Assembly: GCF_030362855.1 (NCBI RefSeq)
Contig: NZ_JAUCBP010000013.1
Span: 1-64,000, forward strand
DNA from: Neoalteromonas arenosi
GTDB lineage: Bacteria > Pseudomonadota > Gammaproteobacteria > Enterobacterales > Alteromonadaceae
Direction: 5' to 3'
Length of the DNA stretch: 64,000 nucleotides
This document shows, in pieces, positions 1-64,000 of this stretch. Position numbers and translations under genes: made by a program. Numbering within the stretch: the first letter of the stretch is position 1; each line of letters begins with the position of its first letter. The notes below the pieces were generated by a model. The model worked only from the letters and a program-made list of their open reading frames with translations, had not been told where the DNA came from and made no database searches.

Positions 1-56
1 GCGGCGATGGTAGTGTGGGGCTTCCCCATGTGAGAGTAGCACATCGCCAGACTCCC
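1..56 (+). rRNA. rrf: 5S ribosomal RNA, 3' end (partial)
   Basis: The first bases match the 3' half of gammaproteobacterial 5S rRNA: the loop-E/helix-IV segment (GCGATGGTAGTGTGGGG), the CCCCATGTGAGAGTAG block and the closing CATCGCCAG that pairs with the 5' end lying outside the window. The 5' half is missing because the window starts inside the gene. The exact 3' end (about 56) is inferred by likeness to relatives. An intrinsic terminator follows directly, so this is the last gene of an rRNA operon. Confidence 0.93.
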
Positions 57-67
57 AATTCGAAGAA

Positions 68-96
68 GGGCTATCCGGGTGGATAGCCCTTTTTTA
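68..96 (+). terminator. Intrinsic terminator of the rRNA operon
   Basis: A 9-bp perfect stem (GGGCTATCC at 68-76, GGATAGCCC at 81-89) with a four-base loop is followed by a run of seven Ts. It sits just after the 5S rRNA. Confidence 0.93.
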
Positions 97-217
97 TTGT
101 CTTGAAGAAAGTTCAAATGAAAGACGATGATTTGTCATTGACACTCAGACAAGAAACGGCAAACTAATCGCGAATGTCTTAATGGAATACTTCTGAAGTT
201 AGTAAGGAACACTATCA

Positions 218-1279
218 GTGAACATTATTGCGCAAATCCTCCAACTATTAGTTATTTCAATATCCCTATTTTTAGCTTCTGTAGTTAAGTGCGAATCAAA
301 TGATGAACCTTATGAATTCGTCGCGTCAAAGTTAATAAGCTATAACGATGACCCGGTATCTCGTATTGCTTACACTGACTTAGAGGGCTGGACTTGGGTT
401 AACTATGCGATTGATATCGACGGCAAGGTCAAAGATATATTGCTGATTGATCACAGTGAGAGAACGCGTTTCCTCGACGAAGCTATCGAGTACATTGAAC
501 AATTTGAGTTTACACCCGCAACTCTTAATGGTCACCCAGTCGAGTCCAATCGATTCCTTTTTCTGCGACACATGAGTAATACGGGGATGGATCAAAATAA
601 AAAAGCGGGTGAAACTTTTGCTGAAGAATACGGTGAAGCGCTTGGTTTGATTGCGCGTAATGACTTGGTGGAAGCAGCGCAAGCTATAAACGATTTAAAG
701 GATGATTTTAGTTTCAACTTAGCCAGACAAGCTTGGGTTTCTTGGTTGAGTGCGATGCTTAACTATCGCCATAAAAACTACCCCGAGTATCTGCGTCAAT
801 TGACAATCGGTTTCCATCTTGCAGATGCGCATTTGAGTAACAACGTCGCAGCAAAACTTTACATGAATCTGTTTGAGATGCAGATGTATGCCAACCTCTA
901 TGTCGATGCTAACGAAACACTAGAAAGTATGATTGAGTCGGATAAAGTTGAGATAGGTGACGAATTAATAGGACTACTCTCCAGCCGAATCGATGAGAAA
1001 TTTGCAAGCGCTACACCTTATTCTGTCGAGTTAACACTAAGAGAAGGTAAGTGGCAGTTTTACCGGCTACTCGATCACGCATTTGAGATCCAATTTTCAC
1101 CTGGTACGTTACAAGGCCTCAATCTTCGCTGTGAGGGATCTAATACCGACTACACGACGCGCATTGATAGCACAACAGAGAAATTAAAGGTCGAAACCGA
1201 TGATGTGGTTTGTACATTGTTTGTAAAAGGTGATGAAGGTGCTACCGCTACATTGTTGATTACACCGGACTTATTGTAA
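218..1279 (+). CDS. Secreted protein with TonB C-terminal-like domain
   Basis: A 353-residue protein with an N-terminal hydrophobic signal peptide (about residues 1-25, cleavage near VKC-ES). Residues about 35-115 resemble the TonB C-terminal fold: GWTWVNY, then IDGKVKD, a short acidic helix and FEFTPATLNG, which follow the usual G-W-V, D-G-x-V and F-x-P-A-x-x-x-G pattern. The rest is helical and matches nothing I recognise. The GTG start is chosen because AAGGA lies 9 bases upstream and it opens the signal peptide. Unlike true TonB it has no Pro-rich spacer or retained membrane anchor, so it is probably a periplasmic or outer-membrane-associated protein that borrows the fold. Function unknown. 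Confidence 0.75.
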   Translation: MNIIAQILQLLVISISLFLASVVKCESNDEPYEFVASKLISYNDDPVSRIAYTDLEGWTWVNYAIDIDGKVKDILLIDHSERTRFLDEAIEYIEQFEFTPATLNGHPVESNRFLFLRHMSNTGMDQNKKAGETFAEEYGEALGLIARNDLVEAAQAINDLKDDFSFNLARQAWVSWLSAMLNYRHKNYPEYLRQLTIGFHLADAHLSNNVAAKLYMNLFEMQMYANLYVDANETLESMIESDKVEIGDELIGLLSSRIDEKFASATPYSVELTLREGKWQFYRLLDHAFEIQFSPGTLQGLNLRCEGSNTDYTTRIDSTTEKLKVETDDVVCTLFVKGDEGATATLLITPDLL

Positions 1280-1330
1280 TAGATTAAGGTGTCCCGCAGT
1301 GTATGCGGGAACCACATCACGCATAGTCTC

Positions 1331-1516
1331 TCAGCCCCGGGGTCTGGTCTTTTTATTCTTTGGATCAGGCTGCAAATGCCATTCTCCATGGTAGGCATAT
1401 TTATCGTAGTCTTGATCGTTCATATCTTCTTCAGAATCGTCATTTCCACCAAAGACTTGATGCGTTTCTTCTAAACTCAGTTGTCGAATCGTGTTTTTTT
1501 GTATTTGACTTTTCAT
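1331..1516 (-). CDS. Small double-glycine-leader peptide (putative RiPP/bacteriocin-like precursor)
   Basis: A 61-residue ORF reading away from the large sensor-regulator gene. Residues 13-24 are LSLEETHQVFGG, which fits the double-glycine leader consensus of peptides cut and exported by C39-peptidase ABC transporters (L at -12, S at -11, E at -8, V at -4, GG at -2/-1). The predicted mature part is 37 residues, strongly acidic at first and basic at the end (KNKKTRPRG), with no Cys. A ribosome site (AGGAT) lies 5 bases before the ATG. No C39 transporter or modification enzyme is in the window, so any export partner must be elsewhere. The gene is divergent from the hybrid regulator, with a perfect palindrome between them. 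It could be an unmodified signal peptide or microcin-like peptide; the function is inferred from the leader only. Confidence 0.6.
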   Translation of the reverse strand: MKSQIQKNTIRQLSLEETHQVFGGNDDSEEDMNDQDYDKYAYHGEWHLQPDPKNKKTRPRG

Positions 1517-1579
1517 AATACATCCTAGTAATAATTAAAAAGGCAGATTAATTTCTGCACAATTTCAAGTTACTAGTTG

Positions 1580-1593
1580 CTGTTTATAAACAG
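1580..1593. promoter_or_regulatory. Perfect 14-bp palindrome between divergent genes
   Basis: CTGTTTATAAACAG reads the same on both strands. It lies in the 106-bp region between the double-glycine peptide gene and the hybrid sensor-regulator gene, 63 bases from the first start codon and 29 from the second. The position fits an operator used by a dimeric regulator acting on one or both genes. Which protein binds is unknown; AraC-type regulators more often use direct repeats. Confidence 0.45.
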
Positions 1594-1622
1594 TATTAGA
1601 AAAAGGACATTCGTTCATAGAT

Positions 1623-4600
1623 ATGGGACATCTAAGAAGCATACTGTTAGTTATTTACATGCTAGGCTCAAGCGTGACAGGGAAGCCGCTAGAGGGTGAG
1701 TTGCCGCGCATAAGTACTGCTGACGATCAGTCGTTGGGTATCATTCACAGTTTGTTTCAAGGTCGTGATAAGTTATGGATCGGCAGTGAGAATGGGCTTT
1801 ATTACGTTGCCGGTGATCAGATCGAACGCTCACAAATTCTACCGAAAGAAATATCCGTTCCAATTACGGCAATCGCGGAAACTACCGATAGTTTAGTTGT
1901 TGCGACTCTTGGGCAAGGGCTACATCTATATAATTATGAGACTCAACGTATACAGCGCTTTGATACTAGTCAGGGCTTAACATCAGATTTTATCTATGAC
2001 TTTGCGAAACTACCTAGCGGTGAGTGGGTGGCTGCAACCTTTGACGGGGTGGATTTAATAGACTTTAATCTTCTGCCTGCTGGAAAAGTAACACCTATTC
2101 TGGCCAGCAAGAACGTCTTTAATGTGGTTACCCAACAAAATCAAATTTTGTTTACGTCAGATGAAGGACTTTTTCTGATTGACGTAACGGGCCGACAAAT
2201 TGCGTCAACTTTATTACCTATACCTCCCAACAAAGCCAGTTTAATAATCAATGATGTCGATTTGATTACACCAAGCGAGATCGCTGTTGCAACGGATCAA
2301 GGCTTATATCTATATGAGCTTGAGCAACAGGTTTTTAAATTGAGGGCTCACCTTTACGCCGCAGAAAATGTAACAACAGCCGTATCTTTTGACTCTGAAT
2401 CGATATTGGTATCCGGAACGAGAACGCGATTTTTGTCAATAAGCACTTTGCAGCCAATGACGAACCATCCTCAACAGGATTATTTCGACCTACACCGTAT
2501 CGCACATATCGAGGATATCGCGAGAACGCCTTCTAATCACATAGTGTTCTCAACCCCCCTCGTGGGAATGTCATGGTTAAACAATTTGGGTCATGCGGTA
2601 GATAGGATGGAGGTTGTTGCCGCTGACGGCCTGCGTCAGCGGGTTGATAAGATGATTGACTTAAATACTTCTGTATTGGCGATATCCAATCACACTCTTT
2701 ATTTGAAGAAAGGTTACGGCACAGAGCCATTCATCCCGGTATTTGAGGCATTTGAGCCTATAGAACATGTGGTAGCAATTGGTGAGCAAATGATACTTGC
2801 TTCAACTGGCAACATACTTCATGTGTTAGACGTCGTTGCAGAGCAAGTCGTGACCACATTGTCTATTCAGGCCGACGTTCAGCAATTAACTGTTATTAAT
2901 CGAAAGCCAGTGGTACTAGATGCGAGCAATGGCCTTTATGTCATCACTGATGATTTTCGCGTCCAGCCTCTGCCAACGCATTTTAACGCTGATTATATTA
3001 CCGCAACGGCTAATCGTCTTTTCGCAGTGGACTACTACAACGGCGTATTTAGCTCAAGAGAGGGTCAAAGTTGGCAGGCGCATGATCATTCGCTCCTGTC
3101 AGAGGACATTCCAATTGATTGCGTTGCACAATCTCAGACTGACGCCTATTACTTCTGTACGAGTGGCAATGGGATAATGGTAACTGACCCAGAAACTGCG
3201 CGACTAGTTCCGTCTAAATTAAACGATTTACTTAACGCAAACTACATTCGCTCAATGGCCGCCGATGCAAGTGGTCATCTTTGGATTGCGAGTAACATCG
3301 GACTATATCGCGCGCACCCGAGTGAGTTATGGATCCAAAGAGTTGACGCTCGTTTTGGCATTCTCGACAGAGACTTTGAATACGATGGGCTTTCAATGGA
3401 CATGATTGGAAGCACGCTCAACTTAGTTGGAGATAGCTACGCCTATCAGCTCTACTTGCCATCTCTAAACGCGTTACTTGACCAGCAGCTAAACCAGTCG
3501 GCTCGCGTCCAATTTGATAATATCACCAGTTACATTGGCAGCGGACAAGACCAACGTACAGAAATTTCATCGACGATAGAGGGCGGTGTGCGGAGTTATT
3601 TTGTGCCAAATTCTGCATATTTGTCGGAGTTCTCGTTTTCTGCAACTGACATTATCGATCACCAGTACCTGAGTTTTGAATACCGATTATTGGGTTTAAC
3701 TGAAACATGGAAGACTCAGCCTCACGGGTTTTCCAAAGCAATTTTCTCGGCGTTGCCCTACGGAGAGTATCGATTTCAAGTTCGCGCAGTGAATAACCTG
3801 TCTAACCTTGAACAGCCAATTACTGAAGTGGCAATCAATGTTCTACCGCCGTGGTATATGAGTTATCAAGCCTTTATTGCTTACTTCTTAAGCGCGTTAG
3901 CCCTGTACTTCAGTTTCCGCTATTGGCAGCAATATCGAGCCGAGGTTAGACGTCAACAGCTTGAGGCATTTGCTGCTGAGAAAACTAACGCACTGCAGCG
4001 TGAATATGAGGCGATCAAGCAGCGGCTAGATAAGACAAAAGGTTTGTTCACCAACATTTCTCACGAAATTCGTACGCCGTTAACCCTAATCATTGCTTGG
4101 CTAAATGAAGTCGCCAATAGTGACGCTTCAGAGCGAGATGGAAGGAAAATCCAAGCGGCGTTAAATAATACTCAACGCTTACGGTTATTGGTTGACCAGT
4201 TATTAGAGTTAGAAAACCTTGAGTATAAAGAGGCCGCCGAGAGAGAACATATTGATGTCGTTGCATCACTGAGGCAACTCGTGGATTCGCTACAACCACT
4301 ATTCAAACACAAGCGCATAGAGCCAGTCCTAACAGGAAGAGAGAAGATATACGTGGACGTGATCCCTGACAGCTTTGATAAAATCTTTTCGAATATCATC
4401 GTTAACGCAATTAAATACTCTGCAACTGATTCAGAAGTAAGGATGCGCGTGCGAGTAAAAGGACATTGTGTGGAAATAACGATTGAAGATAGTGGAGAAG
4501 GTATAGCCGAAGATGATGTTGCAACCATATTTAAGCGATTTTCGCGTTTGAAAGAACATCAAAATACTCAAGGAAGCGGTGTAGGTTTAGCTATTGTAAA

Positions 4601-5573
4601 AGAGTTTGTTGAGCGCAACAGAGGTGATATTAATGTCAAAAGTCGCAAGCGACACGGCACAGTCTTTACAATTTCATTGCCATTGAGCAAGGAGAGCCAG
4701 CAAAGTACCGCAAGAATTAATCTCGATGAGCAATCGTTCAACGCCGCTGCAGTAGACAAGTTACAGGCGAACACCGGTCGGAAAACCGTGCTAGTGGTTG
4801 AAGATGTCGAAGAAATGCGACGCTTCATTGTGTCTCTGTTAGCGAATGAATATCACTGCTTGCGCGCGGCCAATGGCAAAGAAGGTTTAGAAATGGCGTT
4901 AAAGTTACAACCAGATGCCATTGTTGCTGATGTTAACCTCCCTTTTAAAAACGGGATTGAATTGACCCAAGTTGTTCGCGCTAATCAGCAAACTGCACAT
5001 ATTCCAATTATTTTAATTTCCGCAATGGCAGACGAAGCCTCTAAGATCGCGGGTCTAAAGGCTCAAGCCAACGACTACATAGCAAAGCCGTTTAATCCTG
5101 AAGAACTTAAGTTTAAGCTCGCGCGATACACAGCAGTGGAGCCTACTACTGACAGTACCGTCGAAGGTAGTGAAGTACACGCAAAAATAGATTTGATTGA
5201 TATAGAGTTACCAGAGTTTAGCAGCGAAAAAGATCATCGGTTTATGATGAAGTTGTTACTCACTACGCAAAAACACTATCAAAGTGAAACATATAATCGC
5301 GAAATTGCCGCAACAGCGCTAAACTGCACGGACCGTCAATTAAACCGCAAATTGAATCAGCTAATAGGTAAGAGTTTTACGGCTTTTTTACGTCTATATC
5401 GACTTAAGAAGGCAAAGCGTTTGTTGCTCGAATCTAGTAATATTACCCATGTAGCATTTGATGTTGGATTTACTTCAGCTTCTTATTTTGGCTCCTGCTT
5501 CAAAGAAGAGTTTGGCATGACACCCAGTGAATATATAGAAAGCGCTAAACAACCTTTTTCAGAGCCAGTTTAA
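1623..5573 (+). CDS. Hybrid two-component sensor kinase/AraC regulator with beta-propeller sensor
   Basis: A 1316-residue one-protein signalling system. Order: signal peptide (1-20); periplasmic two-component-regulator propeller repeats (about 25-640); Y_Y_Y domain (about 680-740); one membrane helix (about 745-767); HisKA with H814 in NISHEIRTP; HATPase with N, G1 (DSGEGI) and G2 (GSGVGLAI) boxes; receiver domain with phospho-acceptor D1103 (VADVNLP) and conserved K in YIAKPF; and a C-terminal AraC HTH (about 1210-1310, DVGFTSASYF). Such hybrids sense an external ligand and directly regulate nearby promoters; many control glycan use, but no glycan genes are here. The divergent double-glycine peptide gene is the obvious candidate target. 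ATG at 1623 has AAAAGGA 15 bases upstream, rather far; no other in-frame start is evident. Confidence 0.93.
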   Translation: MGHLRSILLVIYMLGSSVTGKPLEGELPRISTADDQSLGIIHSLFQGRDKLWIGSENGLYYVAGDQIERSQILPKEISVPITAIAETTDSLVVATLGQGLHLYNYETQRIQRFDTSQGLTSDFIYDFAKLPSGEWVAATFDGVDLIDFNLLPAGKVTPILASKNVFNVVTQQNQILFTSDEGLFLIDVTGRQIASTLLPIPPNKASLIINDVDLITPSEIAVATDQGLYLYELEQQVFKLRAHLYAAENVTTAVSFDSESILVSGTRTRFLSISTLQPMTNHPQQDYFDLHRIAHIEDIARTPSNHIVFSTPLVGMSWLNNLGHAVDRMEVVAADGLRQRVDKMIDLNTSVLAISNHTLYLKKGYGTEPFIPVFEAFEPIEHVVAIGEQMILASTGNILHVLDVVAEQVVTTLSIQADVQQLTVINRKPVVLDASNGLYVITDDFRVQPLPTHFNADYITATANRLFAVDYYNGVFSSREGQSWQAHDHSLLSEDIPIDCVAQSQTDAYYFCTSGNGIMVTDPETARLVPSKLNDLLNANYIRSMAADASGHLWIASNIGLYRAHPSELWIQRVDARFGILDRDFEYDGLSMDMIGSTLNLVGDSYAYQLYLPSLNALLDQQLNQSARVQFDNITSYIGSGQDQRTEISSTIEGGVRSYFVPNSAYLSEFSFSATDIIDHQYLSFEYRLLGLTETWKTQPHGFSKAIFSALPYGEYRFQVRAVNNLSNLEQPITEVAINVLPPWYMSYQAFIAYFLSALALYFSFRYWQQYRAEVRRQQLEAFAAEKTNALQREYEAIKQRLDKTKGLFTNISHEIRTPLTLIIAWLNEVANSDASERDGRKIQAALNNTQRLRLLVDQLLELENLEYKEAAEREHIDVVASLRQLVDSLQPLFKHKRIEPVLTGREKIYVDVIPDSFDKIFSNIIVNAIKYSATDSEVRMRVRVKGHCVEITIEDSGEGIAEDDVATIFKRFSRLKEHQNTQGSGVGLAIVKEFVERNRGDINVKSRKRHGTVFTISLPLSKESQQSTARINLDEQSFNAAAVDKLQANTGRKTVLVVEDVEEMRRFIVSLLANEYHCLRAANGKEGLEMALKLQPDAIVADVNLPFKNGIELTQVVRANQQTAHIPIILISAMADEASKIAGLKAQANDYIAKPFNPEELKFKLARYTAVEPTTDSTVEGSEVHAKIDLIDIELPEFSSEKDHRFMMKLLLTTQKHYQSETYNREIAATALNCTDRQLNRKLNQLIGKSFTAFLRLYRLKKAKRLLLESSNITHVAFDVGFTSASYFGSCFKEEFGMTPSEYIESAKQPFSEPV

Positions 5574-5650
5574 CTCAATTAAAAAAGTAACGGTTTAGGT
5601 TTATGATTCACCTACCCTCTGTTTTAATTTAACCCTAATCGACGAGTAAA

Positions 5651-6703
5651 ATGGCGCATTTAAAGTACGATAAAAAGTTGTTGTTGAGACTAGCGGTGTT
5701 GGCCATTGGTGTGTATGCCACCATTGTGTTGCCACCTTGGCGCCTTACATTTTTGCAGATAACACCTCTACCAGATTCACTGGGAGAGCAAGTAAAGAGC
5801 ATCACAGAATACGGCTTTGACAGCGCCATTGTGTATATCCAGCAAGGAGATGATGTCGCTGAATTTTACACCGCTGGGCAACAAGAGCGCCGTTCCACCA
5901 CTGCGGTAAAGCCCGGTGCTTTATTTAAGATTGCCAGTATCGGCAAGCTTTACGATGTGGTTGCAGTGACAAAATTGGCTGCTGATGGTCGATTGTCCTT
6001 GGATAAGACCTTGGCTGAATATTTACCAGAATTGGCAGCCTCAATTGCCAATGCCGAATCCATCACGTTGCGAATGATGGTTCAACATCGAAGTGGTATT
6101 CCGAATTTTACCAATGCAGCCGGGTTTTGGGGGGGGCCAAGCACAACGACGGCTGAAGCTCTTGCCTTGATTGCTGGTCTCCCTGCTACATTTGAGCCGA
6201 ATCAGGGCTATGAATACTCGAATACCAACTACTTACTTATCGCTGAAATTATCAAAGCAGCTACGGGTTTGGACAAGCGACAAATCATTAGCGATGAGAT
6301 TCTGTTACCTTTAAACCTCAGCAATACATTTTTTCACTTAGCTGACATTGATGTAAATGCACTGGTCAGTGGTTATCATGTAAACACACCTGGTGATATG
6401 AAAACAGTAAACTACGGGTCGATGATTGCTACCGCACAGGACTTGGGTAAGTTTATACGCGCTTTAAATACAGGGCAGATACTCGATTCAAAAGAGGATG
6501 AAATCTACACAACGCTCTACCCACGCAGCCATACAGGACTTATTCCAGGATATCAGAGTATTGCCCGGTATCACGCAGAAAGTGACAGCGTGATTGTTAT
6601 ATTCGTAAACACAACAGATTTTGCCGATTATCAGCACTGGGCCATCTTTGAGGCACTGTATAGCCGCATTCTAACCTTACACACACAACGAATAGATACA
6701 TAA
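5651..6703 (+). CDS. Beta-lactamase-family serine hydrolase, membrane-anchored or secreted
   Basis: A 350-residue protein of the class C beta-lactamase/esterase/DD-peptidase fold (Pfam Beta-lactamase). The catalytic S-x-x-K is SIGK (S96, K99), and the second motif Y-x-N is YSN (Y189-N191). The MVQHRSGIPNF stretch between them is typical of this family. The N-terminus has a hydrophobic segment (about 10-28) with no clear cleavage site, so it may be a membrane anchor. Family members hydrolyse esters, D-amino-acid peptides or beta-lactams; the substrate cannot be told. It stands alone between the hybrid regulator and the convergent yicC. Confidence 0.85.
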   Translation: MAHLKYDKKLLLRLAVLAIGVYATIVLPPWRLTFLQITPLPDSLGEQVKSITEYGFDSAIVYIQQGDDVAEFYTAGQQERRSTTAVKPGALFKIASIGKLYDVVAVTKLAADGRLSLDKTLAEYLPELAASIANAESITLRMMVQHRSGIPNFTNAAGFWGGPSTTTAEALALIAGLPATFEPNQGYEYSNTNYLLIAEIIKAATGLDKRQIISDEILLPLNLSNTFFHLADIDVNALVSGYHVNTPGDMKTVNYGSMIATAQDLGKFIRALNTGQILDSKEDEIYTTLYPRSHTGLIPGYQSIARYHAESDSVIVIFVNTTDFADYQHWAIFEALYSRILTLHTQRIDT

Positions 6704-6809
6704 AACCCTACGTGTGAACGTTGGTTGTCGACCTTAAACTCACGGCCTAAATTTGGCTGAAACTACGGCAGCCTCGGATCATTCTTAACGAATTAGTACA
6801 GTAGCGAAA

Positions 6810-7673
6810 TTACTCAATATTCTGGATCTGCTCGCGCATTTGCTCGATTAGGACTTTAAGCTCTACCGCAGATTGGGTGATTTCAGCATTTATCGACTTA
6901 CTGCCAAGGGTGTTTGACTCGCGATTAAACTCTTGCATCATAAAGTCTAAGCGTCGCCCCACAGCGCCACCTTTATTGAGAATTTTTTGTGTTTCGCTAA
7001 CGTGAGAGTGTAAGCGATCCAGTTCTTCCGCAACATCAATACGCTGAGCCAGCATGACCATTTCCTGTTCGACCCGAGAGGCATCTAACTCGACTTGCGC
7101 TTCTGCAAAGCGCGTTTTAATGCGCTCTCTTTGCCACTCAATTATGTTTGGCATTTGAGTGGCAACTTTATCAACTTCAACGGTGATCGCACTCAGCCGC
7201 TGCTCGATCATCACTTTAAGATTTTTACCTTCAGTTGCACGCGAGTCTTTAAACTCCTTGAGGGTTTTATCGAACCCCTCTAACAGAGCTGATTGAATAG
7301 AGTCCATATCGGCTTCTTCCGCAGCAATCACACCTGGCCAACGTAGAATATCCACAGGGTTCACACCCGTAGATTGACCATGGGATTGCACCCAGTCAGC
7401 AGCGTGGAGCAATTGTTTCGCAAGCTCTTCATTAAGCGCTAATTTTCCAACCGCTGCGTCGTTGGCGGTATAGCGTAAATTGCATTCAACTTTGCCGCGC
7501 TGGAGCGATTTGCGAAATCGTTCACGTAGAACAGGCTCTAGGCCTCTAAATTGCTCCGGTAAACGAAAAAATGTTTCTAGGAAGCGCTGATTGACCGAAC
7601 GGATCTCCCATACAGCAGTGCCCCATTCGCCTTTAATCTCTTGGCGTGCGAAACCTGTCATACTGTAAATCAT
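6810..7673 (-). CDS. yicC: YicC-family endoribonuclease
   Basis: The 287-residue product matches YicC along its length: MIYSMTGFAR start, EIRSVNQRFLE, FRLPEQFRGLEP, RGKVECNLRY, and the C-terminal helix with GRRLDFMMQEFNRE. E. coli YicC is a hexameric endoribonuclease that affects small RNA decay. The frame is open 41 codons further upstream, but this ATG has GGAG 7 bases upstream and matches the family N-terminus. It lies on the minus strand, with rph and pyrE further along on the plus strand, as in E. coli, except that an S9 peptidase gene sits between. Confidence 0.94.
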   Translation of the reverse strand: MIYSMTGFARQEIKGEWGTAVWEIRSVNQRFLETFFRLPEQFRGLEPVLRERFRKSLQRGKVECNLRYTANDAAVGKLALNEELAKQLLHAADWVQSHGQSTGVNPVDILRWPGVIAAEEADMDSIQSALLEGFDKTLKEFKDSRATEGKNLKVMIEQRLSAITVEVDKVATQMPNIIEWQRERIKTRFAEAQVELDASRVEQEMVMLAQRIDVAEELDRLHSHVSETQKILNKGGAVGRRLDFMMQEFNRESNTLGSKSINAEITQSAVELKVLIEQMREQIQNIE

Positions 7674-7842
7674 CACTGTTCTCCTGCTGTTCTTGGGTGT
7701 TGCGCAATAGTTATCGGGGGAGTTTACCTTATTTTGTGTATCGACCCGAGCAGCAATTTCATCTATGCTGAGCATCGCAGTTTTATTTGTAAGCAAATAT
7801 TACAGATAAGTTGGATAAAAAAATAACAAACGGATTGAGAAG

Positions 7843-9783
7843 ATGTTGAAGTACCTCGCACTCGTACTACTGATCTCAGTAGTGCCTCACTTTTCCTATG
7901 CAGAATCTATTTCACCGGCAGAATTCGCAAAGAATGACATTTATGATACTGCTGAGCTTTCACCCGACGGCTCAAAGCTAGCTGTGCGAATTATCGTTGA
8001 TGGAAAGCGACAACTCGCAGTTTTCGATGTGAATACATTTGAAACAATTGGCGGTGCTCGCCTTGGCGGCAATAATGAGGTGGGACGATTTTTTTGGGCC
8101 AATGATGAACGCATTGTTATGCAAATATGGCAAAGTCGTTCTTGGTCACCACAACCTGGTTATTACGGCGAGCTTTTTGTCGTTGATTTTGATGGTGACA
8201 ATCAAGAATTGATCTATGGCTATCGAGCCGGAGAAAATCAAGTTGGCTCCAAGGTAAAACGCAAGGAATACGTTCGCGGATGGGCGCGTATCATTAGTAC
8301 TTTACCCGAAGATGATGAGCACATTTTAATTGAAAGCGAGCCATGGTCGGACGGCGGTGAGAAAATCTCAACGGTGCACAAGTTAAATATTTATAACGGC
8401 CGTATGTCTAGAGAGATAACCAAGGCGCCAATTAATTACAGTACTTTCATTGCGGACCGCCAAGGCGACTTGCAGTTCGTAACCGGTACTGACGAGTCAA
8501 ATACACAACGCACTTTTCGATATGTTGATGAGGAATGGGTCGAAATCTCGAGTCAATTGGGCGATGCATTTCAACCTATCGCAATGAATAATGCTGGAAC
8601 AGAACTTATCTTTGTAGATGACTATGAACAAGACAAAGAGGGTTTGTTTGCCTTTAATCTTGAGACCGGCGACCGTCGATTAATTTATACCGATGAGAAC
8701 GTCGATATTACTAGCGTGTCGCTCAATAGTGATCGTTCAAGCGCTTATGCTTTGCGTTTGGATGATGGCTATCCAACCTATGCAATTTTTGACGGCGAAA
8801 GCGAAGAGGCACAGATTTTTAAGGCGCTACTGGGGACTTTTACGGGTTACAGTCTTAATATTTTAACGCGTGCTGACAAAGGTCGATTATGGTTGCTCTA
8901 CGCATACAACGACATCGATTCCGGTACTTTTTACTTGTACGATAGAGAAGCCAATAAACTACAATCATTATTCAGTAATTTTACGCATGTTCCCAGAAGT
9001 GCGATGTCTGAATCGATCCCTATCTCCTTTGCTGCTCGAGACGGTTACCAGGTCAGTGGATATATTACTTACCCAGTAAGTGTGCCTGAAACGCAAAATG
9101 TGCCGCTGATCACTCTGGTTCACGGCGGCCCGATTGCACGCGACTATTGGGTATTTGATCGCGAGGTGCAAATGCTTGCAGCCCAAGGCTATGCTGTCTT
9201 GCGCGTAAATTTTAGAGGTTCAAGCGGTTACGGGAAGGCGCATCGTAACGCCGGTTATAAACGCTGGGGCGATCTGATCCAACACGATATCATTGATGCG
9301 ACCAAGTACGTTATTTCCCAAGGCGGTATTGCCGCGGATAAAGTGTGTATTATGGGTGCAAGCTTTGGCGGATATTCTGCAGTAATGTCGGCAACCATTG
9401 AGCCCGATTTATTTAAGTGTGCCGTTGCAACTGTTGGCGTTTACGATCTTGAGATGATGCACTCTGAAGGTGATATCCCTGAAGCACTTTGGGGCAAGAG
9501 CTTTGTCGATATGGCCATCGGCTCTGATCCAGAGTTGTTGCATGCTTTTTCACCCGTCAATAATGTCAGTAAACTCAAGGCGCCTGTTTTGATCGCTCAT
9601 GGTGAGGAAGACAGACGTGTACCTTTTGAGCATGCGGAAGCTCTCAGGGCGGCCATGGAAGCAAACGGAAAAGAATATGAGTGGTTTGTTGAGTCAACCG
9701 AAGCCCACGGGTTCTATAAAGAGGAAAGTCGCGCGCGTTATTACGAAACCGTAGCCGCTTTCCTTGCTAAACATTTGCAATAG
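7843..9783 (+). CDS. S9-family (prolyl oligopeptidase-like) secreted peptidase
   Basis: A 646-residue protein with a clear signal peptide (1-20, ending SYA-ES). The first two thirds form a beta-propeller rich in WD/PD40-like strands; the last 240 residues are the alpha/beta-hydrolase catalytic domain. The catalytic triad can be seen: S507 in GASFGGYS, D590 in GEEDRRVP and H622 in TEAHGF. The HGGP oxyanion segment lies before it. Members cut short peptides or remove dipeptides, often after Pro or Ala, in the periplasm or outside. The gene ends in a terminator-like hairpin before rph. Confidence 0.92.
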   Translation: MLKYLALVLLISVVPHFSYAESISPAEFAKNDIYDTAELSPDGSKLAVRIIVDGKRQLAVFDVNTFETIGGARLGGNNEVGRFFWANDERIVMQIWQSRSWSPQPGYYGELFVVDFDGDNQELIYGYRAGENQVGSKVKRKEYVRGWARIISTLPEDDEHILIESEPWSDGGEKISTVHKLNIYNGRMSREITKAPINYSTFIADRQGDLQFVTGTDESNTQRTFRYVDEEWVEISSQLGDAFQPIAMNNAGTELIFVDDYEQDKEGLFAFNLETGDRRLIYTDENVDITSVSLNSDRSSAYALRLDDGYPTYAIFDGESEEAQIFKALLGTFTGYSLNILTRADKGRLWLLYAYNDIDSGTFYLYDREANKLQSLFSNFTHVPRSAMSESIPISFAARDGYQVSGYITYPVSVPETQNVPLITLVHGGPIARDYWVFDREVQMLAAQGYAVLRVNFRGSSGYGKAHRNAGYKRWGDLIQHDIIDATKYVISQGGIAADKVCIMGASFGGYSAVMSATIEPDLFKCAVATVGVYDLEMMHSEGDIPEALWGKSFVDMAIGSDPELLHAFSPVNNVSKLKAPVLIAHGEEDRRVPFEHAEALRAAMEANGKEYEWFVESTEAHGFYKEESRARYYETVAAFLAKHLQ

Positions 9784-9840
9784 TAATCTTTGAAGAGAGG
9801 CTAAATCAGCACACAGATTTAGCTTACCTCTCCCTTAACA

Positions 9841-9868
9841 GCGCGCAGTCATGTATACTGCGCGCTTT
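9841..9868 (+). terminator. GC-rich hairpin between S9 peptidase gene and rph
   Basis: Nine-base stem GCGCGCAGT (9841-9849) pairs with ACTGCGCGC (9857-9865), followed by TTTCATTT. This fits an intrinsic terminator for the peptidase gene, though the T-run is short. The loop holds TATACT (9854-9859), which could also serve as the -10 of rph; no good -35 is seen at the right distance. Confidence 0.6.
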
Positions 9869-9900
9869 CATTTACGCTACCGTAAGTTTAGGAGAGCCGC

Positions 9901-10614
9901 ATGCGTCCAAGCGGAAGAACCGCCAGTCAAATCAGACCTGTAACCATCACTCGTCAATTCACATGCCACGCTGAAGGCTCAGTGTTAATTGAGTTTGGCA
10001 ATACAAAAGTCATTTGTAACGCCACTGTAGAAGAAGGTGTTCCGCGCTTTATGAAAGGACAAGGAAAGGGTTGGATAACCGCTGAATACAGCATGTTACC
10101 GCGCGCGACTCATACTCGCTCTGCGCGTGAGGCAGCGCGTGGCAAGCAAGGTGGTCGCACACTTGAAATTCAGCGTTTAATTGCCCGCTCATTGCGGGCT
10201 GCGGTCGATCTGAGTATTTTGGGTGAGAACACTATTACGGTTGATTGCGATGTTATCCAAGCGGACGGTGGTACGCGTACGGCGTCTATCACCGGTGCGT
10301 GCGTTGCCTTAGTTGACGCACTTACGCATATGCGCAGCAAGGGTATTATTAAAGCGAACCCCCTAAAGCACATGATTGCCGCATTGTCGGTTGGTATCTA
10401 TGAAGGCAGCGCGATTGCGGATTTAGAATACGTAGAAGACTCTGCTGCCGAAACAGACATGAATGTGGTGATGACAGAAACCGGTCAGTTGATTGAAGTG
10501 CAAGGTACCGCAGAAGGCGAGCCTTTCAGTTTCGATGAACTTAACGAAATGATGACGATCGCCAAGGCTGGCTTAATGGAGCTATTTGAAGCGCAGAAAT
10601 TGGCGCTAAGCTAG
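9901..10614 (+). CDS. rph: Ribonuclease PH
   Basis: A 237-residue phosphorolytic 3'-5' exoribonuclease that trims tRNA 3' ends, using phosphate and releasing nucleoside diphosphates. Family blocks are plain: [13 protein letters not shown] at the start, [46 protein letters not shown] and the C-terminal VEVQGTAEG-like stretch (IEVQGTAEG). Length equals that of the family. Ribosome site AGGAG lies 8 bases upstream of ATG. pyrE follows after 8 bases, so the two are co-transcribed as in E. coli. Confidence 0.97.
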
Positions 10615-10622
10615 GTTAAAAA

Positions 10623-11261
10623 ATGCAAGATTATCAACGTCAATTTATTCAATTTGCCATTGCGCGCGGCGTCCTTAAATTCGGTGAGTTCACGTTAAAG
10701 TCAGGTCGCGTGAGCCCTTATTTTTTCAATGCTGGCTTGTTCAACAGTGGGGGCGACCTAGCCCAGCTTGGACGTTTTTATGCCAGCGCGCTGGTGGCCG
10801 CTAATATCGATTTTGACTTGCTGTTTGGTCCCGCGTACAAGGGCATTCCGATTGCGACAACAACGGCCGTAGCACTCGCCAATGACCACCAACGCGATGT
10901 CCCTTATTGCTTCAACCGAAAAGAGGCCAAAACTCATGGTGAAGGCGGCAATTTGGTGGGTAGTGAACTCAAAGGCAAAGTCATGTTGGTTGACGACGTG
11001 ATTACCGCTGGCACTGCGATCCGCGAATCCATGCAACTTATTGCTGCGCACAACGCTGAGTTAAGTGGCGTATTGATTGCCTTAGACCGCCAAGAAAAAG
11101 GTCAAGGCGAATTATCTGCAATTCAGGAAGTTGAGCGTGATTTCAATACTCAGGTAGTCGCTATTGTTACATTAAATGATGTGGTTGAGTATTTAGTAGA
11201 GCAAGGCGAAGATGACGCTGTTGCCAAAATAAACGACTATCGCGAGCAGTATGGCATCTGA
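10623..11261 (+). CDS. pyrE: Orotate phosphoribosyltransferase
   Basis: A 212-residue enzyme joining orotate and PRPP to form orotidine monophosphate, step five of pyrimidine synthesis. The PRPP-binding loop [12 protein letters not shown] (about residues 120-131) is diagnostic, and FGPAYKGIP and [14 protein letters not shown] (the mobile catalytic loop) match the family. Length is typical. It follows rph by 8 bases and overlaps the start of tusA by 11 bases. No pyrE attenuator is apparent in the 8-base gap. Confidence 0.96.
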
Positions 11262-11511
11262 TTTTGACACCGAATTTGCCAAAACTGACGTGGCGTTAGA
11301 CGCAATAGGTTTACGCTGCCCAGAGCCGGTGATGATGGTGCGATTAAACATCCGCAAAATGGCTGATGGTGAGACGTTAGGCGTCGTTGCCGATGATCAT
11401 TCCACAACGCGTGATATTCCGAGTTTTTGCCGGTTTATGCATCACACGCTGGTTGCCAGTGACATACAAAAAGCCCCTTACCGATATATCATCCGGAAGG
11501 GGCTCGAATAA
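11251..11511 (+). CDS. tusA: TusA-family sulfur carrier protein
   Basis: An 86-residue protein whose [12 protein letters not shown] motif holds the active Cys23 that carries persulfide sulfur in the TusA family. TusA takes sulfur from IscS and passes it on for tRNA 2-thiouridine and other sulfur-transfer reactions. The fold pattern and length agree with TusA, with a final basic strand PYRYIIRKG. It overlaps pyrE by 11 bases, so translation is probably coupled. Its last codons double as the terminator of the convergent methyltransferase gene. Confidence 0.9.
11468..11504 (-). terminator. Minus-strand terminator inside the tusA coding region
   Basis: On the minus strand the stem AGCCCCTT (11504-11497) pairs with AAGGGGCT (11479-11472), followed by a T run (11472-11468) and TG. 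This is a good intrinsic terminator for the methyltransferase gene, which ends at 11546. It lies fully inside the last codons of tusA. Confidence 0.75.
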
Positions 11512-11545
11512 GTTCTTGAATAGTTTCTGGTTAGTATTGTGAAGC

Positions 11546-12319
11546 TTATGGCTTCACAAACTTGAGTGTCCAACGGTCAGAGTTGCCACGGACACTTTTG
11601 GTACCTACTTCATATTCCAACTCGTCATCCTCGCGATAATGGATAGGCGAGTAATCCACCAAGACAAATCCTGCAGCTTGGATCTCTAAGATTGCTTTAA
11701 CTGGGTCGAAGCGGCGACGATTTGAATCATTTAGTGGTTCCATATGTCGTGCAGTATGATCAACAACGGCATATATGCCCCCTGATTTAAGTGCCTCAAA
11801 CGCGGCTTTATTCATAGCTGCGCGGCCGTCCTCGGCAAAGTTGTGATAGTTTCTAAACGTTAACACCATGTCTACATCAGACACGCCAAGTGAATTCAAT
11901 TTCATCGAATAAAAGCGCGAGCCGTCTTCGCGCCACAATTCGGCATCTTCAGCAACAATATTCATACTTTCAAAGCCCGGCTCACCACCTAGCGTGCGTT
12001 TGACCGTTCCAGTGCCGATCGCTGCGTAATATTCACCGTGTTCCGCGACAGTTGGTACCAATAACTTGGTATACCATCCTCCGCCCGGCAACAACTCCAC
12101 GATTTTCATATCGTGCTCTAGGCCGAAAAACGCCAATGTCTCAACCGGACGGCGGTTGCGGTCACGCTCTTTTTCAGCGTCGGAGCGAATATCGGCCTGC
12201 ATCGCAGCTTTAATCTTGTCTTCTGTCGTGTGATCAGCGTGTTCATGCGCGACAGCGCTGGTTGCTGATAAACCAAGCACTAGCGTCGACGCTAGTATGG
12301 CAGAGTATAGTTTTTTCAT
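11546..12319 (-). CDS. Exported class I SAM methyltransferase-like protein
   Basis: A 257-residue protein with a standard signal peptide (1-24, ending AVA-HE), followed by a class I methyltransferase core: motif I VELLPGGGWYTKLL (about 74-87), VDMVLTFRNYHNF and a later AVVDHTARH. It resembles the predicted methyltransferase family COG4798. Methyltransferases need cytoplasmic SAM, so a signal peptide on such a fold is odd; the protein may have lost or changed activity. It lies 17 bases after the amidohydrolase gene, so the pair forms an operon. Confidence 0.8.
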   Translation of the reverse strand: MKKLYSAILASTLVLGLSATSAVAHEHADHTTEDKIKAAMQADIRSDAEKERDRNRRPVETLAFFGLEHDMKIVELLPGGGWYTKLLVPTVAEHGEYYAAIGTGTVKRTLGGEPGFESMNIVAEDAELWREDGSRFYSMKLNSLGVSDVDMVLTFRNYHNFAEDGRAAMNKAAFEALKSGGIYAVVDHTARHMEPLNDSNRRRFDPVKAILEIQAAGFVLVDYSPIHYREDDELEYEVGTKSVRGNSDRWTLKFVKP

Positions 12320-12336
12320 TGTCGTTCCTTTGGGGG

Positions 12337-13614
12337 CTATTGTTTAAATACCTGACCGTCTTTCATGACGAATTGTACGTTCTCTAACAAACTAATATCG
12401 CTCAATGGATCGCCTTCAACGGCAACAATATCAGCCTTTTTGCCAACGCTTACCGTGCCAAGTTCATCGCTAACATTGAGTAAGTCAGCAGCGTTTTTGG
12501 TCGCGCTGATTATGGCGTCAATAGGCGCCATACCGGCCTCGACCATATAGCCGAATTCTTTGCCATTATCGCCATGAGCAGATACACCTGAGTCAGTCCC
12601 AAACGCAATTTTTACCCCAGCTGCCTGCGCGCGTGCGAATGTATCTTGTATAAGTGGACCAATGGCGGCTGCTTTGGGCCTAACTAGAGCCGGGAAATAA
12701 CCGTCAATCGCGGATTTTTCTGCCACAAACTTTCCTGCCAGGATGGTTGGTACGTAATAGGTTCCGTATTCCTTCATCAGTGCGATAGTCTCTTCAGTCA
12801 TGTAGGTACCGTGTTCGATCGAGTCTACACCTGCTCGAATGGCGCGCTGCATACCTTCAGTTCCGTGCGCATGCACTGCTACCGTCATTTCATAGTCCTT
12901 GGCTGTCGCAACGATCGCTTCTAGCTCGTCAACCATAAATTGTGGGTTTTGACCGTTCTTTGCGACACTTAAAACGCCGCCAGTCGCGGTTATTTTGATA
13001 AGATCTGCGCCGTCTTTGTAACGCTGCCGAACGGCTTTACGCGCTTCATCAGGACCATTAATTACGCCATCTTTCGGACCTGGGTCACCGCTTAACGTGG
13101 CGTTGAAGCCATTAGTCGGGTCCGCGTGACCACCGGTGGTCGCGATCGACTTGGCGGATGTGTATATACGTGGGCCAATAAAGCGGCCACTATTTATAGC
13201 ATTCCTAAGTGCGACTGTTTCGTTGTAGCCGTCGCCGAGATTTCGCACAGTAGTGAAACCTGACAATAATGTGGTTTCTGCGTATTTGGCCGCTGCCAGT
13301 GCATAGTCGGCTTCGTTTTGAGTAAAGCGCTGCAAATATGTCGCCGGTCCACCGTGCTGCATGGAAAGGTGAACATGCATATCCATAAAGCCAGGCATTA
13401 CCGTAGAATCGCGTAAATCAATGACAGTATCGCTCGCATCACCTGATTGATAGCCAGCTTGGATGGCAACAATCCTACCTTCATCTATCACGATGGTTTG
13501 CTGTTTGAGAACATCCTTGTCTTCAGCGGTTATGAGATTGCCTGCGTGGATCAAAGTCTTGGCGTTAGCCGCCGATACACAAAGCAGACTTAACATTATT
13601 ATTGTTCTAATCAT
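12337..13614 (-). CDS. Secreted amidohydrolase (imidazolonepropionase/Xaa-Pro dipeptidase-like)
   Basis: A 425-residue metal-dependent hydrolase with a signal peptide (1-18). The amidohydrolase metal ligands can be read: MDMHVHLS (H80, H82), KITATGG (Lys ligand), [15 protein letters not shown] and the final FGTDSG Asp. N- and C-terminal strands form the small beta domain (GNLITA and [14 protein letters not shown]). Close relatives are secreted enzymes that cleave Xaa-Pro dipeptides or other cyclic amides. GGAAG lies before the ATG. First gene of an operon with the methyltransferase-like protein. Confidence 0.9.
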
Positions 13615-13742
13615 AGTTACTTCCGACGTCGTAAGGAGCTATCACCTTAGTAGAAGTCTAATATATTGGCAACAACCCTAGTCGCTTGAAAACAGCAATT
13701 CATGGGCTAGGCTTAACAAGCGAGTATTATCACGAGAAGCAT

Positions 13743-15290
13743 ATGCGTAGAAATCAATCCGTAACCAACAATGAAGTGACATTTGCCGCTAACGAGGAAC
13801 TAGTCTCAACCACGGATAAACGCGGTGTTATTACCTATGCAAATGAGGTTTTTTGTCGCGTTGCCGGTTTTGATAGTGATGAGTTACTCGGTAAAAATCA
13901 TAACATTGTGCGCCATCCCGATATGCCCAAGGCGGCGTTTAAAGACATGTGGGACCATCTTGAGCGCGGCAATGCATGGCGCGGGATAGTAAAGAATCGC
14001 TGCAAAGATGGCAGTTTTTATTGGGTTGACGCATTTGTCACTCCCATATTTAAACATGGCCAGTTAACGGGTTATCAGTCGGTGAGAGTAAAGCCCGATG
14101 CCGCAGCTGTTGCTCGTGCTGAAAAACTCTATGCGCAAATTAATGCAGGCAAATTAGGTGGATTAAATGAGCACTCGTTTACGCTGCGCCTAAATGTATT
14201 TTTAGCTGTGTTAGTGATTGCTTTATTGAGCATCGGTTTTACTGCTGGTTGGGTGTATGCCTTAGCTGTTGCACTAATCGCTGCCAGCGGTTTTTGGCTA
14301 TTTAAAAACGAGCTGGTGGATTTTCCTAAACAAGCCCAACAGTTGCGCGAGGGTCTGGATAGTGTGAGCCGGTTTGTACTTTATGGGCGTGGTACGAAAA
14401 GCGTATTCGATTTCCACTTGGGTATGCAAAAAGCAATGCAACGAACAATCCTCGGGCGCATATTAGATGCGACCGGCGAGCTCCAAGCGATAGCCGAACA
14501 ATCATTGCACAGTGTCGAGCGAACGACCCATGAGATCGCATTGCAAAAGCAAAAGGTGCACAGTATCTCAGTGGCTATTGAACAAATGGCACTTTCTAAC
14601 CACGCTGTTCTGTCAAGCGTTGATCAAACGTCAGATAAGATCACACAAACAAACGAAAAGTGTGGTGATGCCAAACAATTAATTATCAAAGGCCGCGACA
14701 GCGTTAGTCAGCTTTCAGGGTTCGTTACACAGGCTGCTGCAACAGCAGATGACCTTATGGAAGCAGCTGATAAGGTATCTTCAACGATGGGCGAAATCGA
14801 AGCGATTGCGGAACAAACGAATTTGCTTGCGCTTAATGCTGCAATAGAAGCCGCGCGGGCAGGAGAGAGCGGACGTGGCTTTGCTGTTGTTGCCGATGAA
14901 GTTCGCGCGCTTTCAACCAGAACTCAGCAGTCTGCGGGCAACATCGTTGAAAGCCTTACACTGATGCGTTCAACCTTAGAGCAGTGGGTGAGCACGATGC
15001 ACTCCTCTAGTGAAAGTGCGCAACTGAGTGTCGATCAAGCGAACGAATCAGCGGCAATCATTGAAGCAATCTACACCATGATTGCTGATATCAATGAAAA
15101 CTCCAGCAGTATTGCCAACGCTATTAAAGAACAGGAACAAGCCTGTGGTGATATTGACAGTAGCGCAAGAGAAATCGAGGCGGCGGCGGAACAAAATACG
15201 CAGCTGGCTAACGATATGACAGCCTCGAGTCAAAAGCTGACCGACAGCGTGGTTAATATTGCAGGCTTAAGTGATACGTTTAAACGTTAA
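13743..15290 (+). CDS. Aer-like PAS-domain methyl-accepting chemotaxis protein
   Basis: A 515-residue receptor. The N-terminal PAS domain (about 15-120) closely follows the E. coli Aer pattern: ISTTDxxGxITYAN-like [28 protein letters not shown] and [11 protein letters not shown] hydrophobic hairpin (about 148-187) anchors it to the inner membrane without a periplasmic sensor domain. The signalling tip (about 350-392) contains [19 protein letters not shown]. In Aer, FAD in the PAS domain reports redox state for energy taxis. The frame is open from a TTG at 13686, but the ATG at 13743 has GAGAAG upstream and matches Aer starts. No other chemotaxis genes are nearby. Confidence 0.92.
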
Positions 15291-15826
15291 ACAGAACCTA
15301 TCGAAAAGGTGTAGTCACCGCTGTGCATGACCGCTGATTCGGTGCCGTTAAACTGGGTAATTTCAGCCTCTTGTGCCCATTGATAAAATACATTTTGATG
15401 CACGCGCCCCCAAAGATTTCGGCGTACCTTTACATAGGGTATGAACGAATCACTTATTGCGTCGTGACGAAGCTCTACGGGGTGATTTTGACCGAGTAGA
15501 ACCCAGTCATCAGTTTGAGTTTTGACTTTTATAACGCCAGACACCCGTTGCCACTGCGTGATAACGAAGGGCACATCGTCAACGCAGATCCCCACTTTTT
15601 CGACCGGCGTTACTAAGTAATACTTATCGTTTTCGAATTTAATAATACTCGCAAATAGCCTCACCAACGCAGCACGACCAATTGGCGAACCATTATAAAA
15701 CCAGTCACCATTGCGCTTAATATGAATATCAATATCACCACAAAAAGCAGGGTCCCACTGTTCTACAGGTGGGATTTTAGTGGCCGATGAGTCGACCAGT
15801 GATGCTTGGAGTTTATTCAGATCCAT
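15287..15826 (-). CDS. DUF1285 family protein
   Basis: A 179-residue protein of the DUF1285 family: the family blocks [41 protein letters not shown] and the later [15 protein letters not shown] are all present. No signal peptide or membrane helix. Function unknown; members appear to be cytoplasmic and widespread in proteobacteria. Its start overlaps the end of the DUF3014 gene by 14 bases, so the two are translated together. Its stop overlaps the end of the chemoreceptor gene tail to tail. Confidence 0.9.
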
Positions 15827-16691
15827 TGGCTAAGCTATCTCGCAATGCACGCAATTTAGCTTTCACTCTGCGCATGTTGTCTGGCCCCAAACGCAGCATT
15901 TGCTTTTGTGGCAAACTCAATGCTTCAAGTCTTTCGTCACTGTACTTGTACATCACACTGTCCCGATATACTTCAACTGGCGTTGGTACTTCTGGCGTGT
16001 TGAGCAACACATCAATGGCATCGATAAGCGCACGGTCGAAGGATTGACCTGGTAGTGCAATTTCGGCAAATGTGGCATCAATTTCATCTTCATATAATTG
16101 ATACAACTCTAAAAGATCGTCATTACTCATCGTTTCTAACGCATCTACATAAGTGGTGTAGCGCTTATAACTAGCCGCATCTATCCATTCACGGTCGGCT
16201 TGACGGTAGACTTTAAAGCTTTGCGACGGAGGATTAACCAGTTGATGGTTTGGTGCTATATCTTCGTCCGCTAGGTTGGAAACTGTAACGACAAAGCGTT
16301 GTAGCAAACTATCGTTAACTAATAATCGTCCGACAACAGGCGTTTTAGCAATTTCAAGCAGAGCACTGGTAATAGCCGCGTCTGAGGTATCAACCATTAC
16401 CTCTGGCTCGACGGGTGAAACTACTTGCGGTTCTGGCTCTTCAACAGGGTCTATAACCACTTCTTGGATTTCCGGTGGTGGCGTAAACGCTTGAGGCTCG
16501 GGCTCTTCAATTTCGGGCTCGGTTGTGACAGGAGCAACCATTTCCACTTCAGGCAGGGTGACTGGCTGAGGCTTCGGAGGCTCAGGTTCACTTGAAGGCC
16601 ACAACAACACCACAGCGATAATAATAATAAAAATCACTGCTAATATAATATGGGGCTTCAAGTTCTTCGCGGTTGCCTCTTCACTACTCAT
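15813..16691 (-). CDS. DUF3014 family membrane protein
   Basis: A 292-residue protein with one N-terminal membrane helix (about 14-31, HIILAVIFIIIIAVVLLW) followed by a Pro/Glu-rich linker (about 33-95) and a folded C-terminal domain that matches DUF3014 (VGRLLVNDSLLQRFVVTVSNLA and the YADREWIDA-like YRQADREWIDA block). The layout, inner-membrane anchor plus stiff linker plus periplasmic domain, suggests an envelope role. Function unknown. It is the first gene of a two-gene operon with the DUF1285 gene. Confidence 0.88.
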   Translation of the reverse strand: MSSEEATAKNLKPHIILAVIFIIIIAVVLLWPSSEPEPPKPQPVTLPEVEMVAPVTTEPEIEEPEPQAFTPPPEIQEVVIDPVEEPEPQVVSPVEPEVMVDTSDAAITSALLEIAKTPVVGRLLVNDSLLQRFVVTVSNLADEDIAPNHQLVNPPSQSFKVYRQADREWIDAASYKRYTTYVDALETMSNDDLLELYQLYEDEIDATFAEIALPGQSFDRALIDAIDVLLNTPEVPTPVEVYRDSVMYKYSDERLEALSLPQKQMLRLGPDNMRRVKAKLRALRDSLANGSE

Positions 16692-16827
16692 ATTCGATCC
16701 TATTTACGAAACACACGTTATATACAACGACATAGTTACAAGCCTATGAAAATCAAGAGTCCGAAGATACAAATTAGTTCAGTTTATTATCACTGTCAGA
16801 TTGGCAAACTTTGAGTTTCAAGTGTGC

Positions 16828-16848
16828 TTGCATTAGGATTGAGTGCAA
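16828..16848. promoter_or_regulatory. Inverted repeat upstream of the hydroxylase gene
   Basis: TTGCA (16828-16832) and TGCAA (16844-16848) are separated by 11 bases, 20 bases before the ATG of the hydroxylase gene. The left arm sits inside TTGCAT, which could also act as a -35. The repeat is short and may be chance. Confidence 0.25.
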
Positions 16849-16867
16849 AGGTTTACGATAGTTTTCG

Positions 16868-18076
16868 ATGCAAATAATACTCTACGCGATACCGGGGTTC
16901 TTTATTTTGATGGCGCTTGAACTCGCTATCGATCTGAAGCGTAAGACCGGCTACTACCGATTAAATGATGCCATAGCGAGTTTGAGCATTGGTATGTTAA
17001 GTCGTGTCGTTACGGTGATTAAAACTCTGATCCCATTGAGTATTTACGGGATTTTGGTCGAAGATGTCGCTGTGTATAGCTGGCCAGACTCTTGGCTGTT
17101 CTGGGTCGGTGCCTTCGTTTTATACGATTTTCTCTATTATTGGAATCACCGTTTAGGCCACGAAATGAGTGTGCTGTGGGCAGCCCATGTAGTGCATCAC
17201 AGCAGTGAAGAATACAACTTAACCACCGCACTGCGTCAGACCAGTGGGTCTGTTTTAAATTGGTTGTTTTTCATTCCCTTGGCCTTTTTAGGAATTCCGT
17301 TGGAGTTGATGTTGTCTATCGCCGCGCTGAACCTGGTGTATCAATTCTGGGTGCACACCCGGCATGTAGGTCGCCTGGGTATACTTGATGGTATACTTGT
17401 AACGCCTTCCAACCATCGGGTTCACCATGCGCAAAATGATATCTATATTGATAAAAATTACGGTGGCGTGTTTATTATTTGGGACCGCATGTTTGGCACC
17501 TTTCAACCGGAATTAGATGAGCAGCCACCCATTTATGGGATCCGTACGCCCTTGCGCAGTTGGAACCCAATCTGGAGTAATTGGCATGTGTATCGCCAAC
17601 TGATAAGCGATAGTCGCGCAACGGTTCATTGGCGTGACAAACTCAAAGTGTGGTTTGGTCGCACGGGTTGGCGCCCTGATGACGTGTTAGCTAAGCTGCC
17701 ACCGAAAAAGCCATTTAATCCAGATACCTTTAGCAAATTTGATGTTTCACTCTCATTCACAACAAAGGGCTATGCCTTGCTGCAGTTAGCGCTAGCGATT
17801 TGTTTAACCTTGAGTTTACTCACGCAATTCACAGTGATGAGCTTTATCGAACAGTTGTTCGCTTGTTTAGCCTTGGTTGTAACCTTATCTGCGCTAGGGG
17901 GCATATTGGAAAACAAAAGCTGGGCGTTCAGTGGTGAAGTATTCAAATGGTTTATGGTATTGGCAATGAGTGTTTTGTTGCCTGTAGAGGCTTGGGCCCA
18001 GTGGTCCATCATTGGATTGCTGCTTACCAGTTTACTCTGGCTTGGTACTCGCAGAGGCGATCCAATCGACGCCTAA
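16868..18076 (+). CDS. Sterol desaturase/fatty acid hydroxylase family membrane protein
   Basis: A 402-residue multi-spanning protein of the fatty acid hydroxylase superfamily. The di-iron histidine boxes are present: HRLGH, HVVHHSSEEYN and NHRVHHAQN, along with a fourth His in the loop before (VHTRH). Hydrophobic helices lie at the N-terminus and again at 310-395. Members insert oxygen into lipid or sterol-like substrates at the membrane, using a di-iron centre. The extra C-terminal helical block is common in bacterial members. The substrate cannot be told. Confidence 0.9.
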   Translation: MQIILYAIPGFFILMALELAIDLKRKTGYYRLNDAIASLSIGMLSRVVTVIKTLIPLSIYGILVEDVAVYSWPDSWLFWVGAFVLYDFLYYWNHRLGHEMSVLWAAHVVHHSSEEYNLTTALRQTSGSVLNWLFFIPLAFLGIPLELMLSIAALNLVYQFWVHTRHVGRLGILDGILVTPSNHRVHHAQNDIYIDKNYGGVFIIWDRMFGTFQPELDEQPPIYGIRTPLRSWNPIWSNWHVYRQLISDSRATVHWRDKLKVWFGRTGWRPDDVLAKLPPKKPFNPDTFSKFDVSLSFTTKGYALLQLALAICLTLSLLTQFTVMSFIEQLFACLALVVTLSALGGILENKSWAFSGEVFKWFMVLAMSVLLPVEAWAQWSIIGLLLTSLLWLGTRRGDPIDA

Positions 18077-18114
18077 TCACGTAAATTAAGGCTACATTAA
18101 TGAAGAGGCCGGCC

Positions 18115-18417
18115 ATGAAGTTTATCTACTCAAAACTCTCTACGGAAACACTGATAGATTTACTCGAAGTGCATTCTTTTGAGATGAATGTTTATCTTGT
18201 TCAGCTCAATATTGGTAGCGAGCAAGGTATGGTCTATGATAACAGCGACAAGCCAATGCGTTTTTACAGCTCTCAACAGATCCGTGAGTTGTTCGCTGAG
18301 TTTGATGTGGAGCAGGCTGTAATGGTGCACGACACACCCTATGATGAAATGATCGGCAATCCGCCGAAGGCTAATGAGCGAATGGCGTTGCCTTTCTCAA
18401 TGGTGCAGCCGTACTAA
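18115..18417 (+). CDS. DUF6482 family protein
   Basis: A 100-residue cytoplasmic protein. The sequence MKFIYSKLSTETLIDLLEV with a later VYDNSDKPMRFYSSQQIRE block fits the DUF6482 family, short proteins of unknown role in marine gammaproteobacteria. I chose the second ATG because AAGAGG lies 6 bases before it; the first ATG at 18100 (five residues longer) is also possible. It is 38 bases after the hydroxylase gene on the same strand, so it may be co-transcribed. It ends 3 bases before the convergent kinase gene. Confidence 0.78.
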   Translation: MKFIYSKLSTETLIDLLEVHSFEMNVYLVQLNIGSEQGMVYDNSDKPMRFYSSQQIRELFAEFDVEQAVMVHDTPYDEMIGNPPKANERMALPFSMVQPY

Positions 18418-18419
18418 AC

Positions 18420-19733
18420 TTAGTCGTTGACGTGTCGACTGGCGATGGAGTGAACATCGACGCGCGCTTTTAGATTACTGGCAAGTAAAAAAATGCCACC
18501 CAACTTGCGATGCAAAAAGACTGAGTTTGCTGGTGGTACATGCCAAAATGCTTCATTGTTGCTAAGTGACATCCCTTTTTCTTGCAGCCGCTTACCTAAA
18601 TCTGAGGTACCGAAGTCGTATTCACCGGCGGTAACTAATGGCTCACAAGCGTCGAAACACATACTCACAATAAAGTCCTGTAACTCTGGTGCTAAGTCTT
18701 TACTCATTAACCCGATATTGAGCACAGCGGTACGTACACGTTCGGGGTCCGAATGAACAACACCGGACATCAACTCTCGGTATAAATGGATAAAATCTCG
18801 GGAGTATTCGCGCGTAGCGCCGAAATCAAGTAGCACAACCTTGTCATCTTGTGGGTCATAGCGATAGTTGGCGAAATTCGGGTCTGTTTGGATCAGATGA
18901 TGCTCAAATGTCTCGGTAAAAAATAGTTCAAACAATGCTGATGCAATGTTATCGCGAGTGGTTTGATCGGCATCGAGCTGAGACTCTATTGGCTCACTGG
19001 GCATAAAAGTCATAGCCAAAACGTTATCACGGGTGAACTCTCGATAAACATCGGGCACCGCAAAGCGCTTATCTTCAGCGACGAGCGCTTTATACCGCTC
19101 TAGCATATCGGCTTCAGCAATGTAATCGGCTTCAGTGTGAAGCTGGCGTTTGGCTTCATCGAGCAGGGGTTTAAAGTCCACCCCTTTAGGCAGCAGGCCG
19201 GTGATAGAGAGTAGTGTGGCCACGTTATCAACATCGCTATCGATACTTTGTTTTACGCCGGGGTACTGAATTTTCAGCGCCAGCATTTCGCCAGTTGGAA
19301 GAATTACTTTATGTACCTGACCAATAGACGCGGCGGCGATCGGCGCATAACTGAAGTAAAGAAATTGGTCAGCCCAATCAGCACCGAGTGCTTTCGATAA
19401 TACGTCATTGACTTGCTGTTTGGGCATGGGATCGGCGTCGCTGCGCAAGCGAGACAGAATTTCCGCCAATGGGGGTGGAAGAATATCACCTGCATCCATG
19501 GACATCAGCTGACCTACTTTCATCGCTGCGCCGCGCATATTGGCAAGCTGGTCTGCAATACGACCGACATTCCCGGGGGTTAACAAGAGATCTTTGAGAA
19601 CTGGCTTTTCGCCTTTTAACAGCTGTCCTGCGCCACTGGTCAACATGTTACCGGCAACGCGAGTTGCCAGAGAGCCGAGCATTCCAAACCGGGTAAAACG
19701 TCCGGTGGGAACCGCGCGATGTTTCTTGTCCAT
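18420..19733 (-). CDS. ABC1/UbiB-family atypical kinase (AarF-like)
   Basis: A 437-residue protein of the ABC1/ADCK/UbiB kinase-like family. The diagnostic KxGQ motif is MKVGQLMSMD (about 67-76), followed by the A-rich loop AAASIGQVH in place of a Gly-rich loop, the ion-pair Lys in ALKIQYPG, and the catalytic and metal-binding HLIQTDPNFANY and LLDFGAT. UbiB-type proteins bind ATP and support ubiquinone synthesis or lipid handling, but this one has no C-terminal membrane helices and is closer to the soluble AarF branch. Its ATG directly follows the stop of the small membrane protein gene (TAAATG), so translation is coupled. Confidence 0.92.
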   Translation of the reverse strand: MDKKHRAVPTGRFTRFGMLGSLATRVAGNMLTSGAGQLLKGEKPVLKDLLLTPGNVGRIADQLANMRGAAMKVGQLMSMDAGDILPPPLAEILSRLRSDADPMPKQQVNDVLSKALGADWADQFLYFSYAPIAAASIGQVHKVILPTGEMLALKIQYPGVKQSIDSDVDNVATLLSITGLLPKGVDFKPLLDEAKRQLHTEADYIAEADMLERYKALVAEDKRFAVPDVYREFTRDNVLAMTFMPSEPIESQLDADQTTRDNIASALFELFFTETFEHHLIQTDPNFANYRYDPQDDKVVLLDFGATREYSRDFIHLYRELMSGVVHSDPERVRTAVLNIGLMSKDLAPELQDFIVSMCFDACEPLVTAGEYDFGTSDLGKRLQEKGMSLSNNEAFWHVPPANSVFLHRKLGGIFLLASNLKARVDVHSIASRHVND

Positions 19734-20087
19734 TTAAATGATGCTCGCCAGGATATTTAACAACACGCCGAGCACACTGCCTATGGCAAAACCCAGCCAG
19801 CCATTTTTGTTTAGGTAACGGGCCAATGCTGCGCCAAAAATGCCTACCCAAAGCATCGCACTATACACTGACGTCAAACTACCTAAGGCAACTACACCGG
19901 GCATAAACTGCGAAGTCATTACCGTAATAGCCATGCCAGCAGCGAGAATCACCCACAAGATATTCTTGCGATTTTCAAACGAGTCTGTGCTGTCAGCTTC
20001 CGGGTTGTCAGTCGAATCTTGGCCCAGTTCAGCGTCCGCTTGTTTGGCTTTTTGTGAGGCTTTTTGTTTGGTGCGTTGTTGGCGCAT
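19734..20087 (-). CDS. Small membrane protein with charged N-terminus
   Basis: A 117-residue protein: a polar Lys/Gln/Asp-rich N-terminal tail (1-45), then three likely membrane helices (about 48-68, 73-92, 97-115). I do not recognise the family. The frame is open to a TTG 26 codons earlier, but no ribosome site precedes it; the ATG at 20087 starts MRQQRTKQKAS with a weak GAAAG upstream. The gene lies between the DUF6702 and UbiB-like kinase genes and ends flush with the kinase start, so it belongs to the same operon and may be a membrane partner of the kinase. Confidence 0.65.
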   Translation of the reverse strand: MRQQRTKQKASQKAKQADAELGQDSTDNPEADSTDSFENRKNILWVILAAGMAITVMTSQFMPGVVALGSLTSVYSAMLWVGIFGAALARYLNKNGWLGFAIGSVLGVLLNILASII

Positions 20088-20189
20088 AGCGTTCTTTCTG
20101 CAGCAGTTGCGTATGCACTTATCATTGCCGTTTAACCCGCTTAGGTCAAACCCAAAGAGCGACAAAAAGGTGTATTTATACGGCCGACT

Positions 20190-20714
20190 TTAGTCGAATC
20201 TAATCGATTTTGCGCCGTCACCAGCATTGAATGTCAGGGTGCGCAGTGGCCCTCGCCCCTCGATATTGACTGTATTGGTTTGCTTCGGCCAAATCTCTTG
20301 CATTGCTGCATGAATGAGCGTTAGACCTGTCAGTGACTCTGGGATAGGCGTTTCTTGATAGACCCACAGGTGTTTACCGTCGATTTCGAAACCAACAGTC
20401 GTTAGCTGTAGTTGTCTTTGTTCTAAATCGCCTATAGCGAAGCGAGACAATACGTATGTAACAAACGCTTGTTGAGTATCGGCATCAGTATGTATATCGC
20501 CCGCCTCAGGCAGTAAACGTTTGGCGGCGTGCTCGGCATCATGCAAGATGAAACGGTGCATAAGTTCGATATTACCGGTGCGCTCATTGAACAACACTGT
20601 GCTGATGGCAGCCTTTTGTTGGTGAGCACTTACACCCATTGGGGGAATTGCAATCAAGGCTAACACTACAAGCATTAGCCTTGATTGTAGGATTGTACTA
20701 TTCAGTCTCATCAT
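20190..20714 (-). CDS. DUF6702 family secreted protein
   Basis: A 174-residue protein with a signal peptide ending near VSA-HQ. The mature start AHQQKAAISTVLFNERTGNIELMHRFILHD is characteristic of DUF6702 proteins, which begin with an AHxF/Y segment and a beta strand carrying xxNxxTxxIE. It is a predicted all-beta periplasmic protein of unknown role, often beside M1 metallopeptidase genes. Two adjacent ATGs (20714 and 20711) are possible starts inside the end of the M1 gene; AAGG lies just before them. The 17-base overlap with the peptidase gene points to coupled translation. Confidence 0.8.
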   Translation of the reverse strand: MMRLNSTILQSRLMLVVLALIAIPPMGVSAHQQKAAISTVLFNERTGNIELMHRFILHDAEHAAKRLLPEAGDIHTDADTQQAFVTYVLSRFAIGDLEQRQLQLTTVGFEIDGKHLWVYQETPIPESLTGLTLIHAAMQEIWPKQTNTVNIEGRGPLRTLTFNAGDGAKSIRFD

Positions 20715-23154
20715 CACCTTCAGCAACGTTCAGCTCGGTCTTGCTGTCGTGCATGATATCGCGATAAACCTTACCTTCACGCGGCTTAGACTTGTAGGCT
20801 TCTATCCGCGACGGGATAATTTGACGTGGATAGTGATTGTTGTGTACATCGGTATCAGCTGTTTCCCAGTATGGGTCAACCGTGACCGAGGCAAGCTCTT
20901 TGTCTTTGTCGGTTATGATCAGCTTACTCACTGCTTTTGGCGAGCGACGCCAGATTTCAGCGGGGATGCGCATCATTTCAGTACTGCCATCAACAAACGT
21001 CAGCTCTAAGATGATAGGCATTACTAAGCCGCCAAGATTAGAAAACTCAAGTACATAATAGTTTTTGTCTTCTTCGACGGCACGCTCAAACGCAACGCGC
21101 TCATGCGGCTTTAAGCTGGCCATATAATCTTGATAGGCATTGCGCTCTTTATTCGTGACAGTAAAGCGATCGTTCTCATCGTAGTAATCGGTGATATCCG
21201 GGAAGCGCTCAACCCACAGCTGCATACCTTCGTCGCGATTGCGCGTATCCGTTAGGGACACCGGCTTATCCGCTTCAGCCTGACGCTCTCTGGCGAAATC
21301 TATATCGGGGTTTTCCGTGTCCAAACGAAGCTTATAGATGCGGTCTAACGAAATATCGACATGATCGGTTGAATAAAACCAGCCGCGCCAGAACCAGTCG
21401 AGATCGACACCACTGGCTTCTTCCATGGTGCGGAAGAAGTCGGCCGGCGTCGGACGCTTGTATTTCCAACGCTGCGAATATTCTCGGAATGCAAAGTCGA
21501 ATAATTCACGGCCAAGAATCGTTTCACGCAGAATATTCAGTGCTGCGGCTGGCTTGGTATAGGCGTTCGGACCAAGACTCAATACAGAGTCAGATTGGGT
21601 CATGATTGGTACCTGAGTTTCTGACTTCATGTAATCAACGATGTCGCGTGGCTCTACTCCCCAAGGAATACTTGGATCCCATTCACGCCCTGCAACGCCG
21701 TCCAAGAAGCTGTTCAGGCCTTCATCCATCCAAGTCCATTGACGTTCGTCTGAATTCACGATCATTGGGAAGTAAATATGGCCGATTTCGTGGATAACGA
21801 CGCCAATTAGGAAACGCTTTTCCGCTTGTGAATACGTGCGACTACCATCATCGCGCAATTCAGTTCGCGGTCCGTTGAAGGTGATCATTGGATATTCCAT
21901 GCCGCCGACAGGGCCGTTAACCGATTGCGCAACAGGGTATGGATAATCAAACGAAAAGCGCGAGTAGACTTCCATCGTGTGGATCACAGATTCAGTTGAA
22001 TACTTCTTCCACAAGTCGCCGCCTTCTTTGGGATAGAATGACATGGCCATGACTAATGGTTGGTCATCACCACCTTGGTGATAGCCGCGCGCATCCCACA
22101 TAAATTTGCGCGATGATGCCCAGGCAAAATCACGCACATTTTCCGCTTTAAAACGCCAAGTTTTAAGCTCGTCTGTACCTTCTTTTTCGTTCTCGAGCGC
22201 TTCTTCTTCGGTCACGATAAAGACAATACGCTCGGCATCTTCCGCTTCTTTAAGCCGATTGCGTTGCTCTTTGGTCAGCACATCGCGAGGATTATCCAAG
22301 ACACCTGTAGAAGAAACAATGTGGTCAGCAGGAACCGTGATGCTAACATCGTAGTTACCGAATTCTAGAGTGAATTCACCGCGGCCAATAAACTCTTTAT
22401 TCGTCCATGCCTCGTAATCGGTGTAAGCGGCTAAACGAGGAAACCACTGAGCGAGTAAGAAGATATCATTACCGCCTTCACGCGCATCATCGGGGAAGTG
22501 TTCATAACCCGCACGGGCAGATACAGCATCTTCTTCGACGATATTGAAGCCAAAGTCGATATCGAATTCAAAGCTTTTTCCCGGTTTTAATGGCGTGGGC
22601 AAGTCAACCCGCATCAAGGTACCTACAATGACGTATTCAAGTGCATTACCACGTGAATCTTCGACCGCTTTGATTTGGTAACCCAGCTCATTGTCGTCGA
22701 CAAATTGCTGACGACGCAACGCCGCAATACTCATTTGCGCAGGTTGTGAACCACTGGCAGATTGCGTTGCTGGGCCTCGATTGCCAATGCCACCAAAGGT
22801 GGTGGTCAATGCTGACATGGAGTCTTCGCGGAACTTGTTTTGATCCAATTGGATCCACAAATACTTCAGCGTATCAGGTGAGTTGTTGGTATAAACGATC
22901 GACTGCTCTGCATCGAGTCGGCGCAGCGCTTCATTCAAGCGAACGTCAATTTGATAGTCGACTTGTTGTTGCCAATATTCATGGCCGGGTTCGCCCGCGG
23001 CATTGCGATAAACGTTCGGTGTGGGTAACACTTCATCTAATTGACGAAATTTATCTTCAAAATCACCTTTTGTTTGTTGAATGGCTGCTTGTAATGGCAT
23101 TACAAGGCCGAAAAGGGCTGCTGCGAGAACGGGGCGCATTATTTTTTTCATCAT
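20698..23154 (-). CDS. Secreted M1-family metallopeptidase
   Basis: An 818-residue aminopeptidase-like protein with a signal peptide (about 1-24). The zinc motif HEIGH (H455-H459) is followed by an 18-residue spacer and the third ligand E in WMDEGLNSF, the HEXXH-X18-E signature of M1. The exopeptidase motif is GGMEYP rather than the usual GAMEN, as in many M1-like secreted peptidases. The N-terminal beta domain and C-terminal helical region agree with the family. The two adjacent ATGs (23154, 23151) follow an AGG site; a TTG four codons upstream is less likely. First gene of the operon with DUF6702, a small membrane protein and the UbiB-like kinase. Confidence 0.93.
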   Translation of the reverse strand: MMKKIMRPVLAAALFGLVMPLQAAIQQTKGDFEDKFRQLDEVLPTPNVYRNAAGEPGHEYWQQQVDYQIDVRLNEALRRLDAEQSIVYTNNSPDTLKYLWIQLDQNKFREDSMSALTTTFGGIGNRGPATQSASGSQPAQMSIAALRRQQFVDDNELGYQIKAVEDSRGNALEYVIVGTLMRVDLPTPLKPGKSFEFDIDFGFNIVEEDAVSARAGYEHFPDDAREGGNDIFLLAQWFPRLAAYTDYEAWTNKEFIGRGEFTLEFGNYDVSITVPADHIVSSTGVLDNPRDVLTKEQRNRLKEAEDAERIVFIVTEEEALENEKEGTDELKTWRFKAENVRDFAWASSRKFMWDARGYHQGGDDQPLVMAMSFYPKEGGDLWKKYSTESVIHTMEVYSRFSFDYPYPVAQSVNGPVGGMEYPMITFNGPRTELRDDGSRTYSQAEKRFLIGVVIHEIGHIYFPMIVNSDERQWTWMDEGLNSFLDGVAGREWDPSIPWGVEPRDIVDYMKSETQVPIMTQSDSVLSLGPNAYTKPAAALNILRETILGRELFDFAFREYSQRWKYKRPTPADFFRTMEEASGVDLDWFWRGWFYSTDHVDISLDRIYKLRLDTENPDIDFARERQAEADKPVSLTDTRNRDEGMQLWVERFPDITDYYDENDRFTVTNKERNAYQDYMASLKPHERVAFERAVEEDKNYYVLEFSNLGGLVMPIILELTFVDGSTEMMRIPAEIWRRSPKAVSKLIITDKDKELASVTVDPYWETADTDVHNNHYPRQIIPSRIEAYKSKPREGKVYRDIMHDSKTELNVAEGDDETE

Positions 23155-23255
23155 TAACCTGCTCAATTCCAGTTAAATTTTCGAGTTAACTTGGAATTTT
23201 GGTGCGTTTTTGCGGAATAAGCATTATAAACAGTTTTTCTGCAAACTAACCAGTG

Positions 23256-23270
23256 ATTGGTCTGACCGAT
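23256..23270. promoter_or_regulatory. GntR/FadR-type operator-like palindrome
   Basis: ATTGGTCTGACCGAT is a near-perfect 15-bp palindrome in the 236-bp gap between the divergent M1 peptidase and proB genes. It agrees with the GGT-N3-ACC core of FadR/PdhR-type GntR operators, with one mismatch in the outer arm. A second inverted pair, CAGCCA (23272-23277) and TGGCTG (23289-23294), lies next to it. The regulator is unknown. Confidence 0.35.
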
Positions 23271-23390
23271 TCAGCCATCCAACTTTACTGGCTGTTTAAT
23301 AATCGAGCTAGCTAAGTTAGTTGATTCAGTTCTTGAGTATTAGCTAATTATTCGTATGCTCAGGGTTTTAGTCTGGGAATTCCACAAATC

Positions 23391-24491
23391 ATGAGTGCCT
23401 TTGAATGGCAGCGCGCCGTAATAAAAGTTGGCAGTGCTTTAGTTGCGCCTGATGGTGAGCGCTGTAGTGCCGAGTTTTTATTGCCGTTGGCCCGGTTTAT
23501 TAGCGCGAGTCGTCAACGTGGCAAAGAAGTGATCGTAGTCTCTTCAGGTAGTGTGGCGGCTGGGCGCAAAGCCGTGCCTGTCACTCATACGCCGAGTATT
23601 GCCGAAAAGCAGGCTATGGCAGCGATAGGGCAGACACAAATGATGGCCAATTGGGCGCGTTTCTTTGATTTTCCCTGTGCACAGGTGTTACTCACCGCCG
23701 ATGATTTGCGCGACCGAGTGCGGTTTATCAACATACAAAACACATTGCGAGAGTTACTTAAGCATGGCGCGTTACCGATTGTGAACGAAAATGACACGGT
23801 GGCGACCGCTGAGCTCAAAGTCGGCGACAACGACAACCTAGGCGCCTATGCTGCTTTGGTCGCCCAAGCTGATACCTTGATCATGTGTTCCGATATTGAC
23901 GGATTATTTACTGCCGATCCGCGCAAAGAACCAGATGCGAAGCTGATCCCTGAGGTAAACAAGATTGATAACACCATACATCAATTGGCAGGTGGCGCTG
24001 GCACTGCAGTAGGAACTGGTGGTATGAAAACCAAGATCCAAGCTGCTGAAAAGTGTGTGCAAAGCGGTATTCAAACCCTAATTGTGAATGGCCGTAAAGG
24101 TGAGGTGTTTGATGCACTTGCGAGTGGTCACTGTCCGGGAACTTTGTTTCGTCCATTAGTCACCGCGCAAAAAGCCCGTGCACATTGGTTAAAACACACA
24201 TTGTTGGCGAAAGGGCGTATCACTGTTGACGATGGTGCTATGCGGGCGCTAACTGAACGCAATGCGTCTTTACTACCAACCGGTATTATCAGCATCGAAG
24301 GGCAGTTCAGTGCCGGGGATGCTGTAACGATCTGCTTCGCTGACAGACCGATAGCCCAAGGTATTGCTCAGTATGCCAGTCACGAATTGGCACAAATCAA
24401 GGGCTTACAGAGTCAACAAATTGAAGAGTTATTGGGTTACAGCTCGGGTGACGTTGCCGTCCACCGCGATGACTTAGTAACGCTAAATTAA
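23391..24491 (+). CDS. proB: Glutamate 5-kinase
   Basis: A 366-residue enzyme phosphorylating glutamate at the gamma carboxyl, the first step of proline synthesis. Family motifs: VIKVGSALVAP at the start, VSSGSVAAGR, IVNENDTVATAELKVGDNDNLGAYAAL, the ADTLIMCSDIDGLFTADP block, and GTGGMKTKIQAA. A C-terminal PUA domain (about 275-355) is present, as in E. coli ProB; the kinase is usually inhibited by proline. proA follows after 24 bases with an AAGGGAT ribosome site. Confidence 0.96.
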   Translation: MSAFEWQRAVIKVGSALVAPDGERCSAEFLLPLARFISASRQRGKEVIVVSSGSVAAGRKAVPVTHTPSIAEKQAMAAIGQTQMMANWARFFDFPCAQVLLTADDLRDRVRFINIQNTLRELLKHGALPIVNENDTVATAELKVGDNDNLGAYAALVAQADTLIMCSDIDGLFTADPRKEPDAKLIPEVNKIDNTIHQLAGGAGTAVGTGGMKTKIQAAEKCVQSGIQTLIVNGRKGEVFDALASGHCPGTLFRPLVTAQKARAHWLKHTLLAKGRITVDDGAMRALTERNASLLPTGIISIEGQFSAGDAVTICFADRPIAQGIAQYASHELAQIKGLQSQQIEELLGYSSGDVAVHRDDLVTLN

Positions 24492-24515
24492 GTTTTTATA
24501 AAAGGGATAGACCCA

Positions 24516-25775
24516 ATGTCTACAGCCGAATTTTCGATTTCACTTGCTGCCCAGCAGGCTAAAAAAGTTGCTCCGGTGATTGCTCAATTACAGCATAAAG
24601 AGAAGCGCAATGTGCTATTGGCTGTGGCGGAACAACTCAGGGAGCGAGAAGAAGCAGTGTTGTCTGCCAATGCTATTGATATGCAAAACGCTAAAGACAG
24701 CGGCCTAGATGCTGCCATGTGCGACCGACTGTTACTCGATCCCCAGCGCTTAGAGTCGCTGGCTCAAGCTGTAGAGGTCATCGCAAATCAGCCAGATCCG
24801 GTAGGAAGCATGAGTGCCAGTGAAACTATGGCGAGCGGTATTCAAGTCGCGAAGATGCGTATTCCATTGGGCGTTATTGCGATGATTTACGAGTCGCGAC
24901 CGAATGTGACAATTGACGCAGCAGCCTTGTGTTTTAAAGCCGGAAATGCGGTTATTTTGCGCGGTGGTAAAGAGGCATTGCATTCCAACTTAGCGTTGGC
25001 TGAATGTTTTCATGCCGCGCTCGCCAGCTTTGATTTGCCAGACCAAGCGGTTACCGTTATCCCTGATCCTGACCGCGCAATTATGAATGAGCTTTTGACC
25101 TTGAACGATTCCATCGACTTAGTTATTCCACGCGGTGGCGAGGGGCTGATTCGATTTGTTTCTGAGCATAGTCGGATCCCTGTTATCCAGCACTTCAATG
25201 GGGTGTGTCACTTATTTGTGGATCGCGATGCTGACTTGAGTAAAGCGCTTAACATCTTAGAAAATGGTAAAACCCAGCGAGTAGGCGTGTGCAATGCGCT
25301 CGAGACATTACTGGTGGATAAAGCGATTGCCGCTGAATTTTTACCGCGCGTGCAAGCCCTGTTTGCGCAACATTCGGTCCGCGTGCACGCCTGTGAACAG
25401 TCATTGCCTTACTTTCCCGAGGCAGAAGCCGCTACCGAGCATGACTGGCATGCGGAGTATCTCGCTATGGAGATCGCAGTTCGGGTCGTAGATGACATGC
25501 AAGCCGCAATTGCTCACATTAGCACTTATGGATCAGGCCATACTGAGGTCATCGTAACTGAGCATTTATCGCGTGCGCAGCAGTTTATACGGGTAGTGGA
25601 TTCGTCAGTTGTTATGGTTAACGCATCATCGCGTTTCTCTGATGGTGGCGAATTAGGGCTAGGTGCAGAAATCGGTATATCAACCAGTAAACTACACGCT
25701 TATGGGCCTATGGGCGCGGCAAGCCTTACAACGGAAAAGTTTGTTGTAACCGGTTCGGGCCATATTCGGGCCTAG
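24516..25775 (+). CDS. proA: Gamma-glutamyl phosphate reductase (glutamate-5-semialdehyde dehydrogenase)
   Basis: A 419-residue NADPH-dependent reductase turning glutamyl phosphate into glutamate semialdehyde, the second step of proline synthesis. Seen: PLGVIAMIYESRPNVTIDAAALC, ILRGGKEALHSN, IPRGGEGLIRFV, HFNGVCHLFVD, the active Cys in GVCNALET, and SDGGELGLGAEIGIST. Length is normal. Directly after proB, so one operon. Confidence 0.97.
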   Translation: MSTAEFSISLAAQQAKKVAPVIAQLQHKEKRNVLLAVAEQLREREEAVLSANAIDMQNAKDSGLDAAMCDRLLLDPQRLESLAQAVEVIANQPDPVGSMSASETMASGIQVAKMRIPLGVIAMIYESRPNVTIDAAALCFKAGNAVILRGGKEALHSNLALAECFHAALASFDLPDQAVTVIPDPDRAIMNELLTLNDSIDLVIPRGGEGLIRFVSEHSRIPVIQHFNGVCHLFVDRDADLSKALNILENGKTQRVGVCNALETLLVDKAIAAEFLPRVQALFAQHSVRVHACEQSLPYFPEAEAATEHDWHAEYLAMEIAVRVVDDMQAAIAHISTYGSGHTEVIVTEHLSRAQQFIRVVDSSVVMVNASSRFSDGGELGLGAEIGISTSKLHAYGPMGAASLTTEKFVVTGSGHIRA

Positions 25776-25796
25776 TCAACACATCAGGGTGCGCAT

Positions 25797-26762
25797 ATGC
25801 AAAAGCTGCAAGGTGTAATTCTCGATCTCGACTCGATGGGGCCGGAATCACTGGATCTAAGCTGCTTACTCAATATTGCTGAAATCGATTGGCAAATCTT
25901 TGATGCAACTACAGCGCAGCAGGCCGCGCTGCGGGTCGCGGATGCTGATATCGTATTAACGAACAAAGTCGCATTAGACCGCGAGATAATCGCTTATGCT
26001 AAAAATTTGCGTTACATCGGCGTATTAGCCACTGGTGTGAACAATATTGATATGCATGCATGTGAACAGGCGGGGATTACGGTTAAAAATGTTTCTCGCT
26101 ATGGAACTGCTTCGGTCGCTCAGCATACCCTAATGCTAATGCTGATGCTGGCCACATCGGTCAATCATTACAACAAAGCGGTGAAACAGGGGGCTTGGCA
26201 ACAATCCGAACAGTTTTGTTTGCTCGACTACCCGATCATGGAGTTAGCCGGCAAACACCTAGTAATTGTCGGCTATGGAACCTTAGGCAAGGCAGTGGCT
26301 AAACTCGCCGAAGCCTTCGATATGCGCGTTACTGTTGCGTTACGGCCAGGCGATACAAGAGCCGGAACTCAAAGCCGACGGCCTGCGTTAGAGGATGTGC
26401 TACCTCGTGCCGACTTCGTGTCTTTGCATTGTGCTTTATCGCCAGACACTGCGCAGATGATTAACGCTGAGCGTTTAGCATTAATGCGATCATCAGCTTT
26501 TCTTATTAACACTGCGCGCGGTGGCTTAGTCGATGAAGATGCGCTGCTTCACGCGCTGGAGCATAAGCAAATCGCTGGCGCAGCCTTGGATGTGGTAAGC
26601 ACTGAGCCACCGCCACAATCATTAGCCATAGTAAAAGCGCAATTGCCCAACTTGTTGATAACTCCTCATGTGGCTTGGGCAGCCACTGAAGCGCGACAGC
26701 GGCTATTAAACATTGCTGCATCGCATTTAGACGCATTCATTCAGCAGTCTAAACCACAATGA
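25797..26762 (+). CDS. D-2-hydroxyacid dehydrogenase (glycerate/lactate dehydrogenase-like)
   Basis: A 321-residue NAD-dependent dehydrogenase. The Rossmann glycine motif is VIVGYGTLGKAVAKLA (about 155-170), with the catalytic Arg in NTARGGLVDE, the Glu downstream and His in ITPHVAWA. The sequence is closest in feel to the glycerate/hydroxypyruvate reductase branch (NxxxYGTASVAQH, here SRYGTASVAQHTL), but the substrate is not certain. It starts 22 bases after proA and overlaps the next gene by 4 bases (ATGA), so proBA and these two genes may be one transcript. Confidence 0.9.
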   Translation: MQKLQGVILDLDSMGPESLDLSCLLNIAEIDWQIFDATTAQQAALRVADADIVLTNKVALDREIIAYAKNLRYIGVLATGVNNIDMHACEQAGITVKNVSRYGTASVAQHTLMLMLMLATSVNHYNKAVKQGAWQQSEQFCLLDYPIMELAGKHLVIVGYGTLGKAVAKLAEAFDMRVTVALRPGDTRAGTQSRRPALEDVLPRADFVSLHCALSPDTAQMINAERLALMRSSAFLINTARGGLVDEDALLHALEHKQIAGAALDVVSTEPPPQSLAIVKAQLPNLLITPHVAWAATEARQRLLNIAASHLDAFIQQSKPQ

Positions 26763-27646
26763 ACGCGCTATTATTTATCGTTTGCGTCATTATTTGGGGT
26801 TCAACGTGGATAGGTATCACCTTTCAAGTCGGTCACGTTGAGCCTGTGGTTGCAGTCGCATGGCGATTTAGTATTGCGGTAGTTTGTATCGGTTTGTGGA
26901 TGCTGGCGACACGACGTTCATTCCGCATGCCAGCGCACATGCACGTTAAAGCGCTCAGTGTCGGTCTGATTTTGTACACCTTGGATTATTCATTTCTGTA
27001 CGCTGCCCAGCAGTACATTGTCAGTGCCTTATTAGCAGTACTCAGTTCCAGTGTTATTTATTTTACAGTGCTGTTCCGGCGCGTTTTCCTGAATAAACCG
27101 CTGCGCCGCGAAGTACTTGTTGGGGCCACCTTGGGTCTACTCGGGATAGTGTTGATCTTCTCGCCAGAATTTACGCAAATGACTGCTCAGCAGGGGTTAG
27201 TGCTCGGTTTACTATTTGCTCTTGTGAGTTTCGTCAGTGCTGCCATTGGAAATATTCTCTCGGAAAACATGCTGGATGAAGGTGTGCCTGTTATGCAAAT
27301 GAACTTTTATGCAATGGGGTACGGCTTATTCTTTATGTACGGCTATGGTTTTATGTCAGGGGCGTCCTTTACCTATCCTGATCATTTGGAGTTTACCCTT
27401 GCGCTGCTTTACTTGGCACTGTTTGGGTCGGTACTTGCCTTTGGCGCCTACATGAAGCTTTTGCAGCGCATAGGGTCGGATAAATCCACTTATGTTGTCT
27501 TGGTCTATCCGATTGTGGCCTTGGGCTTGTCGACATTATTTGAAGGCTATCAATGGACGCTTGCTGCAGTATTTGGCGTTATTTTGGTTCTAATAGGCAA
27601 TGCTATCGCCATGGGAAAGCTCAATCGACAACTGAAGATTTCATAG
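26759..27646 (+). CDS. EamA/DMT-superfamily metabolite exporter
   Basis: A 295-residue protein with ten predicted membrane helices in two EamA repeats; the opening IVCVIIWGSTWIGITFQVG and internal ALVSFVSAAIGNI are typical of drug/metabolite transporters. Substrates range from amino acids to sugars and drugs. Its start overlaps the dehydrogenase stop by 4 bases, so it is translated together with it and may export or import a related hydroxyacid or amino acid. Confidence 0.9.
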   Translation: MNALLFIVCVIIWGSTWIGITFQVGHVEPVVAVAWRFSIAVVCIGLWMLATRRSFRMPAHMHVKALSVGLILYTLDYSFLYAAQQYIVSALLAVLSSSVIYFTVLFRRVFLNKPLRREVLVGATLGLLGIVLIFSPEFTQMTAQQGLVLGLLFALVSFVSAAIGNILSENMLDEGVPVMQMNFYAMGYGLFFMYGYGFMSGASFTYPDHLEFTLALLYLALFGSVLAFGAYMKLLQRIGSDKSTYVVLVYPIVALGLSTLFEGYQWTLAAVFGVILVLIGNAIAMGKLNRQLKIS

Positions 27647-27777
27647 CAACTCACTTAATGTCCGTGTGAACTAAAGAAAGTTATTCGTCGTTAAAGATTG
27701 CTCAATTGTCGATTTTCTCGTATGTTGGCGTGGCGAAAAAGTCGCATGGATTAGAAGGGATAGTATTACGAGGGCTT

Positions 27778-28965
27778 ATGGAATCTACAATCGATTATTC
27801 AAACTACTCTTTAGATGAACTCATTCAGGCACGTCAAACGATTGATACTGATACATATCCAGCACGCGCTGCTGAGTTAGATCGTCTTATCGCTGAGCGA
27901 CAAGCAATCGTCGCCACTACAACTGCTGAAACTCAAGCACAAGAATTGCGTCGAGTTGGTGTAAGGTTTCATGGTAACGCAAAAGAGTTTTTCTCAATTT
28001 GGATTGTTAACTTGTTACTTACATTGGTGACGTTGGGCATCTATTCGGCATGGGCGAAAGTGCGCACCAACCGCTATTTTTATGGCAACACTGAAATTGA
28101 TGGACATCGATTTGCGTATTTGGCCGAACCATTGCAAATCTTAAAAGGGCGAATTATTGCGGCAATTGCGTTTGCAGCCTTTGCTGTCTTGCAAATGATC
28201 AACCCTGTTTTCGCATTAATCCTTATGCTTGTATTCGCAGCATTTACACCTTTAATCGTTGTATTGGGATTGCGTTTTAAAATGCGAATGACCGCTTATC
28301 GCAATGTTCGATTCCAGTTTCACGGTAGCTATGGTGACGCGTTTTTAGTCTTCGTTGTTTGGCCATTTTTGAGCATTTTCACATTCTATTTACTGATGCC
28401 TTGGGTGCTAAAAAAGATTGACCAGTACATCATTGACAACACCAGCTTCGGTGACAGAAGTTTCGACACCGGAATTAAAACCAGTGAATATTATGCTAAC
28501 TCTATAAGTGCCAGTCTTCTGTTCGTTCTGGTTTTTATCGTTGGCGCCTTAGTGTCTGCGTTTGTCCTTGCTCCCTTGAGTGCTGTCGAGGGATTCGATT
28601 TGTCCGTATTAGGTATTCTTGCTTCTTATTTAATAGGTTTTGCGGTCGCTTCCAGCTTCTATCAGGCGCGCATTCGCAATCACTTGTTTGGCAAGACTAA
28701 AATAGATAGTGTTGCGAGGCTTAGCTCTCAGGTGGAAACTTTTGGCCTAGTAAAGTTGCGGGTTGTAAATACATTAGCGATCGTGTTTACCCTTGGCTTG
28801 GCAATTCCTTGGGCCAAGATTCGTGCCGCTAAGTTTTTCGCTGATGCCACCCAAATCACGGTTTTATCTGGCATTAACGAAGTTCTCGCAGGAGATAACG
28901 GTACTGTGGGAGCAACGGCTGAAGAAGCCGCAACATTATTTGACGTTGACTTAGCTGTAGGTTAG
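27778..28965 (+). CDS. DUF898 (YjgN-like) multi-spanning membrane protein
   Basis: A 395-residue protein with a short helical N-terminal cytoplasmic region (1-60) and two blocks of membrane helices. The family signatures FHGNAKEFFSIWIVNLLLTLVTLGIYSAWAKVRTNRYFYGNT and a second FGLVKLRVVNTLAIVFTLGLAIPWAKIR are those of DUF898/YjgN; these repeat each other, reflecting an internal duplication. The open frame reaches a TTG at 27706, but ATG at 27778 has GAGG upstream and matches other members. Function unknown. It lies 4 bases before the M48 peptidase gene. Confidence 0.9.
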   Translation: MESTIDYSNYSLDELIQARQTIDTDTYPARAAELDRLIAERQAIVATTTAETQAQELRRVGVRFHGNAKEFFSIWIVNLLLTLVTLGIYSAWAKVRTNRYFYGNTEIDGHRFAYLAEPLQILKGRIIAAIAFAAFAVLQMINPVFALILMLVFAAFTPLIVVLGLRFKMRMTAYRNVRFQFHGSYGDAFLVFVVWPFLSIFTFYLLMPWVLKKIDQYIIDNTSFGDRSFDTGIKTSEYYANSISASLLFVLVFIVGALVSAFVLAPLSAVEGFDLSVLGILASYLIGFAVASSFYQARIRNHLFGKTKIDSVARLSSQVETFGLVKLRVVNTLAIVFTLGLAIPWAKIRAAKFFADATQITVLSGINEVLAGDNGTVGATAEEAATLFDVDLAVG

Positions 28966-28969
28966 CGCC

Positions 28970-29992
28970 GTGTGGTCAGCACAATTTTACCATGACGGGG
29001 GCTCCAAAGCCTCCGCTGTAATGATCTCCCTGGAAGGTGATAAGCTCATAGTCACCAGTCCAGAAAGCGAGTTTGAATCGCTTAGTTTTGACAAAGATTT
29101 GATTCAGGTAAAGTCCAAATTAGGGGGGCTTCCGCGTGAGATAATTCTCCCCACCAAAGATTTGATCATCGTCGATGGCGATAGAGAGTTAGACGCTTGG
29201 CTTGACGGTGATTTTGGCGGCCGCCTGAATAAGTGGGAGACCAATCGTCGCTGGTTGATCACAAGCGTCCTTGGCGTCCCCATTCTGGTCTACTTGGTCT
29301 TCGGATTTGGTATTCCGTGGTTTGCCGTCCACCTTGCTGATTATGTCCCGCAATCGGTGAAGGCTATTAGTTCAGAGCGCACCTTAAGTGCTTTAGATTA
29401 TTCGGTATTAGAGCCGTCAGCTTTATCAGAAGATACTCAACTGTCGATTCAACAGGGTTTTCGCGAGGTCGTGCGCGCTATCGATACTGACCTTGATTCT
29501 TACAATGTACAGTTTCGACAGTCCGAGACGTTTGGGCCTAACGCATTTGCATTACCCGATGGCACTATTGTTTTCACTGATGCGCTCGTTGACTTGTTAG
29601 AGCGAGAGCAACGCCTATTGGATGCAATCTTTCTCCACGAAATCGGTCATGTGGAACAGAATCATTCAATGCAGATGGTCGCTGAATCAATTGTAGCTAC
29701 TATTGCGATCAGCTATTTTGTTGGTGACGTAAGCGGTGCAGTAGAGGCGTTTATGGGGGTTGGCAGTAGTGTTTTGCAAAACAGATTCTCCCAAGCACAC
29801 GAGTGGCAAGCAGATGATTACGCCATTATGCAGTTGCGAGCAATGGGCCGTAGTCCTCAGGATTTTGCCGACGCCATGTTGGCATTTGCTGAGTTTGTTC
29901 CGGCGAGTCCTGACGTGGTATCGTGGTTTGAAACGCATCCGGGCACAACTGACCGGATTGAAAATGCTGAACGCGCAGCAGAGCAACAATAA
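28970..29992 (+). CDS. M48-family membrane metallopeptidase
   Basis: A 340-residue protein with a 90-residue N-terminal soluble domain, one membrane helix (about 97-118) and an M48 peptidase domain. The zinc site HEIGHVEQNH (about residues 223-232) carries the HEXXH motif, and the third ligand is likely the E in WQADDYAI. M48 proteases clear misfolded membrane proteins or trim outer-membrane assembly intermediates. The GTG start is 4 bases after the stop of the DUF898 gene; the two genes are commonly neighbours, which suggests a joint function. Confidence 0.9.
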   Translation: MWSAQFYHDGGSKASAVMISLEGDKLIVTSPESEFESLSFDKDLIQVKSKLGGLPREIILPTKDLIIVDGDRELDAWLDGDFGGRLNKWETNRRWLITSVLGVPILVYLVFGFGIPWFAVHLADYVPQSVKAISSERTLSALDYSVLEPSALSEDTQLSIQQGFREVVRAIDTDLDSYNVQFRQSETFGPNAFALPDGTIVFTDALVDLLEREQRLLDAIFLHEIGHVEQNHSMQMVAESIVATIAISYFVGDVSGAVEAFMGVGSSVLQNRFSQAHEWQADDYAIMQLRAMGRSPQDFADAMLAFAEFVPASPDVVSWFETHPGTTDRIENAERAAEQQ

Positions 29993-30006
29993 TAGGAAGT
30001 TAATAG

Positions 30007-30948
30007 ATGGAAGTTTTACTCGATTATATCTTTACCGCACAAACATTCTTGTTGATTTTTGTTTTGGTACTTATCAAGCAATCTGTGAAGTTTGTCCCGC
30101 AGAACCGTGCTTTTATTATCGAGCGATTCGGTAAATATACGCGCACTTTGGAAGCGGGCTTGAACTTTATTGTACCTTTTATTGATAGTGTTGCGGCGGA
30201 TCGCTCGCTCAAAGAACAAGCGGGAGACGTGCCAGAACAAGCGGCTATTACACGTGACAACATTACATTAAGTGTTGACGGTGTTTTGTATTTTCGGGTT
30301 GTTGACCCCTACAAAGCCACTTATGGGGTAGAGGAGTACGTGTTCGCCGTTACTCAGTTGGCGCAAACCACGATGCGTTCTGAGCTCGGTAAGATGGAGC
30401 TTGATAAAACCTTTGAAGAACGTGACCAATTGAACGTGAATATTGTTTCATCGCTCAACGAAGCTGCAGCGCCTTGGGGCGTACAGGTTTTACGTTATGA
30501 GTTAAAAGACATTAAACCGCCAGTGAGTGTTTTGGATGCGATGGAGCAACAGATGAAGGCTGAGCGGGTCAAGCGTGCTCAGATCTTAGAGTCTGAAGGT
30601 GATAGACAAGCCGCTATTAACCGTGCAGAAGGTGAAAAGGCTGCTGTCGTGCTTGCTGCCCAAGCAGAAAAAGAAGAACAAATTTTGAAAGCCGAAGGTG
30701 AAGCTCGGGCGCTCATCCAAGTCGCCGAAGCGCAAGCAGAAGCCATCCGTAAAGTCGGTGAGGCAGCGGCTACCAGTGAAGGTCAAAAAGCCGTGCAGCT
30801 CGAATTGGCGAAAGGTGCAATCACTGCTAAAGAGAAAATTGCCAAAGAGTCTTCAGTTGTATTACTACCAGATGGCAATACCGAAATAGGTTCTGTTGTG
30901 GCACAGGCAATGAGTATTATGGACAAGTTCTCCAACAAAGCGGGATAA
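30007..30948 (+). CDS. SPFH-domain stomatin/QmcA-like membrane protein
   Basis: A 313-residue protein: N-terminal membrane anchor (8-28), SPFH/band-7 domain (about 30-210; NRAFIIERFGKYTRTLEAGLNFIVPFID), and a coiled-coil C-terminus rich in Ala/Glu (about 190-290; EAEKEEQILKAEGEARA-like). It resembles E. coli QmcA and the paraslipin branch that oligomerises in membrane microdomains and works with an NfeD partner. The nfeD gene follows after 4 bases. Confidence 0.93.
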   Translation: MEVLLDYIFTAQTFLLIFVLVLIKQSVKFVPQNRAFIIERFGKYTRTLEAGLNFIVPFIDSVAADRSLKEQAGDVPEQAAITRDNITLSVDGVLYFRVVDPYKATYGVEEYVFAVTQLAQTTMRSELGKMELDKTFEERDQLNVNIVSSLNEAAAPWGVQVLRYELKDIKPPVSVLDAMEQQMKAERVKRAQILESEGDRQAAINRAEGEKAAVVLAAQAEKEEQILKAEGEARALIQVAEAQAEAIRKVGEAAATSEGQKAVQLELAKGAITAKEKIAKESSVVLLPDGNTEIGSVVAQAMSIMDKFSNKAG

Positions 30949-30952
30949 CGCA

Positions 30953-31396
30953 ATGGATACAATGTTGAACAATATGCCGCACTTCCTGCTGGGAATCGGT
31001 ATAGCTCTTTTGATTGTGGAAATATTGCTGGGCTTCACGACAATCCTACTTTTCACGCTCGGCATTTCGTTTATATTGACCTCGGGCTTGATGTACTTCG
31101 GCATCATTGACGAGCAAATGCTCGACGCGTTTATCGCCGTGGCCGTTTTAGATACTATCTTTACTGCATTGCTTTGGCGCCCGATGCGCAAATTACAAAA
31201 AAACGTGGATTCAACGCCGGTCACTTCAGATCTAGTCGGTATGACCTTTAACTTGGAATCTGATGTAGCACCTGGTATTGACGGTGAAACGCGATACTCG
31301 GGAATTACCTGGAAGGTTAAGTCAGCACAGTCACTTAAAGCCGGCACTGAAGTCAAAGTGGTGCGCGTTGAGGTGGGTGTATTGTTTGTTGAGTAA
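30953..31396 (+). CDS. NfeD-family membrane protein
   Basis: A 147-residue protein with two or three N-terminal membrane helices (about 10-75) and a C-terminal OB-fold domain (about 85-147; VTSDLVGMTFNLESDVAPG, GITWKVKSAQSLKAGTEVKVVRVEVGVLFVE) that is typical of short NfeD1b proteins. These partner stomatin-like proteins; the QmcA-like gene lies directly upstream. It ends just before a hairpin terminator. Confidence 0.92.
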   Translation: MDTMLNNMPHFLLGIGIALLIVEILLGFTTILLFTLGISFILTSGLMYFGIIDEQMLDAFIAVAVLDTIFTALLWRPMRKLQKNVDSTPVTSDLVGMTFNLESDVAPGIDGETRYSGITWKVKSAQSLKAGTEVKVVRVEVGVLFVE

Positions 31397-31402
31397 ACAG
31401 TC

Positions 31403-31446
31403 GGGTCAGCCCAATAATACTGTGCTGACCCAACTTTTGCTTTTCG
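31403..31446 (+). terminator. Terminator after the stomatin-NfeD operon
   Basis: An 8-bp stem (GGGTCAGC 31403-31410, GCTGACCC 31424-31431), 13-base loop, then AACTTTTGCTTTT. It lies between the convergent nfeD and lipoprotein genes and may act both ways. Confidence 0.6.
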
Positions 31447-31459
31447 TTGTCGATTTTTT

Positions 31460-32068
31460 CTAAGCCGCAATAAACGTCTCTATTGGCACGCGAACAAGTT
31501 TTCCTTCCTGCTGCATTTCCTGAATAAAGTTTAGCAAGACTTGTTCAACAATCACGCCAAATGCCGATGCTGGAGACATAGGCTCAGCATTCTCAAACGG
31601 CGCATCTTTATTGCCGATAGTGGTGTGTAACGCGTGTTTGTATTCCTTGGTGGTCAGTTCACCGTCTTCGTCGGTATAGGTGATAAACACTTCGTAGTAA
31701 TCAGTTACCAGCGTACCGACTGCGCCAAACGTTAACCCTGTGCCAAAACCTTTAGCTGCAGCGTCACCTAAGTCAGCAACATTGTTTACCGTTACCTTAA
31801 TGCGCTTTGTAGTGCCATCGGTTGCTGGCGCGATCACGCCGCTGGCTCTCAACGTGCGCTCAACATGCGAGCGAACTTCCGCGTTTGCATCAGGGAACGC
31901 TTCACCGTTGCGCTGAAACTCGATATCCACCAACATGGCGTGTTGGTCGTCCACTTTTTGAATGTCATCATAGGTCGCTTTACCAAAGCTGGGATCGACA
32001 TAGGATTTCGACGAGATACAGCCGGTCATAAAAAGTACTGCAAATGCGGGCAATAATAGTTTTTTCAT
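31460..32068 (-). CDS. Putative lipoprotein
   Basis: A 202-residue protein with a lipoprotein signal peptide and lipobox FMTGC (Cys at 17). The mature part alternates beta strands and a Gly/Ala segment (AAAKGFGTGLTFGAVGTLVTD, about 107-127) that could be a membrane-touching hairpin, somewhat like DUF4410-type lipoproteins; I cannot place it with certainty. Monocistronic, facing the stomatin-NfeD operon. Confidence 0.7.
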   Translation of the reverse strand: MKKLLLPAFAVLFMTGCISSKSYVDPSFGKATYDDIQKVDDQHAMLVDIEFQRNGEAFPDANAEVRSHVERTLRASGVIAPATDGTTKRIKVTVNNVADLGDAAAKGFGTGLTFGAVGTLVTDYYEVFITYTDEDGELTTKEYKHALHTTIGNKDAPFENAEPMSPASAFGVIVEQVLLNFIQEMQQEGKLVRVPIETFIAA

Positions 32069-32265
32069 ACTTGTTCCAATTGTTATATTTTTTTCCTAAG
32101 TAATTGATACTCAATGTACCAAACACGCTCCAGCATAACGTAAAAAGTTGCTTTGTGGTAAGCGGTTTTTATACCTAAGAACTCATCCAAATTAAGCAAA
32201 AAACGTATAAATCTTCTACACTTATTTTGCCCCGCTTAGTCGTGTGCACGATCGAGAGATTCAAT

Positions 32266-33468
32266 ATGCAAAAATCACTGTTTCGCATGTCTCTATTTGC
32301 TTTTAGTTTCTGTCTAGGAGCGGCTTTTCTTGTGCATGCGGAACAACAAGAACCCTTCATCATTGGTCTCGACGCTGACATGTCTGCAGTAGCGGCAGAA
32401 GGTGGAACCGCAATATTCCGCGGTGCCTCATTAGCCATTGAAGAGATTAACCAAGCCGGTGGCCTATTGGGGCGGCAGATATCATTGGTCGTGAAAGATC
32501 ATCGTGGCAATCCGGCTAGAGGCTTGCGCAACTTAGCGCAGTTAAGCGAAGAACCAAACTTACTAGCGGTGATTGGCGGTGTACATACGCCGGTGGTATT
32601 GCAAGAGTTAGATTTGATTCATCAAAAACCCCTGATTTTTTTAGTTCCTTGGGCAGCAGGAACTGCAATTATCGATAACGGTTTTGAACCCAACTACGTA
32701 TTTAGAGTTTCTGTTCGAGACTCAGAAGCCGCATCAGTGATTTTAAGCAATATCAAACGACGGGGCGTTAAGCGTGTTGCATTAATACTGGAGCGCACTG
32801 GCTGGGGGCGTTCGAATGAAAAGTCTATGGAGCAGGTCGCCGCAAAACTCGGCATTGATATAGTTGCCACAGAATGGATAAATTGGCGCCAGCAAGCGTT
32901 CGATGAGGCGGTAACGAGAATCGCTGACTCTGATGCAGAGGCAGTGGTAATGGTTGCCAATGCGCCAGAGGGTGCGGTTGCTGCAACCAGCCTATTTAAC
33001 AACAGAAAAACTCAGCAGTTGCCGATCGTATCTCATTGGGGGATAGCGGGTGGAAAATTTGCCGAGTTACTGGGCTTAGATATTCTCACGCAACTGGACT
33101 TAAGCGTTCTGCAAACCTTCCATTTCCAGCAAGCCAACAATCCTCAGCTAGCGGAAAGTCTGCTAGCGCGTTATAGGAGTAGTTTTGATGCTGAAGCATC
33201 GCCCAAAAGTATCAAAGGGCAAGTCGGCTTAGCCCATGCTTATGATCTAATTCACATGCTCGCGCAGGCTGTGGAAACTGCTCAAAGTTCAGAGCCTAAA
33301 GCGGTGAGGGATGCTTTGCAGAGTCTTCAAGAACATCAAGGGTTGATTAAAACTTATGTTCAACCTTTTGTGGAAAATCAAGACGCGCTGTGGGCTTCGG
33401 ACTATATTCTAACGACGTATGATGTACAAGGCGATCTCATACCAAGACCAAGGAACGAAGCTGAATGA
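32266..33468 (+). CDS. Periplasmic branched-chain-amino-acid-type (LIV) binding protein
   Basis: A 400-residue type I periplasmic binding protein with a signal peptide (about 1-25, ending HA-EQ). Typical blocks: IGLDADMSAVAAEGG, GASLAIEEINQAGGLLGRQI, AVIGGVHTPVVLQELDLI. In ABC systems such proteins deliver amino acids or amides, but here no permease or ATPase follows. Instead its stop overlaps (ATGA) the start of a sensor-kinase gene, so it is most likely a ligand-reporting partner of that kinase. The ATG at 32266 follows GAGAGATT; an earlier in-frame start at 32227 would add an untypical 13-residue leader. Confidence 0.85.
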   Translation: MQKSLFRMSLFAFSFCLGAAFLVHAEQQEPFIIGLDADMSAVAAEGGTAIFRGASLAIEEINQAGGLLGRQISLVVKDHRGNPARGLRNLAQLSEEPNLLAVIGGVHTPVVLQELDLIHQKPLIFLVPWAAGTAIIDNGFEPNYVFRVSVRDSEAASVILSNIKRRGVKRVALILERTGWGRSNEKSMEQVAAKLGIDIVATEWINWRQQAFDEAVTRIADSDAEAVVMVANAPEGAVAATSLFNNRKTQQLPIVSHWGIAGGKFAELLGLDILTQLDLSVLQTFHFQQANNPQLAESLLARYRSSFDAEASPKSIKGQVGLAHAYDLIHMLAQAVETAQSSEPKAVRDALQSLQEHQGLIKTYVQPFVENQDALWASDYILTTYDVQGDLIPRPRNEAE

Positions 33469-33752
33469 GTCAGTATTTTAGCCTCAAACAGTATTTGTTT
33501 CGGCGCGCATTACCAAGTCAGTTAGTCATCTTAATCTTACTCTCAGTATTATTGTCGGCGTTGTTTTATATTTATTCCAAGCCACAGATTGATCAAAGGC
33601 ATCAAAACAACGCAGAACACTTGGTCGCTTCTGTGGAAAGTGGTGTTGGAGATATTATTGAGCAATTGAATAATCTTGCGGCCAATGACTTTGTAACCAA
33701 TAGTTTGATAGATAAACGCCAACAGCAATATTATTTACCACTATTCTTTTAA
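33465..33752 (+). pseudogene. Amino-terminal fragment of LOV hybrid histidine kinase, cut by an in-frame stop
   Basis: This 95-residue stretch holds the first membrane helix (about 20-38) and the start of the periplasmic sensor of the kinase encoded further on. It ends at TAA (33750-33752), after which the same reading frame continues without a break, 29 codons later meeting the ATG at 33840. If the stop were a sense codon (for example CAA, one C-to-T change away) the gene would read 959 residues. So this is either a recent nonsense mutation, a sequencing error or a readthrough site. The start overlaps the binding-protein stop by four bases. Confidence 0.75.
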
Positions 33753-33839
33753 TCGTTCCGTATCAGTGGCGTCGAGAAAGCATCGATTGGTCTATTCAGT
33801 TTTGATGCACAAGTAATTTCCGGTAGAAATCTCAAGCCG

Positions 33840-36344
33840 ATGAACGCCATCTTAGACACTCACCAATGGCAGCAAATAGTACTCGAAGAGGGACAGGTCT
33901 ATACTGAAATTCGAGACGATGGCGTGACCATCGCTGTGCCGGTTTTTTTCTCTCCGGGATTTGTAGAAGGCGCTATTGTGTTCTATTCGCAGTCGTTGAG
34001 CGCTATCATTCGATTATACGAAACGAACTCGCATTTGTTGCTACTTGATAGTAAGCGCAGAGTCATATTTGCTTCTGACGACTCCCCGTTTACGCCTGGT
34101 CAACGAATAGTCGAGCATGAATTCGATGACTGGGTTCACAAGACCATAGTAAAGTCGGGTCTAGCCTATGTCAGTTTTGAGTCCTACCGAGATGCGTATT
34201 CAACCGTTTTGTATCTGCTGCCATTTATTTTCTTAACCCTATTTTTAACTCTTTTTGCTTTATATCTAAGCACTAACTTAATCGCTGATCGCGGTTCAGA
34301 AACCTTATCGCAATTAGCGAATCAATTGTGGTCAGGTTTCACCGGGCCGACAAACGACAACACTGCTCACTCCATCAAAGAGCTTAGTGATATCAGGCAG
34401 GCGTTTAATAATCTTCGGGAACAAGTCGACACTTTATCGTTGTCAAATGCTCGAGTGAATAATGTCATCAATGCCCTGTATGAATACTTGATCGTGCTTG
34501 ATGCGAATTACGCGCCTCTGATTGTGAATCAAGCAAGCCGAGATTTTATGCACAGAGCGAATTTTAGCGAACATCAACTTGAGCAATTGGTGAGCGATTT
34601 ACAGAAGTTTGCCAAAAGCGGCTCGAATCTAGAGCGATTTGAAGCGACATACATTGATTCAGAAACCGAAGATACGCTTTTTGTTTCTTGGTATACAACA
34701 CCATTGACAGATGAGGCGGGTGAACAGGCTGGCTTGGTTATCGTCGGCGAAGACCAAACGCGACGTAAGTATTTAGAGTCGCAATTACGCTTGAAAACAC
34801 AAGCTGTCGATCGCGCTAGCACATCAATCCTTATCTCCGATATCACTCAACCGGGTGAGCCGATTATCTACACCAATAGTGCATGCGAGCAATTAACGGG
34901 ATACAAGGTAGAGGACTTCTTAGGTAATAATTGCCGATTTCTTCAAGGTCCTGACACAGACAAACGGGATACGCGTCGGATCCGTGACGCAATAAACAAG
35001 CGCGAACCAGTTGATGTCACCTTAGTTAATTACAAAAAGGATGGTTCACCGTTCTACAATCACTTAACCCTTACACCTATTATCAGTGATAGCGGTGAAG
35101 TCACTCATTATTTGGGAATACAACAGGACGTCACTGCCGCGAAGGAAGCCGCAGAGTACTTAGAACAGGCTCGTGTTAAAGCTGAAGAATCGTCGCGAAT
35201 GAAAACCGATTTTTTAGCCAACATGAGTCATGAAATTAGAACACCCATAAATGGGATTTATGGATTTTTGCAGTTGCTTAATGAAACAGGTTTGAATAAG
35301 AAGCAGCGTCAGTTTGTTGAAATGGCGTCAACAAGTACACAAAACCTATTGCACATCATTAATGATATTTTGGACTTGTCGAAAATTGAAGCGGGCAAAT
35401 TGAGTATAGAGAAAATTTATTTTGACCCGCTGGCATTTTTTGAAGAAATTATAAGCACTTACCAGACGCATGCGCAAAGCAAGGACCTCGATTTTGAAGC
35501 CAAGATAGATATACCTGACGAATTATTACTGAATAGCGATCCGACACGTATTAGACAAGTAATTGTTAATTTGCTCAGTAACGCGATCAAATTCACCGAG
35601 CATGGCAAAGTCAGGCTCTCTGCTGCTATCAAGTCAGTGGATGATGTTTACATATTGACCGTTGCCGTTAAAGACACCGGCGTGGGGATTTCCCCTGATA
35701 AGCAGGCCGCAATATTCGAACAGTTCTCGCAAGAAGATGTTTCGACTACTCGTGAGTTCGGAGGGACAGGTCTTGGACTTTCTATTTCTCAACAACTGTG
35801 TCAATTGTTAGGGGGGGAGATAAAGGTTGTCAGCCAAAAAGGTCAAGGCAGTCAATTTCGCGCAACCTTCGCGATTACAACAGCACTGCGCAGCGAACAA
35901 CCTATACAAAAAGTTGAGCAACACACGTCCGTTGACCTTTCTGAACATCGAGAATGCAAGGTGTTACTCGTAGAAGACAATCATATCAATCAAGTTGTTG
36001 CACAAAATCAACTTGACGAGCATCGGGTCGAGATTGCCGATAATGGTCTAAAGGCAATTGAGCACTTGCGCGACTCAACTGCGCATTACGATGTAATTTT
36101 AATGGATTGCCAAATGCCTGTTATGGACGGTTTTGAGGCGTCTGAACGAATTAGGGCCGGAGATGCAGGTAATGCAAATCGCAAAATACCGATCATTGCA
36201 TTAACCGCAAACGCAATGAAAGGTGATAGGGAACGCTGCTTGGCTGCCGGCATGAACGATTACATTAGCAAACCATTCGACGCCACCGTGCTCAATCAAA
36301 AAGTACGCTTTTGGGCCGGAAAAAACGAAGTGGTGGCAGAGTAA
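33840..36344 (+). CDS. LOV-domain hybrid sensor histidine kinase (truncated at N-terminus)
   Basis: 834 residues from this ATG: remainder of a periplasmic sensor (1-115), a membrane helix (about 120-147), a first PAS (about 205-310), a LOV-type PAS (about 320-430), HisKA (H464 in NMSHEIRTP), HATPase (DTGVGI, GTGLGLSI) and a receiver with D756 (LMDCQMP). The LOV call rests on NNCRFLQG with C365, the flavin-adduct cysteine, plus LVNYKKDGSPFYNHL and GIQQDVT with the flavin-contacting Gln. LOV kinases are blue-light receptors. The missing N-terminus is encoded in the same frame upstream of a TAA (33750). No ribosome site is seen before the ATG. With only one membrane helix left, the periplasmic half may end up in the cytoplasm. 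Confidence 0.85.
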   Translation: MNAILDTHQWQQIVLEEGQVYTEIRDDGVTIAVPVFFSPGFVEGAIVFYSQSLSAIIRLYETNSHLLLLDSKRRVIFASDDSPFTPGQRIVEHEFDDWVHKTIVKSGLAYVSFESYRDAYSTVLYLLPFIFLTLFLTLFALYLSTNLIADRGSETLSQLANQLWSGFTGPTNDNTAHSIKELSDIRQAFNNLREQVDTLSLSNARVNNVINALYEYLIVLDANYAPLIVNQASRDFMHRANFSEHQLEQLVSDLQKFAKSGSNLERFEATYIDSETEDTLFVSWYTTPLTDEAGEQAGLVIVGEDQTRRKYLESQLRLKTQAVDRASTSILISDITQPGEPIIYTNSACEQLTGYKVEDFLGNNCRFLQGPDTDKRDTRRIRDAINKREPVDVTLVNYKKDGSPFYNHLTLTPIISDSGEVTHYLGIQQDVTAAKEAAEYLEQARVKAEESSRMKTDFLANMSHEIRTPINGIYGFLQLLNETGLNKKQRQFVEMASTSTQNLLHIINDILDLSKIEAGKLSIEKIYFDPLAFFEEIISTYQTHAQSKDLDFEAKIDIPDELLLNSDPTRIRQVIVNLLSNAIKFTEHGKVRLSAAIKSVDDVYILTVAVKDTGVGISPDKQAAIFEQFSQEDVSTTREFGGTGLGLSISQQLCQLLGGEIKVVSQKGQGSQFRATFAITTALRSEQPIQKVEQHTSVDLSEHRECKVLLVEDNHINQVVAQNQLDEHRVEIADNGLKAIEHLRDSTAHYDVILMDCQMPVMDGFEASERIRAGDAGNANRKIPIIALTANAMKGDRERCLAAGMNDYISKPFDATVLNQKVRFWAGKNEVVAE

Positions 36345-36364
36345 GTGTACTCTACCCCACTGCT

Positions 36365-38026
36365 CTAACCTATCGTGCCGTTAACAATCGGCTCGAACGC
36401 GGTTAACGTATCCATTAATGACGCATTACCCAATCCGTGCGCTGGGAATAGTTCTTCAAATCGGCTTTGCTCACCGTGTAACGCTAGATAATTTAAGATC
36501 ACCGTTTCTACCAACAAATTGACGTTGTTTGCCGCTGGTGTAGCGGCTGTTTCTACCGAGCCGTCGCGACGCATAAAGCCAAGCTGCTGATGACGCGCCT
36601 GTTGCTCTGGTGTTGCGCCAATCAATTGCGGCGTTCCGCCTGGGTTATATACCAAGAAGAATGAGCCCGCGGTTGAGGAATTATCGCCCGTCCAAACACC
36701 TTTGCCGCGACCATTCACTGAATCGTCAATCATGCCGTTACTAAATACCGAGCCATCACTGTAGACATACATCATTAATGGCATACCAACACGCGCCGCG
36801 TACTCCAAACACGCGCCCATGCAGCGTCCGGCGCGTAAGTCACGGACTTCACCTGTTGCGCGGTTGCCAACGTGATAATCATAACCACCCATGGTAATGG
36901 TGCCGGCACCTGCGAAGCCGTTAATCACAAGCTTCATGACTGACGCGGTTTTCTGGAATTCACGATCGCTGTCAAACTCTTCTTGCGTGAAAATGCCGTT
37001 CGGACCGACAATATCAGGATCGAGAGTGGGGTCTAATGTGCTTGGGTCGCCGAAGCGGTCAGTGATATCGGCACTTTTCACATAACCACAGCGAACGAGA
37101 TCTTTTAGTACTTCATCAGAGGTGATTTGCGTATCTACTTGGCCGAGTTTCATATCGCTGATGCGCTGGATAGATTCCATTACAGCTACCGAATCTTGTT
37201 GGCTTAACAAGCCAACTAAATCACCGGTATCCACCAAGCCAGTTACATCCGAAGGTCGGTCGACTTTCGTTGGGCGCACCGCTGGGTCAATCATATTGAA
37301 TGGTGCCATTGAATTTGCGCCTGAGTCACTGGTGCGCGATCCAATTAAGCTCAACAACGAGCCATCAGCACCGCCTTTAAAGATCCCATACATCGGGTTG
37401 TGCGGATTGTTGCCGGTATCGTTTTCCGATCGAGCGGGGATGACAGCACCATTGATGTTGGCGCGATTAGTCACATTAACCTTATCTAAAATGCCGCGTA
37501 AGAATGCACTATCAGAATGGAAGGCAAGGCCCAACTCATTGTTAATGAAATCACTTAAGCCAGTATCTGGGTTGGCAATACTCGGTAGCATATCGCCGGG
37601 CAAGCCTTGACGGTTGTAGCCCTGAGTACTCAAGAAATCGAGCTGGCCACCTTGGCCACCAATTAACACGTTTGAACCGGCAATATTGGCACCACCGGCT
37701 AGGTCAAATACGATAAATGGAATTTTGCCGGCCCCTTGAGTGGCAATACCGCATTGCGATTTCAATGCTTCTAGATCGGACGATAAGTCTGCATGCGCCT
37801 GGCGCGGTGCGGCAAACATACTGAGCAGCGAGGTACCTACCACGGTGCCGACACCAGCGGTAAAGCCTTGCGAAATAAAGTCGCGACGCGTCATTGGCTT
37901 GGCGTGATCGTTAAGTTTAAGCGGCGCATCGCAATCGAGCGGCGCATCTAAGGGGTCAACTTTGCTCGTGGTGCGGCGCGCGAAGCTGTAAGTAGTTGTC
38001 GATTGTTTTGGCTTAAATGGATTCAT
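36365..38026 (-). CDS. Tat-exported DUF1501-like protein
   Basis: A 553-residue protein whose N-terminus (about 45-80) has a twin-arginine signal, TRRDFISQGF, followed by a hydrophobic stretch ending at AHA-DL. The start of the mature region, FIVFDLAGGANIAGSN, resembles DUF1501 proteins (VxxFLxGGxxxxN). No other motif is clear. The 45-residue segment before the RR motif is unusually long. It follows the LamG/cytochrome lipoprotein gene after 20 bases and is the last gene of that operon; Tat export implies folding or cofactor loading in the cytoplasm. Confidence 0.75.
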   Translation of the reverse strand: MNPFKPKQSTTTYSFARRTTSKVDPLDAPLDCDAPLKLNDHAKPMTRRDFISQGFTAGVGTVVGTSLLSMFAAPRQAHADLSSDLEALKSQCGIATQGAGKIPFIVFDLAGGANIAGSNVLIGGQGGQLDFLSTQGYNRQGLPGDMLPSIANPDTGLSDFINNELGLAFHSDSAFLRGILDKVNVTNRANINGAVIPARSENDTGNNPHNPMYGIFKGGADGSLLSLIGSRTSDSGANSMAPFNMIDPAVRPTKVDRPSDVTGLVDTGDLVGLLSQQDSVAVMESIQRISDMKLGQVDTQITSDEVLKDLVRCGYVKSADITDRFGDPSTLDPTLDPDIVGPNGIFTQEEFDSDREFQKTASVMKLVINGFAGAGTITMGGYDYHVGNRATGEVRDLRAGRCMGACLEYAARVGMPLMMYVYSDGSVFSNGMIDDSVNGRGKGVWTGDNSSTAGSFFLVYNPGGTPQLIGATPEQQARHQQLGFMRRDGSVETAATPAANNVNLLVETVILNYLALHGEQSRFEELFPAHGLGNASLMDTLTAFEPIVNGTIG

Positions 38027-38046
38027 CTTGTTCTACTCCTTAACGC

Positions 38047-40494
38047 CTATTGGATTGCCACTACAGCACTGCCGAGCACCGCTGCACAGCTGGCTTTTGC
38101 GACATTGCGCGTGGTGCTCGCTGAACAACTATTCGTCTGTGTACATTGGGTCAATCGGTCAACCAAATTGTTTAATTCAGTCGTGACATTAGTGGTACTT
38201 GGTTGCGAGCCAATATTATTGCCTAGCATGCGAGTGGTAAGCGGTGAAAACAGCGCATTGCGCCCCGCGCTATCAAACGCTGATTGTGGTGCCAGAGCAA
38301 AATCGAAATCTGGGAAATATGCACTGCGCAGTGAATTATCTTCAACTAGCGCATCACAGTATTTGATTGCTAACTGGGTAATTGCCATTTGATTTGATGC
38401 CAGGAAGCTACTCATATCGGTGACGCTAGGCAACTGTTGACGTAGTTGATCAAAGGTTGCTTTTACGCCTGATTGGTTCGCCGCAACTGTAGTCAAGGCT
38501 GCCATGCTGGCATTGATTTCAGCAAAGTTGCGGATACCAATCTCTGGCTGCGGCTCCAAATCGATCGGCGCAGCCGGCGTAGGTGGCTCTGCTGGAACGC
38601 GAACATACTGTTCATCACCGAGTCGGTCGAAGGTCAGGAAGAACTCATCTTGCTCTGGACCTTTTTCAAGACCAATAATCGTACCTTGCGATGATAATTG
38701 CTGGCCCAAATCAGGCACGTATTGAGCGCCAACAATCTCGGTAACCAGTGGTGCGAACACTTGTCCGCCTTGCGCTTCTCGGCCATTGATACCAATACGC
38801 ATGCCTTCTATAGCAATGCCGTCGACATTGACTCCTTCGGCAAGGCTAACAAAGAATGGCTCACTGAATAGGTAGCTGTAGCTGTCAAATTGACTAACTT
38901 CAAACACGACATAGGCTTCAGGGACGTTAATAATGTCAGATATCGCGAACAGCAAGAAGAACTTCTGGCCCACACCAACATCGAAGTTTTGCATGATTTG
39001 CTCGGGTGACAAAATTCGATTGTGTACCGCGACCATACGAATCGTTCCGGCCCACGGCACATCACCTGACGCTTCATTGCCTAACACAAATGCAAAGCTT
39101 GGATCCCACTCATTGAGGTTGCCCGGAGCAACATCATCAAAGTCATCAGTGAACACACCATTTACGTAGATTTGACGTCCATTTACCGCGTCGTAGTTAA
39201 ACACGACATGTTGCAATGCGGCTTGTAAATCTTCGTCGGCATCGGCTGTGGAAAGGGCAGGCATACCATTGCCATCAGTATTATTGGTGCGCAATAGCGC
39301 ATCATAGTTGTACAAGGTTTGCCCTAAGGTGAAGTTACGACGATCGCGCCCCCCCGAATAGCTTACTATACGTGCAGGCCCTTCTTGGGTGACATTTGCT
39401 GGCGCGACCCAAGCTTCAATACTGAACTCACCAGTGGCAGTAATCAGATCGTGCATTTTTCGACTAGCACTCGTCGAGCCTTGGGCTTTGCCGTTGCGCA
39501 ATTGCACACCCCAGCCACCAACCCAGTCAAACTGACCGCTCAGCGTGAGATCCAGCGCAGGTTCAATACCACTGGTATCAAATGCAATGTTGCCAAAACC
39601 GGTTTTAAACTCCCATTTACCGATCAGGTTGGTCTCAAAGCGACCGCCGCCACTGGCCAAAGTACCTTCGAATAAAGTTGTGGCCGCCGAGTTGATTAAA
39701 TCACCATCGAGCTGAGTCGCTTCAATCGTGTCAGAGAATGCTTGTATAGCATTGGTCAATTGCAACGCATCGGCTTGGCAATCTGACCAGCAATTGTGAA
39801 ACTCATCGCGGATCCGAGCGACCAAACGAGAGTCACTTGGTGTGTCTAAATTAATTCGGCCTTTCGATGCTTGGTAGGCTTCATCCACATCGTCCGACGC
39901 AAAATACGGTGCAATCGGAATTGCCGCTGAGCTGGTATGGCAATCTGCACAGTACTGGTTCACGATAGGGTGTACGGTGTTGGCAAACTCTGTTGCATCA
40001 GCGGGAAAGTTTTTGTTCGCGCCAGGCTCGCGTAGGGCTGGTGCTTGGAGCTGAATGGTCGTCGCTTCCTGTTCTTGATTGGCCCAGTTACCAATCCACG
40101 TCGTCATAATGTCGGTACACGCGGAAGTACTGCTTAGCCAACAGTTGTGACCACCAGCGACTTTGCTGATTAGCTCTGAATCACTGGGTTGTGAGAAGTC
40201 GATATACGGGTTGATATCTGCATAAGCTAAGTTGATATCATCGTTGCGGGCAAAGGCTGGAGATTGCTGTCCTTGGACGTGACACGCGCCGCAGCGATCA
40301 GCGGTAGCTAAATTGTCCCATACCGATAATTTGAAGTTTTGTACATCGGCTGTTGCAGGTGCAGGGCCGTTGTAATTGATTACGGGTTGCTCAAGCGGCG
40401 GTGGTAAAGGCGTTTGCTCAACTACAGTGTCGCTGCCGCCACCACACGCACTCAACAGTACTACCGAAAATGAAGTTAGGAGGAATTTTTGCAT
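38047..40494 (-). CDS. LamG-domain di-heme cytochrome-like lipoprotein
   Basis: An 815-residue lipoprotein (lipobox LLSAC, Cys17). Two heme c motifs follow: CGACH (from C68) and CADCH (from C182). Residues about 320-510 look like a LamG/concanavalin-A-type fold (ATGEFSIEAWVAPANVT, HVVFNYDAVNGRQIYVNG, WAGTIRMVAVHNRILSPEQI). The C-terminal third has no recognised domain. Two Cys-rich patches (NCWLSSTSAC and NCWSDCQ) may form disulfides. Start chosen for GGGAG 7 bases upstream. It lies two bases after the stop of the upstream heme protein gene, so this is an operon of exported heme proteins. The role may be electron transfer or surface binding. Confidence 0.8.
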   Translation of the reverse strand: MQKFLLTSFSVVLLSACGGGSDTVVEQTPLPPPLEQPVINYNGPAPATADVQNFKLSVWDNLATADRCGACHVQGQQSPAFARNDDINLAYADINPYIDFSQPSDSELISKVAGGHNCWLSSTSACTDIMTTWIGNWANQEQEATTIQLQAPALREPGANKNFPADATEFANTVHPIVNQYCADCHTSSAAIPIAPYFASDDVDEAYQASKGRINLDTPSDSRLVARIRDEFHNCWSDCQADALQLTNAIQAFSDTIEATQLDGDLINSAATTLFEGTLASGGGRFETNLIGKWEFKTGFGNIAFDTSGIEPALDLTLSGQFDWVGGWGVQLRNGKAQGSTSASRKMHDLITATGEFSIEAWVAPANVTQEGPARIVSYSGGRDRRNFTLGQTLYNYDALLRTNNTDGNGMPALSTADADEDLQAALQHVVFNYDAVNGRQIYVNGVFTDDFDDVAPGNLNEWDPSFAFVLGNEASGDVPWAGTIRMVAVHNRILSPEQIMQNFDVGVGQKFFLLFAISDIINVPEAYVVFEVSQFDSYSYLFSEPFFVSLAEGVNVDGIAIEGMRIGINGREAQGGQVFAPLVTEIVGAQYVPDLGQQLSSQGTIIGLEKGPEQDEFFLTFDRLGDEQYVRVPAEPPTPAAPIDLEPQPEIGIRNFAEINASMAALTTVAANQSGVKATFDQLRQQLPSVTDMSSFLASNQMAITQLAIKYCDALVEDNSLRSAYFPDFDFALAPQSAFDSAGRNALFSPLTTRMLGNNIGSQPSTTNVTTELNNLVDRLTQCTQTNSCSASTTRNVAKASCAAVLGSAVVAIQ

Positions 40495-40496
40495 GA

Positions 40497-41729
40497 TTAT
40501 TCTCCCATACAATATTCGGCTGTTTGCGCGAATACTTGTTTTAAACGATAACCGTCTTGTTGAAAGTCTGCGGTGATTTCATCGATTATTGCGCGATCAT
40601 CGGCATCTTGTGGAGCGCGTAAACAGACATTTTCAAAGACTTTTTTAACTTGACAGGTGGCAAATGTCTGACTTGAGGCTAGCTCTTCTCCCATAGACTT
40701 AGCGCCATAGCCAAAGCCGTCGAGTTGCTCAGACCAACCGAGGAGCTGATTGCTGCCATGTCGCCAATAGTTATCCCATCGGTCGTCTTGGGTGACATAG
40801 CCATATGGGAAATTACCTGAGTTGATCCAATACTTAGCCTGAACGCGCAAACCGGTCTGCGCATCAGTTTCACCCACTCGGTTATACACGATTTGACCGT
40901 TCTCTCCTTCAGGGTCGGCATCAACATTGTATTCGTAGTTATAGTAAGCGAAAGATTGCGCAAGTGGGTCCATACCGGAATGACAACCAACACAACTGTT
41001 GATAAATATTCGTGAATCACCGCCGGGGCTGCGGCTTAAGTCTTGACGAATGCGATCAGGCGGCAAACTGGTATCTTTTAACCCTTCTAAATCAGTACAC
41101 ATATGATTCATTAACGTGAAGCGCAACATGGCGCGATTCGTACCGTCTTTAAAGAAGGATTTGGCTGCTGCGCGGGTGGTCATAACCCCAGCGGTAGCAT
41201 CCGCGGGTAAACCAATGACCTGCGATTGCGAGGTGGCAACTAGCGCCGAGCTTAAATCAACCCCTTGCGCTTCCATCGCTTCATAATGCGCATTGTTGGT
41301 GTTCTGATAAGCGGGCAAACCAAGACCGCTATCGCCCACGTAGAGTATGTCGCCAGATAGTACCAAGCGAAAATCAACATCATCACGTACCATGCCGATC
41401 ACCGTCGCGGTGTAATCATTCAATGGCGCAAACACGTCAAATTCCTCGTTGGTCCAGGGGGTAACAAATTGCTTGAGTGTGACATTGTAAAACGCTGGAT
41501 TCTGCATCGCGATTTCGGCGGCACCTTGAGCATCACCGGCTTCAATCAGGGCGCTCATTTGTTGCAATGTCTGCGCATCACCTGGGACACCAGCGAGCCG
41601 GTCATGCATGCGCTTGCTTTGTTCTAGGGGGCCCGCATAAACTGAAGGACTGCTCAATAGTATTGTGACTGCAGCCATTGCTATTAGCGGTTTACAGCCA
41701 CTGCGATTGTTATTGTGTATTAACCGCAT
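40497..41729 (-). CDS. Exported mono-heme protein
   Basis: A 410-residue protein with a signal peptide (about 1-32, ending VYA-GP) and one heme c motif CVGCH (C246-H250) in a block FINSCVGCHSGMDPLA, reminiscent of planctomycete-type DUF1585/DUF1588 cytochrome-like proteins. The upstream AAAGGAGAG gives a strong ribosome site. First gene of the operon with the LamG/cytochrome lipoprotein and the Tat protein. The substrate or electron partner is not evident. Confidence 0.75.
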   Translation of the reverse strand: MRLIHNNNRSGCKPLIAMAAVTILLSSPSVYAGPLEQSKRMHDRLAGVPGDAQTLQQMSALIEAGDAQGAAEIAMQNPAFYNVTLKQFVTPWTNEEFDVFAPLNDYTATVIGMVRDDVDFRLVLSGDILYVGDSGLGLPAYQNTNNAHYEAMEAQGVDLSSALVATSQSQVIGLPADATAGVMTTRAAAKSFFKDGTNRAMLRFTLMNHMCTDLEGLKDTSLPPDRIRQDLSRSPGGDSRIFINSCVGCHSGMDPLAQSFAYYNYEYNVDADPEGENGQIVYNRVGETDAQTGLRVQAKYWINSGNFPYGYVTQDDRWDNYWRHGSNQLLGWSEQLDGFGYGAKSMGEELASSQTFATCQVKKVFENVCLRAPQDADDRAIIDEITADFQQDGYRLKQVFAQTAEYCMGE

Positions 41730-42228
41730 ATTCTCTCCTTTAATACGTCAATGAAGAGTGTGAAAAGACGTATTCTGCCGAAACTATAGAAAGCGTTTAG
41801 TGATCAATAAATAGTCACTCACGTGTTTGCGTCTAATTTTTCATACCAAAGCATTGTTGCTACTTTGCGAAAACGATATCCATTATGTTGACAACTATCC
41901 GATTAGATTGCAGGTGACCAATTTCGATAAATGACGCTAAAGCAGCGCATTTCATTTTTCGTGCCTACATAGAAAAAAACTAAGAAATCAGACGGTTAGT
42001 AATTGGAAGGAAATAGTTCACCAGACTGACTATTATTATAGATGCCAATTCCGTTCCCAATCAAAGACATTCTGTGTTTTACCACCGTTTAGTAATCAGT
42101 CTTTAAGGTTTTACTAATTCAGTTAAAACCGAGTTTTCGTAAGGAATTGCACGTAAGGTTATAGATAAATGAGAAGTGTGGTTTTAAGTCTACATAGCTA
42201 ATAAACCAGAAGCGATGGGAAAAAATAT

Positions 42229-42450
42229 CTAAATTTTTTCTGTACTGAAATCAGTAATATAAGATACTTGAACGGATACCTTAAACCACTGCTTAAGGTA
42301 TGGTTTTTTATTACTTTGTTCAAAAAATAACATTGCTGCTCGCGCGAGGGTGTGTGATTTTCCGCTACCTGTGGTATTGCCATGTACTTTTATGGCACCT
42401 GACTTACGAGTCAAATACGAGTGATTGTCGATACATTGAGACACTTTCAC
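42229..42450 (-). pseudogene. Possible P-loop ATPase/HsdR-like remnant
   Basis: A 73-codon ORF reads KSGAIKVHGNTTGSGKSHT; GNTTGSGKS fits a Walker A loop, and the context is a little like the helicase part of type I restriction enzymes (WHTxGSGKSLT). No start, ribosome site or further domain is visible and the C-terminal half is AT-rich. It could be a decayed fragment of a mobile gene or chance. Confidence 0.25.
42276..42310 (+). terminator. Terminator-like hairpin in the intergenic region
   Basis: Nine-base stem ATACCTTAA (42276-42284)/TTAAGGTAT (42293-42301), eight-base loop, then GGTTTTTTA. It faces the plus strand with no annotated gene directly upstream, so it may end an unannotated small RNA or act as an attenuator; AT-rich stem. 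Confidence 0.45.
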
Positions 42451-42515
42451 AATTTATTGAGCAGAGTATTCTTGTTCGACACGATTAACATACGCAAGTA
42501 ACAACCGAGGCCTGT

Positions 42516-45224
42516 ATGAACGCACAACTTAACATGCAGATAAACACCGCGAAGATTCGCCTAGGGGTTGTGATCGTGTCTACACTGGCGCTATTTTCCT
42601 GTGGCGAAGACGTTTTACCAAGCGAAGAAAATCAAGCACCTGATCCGGTTGTTGTTGATGTTCCTGTGGCGTTTATTAAACGCGATTTGACCGTGGTAAA
42701 TGAAGACAATATGGCCAGTGTTCGAGACCTTTCGCGACCTGCTCAGTTCGTCCCGGGTAGCGCACTGTACATAAAGTCTCGGGCATCGACGTCCGCGGAA
42801 GAACGCAACCTCACGGACAGTTTATTTATTCCCGCTGATGTTGAAGATCCCACGGCTGTAGAAATAGCTCCCTATGATGTTAAAGACTTAAGCGCTTCTT
42901 ACGATGGAACTCGACTCATCTTCGCTTTGCGTGCACCAGAAACGGAAGAAAACCCGGACCCAACTTGGGATATTTACGAGTACTCTCGTGAGACTGATGA
43001 AATCCGACGTGTAATCAGTTCCGACATCGTTGCTAACGCGGGGGATGATACGGGGCCGGTGTATTTGCCGGACGGTCGCATTTTATTTAGTTCCACCCGC
43101 CAGCGCGCCAATCAAGCAATTCTATTGGATGAAGGTAAGCCACAGTATGCAGGCCTTGAAGAAGGGCTAGATGTGCAAGCTTCGGTGTTGCACGTTATGA
43201 ATAGCGATGGCAGCGAAATTCAGCAAATTTCGTTTAACCAAAGCCACGATCTCGACCCAATCGTTGCGCCGAATGGCAAGGTCGTATTTAGCCGCTGGGA
43301 CCAAGCTGTTGGTGACAAAGGCGTGCATCTATATCAAATGAATTCAGATGGCAGTGATTTAGAAATCCTCTACGGGAGGCACAGTCATAATCAGGGCGGT
43401 CGCGAAGTGCAGTTCACGCAAACGCGGATTACGCCTGATGAACGGATGTTGGTGGCACTTACTGAATTTGAACCCGAGCGCCTCGGAGGCGACTTCACCA
43501 TCGTCGACGCACAAGGTTTCTCTGATTTGGACGTGCCAACAATAGGTAATCCTGGTGGCAGTGGTGCCGCGCAAACGCAAGCGCTGTTTGACAATGTTGA
43601 TGCGAGTGCAGAGTTTTCTTTAGGCGGATTATTCGGGACATTGTATCCATTGTGGGACGGTACGGGGCGATACATTTATACTTGGAGTCAATGCCGCGCA
43701 CTGGAACCGTTACCGGAGGGAAGTGCTGAAGGTACGCCTCAGCGCGTGGTTCCATGTAGTGAAGAAATTATTGCCGACCCCGCTTATTCGCCAGCCCCAC
43801 CGTTATTTGGTTTGTGGTTTTACGATCCTAATGACAATACGCAATTGCCGCTGACCGTACCAGAAGAAAATGTTGCATATATGGAAGTTGTCGCGATGGA
43901 ATCACGCCCCTTTCCCGCTAATCCTGAATTACCAGAGCTAATCCCCGAGCTAGTTGACGAAAACCTAGGCGTTGTCCATATCCGCAGCATTTACGACTTC
44001 GCTGGTAGCGATGCCAGTGCTCAGGGCATAGATGCTATGGCTAATCCTACGCTGGTACCCATCAATGGACGCGCGGAACGCTTTTTGCGAGTCATTAAAA
44101 GTGTTTCCATCCCCAATGAGGATACATTGGAGTTTGATAATAGTGCGTTTGGCCGTAGCCGCGCTAACCTAATGCGCGAGGTGCTCGGGTATACGCCAAT
44201 TCAACCGGATGGCTCAGTCATGGTAACCGTGCCCGCCAATGTACCATTTGCGATCACTATTTTAGATGAGAACGGCCGCCGCATATCACCACAACACAAT
44301 AATTGGTTGCAAGTGATTCCCGGTGAAGTCAAAACCTGTAATGGGTGTCACACGAATGGCAGTACCGCACCTCATGGACGCATGGAGGCCGAAGCTGCCT
44401 CAATTAATTTGGGCGCTCCAACGAATGGCGGAGCATTCCCCGGCGCAAATCCTGCGATGTTTACTGACATCGGCGAGACCATGGCACAAACTTATGCTCG
44501 CGTTTTAGGGCTGCCTCGTCTAACCCCTGATCTGGTCTTTGCCGACGTATGGAGTGATCCAGCAACAACGCCACTGGCACCTGCGATTAATGTGCAATAT
44601 GCCGATATGGGCACACCATTACCTATCTCGCAAGCGTGTGCACAAAACTGGACGTCATTGTGCCGAATTGAAATCAATTATCCTGAGCACATTCAGCCAA
44701 TTTTTGAGCGCGTGCGCCAGACGTTAGATAGCGATGGCATGCTGCTTACTGACAATACCTGTGTAAGTTGCCATACCAATACCGACGCCGAAGGCATGAC
44801 TCAAGTACCCGCGGGACAGCTTGAACTCACTGCGCAGGCGTCGCTTGATGACCCGGATGTGATGACCAGTTACCGTGAATTGTTTTTTGGTGACAATGCC
44901 CAAGAGTTAGTTGAAGGCGTATTGGTTGATATCTTGGAATTAGTGTTCGATGAAAATGGTGATCCGGTATTTTTGCGAGACGAAGACGGGGAGCTGATTT
45001 TAGACCCCAACGGTAACCCCATTCAGTTAACCGAAACCGTACCGGTTCAATCGACTATGCGGGTCCGGGGAGCCGTCGCGAGTGACCGATTCTTTGAAAT
45101 ATTTAACAATCCAGAGTCGAGCCATTACTTATGGTTAGAACCGGTCGAACAAAAATTGATTGCAGAGTGGCTTGATGTGGGCGCGCAATACTACAATAAT
45201 CCGTTTGCCATCCCACAAAATTAA
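42516..45224 (+). CDS. PD40-propeller di-heme lipoprotein (hydrazine synthase alpha-like)
   Basis: A 902-residue lipoprotein (lipobox LFSC, Cys29). Residues about 110-560 carry TolB/PD40-like propeller repeats (MNSDGSEIQQIS, QMNSDGSDLEIL, SHDLDPIVAPNGKVVFSR). Two heme c motifs follow: CNGCH from C608 and CVSCH from C749. This order, propeller then c-type hemes, is that of HzsA-related proteins; anammox hydrazine synthesis is not implied, as relatives exist widely in non-anammox bacteria with unknown role. GAGG lies 6 bases before ATG. Leads the long plus-strand cluster that ends in an ExbBD motor. Confidence 0.85.
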   Translation: MNAQLNMQINTAKIRLGVVIVSTLALFSCGEDVLPSEENQAPDPVVVDVPVAFIKRDLTVVNEDNMASVRDLSRPAQFVPGSALYIKSRASTSAEERNLTDSLFIPADVEDPTAVEIAPYDVKDLSASYDGTRLIFALRAPETEENPDPTWDIYEYSRETDEIRRVISSDIVANAGDDTGPVYLPDGRILFSSTRQRANQAILLDEGKPQYAGLEEGLDVQASVLHVMNSDGSEIQQISFNQSHDLDPIVAPNGKVVFSRWDQAVGDKGVHLYQMNSDGSDLEILYGRHSHNQGGREVQFTQTRITPDERMLVALTEFEPERLGGDFTIVDAQGFSDLDVPTIGNPGGSGAAQTQALFDNVDASAEFSLGGLFGTLYPLWDGTGRYIYTWSQCRALEPLPEGSAEGTPQRVVPCSEEIIADPAYSPAPPLFGLWFYDPNDNTQLPLTVPEENVAYMEVVAMESRPFPANPELPELIPELVDENLGVVHIRSIYDFAGSDASAQGIDAMANPTLVPINGRAERFLRVIKSVSIPNEDTLEFDNSAFGRSRANLMREVLGYTPIQPDGSVMVTVPANVPFAITILDENGRRISPQHNNWLQVIPGEVKTCNGCHTNGSTAPHGRMEAEAASINLGAPTNGGAFPGANPAMFTDIGETMAQTYARVLGLPRLTPDLVFADVWSDPATTPLAPAINVQYADMGTPLPISQACAQNWTSLCRIEINYPEHIQPIFERVRQTLDSDGMLLTDNTCVSCHTNTDAEGMTQVPAGQLELTAQASLDDPDVMTSYRELFFGDNAQELVEGVLVDILELVFDENGDPVFLRDEDGELILDPNGNPIQLTETVPVQSTMRVRGAVASDRFFEIFNNPESSHYLWLEPVEQKLIAEWLDVGAQYYNNPFAIPQN

Positions 45225-45225
45225 C

Positions 45226-45999
45226 ATGGTAGTTATGTCCAAATACCGGCTTAGGTTGCCCGTTTATCAATCAATTGTCAGTGCGACGCTGTTCTGGCTT
45301 GTATGTTTCACTACTGCTGCAGATGAATTGCCGGTGGTTATTGCAGAGCCTTTTGTGGAGTTACACACGGGCCCAGCATCTGAATACCCAGTGTTTCACG
45401 TTGCGGAAAAGGGTGAGCAAATAGTGATTTTGAAGTCGCGCGCAGGTTGGTACAAAGCGCGCACTCGCAAAGGTATAGAGGGCTGGATTTCAGCGGATGC
45501 GTTGAATCAAACCTTGCATTTAGACGGTGAGGCTGTACAGGTGTTTACCGGCACCTTTGAAGATTATGCTCAGCGCGATTGGGAAATGGGAGTGAGTGTC
45601 GGCTTGCTCGAAGATGTTACCGCGATGAGTGCTTCAGTGGCGTGGGTTGCCACACCGAACTTGGTCACCGAGTTAACTTACTCACAGGCGCTGGGTGACT
45701 TTGCAGAAAACAAATATTGGACAGCTCGTATCGTACACTACACCTTCCCAGAATGGCGATTAACGCCTTACTTGTCGATTGGTGCAGGGCAGTTGCGGAC
45801 TAACCCGCGAGCAAACTTGGTCGCCTCAGGCGACGACTCTCGAACCAGTGACATTTATGAAATTGGTGGCGGGCTACGCTATTACCTCAGTGGGAATATG
45901 GTGATGCGTTTGGAATACAAAAGCGTACTGGCTTTAACCCAGCGCGATGATCAAGAGGAGTTGGAAGAGTGGAAACTCGGCGTCACAGTGTTTTTCTAA
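45226..45999 (+). CDS. SH3b-domain outer-membrane beta-barrel protein
   Basis: A 257-residue protein with a signal peptide (to about residue 31, ATA-like TTAADE), a bacterial SH3 domain (about 36-90; VELHTGPASEYPVFHVAEKGEQIVILKSRAGWYKAR, GIEGWISADAL) and a C-terminal barrel-like beta region (about 110-257) that ends in a typical outer-membrane FF terminus (WKLGVTVFF). SH3b domains usually bind peptidoglycan, so this may tie the barrel to the cell wall. Start is uncertain: 45226 and 45235 are both possible and neither has a good ribosome site. It is adjacent to the PD40 gene (stop-c-ATG) and overlaps the next gene by 31 bases. Confidence 0.75.
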   Translation: MVVMSKYRLRLPVYQSIVSATLFWLVCFTTAADELPVVIAEPFVELHTGPASEYPVFHVAEKGEQIVILKSRAGWYKARTRKGIEGWISADALNQTLHLDGEAVQVFTGTFEDYAQRDWEMGVSVGLLEDVTAMSASVAWVATPNLVTELTYSQALGDFAENKYWTARIVHYTFPEWRLTPYLSIGAGQLRTNPRANLVASGDDSRTSDIYEIGGGLRYYLSGNMVMRLEYKSVLALTQRDDQEELEEWKLGVTVFF

Positions 46000-46670
46000 G
46001 CAAATTGTTGGGTATTCGCCAGCAATGGATAGGTTGTGTAATGTTGTGCGCAGGCATCAGTCTGACGATTGCACCAGCGGCACATGCGCAACAAGTCGGT
46101 GCAGCGCAAAATACCCCACCGCCTATTATTGATCCGAATGTACAGCGTCGTACTGTTGACGAATCTGATATAGATTCGGAAAACTTTGAAATCACGCCGT
46201 TTGCCGGTTTCCAAACCATTGAAGACTTTGGCAACGACGTGGTTTACGGCGTCCGCTTAGGTTATCACGTGTCAGAGAGTTTCTTTGTTGAAGCGGCCTA
46301 TGGGGCGGCTACGGCGGGCACTACGAGTTTTGAAGAACTGTCGGGCGGCGCCCCGTTTTTAACTGACGAAGAACGCGATTTTGTGGTTTACGATTTATCC
46401 CTGGGTTACAACTTTAATGGCGAAATCTTCTTTGCCGATGGTGTAGCCTTCAATACCGATTTTTACGTCTTGGCAGGTGGTGGCGGTACCGACTTTGGAG
46501 GCGATGAGCGCTTCACACTGACATTAGGGGCCGGTTACCGCGTGCTCCTAACCGATTATTTATCGCTACGTTTGGACGTGCGCGATCATATCTTCAATAG
46601 CGATTTGATTGGCGAAGAAAAATCCACGCATAACATGGCATATACGCTCGGCGTGAGCGTATTTTTCTAG
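45969..46670 (+). CDS. Outer-membrane beta-barrel protein
   Basis: A 233-residue protein with a signal peptide (ending AHA-QQ near residue 41) and a short linker followed by an OmpA-like eight-strand barrel (ENFEITPFAGFQTIEDFGNDVVYGVRLGYHV, repeated alternating strands, final GVSVFF). The start is uncertain: this GTG lies inside the end of the previous gene, and TTG codons near 46005 would also give a normal signal peptide. Both this and the preceding protein end in the same SVFF/TVFF style, so they may be related barrels. A ribosome site for the next gene follows after the stop. Confidence 0.75.
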   Translation: METRRHSVFLSKLLGIRQQWIGCVMLCAGISLTIAPAAHAQQVGAAQNTPPPIIDPNVQRRTVDESDIDSENFEITPFAGFQTIEDFGNDVVYGVRLGYHVSESFFVEAAYGAATAGTTSFEELSGGAPFLTDEERDFVVYDLSLGYNFNGEIFFADGVAFNTDFYVLAGGGGTDFGGDERFTLTLGAGYRVLLTDYLSLRLDVRDHIFNSDLIGEEKSTHNMAYTLGVSVFF

Positions 46671-46680
46671 GAGTTCGATT

Positions 46681-47208
46681 ATGCAACCTAAATACAATAT
46701 TTTTACTGACTTCCCCAAATTAGCCATGCTTTTAGCATTGTTATTGGTGCTAACTACTCTGACAACGGAAACTCAGGCAAACACCGCAAGTAGCGAGGCG
46801 CCAGATTTCACGTTGCCGAGCCGCGATGGCGATAATCGACGACTCGCTGAAGAGCGCGGCAATATCGTGCTAGTTAACTTCTGGGCGAGTTGGTGTGGTC
46901 CGTGCCGTGAAGAGCTCCCAGAAATGGAGGCTCTACAACAAAAATACGAAGACATGGGCTTTACCGTATTGGCTGTTAATGTAGACGACAAACCAGAGAA
47001 GGCTGACGTGCTTCTGGATGATATTGAAGTGACGTTCCCCGTATTGTTTGATACCCAAGGTGAAGTCAGTGAGCTTTACGATGTAAGTGCAATGCCCACG
47101 ACGGTTATTGTTGACCGCAATGGTATTGCTCGGCTAACTCACAAAGGCTATACCGCGGGCGACGAAAAGAAATACGAAAAAGCGATCAAAATCCTAATGC
47201 GGGAATAA
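46681..47208 (+). CDS. TlpA-family periplasmic thioredoxin
   Basis: A 175-residue thioredoxin-fold protein with a signal peptide (about 1-33). Active site [14 protein letters not shown] has C72 and C75; later cis-Pro in [11 protein letters not shown]. TlpA-type proteins keep Cys pairs reduced in the periplasm, for example in CXXCH motifs before heme attachment, which fits the several c-type heme proteins encoded nearby. It starts a trio with DUF4266 and DUF3570 genes that is commonly found together. Confidence 0.92.
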
Positions 47209-47212
47209 TGTT

Positions 47213-47464
47213 ATGCGTAAATTGATTCGACTACTCTGTGCGGCAACCGTTGTCGCATTAACGACGGGCTGTGTTTCTACTGATGAATACGCCTTTAACA
47301 TTGAGCCTTGGGTGAAACCCTATGAACGTTCAAATTTGGCAGACCCAATTATGAGTATGAACCGCAATCCAATAGCGCGTTCATATGCCAAGCACGTGTT
47401 TGAGTCACGCGAGGGAGCTCGTGGGGCAGACGGTGGTGCTGGTGGCGGCTGCGGATGCAACTGA
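47213..47464 (+). CDS. DUF4266 small lipoprotein
   Basis: An 83-residue lipoprotein (lipobox TTGC, Cys20). The conserved VKPYERSNLADPIMS block and the Gly-rich, Cys-containing tail (GGAGGGCGCN) define DUF4266. The tail with two Cys might bind metal. It lies between the TlpA gene and the DUF3570 gene, and its stop overlaps the next start by 10 bases. Confidence 0.9.
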   Translation: MRKLIRLLCAATVVALTTGCVSTDEYAFNIEPWVKPYERSNLADPIMSMNRNPIARSYAKHVFESREGARGADGGAGGGCGCN

Positions 47465-48597
47465 TGGCTAATTGTCGGCTATTTATAACGGGTGTTTTAC
47501 TGCTGCTAAGCACGTCTAGTTGGGCGGCAGTATTACCCGAAGACCGCTCAGATGTGATGTATCACTATTACTCTGGCGATGGTGTAACTATCGATGGACC
47601 GTCTATCTTACTGCGCAAAAAAATTGGTAATCGCGTTTCATTATCTGCCAATTATTATTTGGACACGGTGTCTGGTGCGTCAATTGATGTGCGTGCGACA
47701 GCGAGTCCGTATGTTGAAGAGCGTGAAGAAACGACATTGGGTGCAGACTTTCTGCACAATAAAACGCTAGTGAGTATGAGTTACACCAACAGCAGCGAAA
47801 ATGACTTTGAAGCAAGCTCTGCATACATCGGAATTAGTCAGGATTTTTTTGGTGACCTGACCAATATCAGCTTGAGCTACGCTAAAGGCTGGGATGAAGT
47901 TGGCCGTCGCGGTGATGAGAATTTCTTAGAGGAAGCCGACCGCAACAAGTACGGAATAGGCATTACCCAGATTGTTACGAAAAGTATGATCGTGGGGTTT
48001 TCCGCTGAACACATTTCTGACGAAGGCTATTTGAATAATCCGTATCGCTCGGTGCGTTTCTTAGATGACAGTGCCGCGCGCGGCTTTAGTTTTGCAACCG
48101 AGATCTATCCTGAAACTCGCTCGAGTAACGCGGTATCACTCAACGCCAACTATTACTTGCCTTATCGAGCCGCAATATACGCTGATGTGCGCTGGTACAA
48201 TGACACCTGGGGAATTACCGCGAGTAACGGTAAGTTAGGGTATATCCACACCATCGGTGACGATTGGATCATTGATGTCTACGCGCGCTACTACAGCCAA
48301 GAAAGCGCCGATTTCTATCAAGATTTATTTGGTCGTCCGAATGAATTTAATTTTATGGCCCGCGACAAGGAAATGAGCACCTACAGCAATTTCACTGCTG
48401 GGATTAGCGTGGCTTACGAATGGCAGTTTTCAGCGAGCGCCATGATCAAGAAATCCAGTATTCAGTTCGAATACGACTACATGCAGTTTGATTACGATAA
48501 TTTTCGGGATGTGACCGCCGATGCCCCCGTCGGGGAAGAGCCGTTATTTGGGTTCTCGGCCAATGTTATCAAAGTTTACGCATCCATTTGGTATTAA
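47455..48597 (+). CDS. DUF3570 outer-membrane protein
   Basis: A 380-residue protein with a signal peptide (about 1-24) and many alternating amphipathic strands ending in VYASIWY, a barrel-like C-terminus. The opening LPEDRSDVMYHYYSGDGVTIDGPSILLRKKIG is characteristic of DUF3570. It is probably a transmembrane barrel of about 16 strands. DUF3570, DUF4266 and TlpA genes usually cluster with a flavin transferase (ApbE), which is missing here. Function unknown; often near extracytoplasmic redox proteins. Confidence 0.88.
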   Translation: MQLMANCRLFITGVLLLLSTSSWAAVLPEDRSDVMYHYYSGDGVTIDGPSILLRKKIGNRVSLSANYYLDTVSGASIDVRATASPYVEEREETTLGADFLHNKTLVSMSYTNSSENDFEASSAYIGISQDFFGDLTNISLSYAKGWDEVGRRGDENFLEEADRNKYGIGITQIVTKSMIVGFSAEHISDEGYLNNPYRSVRFLDDSAARGFSFATEIYPETRSSNAVSLNANYYLPYRAAIYADVRWYNDTWGITASNGKLGYIHTIGDDWIIDVYARYYSQESADFYQDLFGRPNEFNFMARDKEMSTYSNFTAGISVAYEWQFSASAMIKKSSIQFEYDYMQFDYDNFRDVTADAPVGEEPLFGFSANVIKVYASIWY

Positions 48598-48630
48598 GTA
48601 CTGATGCAAGCGGTGCAAAGGAGTTTTCAT

Positions 48631-49221
48631 ATGTGGCAAGAATTTAAACGCGTAGGATGGGCCAACGTAGTGATGTTGGTATTACTGTGTGTCGCTGCGG
48701 GCTTGTCTTTTGTCGCGCGAGCGCAAGATAGTGACGTAGATGATTTGGGGTTGCTAGCGCCGCCTCCGGCTGCCACTGAGAGTGAATTAGCGGAACAAAT
48801 CGAAACCCTGCAACAGTCATTGGTCAAGTTGAATCGCGACCTGTTTATTTTGGAAGAGGATTTACTTTTCCCGTCGAGCACACAAGTCGTGGTGTACCTG
48901 TCCATGGATGTCGGCACTTATTTCGATTTAGATTCGGTCGAGATTAAAATTGGCGATGAGACCGTGACCCATTATTTGTATACCGCGAAACAAGTTGATG
49001 CACTTGTTCGCGGCGGAGTGCACCGCGTCTATATTGGTAATATTGGCCAAGGTGAGCACGAGTTGAGCGCCTTTTTCCATGGCACTGGCCCAGAGGAGCG
49101 TCCGTATAAGCGCGGTGTAACCTTGGCGTTTGAAAAAACCGATGACCCAAGCGCAATAGAGCTACAAATCGTCGATTCGACTATGGCGCAACAACCCGAA
49201 TTCATAGCCACTGCGCTGTAG
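48631..49221 (+). CDS. Exported coiled-coil/beta protein of the ExbBD-TPR cluster
   Basis: A 196-residue protein with an N-terminal signal or anchor helix (about 12-31, ending ARA-QD), a short coiled coil (about 48-72; ESELAEQIETLQQSLVKLN) and a beta-rich domain (about 80-165) with QVVVYLSMDVGTYFDLDSVEIKIG. I do not recognise the family. The ATG at 48631 has AAGGAG 8 bases upstream; an earlier ATG at 48604 lacks one. It sits between DUF3570 and the TPR genes and belongs to this cluster by spacing. Confidence 0.7.
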   Translation: MWQEFKRVGWANVVMLVLLCVAAGLSFVARAQDSDVDDLGLLAPPPAATESELAEQIETLQQSLVKLNRDLFILEEDLLFPSSTQVVVYLSMDVGTYFDLDSVEIKIGDETVTHYLYTAKQVDALVRGGVHRVYIGNIGQGEHELSAFFHGTGPEERPYKRGVTLAFEKTDDPSAIELQIVDSTMAQQPEFIATAL

Positions 49222-49230
49222 GGAACACGC

Positions 49231-51243
49231 GTGAAACTCAAATACTTTCCATTAAAACTTGGGCTGGTTTTAGTGCTTATCGCATTGGTGCTGGCTGTGA
49301 CTACGCCTTTGCAAGCACAAGACGAGCAGGACGTGCCCTCGCGGCTTGAGCAGTTGCGATTTGGCCAAGTTTTATATGAATACTTTCAGCAGCAGCCTTT
49401 GGCCACTTTGCATGCCATCGAGTTAGCCAAGCATAATGGTTACCCGGCAGATGAGCAGGCGCGCTTGCAATTGATCGAAGGCGGAGCGAACTTGCAGCTA
49501 GGGATGACCCGCGCAGCAACACAGCACCTCGAAGCGCTGTTAGCAGAAACACAGCCACCGGAAATTCAGGCGCAAGCCTGGTATTGGTTGGCGAAAACCG
49601 CCTTTCAGCAAGGTGCCTACCAAGTGAGTGAACAGGCGCACACCTTATTGCAAGACGAAACCCTCGAAGATTATATTGAACTCAGCCAGCGCAATGAATT
49701 GGAGTACCAGTCTGCGTACTATCAATTACAAACCAACCCACAGGCGTGGCAGCAAACGCTGGGCGTTATTGACACAAACAGTATTTGGTTTCCTTACCTT
49801 GTCGCTAATGCCGGTATCCAAGCATTCAACAGTGGCGACTATGAACTCGCGACAGAGCTATTTGTTGATGCGATAAAATCTGCGAGCACACCACGACAAA
49901 ACGCCTGGGACTGGTCATTTGATTGGTTTAAAGTGCCGACCGTTTCGTGGTGGCCTTGGTCTGAACCCGAAGCGCAAACACCGCAGATAGATACCGAAAC
50001 CTATGAGCGCAATGTTTTATTAGACCGCCTTTATTTGCTATTAGGCCAAGCCTTTGTTCAACAGAACAACTTCCCTGCTGCCTTTAATGCGTTTAAGCAA
50101 ATCCAAGCCGACAGTTTATACGCCGAACAGGGTTTGTTGGCCTATGGTTGGGCGTTAGCCAATGATTCGCGTTGGTCTGAAGCTATGGCAATTTGGCAAT
50201 ATTTACAGCAATCCGGTAAAGGACTTCCAGCATTACAGGCGACGCATGCCTTGGCCTATGGTTATGAGCAGCAAACAGATTATCAACAAGCGTTTGCGAT
50301 GTTAGGCACGTCTTTAGAGCAATTAGAATCGGCGCGGATAAGTTTGAACGCGATCGTCGAAAACTCAGCATATACCGAGTTTTTCTATCGCTTGGCGACT
50401 GAAGAGCAAATTGAGTCGAGTAAGCAATGGCCGCGGATCCATCAAGATTTGTTGGTTGATTTACTCAGCGGTGACAATCAAACCAACACTGCAAAACAGT
50501 TGAACGGCGTATTGCAGTTACTTGATGTCAATCGCTTGATTGCACAGCAACAACAAACGTTGAACTACTTAGAGCAATTGCTCGATGAACGCACAGAGGC
50601 TCTAACTGGGCGCGCAGCGCAATTACAACTAGCTGCTACAGAGCTTACGATCAGTGAGAGTGAACAGCAGTTACAGCAATACAGCGAGCGAGTTGCTGAT
50701 GCCGCAGTAAACCCGCAAAACCTAGCTAATGCAGAGCAGCGAGAACAACTGGAGCGGGTGGAAGCGGCACTTAAGCGCCTCAGCAGCATTCGCTCAAATC
50801 CTGATTTACCCGCACGCAGGGCTGCGCGTATCGACCAGCGCTTGCAGCGCCTGCGTGGCATCCTCATGTGGGATTTACAAGAACAGCAAACAACGAGTCA
50901 GTTTGCCCATGAAGCCAAAATTGCCCAAACACGTGCAATCCTTGATGAAACGCTCGCGCGTTTTAACGCGCTTCAAGGGCTGACGGGCGACCGCCAGGCA
51001 TTAACGGCAACTGTAGGCGAGCAGTATAAGCGTTTGTTTGCGCTACGCGAACGCTTCAGCACCAAATTAGAGGAAACAATGGCATTGCAGCAACAGCTTA
51101 TTGCGTCGTTGCGCAATCACTTAATGGTAGCTGTGGCACAGCGCGATGCAGTGTTGCTCGAACAAATAACGGCTACTCGGCTCGCCATGCTGCGGATGCA
51201 GGATATCAGCTACTCTCGTCAACAACAGCGAGGGGGTGACTAA
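49231..51243 (+). CDS. Exported TPR/coiled-coil protein
   Basis: A 670-residue protein with a signal peptide (about 1-29), tetratricopeptide-like helical repeats (about 35-430) and a long coiled-coil region (about 430-660; EQLLDERTEALTGRAAQLQ, VEAALKRLSS). The GTG start has AGGGA upstream. TPR arrays bind partner proteins, and the coiled coil could span the periplasm. Its stop overlaps the next ATG (TAATG), so translation is coupled to the next lipoprotein gene. Confidence 0.78.
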   Translation: MKLKYFPLKLGLVLVLIALVLAVTTPLQAQDEQDVPSRLEQLRFGQVLYEYFQQQPLATLHAIELAKHNGYPADEQARLQLIEGGANLQLGMTRAATQHLEALLAETQPPEIQAQAWYWLAKTAFQQGAYQVSEQAHTLLQDETLEDYIELSQRNELEYQSAYYQLQTNPQAWQQTLGVIDTNSIWFPYLVANAGIQAFNSGDYELATELFVDAIKSASTPRQNAWDWSFDWFKVPTVSWWPWSEPEAQTPQIDTETYERNVLLDRLYLLLGQAFVQQNNFPAAFNAFKQIQADSLYAEQGLLAYGWALANDSRWSEAMAIWQYLQQSGKGLPALQATHALAYGYEQQTDYQQAFAMLGTSLEQLESARISLNAIVENSAYTEFFYRLATEEQIESSKQWPRIHQDLLVDLLSGDNQTNTAKQLNGVLQLLDVNRLIAQQQQTLNYLEQLLDERTEALTGRAAQLQLAATELTISESEQQLQQYSERVADAAVNPQNLANAEQREQLERVEAALKRLSSIRSNPDLPARRAARIDQRLQRLRGILMWDLQEQQTTSQFAHEAKIAQTRAILDETLARFNALQGLTGDRQALTATVGEQYKRLFALRERFSTKLEETMALQQQLIASLRNHLMVAVAQRDAVLLEQITATRLAMLRMQDISYSRQQQRGGD

Positions 51244-54200
51244 TGTCTATGCGTCTTAGAAAAGTAGCGGTTGCGGTTAGTTGTATGTGCGCTTTAAGCG
51301 CGTGTAGTTGGAATCGCGCTGAGGTAGTTTTAGCGCCATCAAACAAAGTCGCAGCTGATAGCACGACCCGAGACAATGCACTGGTTAACCTAACATTGGA
51401 GCCGATCCAGGCTGAGCCTTCGACGTTGCCAGCGACTACTTTGAGTGATTTGCGCGACCAGTATCACGCGTTGATGCCAATGGTTGAAACGTTGACTGAA
51501 CAACCAAGTACTGAGTTGGCTTGGCAGGGCGAGCTGAGTCAAGATATTCGCAATCGACTAGCCGATATTGAAATGCTCCTTGCTGAAGAGGCTCAGGCCG
51601 AAGGGACAACTCAACCTGCAGACGGTAATTATTACACCGTTGCGATTGAAGCCTACGAAGCGTTGTTAGCAACCGAACAAAGCGCAGCAACGCCACTATC
51701 GCCTTTGGCCAAAGAAAATGTGCTGTATCAGCTCGCGCGGGCTTATGCGTTGCAGGGTGACGATCAACAAGCCGTGCAATATTCAAAGCGTCTATTAAAG
51801 CAATTTCCCCACAGCGACTTTGCTGGGGAATTATATTTCCGCGAGGGCGAGTACCATTACAACAATGGTAACTATCCAGCAGCCATCACTGCCTACGAAA
51901 AAGTATTACAAGCCAAAGGTGAGGTAACTTACGCATACGCCCTAGAAAATGACACCTTCTACGCCATGTCAGCGTACATGAAGGCTTGGAGTCACTTTAA
52001 ATTAGAACAATATTCGCGCTCGATAGACGCCTTTATCACGATGCTAGAGGCAACGTTAGCGACGCAAACGTATGCACAGGCACACAAACCCATTGATGAG
52101 CTGGGTTTGAGCGAGCAAAAGCTGGTGGAGGATGCATTGTCGATGACGGCTTTAATGTTCCGTTCACAAGGCAGCGCTGATGCTATTGTTGATTATTTTC
52201 GCTTTGCCGGTGAAAAACCGTTTACCTATCTTGTTTACGATACGCTCGCGCAAAAACTGCTGGACGACAGTCAGTATCGCGACTCTGCGCGTGTGTATTT
52301 AGCATTTGCCCAAGAGTATCCGCTGCATGAAAGTGCCATTGACTCGTTCATTAAACACATTGATGTGTACATTATTGGCGACTTCCCCTCGGACGTGTTA
52401 CCGGCCAAACAGCGCTTTATTGAAGCCTACGGTATTAACGGGCCACACTGGCAAGGGTTTACTGCCGAGCAGTTTACTCGAGCAACGCCATACCTGGAAC
52501 AGTATCTACAGGAGCTTGCGCAGTTCGAGCATTCACTCGGTCAGCAAAGCATCGCAGCATTAACTGAGCTGCAAGCTGAAGCGACTGTTGATGCAGAGCG
52601 CCAAACCTATTTAATCGAGACGCGCGACCAAGCCTACGCGTTGGCCGAGCGCTGGTATCGCGAATTTATCGCGACCTTTGGGCCAGGGGAGAAGGTGGCA
52701 GATACGCAGTTTTTCTTGGCTGAGAGCTTGTATGAGATTGGTCGTTATGCCGCGGCTGTGGCTGAATATGAAGCCTTTGCATACACCTTTATTGATCATC
52801 CACAGGCGTCTGATGCGGCTTACACGGCATTGTTAAGTTTGACCGAGCTGGCAAAGGAGCCAGCGTCGTTAGCGCTAAACGATCAAGCTAGCGCTATGGC
52901 ATTCACGCCATTGCAGCGCAGTCAAGCGCGGTTTTTGCAGTACTTTGGTGACGATCCAAGAGCGAACAAGATCGGCATGAGTTTGGCGCAATCATTATTT
53001 GATGCCCAGCAATACCTCGATGCGATGACGTGGGCGCAGTGGTTATTGGCGCGTGATATCGAACCAGATGCACAGCAAACTGCGCGTCTGGTGTTGGCTC
53101 AAAGCCAGTTTGAAGTTGAAGATTACGCCGCTGCACAGGGCAACTATCAAATACTGTTAACCTTACTTAATAGTCAAGACCCTTTGCATGGCGAGTTAAC
53201 CGATAAGCTCGCAGCGACTTTTTATCAACAAGCACAACAGGCACTAGCCAGTGCTCCCGTTCAGTCAGATCCGTCAATGCCAATCAGTCCAGAGCGCGCA
53301 CAAGCGCTGCGAAGTGCGGTAAGCCAGCTGTTACAGGTAATTGAACAAACGCCAAGCTCAGCAATAGCCGTAAACGCGCAATACGATGCCGCGAGCTATT
53401 TGATGCTGTTATCAGATTGGCAGCCAGCGATTGATTTGTTGGTCGATTTTGAGCAGCGTTACCCGCAACACGAACTAACCCGTTCAATACCCGAGCGACT
53501 CATTGTGGCTTATGAAAATAGCCAGCAATGGTTAGCGGCTTCAGCGCGACTCATCACCCTATGGCAAAGCGATAAAGCCAGTGAGAAAGGGCGTGAGGCG
53601 CTATATCTAGCTGCTGAGTATGCGGACAAGGCCGGTGCTGTAGATATAGCCTTACCGCATTTTAGAACCTATGCGCATAGTTATCCTTCACCATTAGCAC
53701 AAGCCAATGCTGCGCGTTATACACTGAGTGAGTACTATCGCGAAAGTGGAGAGGACAGTAAGCGACGTTTTTGGCTCAACAAGTTGATCGAAGCAGATGC
53801 CCAAGCAGGCAGCGAACGCAGTAACCGCTCGCGCTATCTTGCGGCGATGGCCTCGAGCGTGTTCGCCGATGATGCCTTTTATGCTTTCAAACGCATTCAA
53901 TTGACCTTGCCTTTGCAAGATAGCATTCAGCAAAAACGCGATGCAATGCAGGCCGTAATAAAAGCTAATCAGAATATCATTGATTATAAGGTCGCTGAGT
54001 TCACGACTAAAGCCGGTTACCGTTTAGCCGATGCATACGCTTCATTAGCGCAAGCCTTGTACGATTCAGAGCGCCCAGAAGGCCTTGATGCGCTTGCCTT
54101 GGAGCAATATGACATTCTCTTGGAAGAGCAGGCTTATCCGTTTGAGGAACAGGCCATTGCCATCCATGAGTCTAACGCCCAACGCAGTTGGCAAGGTCTA

Positions 54201-54305
54201 TACGACGAATGGGTCGCACAGAGTTTTGCTGCTTTGGCGCGATTAATGCCTGCGCAGTACAACAAGCAAGAGCAGCAAACGGAGGTCGATTATGGCGAAT
54301 TCTAA
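51243..54305 (+). CDS. Large TPR lipoprotein
   Basis: A 1020-residue lipoprotein (lipobox LSAC, Cys21). It is built almost wholly from TPR-like helical repeats; clear ones include YQLARAYALQGDDQQAVQYSKRLLKQFP (split here as YQLARAYALQGDDQ and AVQYSKRLLKQFP), LYFREGEYHYNNGNYPAAI and QFFLAESLYEIGRYAAA. It is probably tethered to the outer membrane and exposed to the periplasm, as in the TPR scaffolds of Tol-Pal (YbgF) and gliding motors. The next gene overlaps by 14 bases. Confidence 0.82.
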   Translation: MSMRLRKVAVAVSCMCALSACSWNRAEVVLAPSNKVAADSTTRDNALVNLTLEPIQAEPSTLPATTLSDLRDQYHALMPMVETLTEQPSTELAWQGELSQDIRNRLADIEMLLAEEAQAEGTTQPADGNYYTVAIEAYEALLATEQSAATPLSPLAKENVLYQLARAYALQGDDQQAVQYSKRLLKQFPHSDFAGELYFREGEYHYNNGNYPAAITAYEKVLQAKGEVTYAYALENDTFYAMSAYMKAWSHFKLEQYSRSIDAFITMLEATLATQTYAQAHKPIDELGLSEQKLVEDALSMTALMFRSQGSADAIVDYFRFAGEKPFTYLVYDTLAQKLLDDSQYRDSARVYLAFAQEYPLHESAIDSFIKHIDVYIIGDFPSDVLPAKQRFIEAYGINGPHWQGFTAEQFTRATPYLEQYLQELAQFEHSLGQQSIAALTELQAEATVDAERQTYLIETRDQAYALAERWYREFIATFGPGEKVADTQFFLAESLYEIGRYAAAVAEYEAFAYTFIDHPQASDAAYTALLSLTELAKEPASLALNDQASAMAFTPLQRSQARFLQYFGDDPRANKIGMSLAQSLFDAQQYLDAMTWAQWLLARDIEPDAQQTARLVLAQSQFEVEDYAAAQGNYQILLTLLNSQDPLHGELTDKLAATFYQQAQQALASAPVQSDPSMPISPERAQALRSAVSQLLQVIEQTPSSAIAVNAQYDAASYLMLLSDWQPAIDLLVDFEQRYPQHELTRSIPERLIVAYENSQQWLAASARLITLWQSDKASEKGREALYLAAEYADKAGAVDIALPHFRTYAHSYPSPLAQANAARYTLSEYYRESGEDSKRRFWLNKLIEADAQAGSERSNRSRYLAAMASSVFADDAFYAFKRIQLTLPLQDSIQQKRDAMQAVIKANQNIIDYKVAEFTTKAGYRLADAYASLAQALYDSERPEGLDALALEQYDILLEEQAYPFEEQAIAIHESNAQRSWQGLYDEWVAQSFAALARLMPAQYNKQEQQTEVDYGEF

Positions 54306-54984
54306 AATCGTATTTAAGTATTGCGCCTTAGTGATATACCTCGCTGTACTTTCAGGTTGTGCGACTGTCGAGCAGTGGTTGCCACAGACTGAAGACGTCG
54401 CCGAAGTGCCAACCGCTGAAACATCATCCACATCGCCAGAGCCAACTGTGGTGAATCGTTTTCGCAGCAGTGCTAGAGCGCTATCAACGCAGCAAAAGGC
54501 TTGGGTAGGCACGTTAAAATCCCAATTGGATAGTGATGATCACGCGGGCATCAGTGCGACATTGCGAATCATGGCTGATAGCTTAGGCGCAGGACAGAAT
54601 GAACCGTCGATGTTGCTAGTTGCAATGGGCGATGGAGCACAGCGTATTGGCGAGCAACAAGATGCTTTAGCTTATTGGCAACGTGCGGTAGAAATAAATT
54701 CAGATAATTATTTTGCCCACGATCGTTTGGCAACCCATTACCGAACGACAGGCGATTTTGACCTAGCGAAAACCCATTACGGCCAAGCCCTGTCTGCATG
54801 GCCTGGGTTCACCAATGCCTACCGTAATCGCGGTATTTTGTTCGACCTATACATGGGCGACAAGGCTGCGGCGCTTAACGATTACGTGCGCTACAAACAA
54901 TTATTGGAGCAAGACGGACAACCTACCAAAGAAGTTGACCGCTGGATAAGGGAGATGCAACGTGCAATTGAACAAAATGCTTAA
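54292..54984 (+). CDS. TPR lipoprotein
   Basis: A 230-residue lipoprotein (lipobox LSGC, Cys23) with TPR-like repeats in the second half (about 105-215; LAYWQRAVEINSDNYFAHDRLATHYRTTGDFDLAKTHYGQAL can be seen as two repeats from about 125). GGAGG lies 6 bases upstream of the ATG. It overlaps both neighbours (14 and 23 bases), a sign of tight co-translation and fixed stoichiometry in the motor cluster. Confidence 0.8.
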   Translation: MANSKIVFKYCALVIYLAVLSGCATVEQWLPQTEDVAEVPTAETSSTSPEPTVVNRFRSSARALSTQQKAWVGTLKSQLDSDDHAGISATLRIMADSLGAGQNEPSMLLVAMGDGAQRIGEQQDALAYWQRAVEINSDNYFAHDRLATHYRTTGDFDLAKTHYGQALSAWPGFTNAYRNRGILFDLYMGDKAAALNDYVRYKQLLEQDGQPTKEVDRWIREMQRAIEQNA

Positions 54985-55348
54985 AGGGCGCCGCCAATTT
55001 CGACGGGGTCGTAAACTCATTACGGCTTATTTGGTCGTTACTGCGTCGGCTGTCATGATTGCTGATGTGAAAGCGCAACAAAACGCTGCCGATACCGACG
55101 GGGTTATCCGCCTTGAAGAGACTATTCGCGGTGATCAGCAACAACCTCGAGTGTTGTCGATTGTGCCGTGGGATTCACCTGCTCACAAGCGTATTGGCCG
55201 AGTTGCATTGACCGGCGATAGAACGGCGTTTATGGAACCCCTCGAACGGTCAGCGTTTTTACAGCGTGTTGCGCTTCACCAGGCTTTGCTTGGTGCTGCT
55301 ACATCTGAAAATACACAAGATAGCGCAGCCAACGAAAATAATAAGTAG
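54962..55348 (+). CDS. Exported hypothetical protein of the motor cluster
   Basis: A 128-residue protein with a basic N-terminus (GRRQFRRGRK) and a hydrophobic stretch (about 19-38, VKA-QQ cleavage), so it is exported. The mature portion (VIRLEETIRGDQQQPRVLSIVPWD, about 46-70) has no family that I recognise. GTG start with GGGAGA 6 bases upstream; overlaps the TPR lipoprotein gene by 23 bases. A 106-base gap follows before the ExbB gene. It may be a periplasmic accessory linking TPR lipoproteins to the inner-membrane motor. Confidence 0.65.
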   Translation: MQLNKMLKGRRQFRRGRKLITAYLVVTASAVMIADVKAQQNAADTDGVIRLEETIRGDQQQPRVLSIVPWDSPAHKRIGRVALTGDRTAFMEPLERSAFLQRVALHQALLGAATSENTQDSAANENNK

Positions 55349-55454
55349 GGATAAGTACTAATACTCAACAGCAGTTTTTTTTCTGTACACTGCTTCACTC
55401 ATATCAATCAATCTGTGGCTGAGCACAGCTAAAACGCATAATTCGGAGACCATT

Positions 55455-56126
55455 ATGGATGTTATGCAAACTATCGTTCGTTTCTTTCAAGAAGGCGGAC
55501 CTTTCATGTTCCCCATTTCTATAGTGCTCGCACTTGGCGTCGCCGTAGCACTCGAGCGCTACGTGTTCTTGTCGATGGCCAAGCGCACCAATAAAAGCGC
55601 TTTTGCACAGATTGAACCTTTGCTCGCGTCGAGCCGATTTGACCAAATCTTAGAAATTGGCAAAAGCAGCAGCGCACCCATCGCCCGCGTAGTTGCGGCC
55701 GGTGTTGCACGTTTGAGCATTAGCCCACGTCGTGAAGATATCGAATATGCAATGGAAGAGGGTTTAATGGAGTCTATTCCTCGCTTAGAAAAACGCACGG
55801 GCTATTTAGGTACGCTGGCAAATATCTCAACGTTGTTGGGATTACTAGGTACGATTATCGGCCTGATCGCCGCTTTCTCAGCGGTAGCAAATGCCGACCC
55901 AGCAGAAAAAGCCAGTTTGCTTTCACAAAGTATTTCGGTAGCGATGAACACGACAGCCTTCGGTTTGATTGCTGCTATTCCGCTGCTAGCATTTCACTCG
56001 GTGTTGCAAACCAAAACTACCGAGATCATCGATAGTATGGAAATGGCTGGCGTTAAGTGTTTAAACACTCTGGTAGCCAGCAACAACATCCGTCCGCAAA
56101 CTCGCTCTTCAGATAACAGAGATTAA
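55455..56126 (+). CDS. MotA/TolQ/ExbB proton-channel protein
   Basis: A 223-residue inner-membrane protein with three membrane helices (about 17-37, 115-140, 160-182) and a large cytoplasmic loop between the first two. The typical TolQ/ExbB segments are TGYLGTLANISTLLGLLGTIIGLI and SISVAMNTTAFGLIAAIPLL, with the Thr residues lining the proton path. It would form the pentameric stator around the ExbD pair encoded next. GGAG lies before the ATG. Confidence 0.95.
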   Translation: MDVMQTIVRFFQEGGPFMFPISIVLALGVAVALERYVFLSMAKRTNKSAFAQIEPLLASSRFDQILEIGKSSSAPIARVVAAGVARLSISPRREDIEYAMEEGLMESIPRLEKRTGYLGTLANISTLLGLLGTIIGLIAAFSAVANADPAEKASLLSQSISVAMNTTAFGLIAAIPLLAFHSVLQTKTTEIIDSMEMAGVKCLNTLVASNNIRPQTRSSDNRD

Positions 56127-56131
56127 TCACT

Positions 56132-56683
56132 ATGTTAGGCCGTCGCGGGCGACATAAACACACCAAGGCTGATGCTGAGCTCGACATCACGTCATTTATG
56201 AATTTGATGATCGTACTTGTACCTGTGCTGTTGATGATGATGGTATTTTCTCGAATCACGGTAGTCGAGTTACAACTACCGGGCTTGAGTGAAGCCATTG
56301 CCAACAATGAGCCGGTCGAAAATCAGAAGCTAGAAGTGTTGGTCACGAATACACAGCTTGAAGTGTATTTCCCACAAGGTTACTTGGTGAAAGAAATACC
56401 TATGATAACCAGTGGTGAAGAAGAGCGTTATGTGCACGATTATGCGTCGTTGCAAACGACACTCAAGCAAGTTAAACAAACCCTGTTAGCTAAAGAAATT
56501 GAAAAAGACGACCTCATCCTGTTGTTGGACGACGATGTGCCTTATCAAACCATCGTCACCTTAATAGATACGGTAAGAGCTTACCCCGAAGTGGTGGCAG
56601 CATCGGTAGTCCCAGCTGAGTTGTTCCCTAACGTTTCAATGGCTGATGCGCCGTTGCGCCGTCAAACTGGAGGCTCACAATGA
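56132..56683 (+). CDS. ExbD/TolR-family protein lacking the proton-carrying Asp
   Basis: A 183-residue protein: short cytoplasmic N-terminus, one membrane helix (about 22-42), then a periplasmic domain. In ExbD and TolR the helix begins NVTPFID, where the Asp (D25 in E. coli ExbD) takes up the proton. Here the stretch is DITSFMNLMIVL, with N24 (codon AAT at 56201-56203) at that site. So this subunit probably cannot carry a proton by itself and would need the second ExbD. It ends inside the start of the second ExbD gene (4-base overlap). Confidence 0.88.
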   Translation: MLGRRGRHKHTKADAELDITSFMNLMIVLVPVLLMMMVFSRITVVELQLPGLSEAIANNEPVENQKLEVLVTNTQLEVYFPQGYLVKEIPMITSGEEERYVHDYASLQTTLKQVKQTLLAKEIEKDDLILLLDDDVPYQTIVTLIDTVRAYPEVVAASVVPAELFPNVSMADAPLRRQTGGSQ

Positions 56684-57218
56684 AGCAATCAGTTCGCGCC
56701 AAGCGTATGGCTCGCAATCATCGTCGTAACTCTGCGCAAGGCAAGCTAAGTCTAGTATCCCTGATGGATATCTTCACCATATTGGTATTTTTTTTAATGT
56801 TAAATGCCTCTGATGTCCAGGTACTGCAAAACGACAAATCACTAACGCTACCAAAATCATCGACAGAAACCGCCGCTGAAGAGCAGCTGTTAATGACGGT
56901 TAGTCAGCAGCGCATTTTAGTTGACGGCAAATTAATCATGACCATTGATGATGTCTTAGCTGACCAAGATGGTGAATTAGATGCACTGGCCAACGAGCTG
57001 CGCTTGCGCAATCAATTCCGCGCAGCAAATCTAAGTCCAAGAGATAGCGAAGACGGCGTGTCAGACGCATTTGCCATAACCATCATGGGTGATCATGAAA
57101 TTGAGTATCAAGCGCTTAAGAAGATAATGAAGACTTGCGCGCAGTTGGGGTATACCAACATTTCACTCGCGGTTGAATTTGTTGAAGGTGAGTCGCCGTT
57201 ACCTGCTGAGGGGGCATT

Positions 57219-57222
<4 letters not shown>
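56680..57222 (+). CDS. ExbD/TolR-family protein with the proton-carrying Asp
   Basis: A 180-residue ExbD/TolR-type protein. The membrane helix starts SLVSLMDIFTILVFFLML, with D30 in the place of the proton-binding Asp. The periplasmic part carries a strand LLMTVSQQRILVDGKL. With the first ExbD lacking the Asp, this one is presumably the working proton carrier of a mixed pair. Overlaps the neighbouring genes by four bases on each side (ATGA), so all are translated together. Confidence 0.9.
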
Positions 57223-58244
<1,022 letters not shown>

Positions 58245-58260
58245 TTGCTTTGCATCACGC

Positions 58261-58291
58261 AGGGCTGGCACTCCGGTCAGCCCTGACTTTA
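58261..58291 (+). terminator. Terminator at the end of the motor cluster
   Basis: Stem AGGGCTG (58261-58267)/CAGCCCT (58278-58284), ten-base loop, then GACTTTATT. It lies 17 bases after the transducer stop and faces the convergent binding-protein gene. The T-run is weak. Confidence 0.5.
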
Positions 58292-58294
58292 TTC

Positions 58295-59251
58295 TCAATG
58301 TTGGGCTAAACAACTCGCATTAATCCATCGGTTTATTTCATTTGCGTATTTGAGTCGCCACATTTGTGCCGCCTGATCTTCGTCCAATCCGTCAATAAAT
58401 ACCATCGCTGGGGTGTCGATTAGCATTTCTTCGGTGAAGCTTACTTGCTTCAAGAATTGATAAATGCACGGTTGCTCATCTACCAATTTAGGCCAAATTA
58501 TCTTTTGTATCCAAACACCTAGTCGGTTTGCACAATCGTGCGTCATTTCTTTATTCAGTCCCCAATTTGGGTTGGTTTCGCATTCAGGCTGAAATGCGGG
58601 GAATTGAACGAAGCTTCCGGGTATATGCTTGTCTGTCCAATTGGGCGTCCAATTGTGTAAAACGATAGGTATTTTATGCTCGGAAAATAGCCTTAACGTT
58701 GACCAAAGCTCATTTGAGTCAGAAACGCGTTCTATTTTGAAATTTAATCCCAGAGAGCGAATGATTTCGGCTTCATGATTATCCCACCCGGCACTAAAAA
58801 ACGTTCCGATTGGTGCCGGACCATCGGAGTCCACGTCTTTAACGAATATGCTCGAACACAAATTAAATGCCTGCCAATCGGGTAGGCCCGGGCATAGCTC
58901 CTCGACGTAACTTGGATACCACCACTCTTCTCTGGCTTGGACTTGGTGCCGACCAATAATCAATATTTGTTCCGCTTGTACTAATCGGTCAAAAGTCTCC
59001 GATCGGTCTGGCTCCCATGCTTCAATCTGTACGTGCGCCAGCCCTGTTCTCAACGCTCCAAACTGCTCGGCATATCCCAATTCAGCATATTCGACTTCAA
59101 AACCATATTCTTCTAACACTTGAGCAACGACTTTTGTATGGACGCGCTGTGAGGCCCAGTCATTCAACACAAAAACGATAGGTTCAGCCTTTACAAGAGA
59201 CATGCTTGTTGAGAGATAGACGCTAACAATAAACAGTACAAACTTCGTCAT
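58295..59251 (-). CDS. Orphan glycine-betaine/choline-type substrate-binding protein
   Basis: A 318-residue protein of the OpuAC-type ABC binding family (glycine betaine, choline, proline betaine), with a signal peptide (about 1-22, ending VKA-EP). The mature start PIVFVLNDWASQRVHTKVVAQVLEEYGFEVEY and WEPDRSETFD, plus numerous Trp (NWTPNWTDK) that could form the aromatic cage, support it. The frame stays open 68 codons upstream, but only this ATG opens a signal peptide. No ABC permease or ATPase adjoins, so it must feed a transporter encoded elsewhere or act as a sensor. Confidence 0.82.
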   Translation of the reverse strand: MTKFVLFIVSVYLSTSMSLVKAEPIVFVLNDWASQRVHTKVVAQVLEEYGFEVEYAELGYAEQFGALRTGLAHVQIEAWEPDRSETFDRLVQAEQILIIGRHQVQAREEWWYPSYVEELCPGLPDWQAFNLCSSIFVKDVDSDGPAPIGTFFSAGWDNHEAEIIRSLGLNFKIERVSDSNELWSTLRLFSEHKIPIVLHNWTPNWTDKHIPGSFVQFPAFQPECETNPNWGLNKEMTHDCANRLGVWIQKIIWPKLVDEQPCIYQFLKQVSFTEEMLIDTPAMVFIDGLDEDQAAQMWRLKYANEINRWINASCLAQH

Positions 59252-59338
59252 ATTTTGATTCGCAATTGAACTACAAAAACTAGGTGTTTTTCTAAAAGAT
59301 AGTATATTCTCAAGATAAAACCTCCTCAGCCATTGCTT

Positions 59339-59761
59339 ATGTATACAGCCAAAACTAAGCACTATCAGATTTGGTGCGAAAACAATGTCTTGATCGCAGT
59401 GATTCGCGGCCAATGGGATGCCATTGAAGCTGAAGCCTACGTTCAAGACTTTCAAGCAGTCGCTCGAAAACTAATTAACGAGCCGTGGGCTCATATCACC
59501 TACTTAGATGATTGGCGGCTTTCTACGCCAGACGCGTCAGGACCTATACAAGAACTAGAACGCTGGTGCATGAACAACAATCTGCACTGCGACGCTGTTG
59601 TGTACGCTGAGCATGCAATAAAAGATTATGTTTTAGAGAATGCCTTACAAAACACTAGTCGTAATCCCGATGTTTACCGCCACTTCACATCTTCAAAAGA
59701 AGCCATCGACTGGATTACCCGGAAGGGATTTTTGCCTACCAGTGAAAGAATTGTCGGATAA
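59339..59761 (+). CDS. SpoIIAA/STAS-like small protein
   Basis: A 140-residue cytoplasmic protein resembling the SpoIIAA-like (STAS-fold) group: alternating strands and helices IWCENNVLIAVIRGQWD, AITYLDDWRLSTPD-like HITYLDDWRLSTPDASGPIQ and VVYAEHAIKDYVL. No enzyme motif is seen. ATG at 59339 is chosen; the frame also starts from a TTG two codons earlier. Function unknown; moderately confident of the fold only. Confidence 0.65.
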   Translation: MYTAKTKHYQIWCENNVLIAVIRGQWDAIEAEAYVQDFQAVARKLINEPWAHITYLDDWRLSTPDASGPIQELERWCMNNNLHCDAVVYAEHAIKDYVLENALQNTSRNPDVYRHFTSSKEAIDWITRKGFLPTSERIVG

Positions 59762-59777
59762 ACAGGCGCCGTGCACT

Positions 59778-60191
59778 TTAGTCTGACTGTTGCATCCACT
59801 TACTGTAAAACACTCGGTAGCCGCAGTAACTAATCGCGCCAGAGACGAAGGTTCCCCATACCCAGTCTTTGATGGTAATACCGATAGGCCAAGTGGCTAA
59901 AATGGCGTAATTGGTCATGTTGTAGGCGCCGTAAGCGGCCAATCCCAACAGACAACCATGCAGGGCGGCCCTAATAGCGGCGTTTGGGGGCAACACTGAG
60001 ATAATTATCTTCACGACAACGGCTGAATACATGAGATAGAACATTGCCCAAGGCCAAACGGGGAAATTGTCGCGCATTAAATGGCCGATCGCGGCCTGGT
60101 AGGCCTGTAGTGAAACTAAGCCTAGCCAAATGTAATCAAGCAGCAAATAACTTAATAGAGTGGCTAAATACGCGAAAATATAACGCTTCAT
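59778..60191 (-). CDS. DUF2177 family membrane protein
   Basis: A 137-residue protein with four membrane helices; YLLLDYIWLGLVS and GAYNMTNYAILATWP match the DUF2177 family (LDxxWLG and the AAYGTYDLTN-like AAYGAYNMTNY). Function unknown. It is divergent from lexA, sharing a 138-base intergenic region. Confidence 0.9.
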   Translation of the reverse strand: MKRYIFAYLATLLSYLLLDYIWLGLVSLQAYQAAIGHLMRDNFPVWPWAMFYLMYSAVVVKIIISVLPPNAAIRAALHGCLLGLAAYGAYNMTNYAILATWPIGITIKDWVWGTFVSGAISYCGYRVFYSKWMQQSD

Positions 60192-60270
60192 CGTGTAAAC
60201 TCGTGATTGATGTGTGACTGTATTACGCTGCCATACGCCTTTCAGATTGACAAATTCACAGTAAAGTTCT

Positions 60271-60298
60271 TGTTTCCAACGAATAACTGTATATACTC
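60271..60298 (+). promoter_or_regulatory. Probable lexA promoter
   Basis: TTGTTT (60271-60276) and TATACT (60293-60298), 16 bases apart, overlap the first SOS box, so bound LexA would block RNA polymerase. Confidence 0.55.
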
Positions 60299-60303
60299 AC
60301 AGT
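60288..60303. promoter_or_regulatory. SOS (LexA) box 1
   Basis: CTGTATATACTCACAG fits CTG-N10-CAG with an AT-rich core and is identical in sequence to a lexA operator of E. coli. It overlaps the predicted -10 of lexA. Confidence 0.92.
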
Positions 60304-60307
60304 TAAC

Positions 60308-60323
60308 TGTATAGAAAAACAGG
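60308..60323. promoter_or_regulatory. SOS (LexA) box 2
   Basis: CTGTATAGAAAAACAG fits CTG-N10-CAG, 4 bases after box 1 and 6 bases before the lexA start. Two tandem operators mirror E. coli lexA and mean strong autoregulation. Confidence 0.9.
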
Positions 60324-60329
60324 CTGGTT

Positions 60330-60956
60330 ATGCGTCCACTAACACAACGACAAGAAGAAGTCCTTACACTGGTAAAGAACACCATGGCGGCAACTGGAAT
60401 GCCTCCGACGCGGGCAGAAATTGCCCGTGAGTTGGGCTTTAAGTCTGCTAATGCTGCTGAAGAGCACCTCAAAGCGCTAGCACGCAAAGGGGTAATCGAT
60501 ATTCTGCCAGGCACATCACGGGGTATTAAGCTCAATATTCCACTCGATGAAACGGTTGAAGAGGACTTGGGTTTGCCTTTGGTCGGTCGTGTTGCAGCTG
60601 GTGAGCCCATTCTTGCTCAAGAGCACGTTGAGTCTCATTACAAAGTCGACCCAGCCTTGTTCCACCCACAAGCTGACTTTCTGCTGAGAGTTAACGGTAT
60701 GAGTATGAAAGATATCGGCATATTAGATGGCGACTTACTCGCAGTGCATCGCACTAGCGATGTTCACAATGGTCAGGTTGTCGTGGCTCGCGTAGATGAA
60801 GACGTCACGGTTAAACGCCTAGAAAAGCGCGGCCGCGAAGTGCTATTGCATGCAGAGAACGAAGAGTTTCAACCGATCAAAGTGGATTTAGCGTCACAGC
60901 CTTTCGCAATCGAAGGTATCGCTGTTGGGGTTATTCGCAACGCTGATTGGATATAG
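60330..60956 (+). CDS. lexA: LexA repressor/autoprotease
   Basis: A 208-residue SOS repressor. The winged-helix DNA-binding domain (1-70) shows [28 protein letters not shown] and a GTSRGIKL wing. Self-cleavage occurs in the A90-G91 bond (GRVAAGEP); the catalytic dyad is S125 (NGMSMKDIG) and K162 (VKRL). Autorepressed by two SOS boxes. Ends before a strong terminator. Confidence 0.98.
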
Positions 60957-60980
60957 GCAGTAATACAACCAGATACAAAA

Positions 60981-61004
60981 AGCCGTGTTTAACACGGCTT
61001 TTTT
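60981..61004 (+). terminator. lexA terminator
   Basis: A nine-base stem AGCCGTGTT/AACACGGCT (60981-60989, 60991-60999), in practice a seven-base stem with a five-base loop, flanked by AAAA and TTTTTT. Confidence 0.93.
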
Positions 61005-61402
61005 GTTGCAAACGATTCGCTCATTTCTCTTTGTCATACTTTTCGGTTTTTCGCGTAATCAAAGCGTTAATCTATTTGGCATCACTACACAACCGCATTA
61101 TCTGATATAGATTTCTATCGATACTCACTCGCTGTGAATTGCAGTTTTTTAATGTTTAGTTAGTCAATCATCAATGATCGTCACTGAAATGTTTAAAAAA
61201 CAACCTATTGGTAAAAAAAAATTGAGAAAACACTAGACTAAGCCTACCTATCCGAGTAATTCTTATACACTTCTTAACAAAAGAATAACAATAACTTGCA
61301 GGGCCATTTACAACAGGTGCGCTATTATCCCTTTTCGGGGACGGTATTCATCTGCTTTTTTTGCGCCTAAAGCATTATTCAGGACTAGCACGGAGGTGTT
61401 GA
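61005..61402 (+). promoter_or_regulatory. Leader and promoter region of the cytochrome oxidase operon
   Basis: 398 bases upstream of coxB with several A/T runs and an imperfect palindrome GATATAGATTTCTATCG around 61100. I see no promoter with both -10 and -35 at normal spacing and no riboswitch signature. The strong GGAGGTG ribosome site is at 61392-61398. This gap probably holds the promoter and control sites of the oxidase operon. Confidence 0.45.
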
Positions 61403-62557
61403 GTGAAACCGCTCTTCAAAAAGGCTGTCGCCGCTATCAGCCTATTTGCATCAGGCGCTGCATACGCAGAGACCGCAAGTAAAGGCGATCCTTACCAGCT
61501 TAATTTGACTAACGGTGTTACTGATATTAGTAACCAAGTGTATGACTTACACATGTTGATGTTTGGCATTTGTGTAGTCATAGCCGTGTTGGTGTTCGGG
61601 GTCATGTTTATCTCAATGTATTTACACCGCAAATCTCGCGGTGTAAAGCCCGCTACTTTTCACGAGAGTTTGAAGGTTGAGATCGCATGGACAGTTGTCC
61701 CTTTCTTGATCCTCATCGGTATGGCAATCCCCGCAGCGAATACCCTTATCGCGATGGAAGATACCAGTGAAGCGGATATGACGGTCTTGGTGACCGGCTC
61801 ACAGTGGAAATGGCATTACAAGTATATGGATCGCGAAGTTGAGTATTTCTCGTTGCTTGCAACCCCACAAACACAAATTACTAACCGCTATGAGAAGGGC
61901 GAAAACTACCTGCTCGAAGTGGATCGTCCGTTGGTTATTCCAACCGGTCAAAAAGTGCGCTTCCTGATCACATCTGACGATGTCATTCATTCATGGTGGG
62001 TACCTGATTTCGCTGTGAAAAAGGATGCCAACCCGGGCTTTATCAACGAAGCGTGGACGCAAGTTGATGTACCGGGGATCTACCGCGGTCAATGCGCGGA
62101 GTTGTGCGGTAAAGATCACGGCTACATGCCAGTTGTGGTCATCGCAAAAGAGCCAGCAGAGTACGAAGCATGGATCACTGAACAAGAAACGGCGCAACGC
62201 ATTGCAAAAGAAGAAGAACAGCGCCTTCTAGCACTGAGCATGAGCATGGAAGAGTTAATGGCTGAAGGTGAACGTGTTTACATGGCAGCTTGTGCTGCTT
62301 GCCACATGCCTAACGGTGAAGGTATTCCGGGTGTATTCCCTGCACTTAAGGGCAGCCCCATGGCATTGAATGATATTCCAGCCCACATTGATATTGTATT
62401 GAACGGTAAAACCGGAACAGCGATGCAAGCCTTTGATAAACAGTTGACGCTATCTGAAATCGCAGCGGTAGTGACTTACGAGCGTAATGCTTGGGGTAAC
62501 AATACTGGCGAAATGGTTCAGGCTAAAGACGTCAACGACATCGCAACTGGTCAATAG
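61403..62557 (+). CDS. coxB: Cytochrome c oxidase subunit II with fused cytochrome c domain
   Basis: A 384-residue protein: signal peptide (1-22), two membrane helices (about 50-72, 93-115), a cupredoxin domain with the CuA site (H196, C231, C235, H239, M242; RGQCAELCGKDHGYMP) and a C-terminal cytochrome c domain (C297-H301, CAACH; axial Met probably in GSPMA). This is the caa3-like subunit II that passes electrons from cytochrome c to subunit I. GTG start with GGAGGTG upstream. coxA follows after 9 bases. Confidence 0.97.
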   Translation: MKPLFKKAVAAISLFASGAAYAETASKGDPYQLNLTNGVTDISNQVYDLHMLMFGICVVIAVLVFGVMFISMYLHRKSRGVKPATFHESLKVEIAWTVVPFLILIGMAIPAANTLIAMEDTSEADMTVLVTGSQWKWHYKYMDREVEYFSLLATPQTQITNRYEKGENYLLEVDRPLVIPTGQKVRFLITSDDVIHSWWVPDFAVKKDANPGFINEAWTQVDVPGIYRGQCAELCGKDHGYMPVVVIAKEPAEYEAWITEQETAQRIAKEEEQRLLALSMSMEELMAEGERVYMAACAACHMPNGEGIPGVFPALKGSPMALNDIPAHIDIVLNGKTGTAMQAFDKQLTLSEIAAVVTYERNAWGNNTGEMVQAKDVNDIATGQ

Positions 62558-62566
62558 GAGAGAGTT

Positions 62567-64000
62567 ATGAGTTCTGCAACTGAACATGCGACTACAGATG
62601 TCGCGCATGGCCATGATGAGCATGCACATGACGATCATCATCATGCCATACCGACCGGTATAAAGCGCTGGTTGTTTACCACAAACCACAAAGACATCGG
62701 AACATTGTACCTGTGGTTTGCATTTATTATGTTCTTGGTTGGCGGCGCCATGGCGATGGTTATTCGCGCGGAGTTGTTCCAGCCAGGTTTACAAATAGTT
62801 GATCCTAATTTCTTTAACCAAATGACCACGGTGCACGGTTTGATCATGGTATTTGGTGCAGTTATGCCGGCATTTACTGGCTTGGCGAACTGGCTAGTAC
62901 CGATGATGATCGGTGCACCAGATATGGCATTGCCACGGATGAATAACTGGAGCTTCTGGATCCTGCCATTCGCATTTGCAATTCTACTTGCTTCGTTGTT
63001 TGTTGAAGGTGGTGGTCCTGCTTTTGGTTGGACGTTCTACGCCCCGCTTTCTACAACCTATAGTTCTGACAGTACAGCGCTATTCGTATTCTCTGTGCAC
63101 ATTATGGGTATCAGCTCAATCATGGGCGCGATCAACGTTATCGTAACCATTTTCAACATGCGTGCGCCTGGTATGACATGGATGAAAATGCCGCTATTCG
63201 TGTGGACTTGGCTAATTACTGCATTTCTACTGATTGCCGTTATGCCAGTGCTTGCGGGTGTGGTAACCATGGTGCTCACAGATAAATATTTCGGCACTAG
63301 CTTCTTTGACGCGGCTGGTGGTGGTGATCCAGTATTATTCCAGCACATATTCTGGTTCTTTGGTCACCCAGAAGTGTACATTATGATCTTGCCGGCATTC
63401 GGCATCATCTCGCAAATCATACCCACGTTTGCACGTAAGAAACTGTTTGGCTACGCCTCCATGGTTTACGCCACGGCGTCGATTGCATTGCTGTCGTTTA
63501 TTGTATGGGCACACCACATGTTTACCACGGGTATGCCGCTGGCTGCAGAAATGTTCTTTATGTTTGCGACTATGCTTATCTCGGTACCAACGGGTGTTAA
63601 GGTGTTTAACTGGGTTGCTACCATGTGGCGCGGCTCTATGACCTTTGAGGTGCCAATGCTGTTTGCGCTGGCCTTTATTGTGCTGTTTACCATTGGTGGC
63701 TTGTCAGGTTTAATGCTAGCGATTACACCGGTTGACTTCCAATACCATGATACTTACTTCGTAGTGGCTCACTTCCACTATGTATTGGTAACGGGGGCAG
63801 TGTTCTCCATCATGGCTGCGGTGTATTATTGGCTACCGAAATGGACAGGTAAGATGTTCGACATCACGTTGGCCAAATGGCACTTCTGGTGTTCACTGAT
63901 TTCGGTAAACGTGTTGTTCTTCCCTATGCACTTTGTCGGTCTGGCCGGTATGCCACGTCGTATTCCTGACTATGCACTGCAATTTGCTGACTTTAACAAG
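62567..64000 (+). CDS. coxA: Cytochrome c oxidase subunit I (partial, runs off window end)
   Basis: The first 478 codons are present and the frame is open to the window end. The N-terminus is very His-rich ([13 protein letters not shown], about residues 14-27), then the heme-copper core begins at about 30 ([17 protein letters not shown]). Conserved features: heme a His in [10 protein letters not shown], CuB site [10 protein letters not shown] with the cross-linked His-Tyr pair, [10 protein letters not shown], and HFHYVLV with the heme a3/a His ligands. AGGAGAG is the ribosome site, and the ATG follows coxB by 9 bases. The His tail before helix I is longer than usual and could bind copper. Confidence 0.97.

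Follow-up and report, generated by a model that had tools for sequence, protein, structure and literature searches.

A LivJ-like binding protein paired with a LOV-containing hybrid kinase in Neoalteromonas arenosi: a candidate two-input sensory operon interrupted at codon 96

The question raised by this locus is whether a periplasmic binding protein and the kinase encoded directly behind it form one receptor that takes in both a ligand and light, and whether that receptor is intact in this genome. We analysed a window of 64,000 nucleotides in which the two genes lie on the forward strand. Our reading, to which we assign a probability of about 0.72, is that they make up a LuxP/LuxQ-like two-gene sensory operon in which a ligand and a dispensable blue-light signal would act on a single hybrid kinase, and that the operon is interrupted here.

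The first gene (32266 to 33468) encodes a 400 amino-acid periplasmic protein with an N-terminal hydrophobic, signal-like stretch. It matches Peripla_BP_6 (E 9.4e-43) and is by sequence a member of the LivJ-like ABC substrate-binding proteins, and the solved structures closest to it are Leu/Ile/Val-binding and ABC substrate-binding proteins, in agreement with the amino-acid-type binding protein proposed in the first-pass annotation. Its TGA overlaps the ATG of the kinase gene at 33465, also as annotated. Both genes flanking the pair in the window lack a Pfam match, and so no transport genes were seen adjacent to it.

Kinase residues are numbered here from the ATG at 33465, reading through an in-frame TAA at codon 96 (33750 to 33752). 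Two membrane-type hydrophobic segments, identified by hydropathy (TM1, 33522 to 33578, residues 20-38; TM2, 34206 to 34262, residues 248-266), flank a periplasmic sensor region (33576 to 34214), and these are followed by a cytoplasmic PAS region (34437 to 34799; PAS_4, E 1.9e-5, exceeding the gathering score), a LOV domain (34785 to 35162, residues 441-566), HisKA (35199 to 35396) with the phospho-acceptor H589, HATPase_c (35538 to 35873) and a receiver domain (35961 to 36305) with the phospho-acceptor D881. The sensor region, PAS and LOV domains had all been called previously and were found again. Since H589, N702, N706, D737, D838, D881 and K936 are all intact, the HisKA, HATPase and receiver modules of a hybrid sensor histidine kinase are present with their catalytic residues. 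The sensor region is weakly dCache-like: dCache_1 was detected in one of four tested sequences, the ortholog from G026, at E 1.4e-4 and below the gathering score, Pfam gave no recognition of the region in the window, G002 or G021, and the best PDB match of a sensor profile was a weak one to KinD (E 0.0076). A single-sequence fold of the sensor had a mean pLDDT of 34 and was not used.

The LOV domain carries the motif GNNCRFLQG, and N489, C490, R491, Q494, N522, N532 and Q553, which we take to be the adduct cysteine and flavin contacts, are all present. Against solved LOV domains its best match has an E-value of 2.1e-32 (9vf7), with 3.4e-30 to phototropin-2. The adduct cysteine codon lies at 34932 to 34934; the number given to it earlier, C490 of the full frame, is correct when counted from the ATG at 33465, but that count runs through the TAA.

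The first-pass annotation had suggested a search for similar neighbours in other genomes, and such a search found the pair well beyond this window. In all 35 close (top-tier) relatives of the binding protein, window included, the next gene encodes a kinase of the same composition, free of interruptions in 33 of them, and the gap between the two genes ranges from -31 to +17 bp (taking the original start for G238). Given the same order and parts in 35/35 close relatives, the pairing is beyond chance. LOV kinases that bear the cysteine are likewise present in twelve pairs from one further genus, including Pseudoalteromonas sp. NC201. The kinase of G366 shows a change of frame. Of 92 binding-protein places found, all but G153, G412, G230:C2, G158:C23 and G376:C91 were taken in. 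Twenty regions were taken in from the order- and class-level matches, and G049 was added; among the matches listed in named genomes (80 loci) there was neither a binding-protein profile match nor a kinase bearing the strict LOV motif, so that these supplied no ortholog.

It is very improbable, in our view, that the binding protein belongs to an ordinary ABC transporter and simply adjoins a kinase. The solved relatives noted above are compatible with such a role. More distant relatives of the binding protein adjoin different kinases and, for at least one genome, genes of transport: in G161 the genes for a LIV-type permease and a permease-ATPase protein come after the lower-tier relative, and G181, G473 and G524 have neighbours that agree with these in length (289 and 827 amino acids; compared by length only). 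The wider binding-protein family is therefore not purely sensory. Against a transport role here stand the flanking genes without a Pfam match and the position directly before a kinase, which holds for every top-tier relative and, among 52 lower-tier places looked at, for 47.

We then consider the light input, for which the pattern across relatives is informative. The LOV cysteine is kept in 26 of the 35 close relatives, so that replacement of this residue in all orthologues, the result that was to have refuted the original proposal, was not observed. In the other nine the cysteine has gone together with most flavin contacts while the kinase and receiver residues are retained, and on the tree these losses fall into two events. 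As 9/35 have lost the cysteine along with most other contacts, light is not the conserved core of the system. Across 47 domains, the 38 that bear the cysteine have N489 in 38, Q494 in 37, N522 in 38, N532 in 37 and Q553 in 33, and the nine Cys-less domains have N522 in none and Q553 in one. The contacts appear to be kept or lost together, as expected if flavin binding were selected as a unit. An alternative is that the LOV-type domain of this family is a redox or structural PAS rather than a photoreceptor, its cysteine being a remnant. The nine losses that spare the kinase and receiver are in keeping with this, as is the report that flavin reduction lets Cys-less LOV proteins still signal, as described in PMC4682037; however, N489, Q494, N522, N532 and Q553 stay as a set with the cysteine and vanish together otherwise, and we regard this alternative as unlikely. 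On balance, and with some reserve, we favour the view that the pair represents a conserved receptor family, within the window's family of marine bacteria, in which ligand and blue light would converge on one hybrid kinase, the light input having been lost at least twice with the ligand-to-kinase path left in place.

The kinase of this genome was found not to be one continuous frame. The DNA as written encodes a 95-residue fragment (33465 to 33752) that ends inside the periplasmic domain, followed by 863 open codons, contrary to the intact kinase that had been annotated. The first ATG of the open stretch, at 33840, would give an 834 amino-acid remainder (33840 to 36344) without TM1 and part of the sensor. 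In 34 readable orthologs the column at codon 96 holds R in 19, Q in 11, N in 3 and G in 1, and the aligned codons in three of them are CAG, CAG and CGT. With G002 as congener, changes over the whole post-stop part numbered 92 on the window side against 75 (p 0.19, outgroup G021) or 65 against 58 (p 0.53, outgroup G026), those in the post-stop sensor 29 against 19 and 16 against 10 (p 0.15 and 0.24, respectively), and those in the LOV domain alone 15 against 6 (p 0.05, G021) and 10 against 5 (p 0.20, G026). The LOV excess may be a hint of relaxed constraint. A 27-base pattern beside the stop had no match in viral contigs. A second intact copy of the kinase in the genome was rejected, since the next best match (241.6 bits) covers only residues 414-818 of 834.

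Judged from the sequence, the stop either arose recently as a nonsense mutation or is a base error in the assembly, the species being represented by one genome, because the rest of the frame is open, the inspected catalytic and flavin residues are all retained and there is no significant overall acceleration. A long-standing pseudogene was rejected, as the 959 kinase codons contain no further internal stop and the post-stop part shows no such acceleration. That the TAA is an assembly error, and the living strain has an uninterrupted, working kinase, is quite possible though not probable: TAA is the sole internal stop, is one change from the glutamine codon CAA and comes without a significant overall excess of changes behind it, but completeness is 100% and contamination 0.44% for this genome of 15 contigs, and inspection by eye showed no further gene in the window ORF list that looked split. 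With a genuine stop, the system of this genome would probably be non-functional, since translation resumed at 33840 would yield a product without the first membrane helix and some of the sensor. It could be argued that translation of the downstream part continues, either through readthrough or from a new start at 33840, and leaves a kinase with light input but without ligand input. The 863 open codons with intact catalytic residues would allow this, and G238 provides a second top-tier gene with in-frame stops (TAA at codon 48, TGA at codon 433) and an unchanged frame, although that genome is just 59% complete. By eye, however, ATG 33840 is not preceded at the usual distance by anything resembling a Shine-Dalgarno sequence, and a restarted product would have its one membrane helix some 122 residues from the start, without TM1 to orient it. 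A T after TAA makes for strong termination, which counts against readthrough, and TAA is the ordinary terminator of 23 of the 41 window genes counted, which argues against readthrough and led us to reject a reassigned TAA. Continued production of the downstream part is, in our judgement, quite unlikely. We conclude that the kinase of this genome should not be annotated as intact; the earlier proposal that light and nutrient sensing meet in one hybrid kinase is reasonable for the intact relatives, in which the pair is conserved, but is unsupported as stated here owing to the codon 96 stop.

In the operon that we favour, the periplasmic protein would bind a small, probably amino-acid-like ligand and present it to the putatively Cache-like periplasmic domain of the membrane hybrid kinase. 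Lying after the membrane and ahead of the kinase core, the PAS and flavin LOV domains would add blue light as a second input, and phosphate would pass from H589 to D881 of the receiver and on to a further partner. In this genome the chain would be broken by one nonsense codon at a position that is R or Q in most relatives, if that codon is not a base error. Should the intact relatives work in this manner, these two-input receptors would constitute a natural experiment on signal integration, and close pairs with and without the light domain, such as the sister pair G380 (with) and G390 (without), would make LOV modulation of a transmembrane ligand sensor directly testable.

The arrangement resembles LuxP/LuxQ, the AI-2 receptor of Vibrio, in that a periplasmic binding protein directly precedes a membrane hybrid kinase with a receiver in a conserved pair (35/35), and the sensor here may be of the Cache/PDC type. 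Among NCBIfam models, LuxQ also gives the kinase its best E-value (4.9e-110, residues 410-824); the score of 368.8 bits is far under the cut-off of 1200, and the kinase is therefore not LuxQ. The binding protein here differs in being LivJ-like (Peripla_BP_6), and the kinase in its extra PAS and LOV domains. We know of no LOV domain in TorT/TorS (TMAO) or AioX/AioS (arsenite). In both of those systems a periplasmic binding protein likewise signals to a kinase, as outlined in PMC5908839. According to the account in PMC8534201, AI-2 is presented by LuxP to the tandem PDC domains of LuxQ, whereas the TorS sensor is all-helical, unlike the sensor considered here. The open-licence literature searched gave no description of a binding-protein/LOV-kinase pair, and the statement that there is no described example of this pairing stands uncontradicted there. 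Finally, the kinase shares with the LOV histidine kinases (YF1/YtvA-type, Brucella LOV-HK and Caulobacter LovK) a LOV domain that precedes the kinase core and the motif GXNCRFLQ; however, LOV photoreceptor kinases are characterised in the review PMC6798134 as soluble, cytosolic proteins without transmembrane helices, whereas the kinase described here is membrane-anchored and has an external partner.

The binding-protein gene of the pair (32266-33468, plus strand; Peripla_BP_6, E 9.4e-43) ends in a TGA that shares bases with the kinase start at ATG 33465, upstream of which lies AAGGA. When the kinase frame is read through the stop codon discussed below, hydropathy places a first membrane helix at residues 20-38 and a second at residues 248-266 with the periplasmic region between them, and these are followed by PAS_4 (E 1.9e-5) and then by LOV, HisKA, HATPase_c and receiver domains. 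A further, weaker hydrophobic stretch at residues 154-172 was assigned to the sensor. The periplasmic region was weakly recognised, with a dCache_1 match in one of four orthologs that fell under its cut-off (E 1.4e-4), and its best match among solved structures, KinD, was likewise weak (E 0.0076). The sensor of KinD is a double Cache. The LOV domain of the window matched solved LOV domains at E 2.1e-32, and all seven of the flavin-site residues inspected were present.

A binding-protein profile was run on 395 genomes of the family with a cut-off of E 1e-40, and matches were found in 87 genomes at 92 places, 87 of which (86 fetched, plus the window) were examined. At all 35 top-tier places (E 2.0e-140 or better), a kinase with sensor, PAS, LOV-type, kinase and receiver parts was encoded directly next to the binding protein, starting between -31 and +17 bp relative to its end (the original start being taken for genome G238). 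On this sequence evidence we conclude that the pairing proposed by the first-pass annotation is real and conserved. The kinase was a single frame in 33 of the 35 places, the exceptions being the window and G238 (locus L141), a genome 59% complete in which in-frame stops occur at codons 48 (TAA) and 433 (TGA) with no change of frame. A broken kinase was also seen beside the binding protein at locus L210 (genome G366), here with a frame change within the core of the kinase. Such breaks may be recurrent in this gene, or they may reflect draft assemblies. We also noted a gene of about 254-257 residues past the kinase, some 2.9 kb after the binding protein, at top-tier loci L136, L140, L144 and L099; by eye, its start in genome G026 resembles another periplasmic binding protein.

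The kinase copy in the window is itself interrupted, by a TAA at codon 96 (33750-33752, translated from ATG 33465). The first-pass annotation had not mentioned this stop, and the flavin-adduct cysteine that it numbered C490 is reached only by counting through it. Beyond the TAA, 863 codons are open to 36344; the first ATG is at 33840, and by eye no Shine-Dalgarno-like sequence lies at the usual distance before it. The kinase is present in two of the four genomes of the genus, and in the congener G002 it is uninterrupted and has CAG (Gln) where the window has its stop. The aligned codon is also CAG in G021, from another genus, and CGT in G026; among the 35 members this position is R in 19, Q in 11, N in 3, G in 1 and the stop in the window (row 36 of the alignment, which is the second half of the split G238 gene, has a gap there). 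Relative-rate counts with G021 and G026 as outgroups gave no significant overall decay after the stop, with 92 changes on the window side vs 75 on the G002 side (p 0.19) and 65 vs 58 (p 0.53), respectively; for the binding protein the two counts were 40 vs 40 and 39 vs 34. The LOV part alone was nominally uneven (15 vs 6, p 0.05; 10 vs 5, p 0.20), with no correction of these p values for the comparison of seven kinase segments. TAA is also an ordinary terminator here, ending 23 of the 41 window genes counted. Because the G002 kinase is whole, the orthologs have sense codons and there is no significant overall sign of decay, the sequences indicate that the lesion is either recent or a base error.

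The pair is absent between the flanks of the window locus in genome G001, where both flanks were looked at, and at the single flank found in G003, where the other flank gene was not found. In G002 it lies on a different contig from the orthologs of the window's flanking genes, and in the window neither flanking gene has a Pfam match. Between window and congener the two members of the pair are 57% and 54% identical, about the level seen against a different genus (56% and 53%), and for this reason the pair may have been gained by transfer, or old copies may have been lost. Elsewhere in the window, 36365-45224 is a block of large proteins. Laminin_G_3 is recognised in one of them, DUF1585 is matched below threshold, and a hydrazine-synthase-alpha-like domain occurs in another together with PD40 repeats and, by eye, CxxCH motifs; the product of 36365-38026 has no Pfam match and is 87-88% identical in two congeners. 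A single-protein hybrid (Reg_prop/Y_Y_Y, HisKA, HATPase, receiver and AraC-type HTH) is encoded at 1623-5573, and an OpuAC-type glycine-betaine binding protein at 58295-59455 on the minus strand.

The LOV cysteine was kept in 26 of the 35 top-tier kinases and absent from nine. Other LOV residues were rarely retained in the Cys-less domains (N522 in 0/9, Q494 in 1/9, Q553 in 1/9, N532 in 2/9 and N489 in 1/9), and were retained in most or all Cys-bearing ones (38/38, 37/38, 33/38, 37/38 and 38/38, respectively). None of the nine kinase and receiver residues that we checked varies among the 35 kinases, the second piece being used for G238. In a tree built from 47 LOV-type kinases adjoining binding proteins (G366 omitted; midpoint root for drawing only), the cysteine label needs two changes, which the starred branches force, and since Cys-bearing rows flank both sides, two losses is the simplest reading. 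Loss of the light chemistry with the kinase and receiver residues kept indicates that ligand-to-kinase signalling is the conserved core and light a droppable input.

Among the more distant relatives, a kinase-like gene was next in 47 of the 52 lower-tier places examined. In 12 of these, all in genus g18, it encoded a Cys-bearing LOV hybrid kinase about 1100 residues long with two receiver matches (one in G209). For one of the twelve, in G290, the sequence agrees exactly over 7397 bases with plasmid pNC201 of Pseudoalteromonas sp. NC201. A further g18 pair, the one of G366 with the frame change, keeps the motif INCSLLQ. An adjoining kinase was lacking in G161, G181, G251, G015 and one of the two places in G362. 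The G161 relative is followed by a LIV-type permease and a permease-ATPase protein, and the wider binding-protein family therefore has transport members. In the regions fetched at order and class level, kinases without the LOV motif were among the next genes, GGDEF proteins followed relatives at L233 and L242, genes of the same lengths as the G161 neighbours did so at L245 and L246, and nothing beside the relative matched the analysis profiles at L244 and L251; on an Azospirillum plasmid the relative precedes a gene annotated as ATP-binding protein. In seven class-level genomes (L232, L234, L235, L237, L241, L242 and L243) the relative makes up the C-terminal portion of a protein about 700 residues long, whose N-terminal half looks TRAP/DctP-like by eye; the next gene is kinase-like or GGDEF in six, L234 being cut by the contig end. 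Could this protein be a tandem two-ligand sensor?

How the pair may signal is something that we infer. Most likely the binding protein closes around a ligand and touches the periplasmic region of the kinase, and its kinship with Leu/Ile/Val-binding proteins suggests that the ligand would be amino-acid-like; the LOV domain, placed before HisKA, would shift the kinase under blue light. Among the titles and abstract openings given by searches of open-licence literature, and in passages of PMC6798134, PMC5908839 and PMC8534201 and the abstract of PMC4682037, no description of a LOV kinase paired with a binding protein was recognised. The analogy is drawn from LuxP/LuxQ (PMC8534201) and from other signalling binding proteins (PMC5908839); set beside these systems, the pair is an elaboration of a known kind of receptor.
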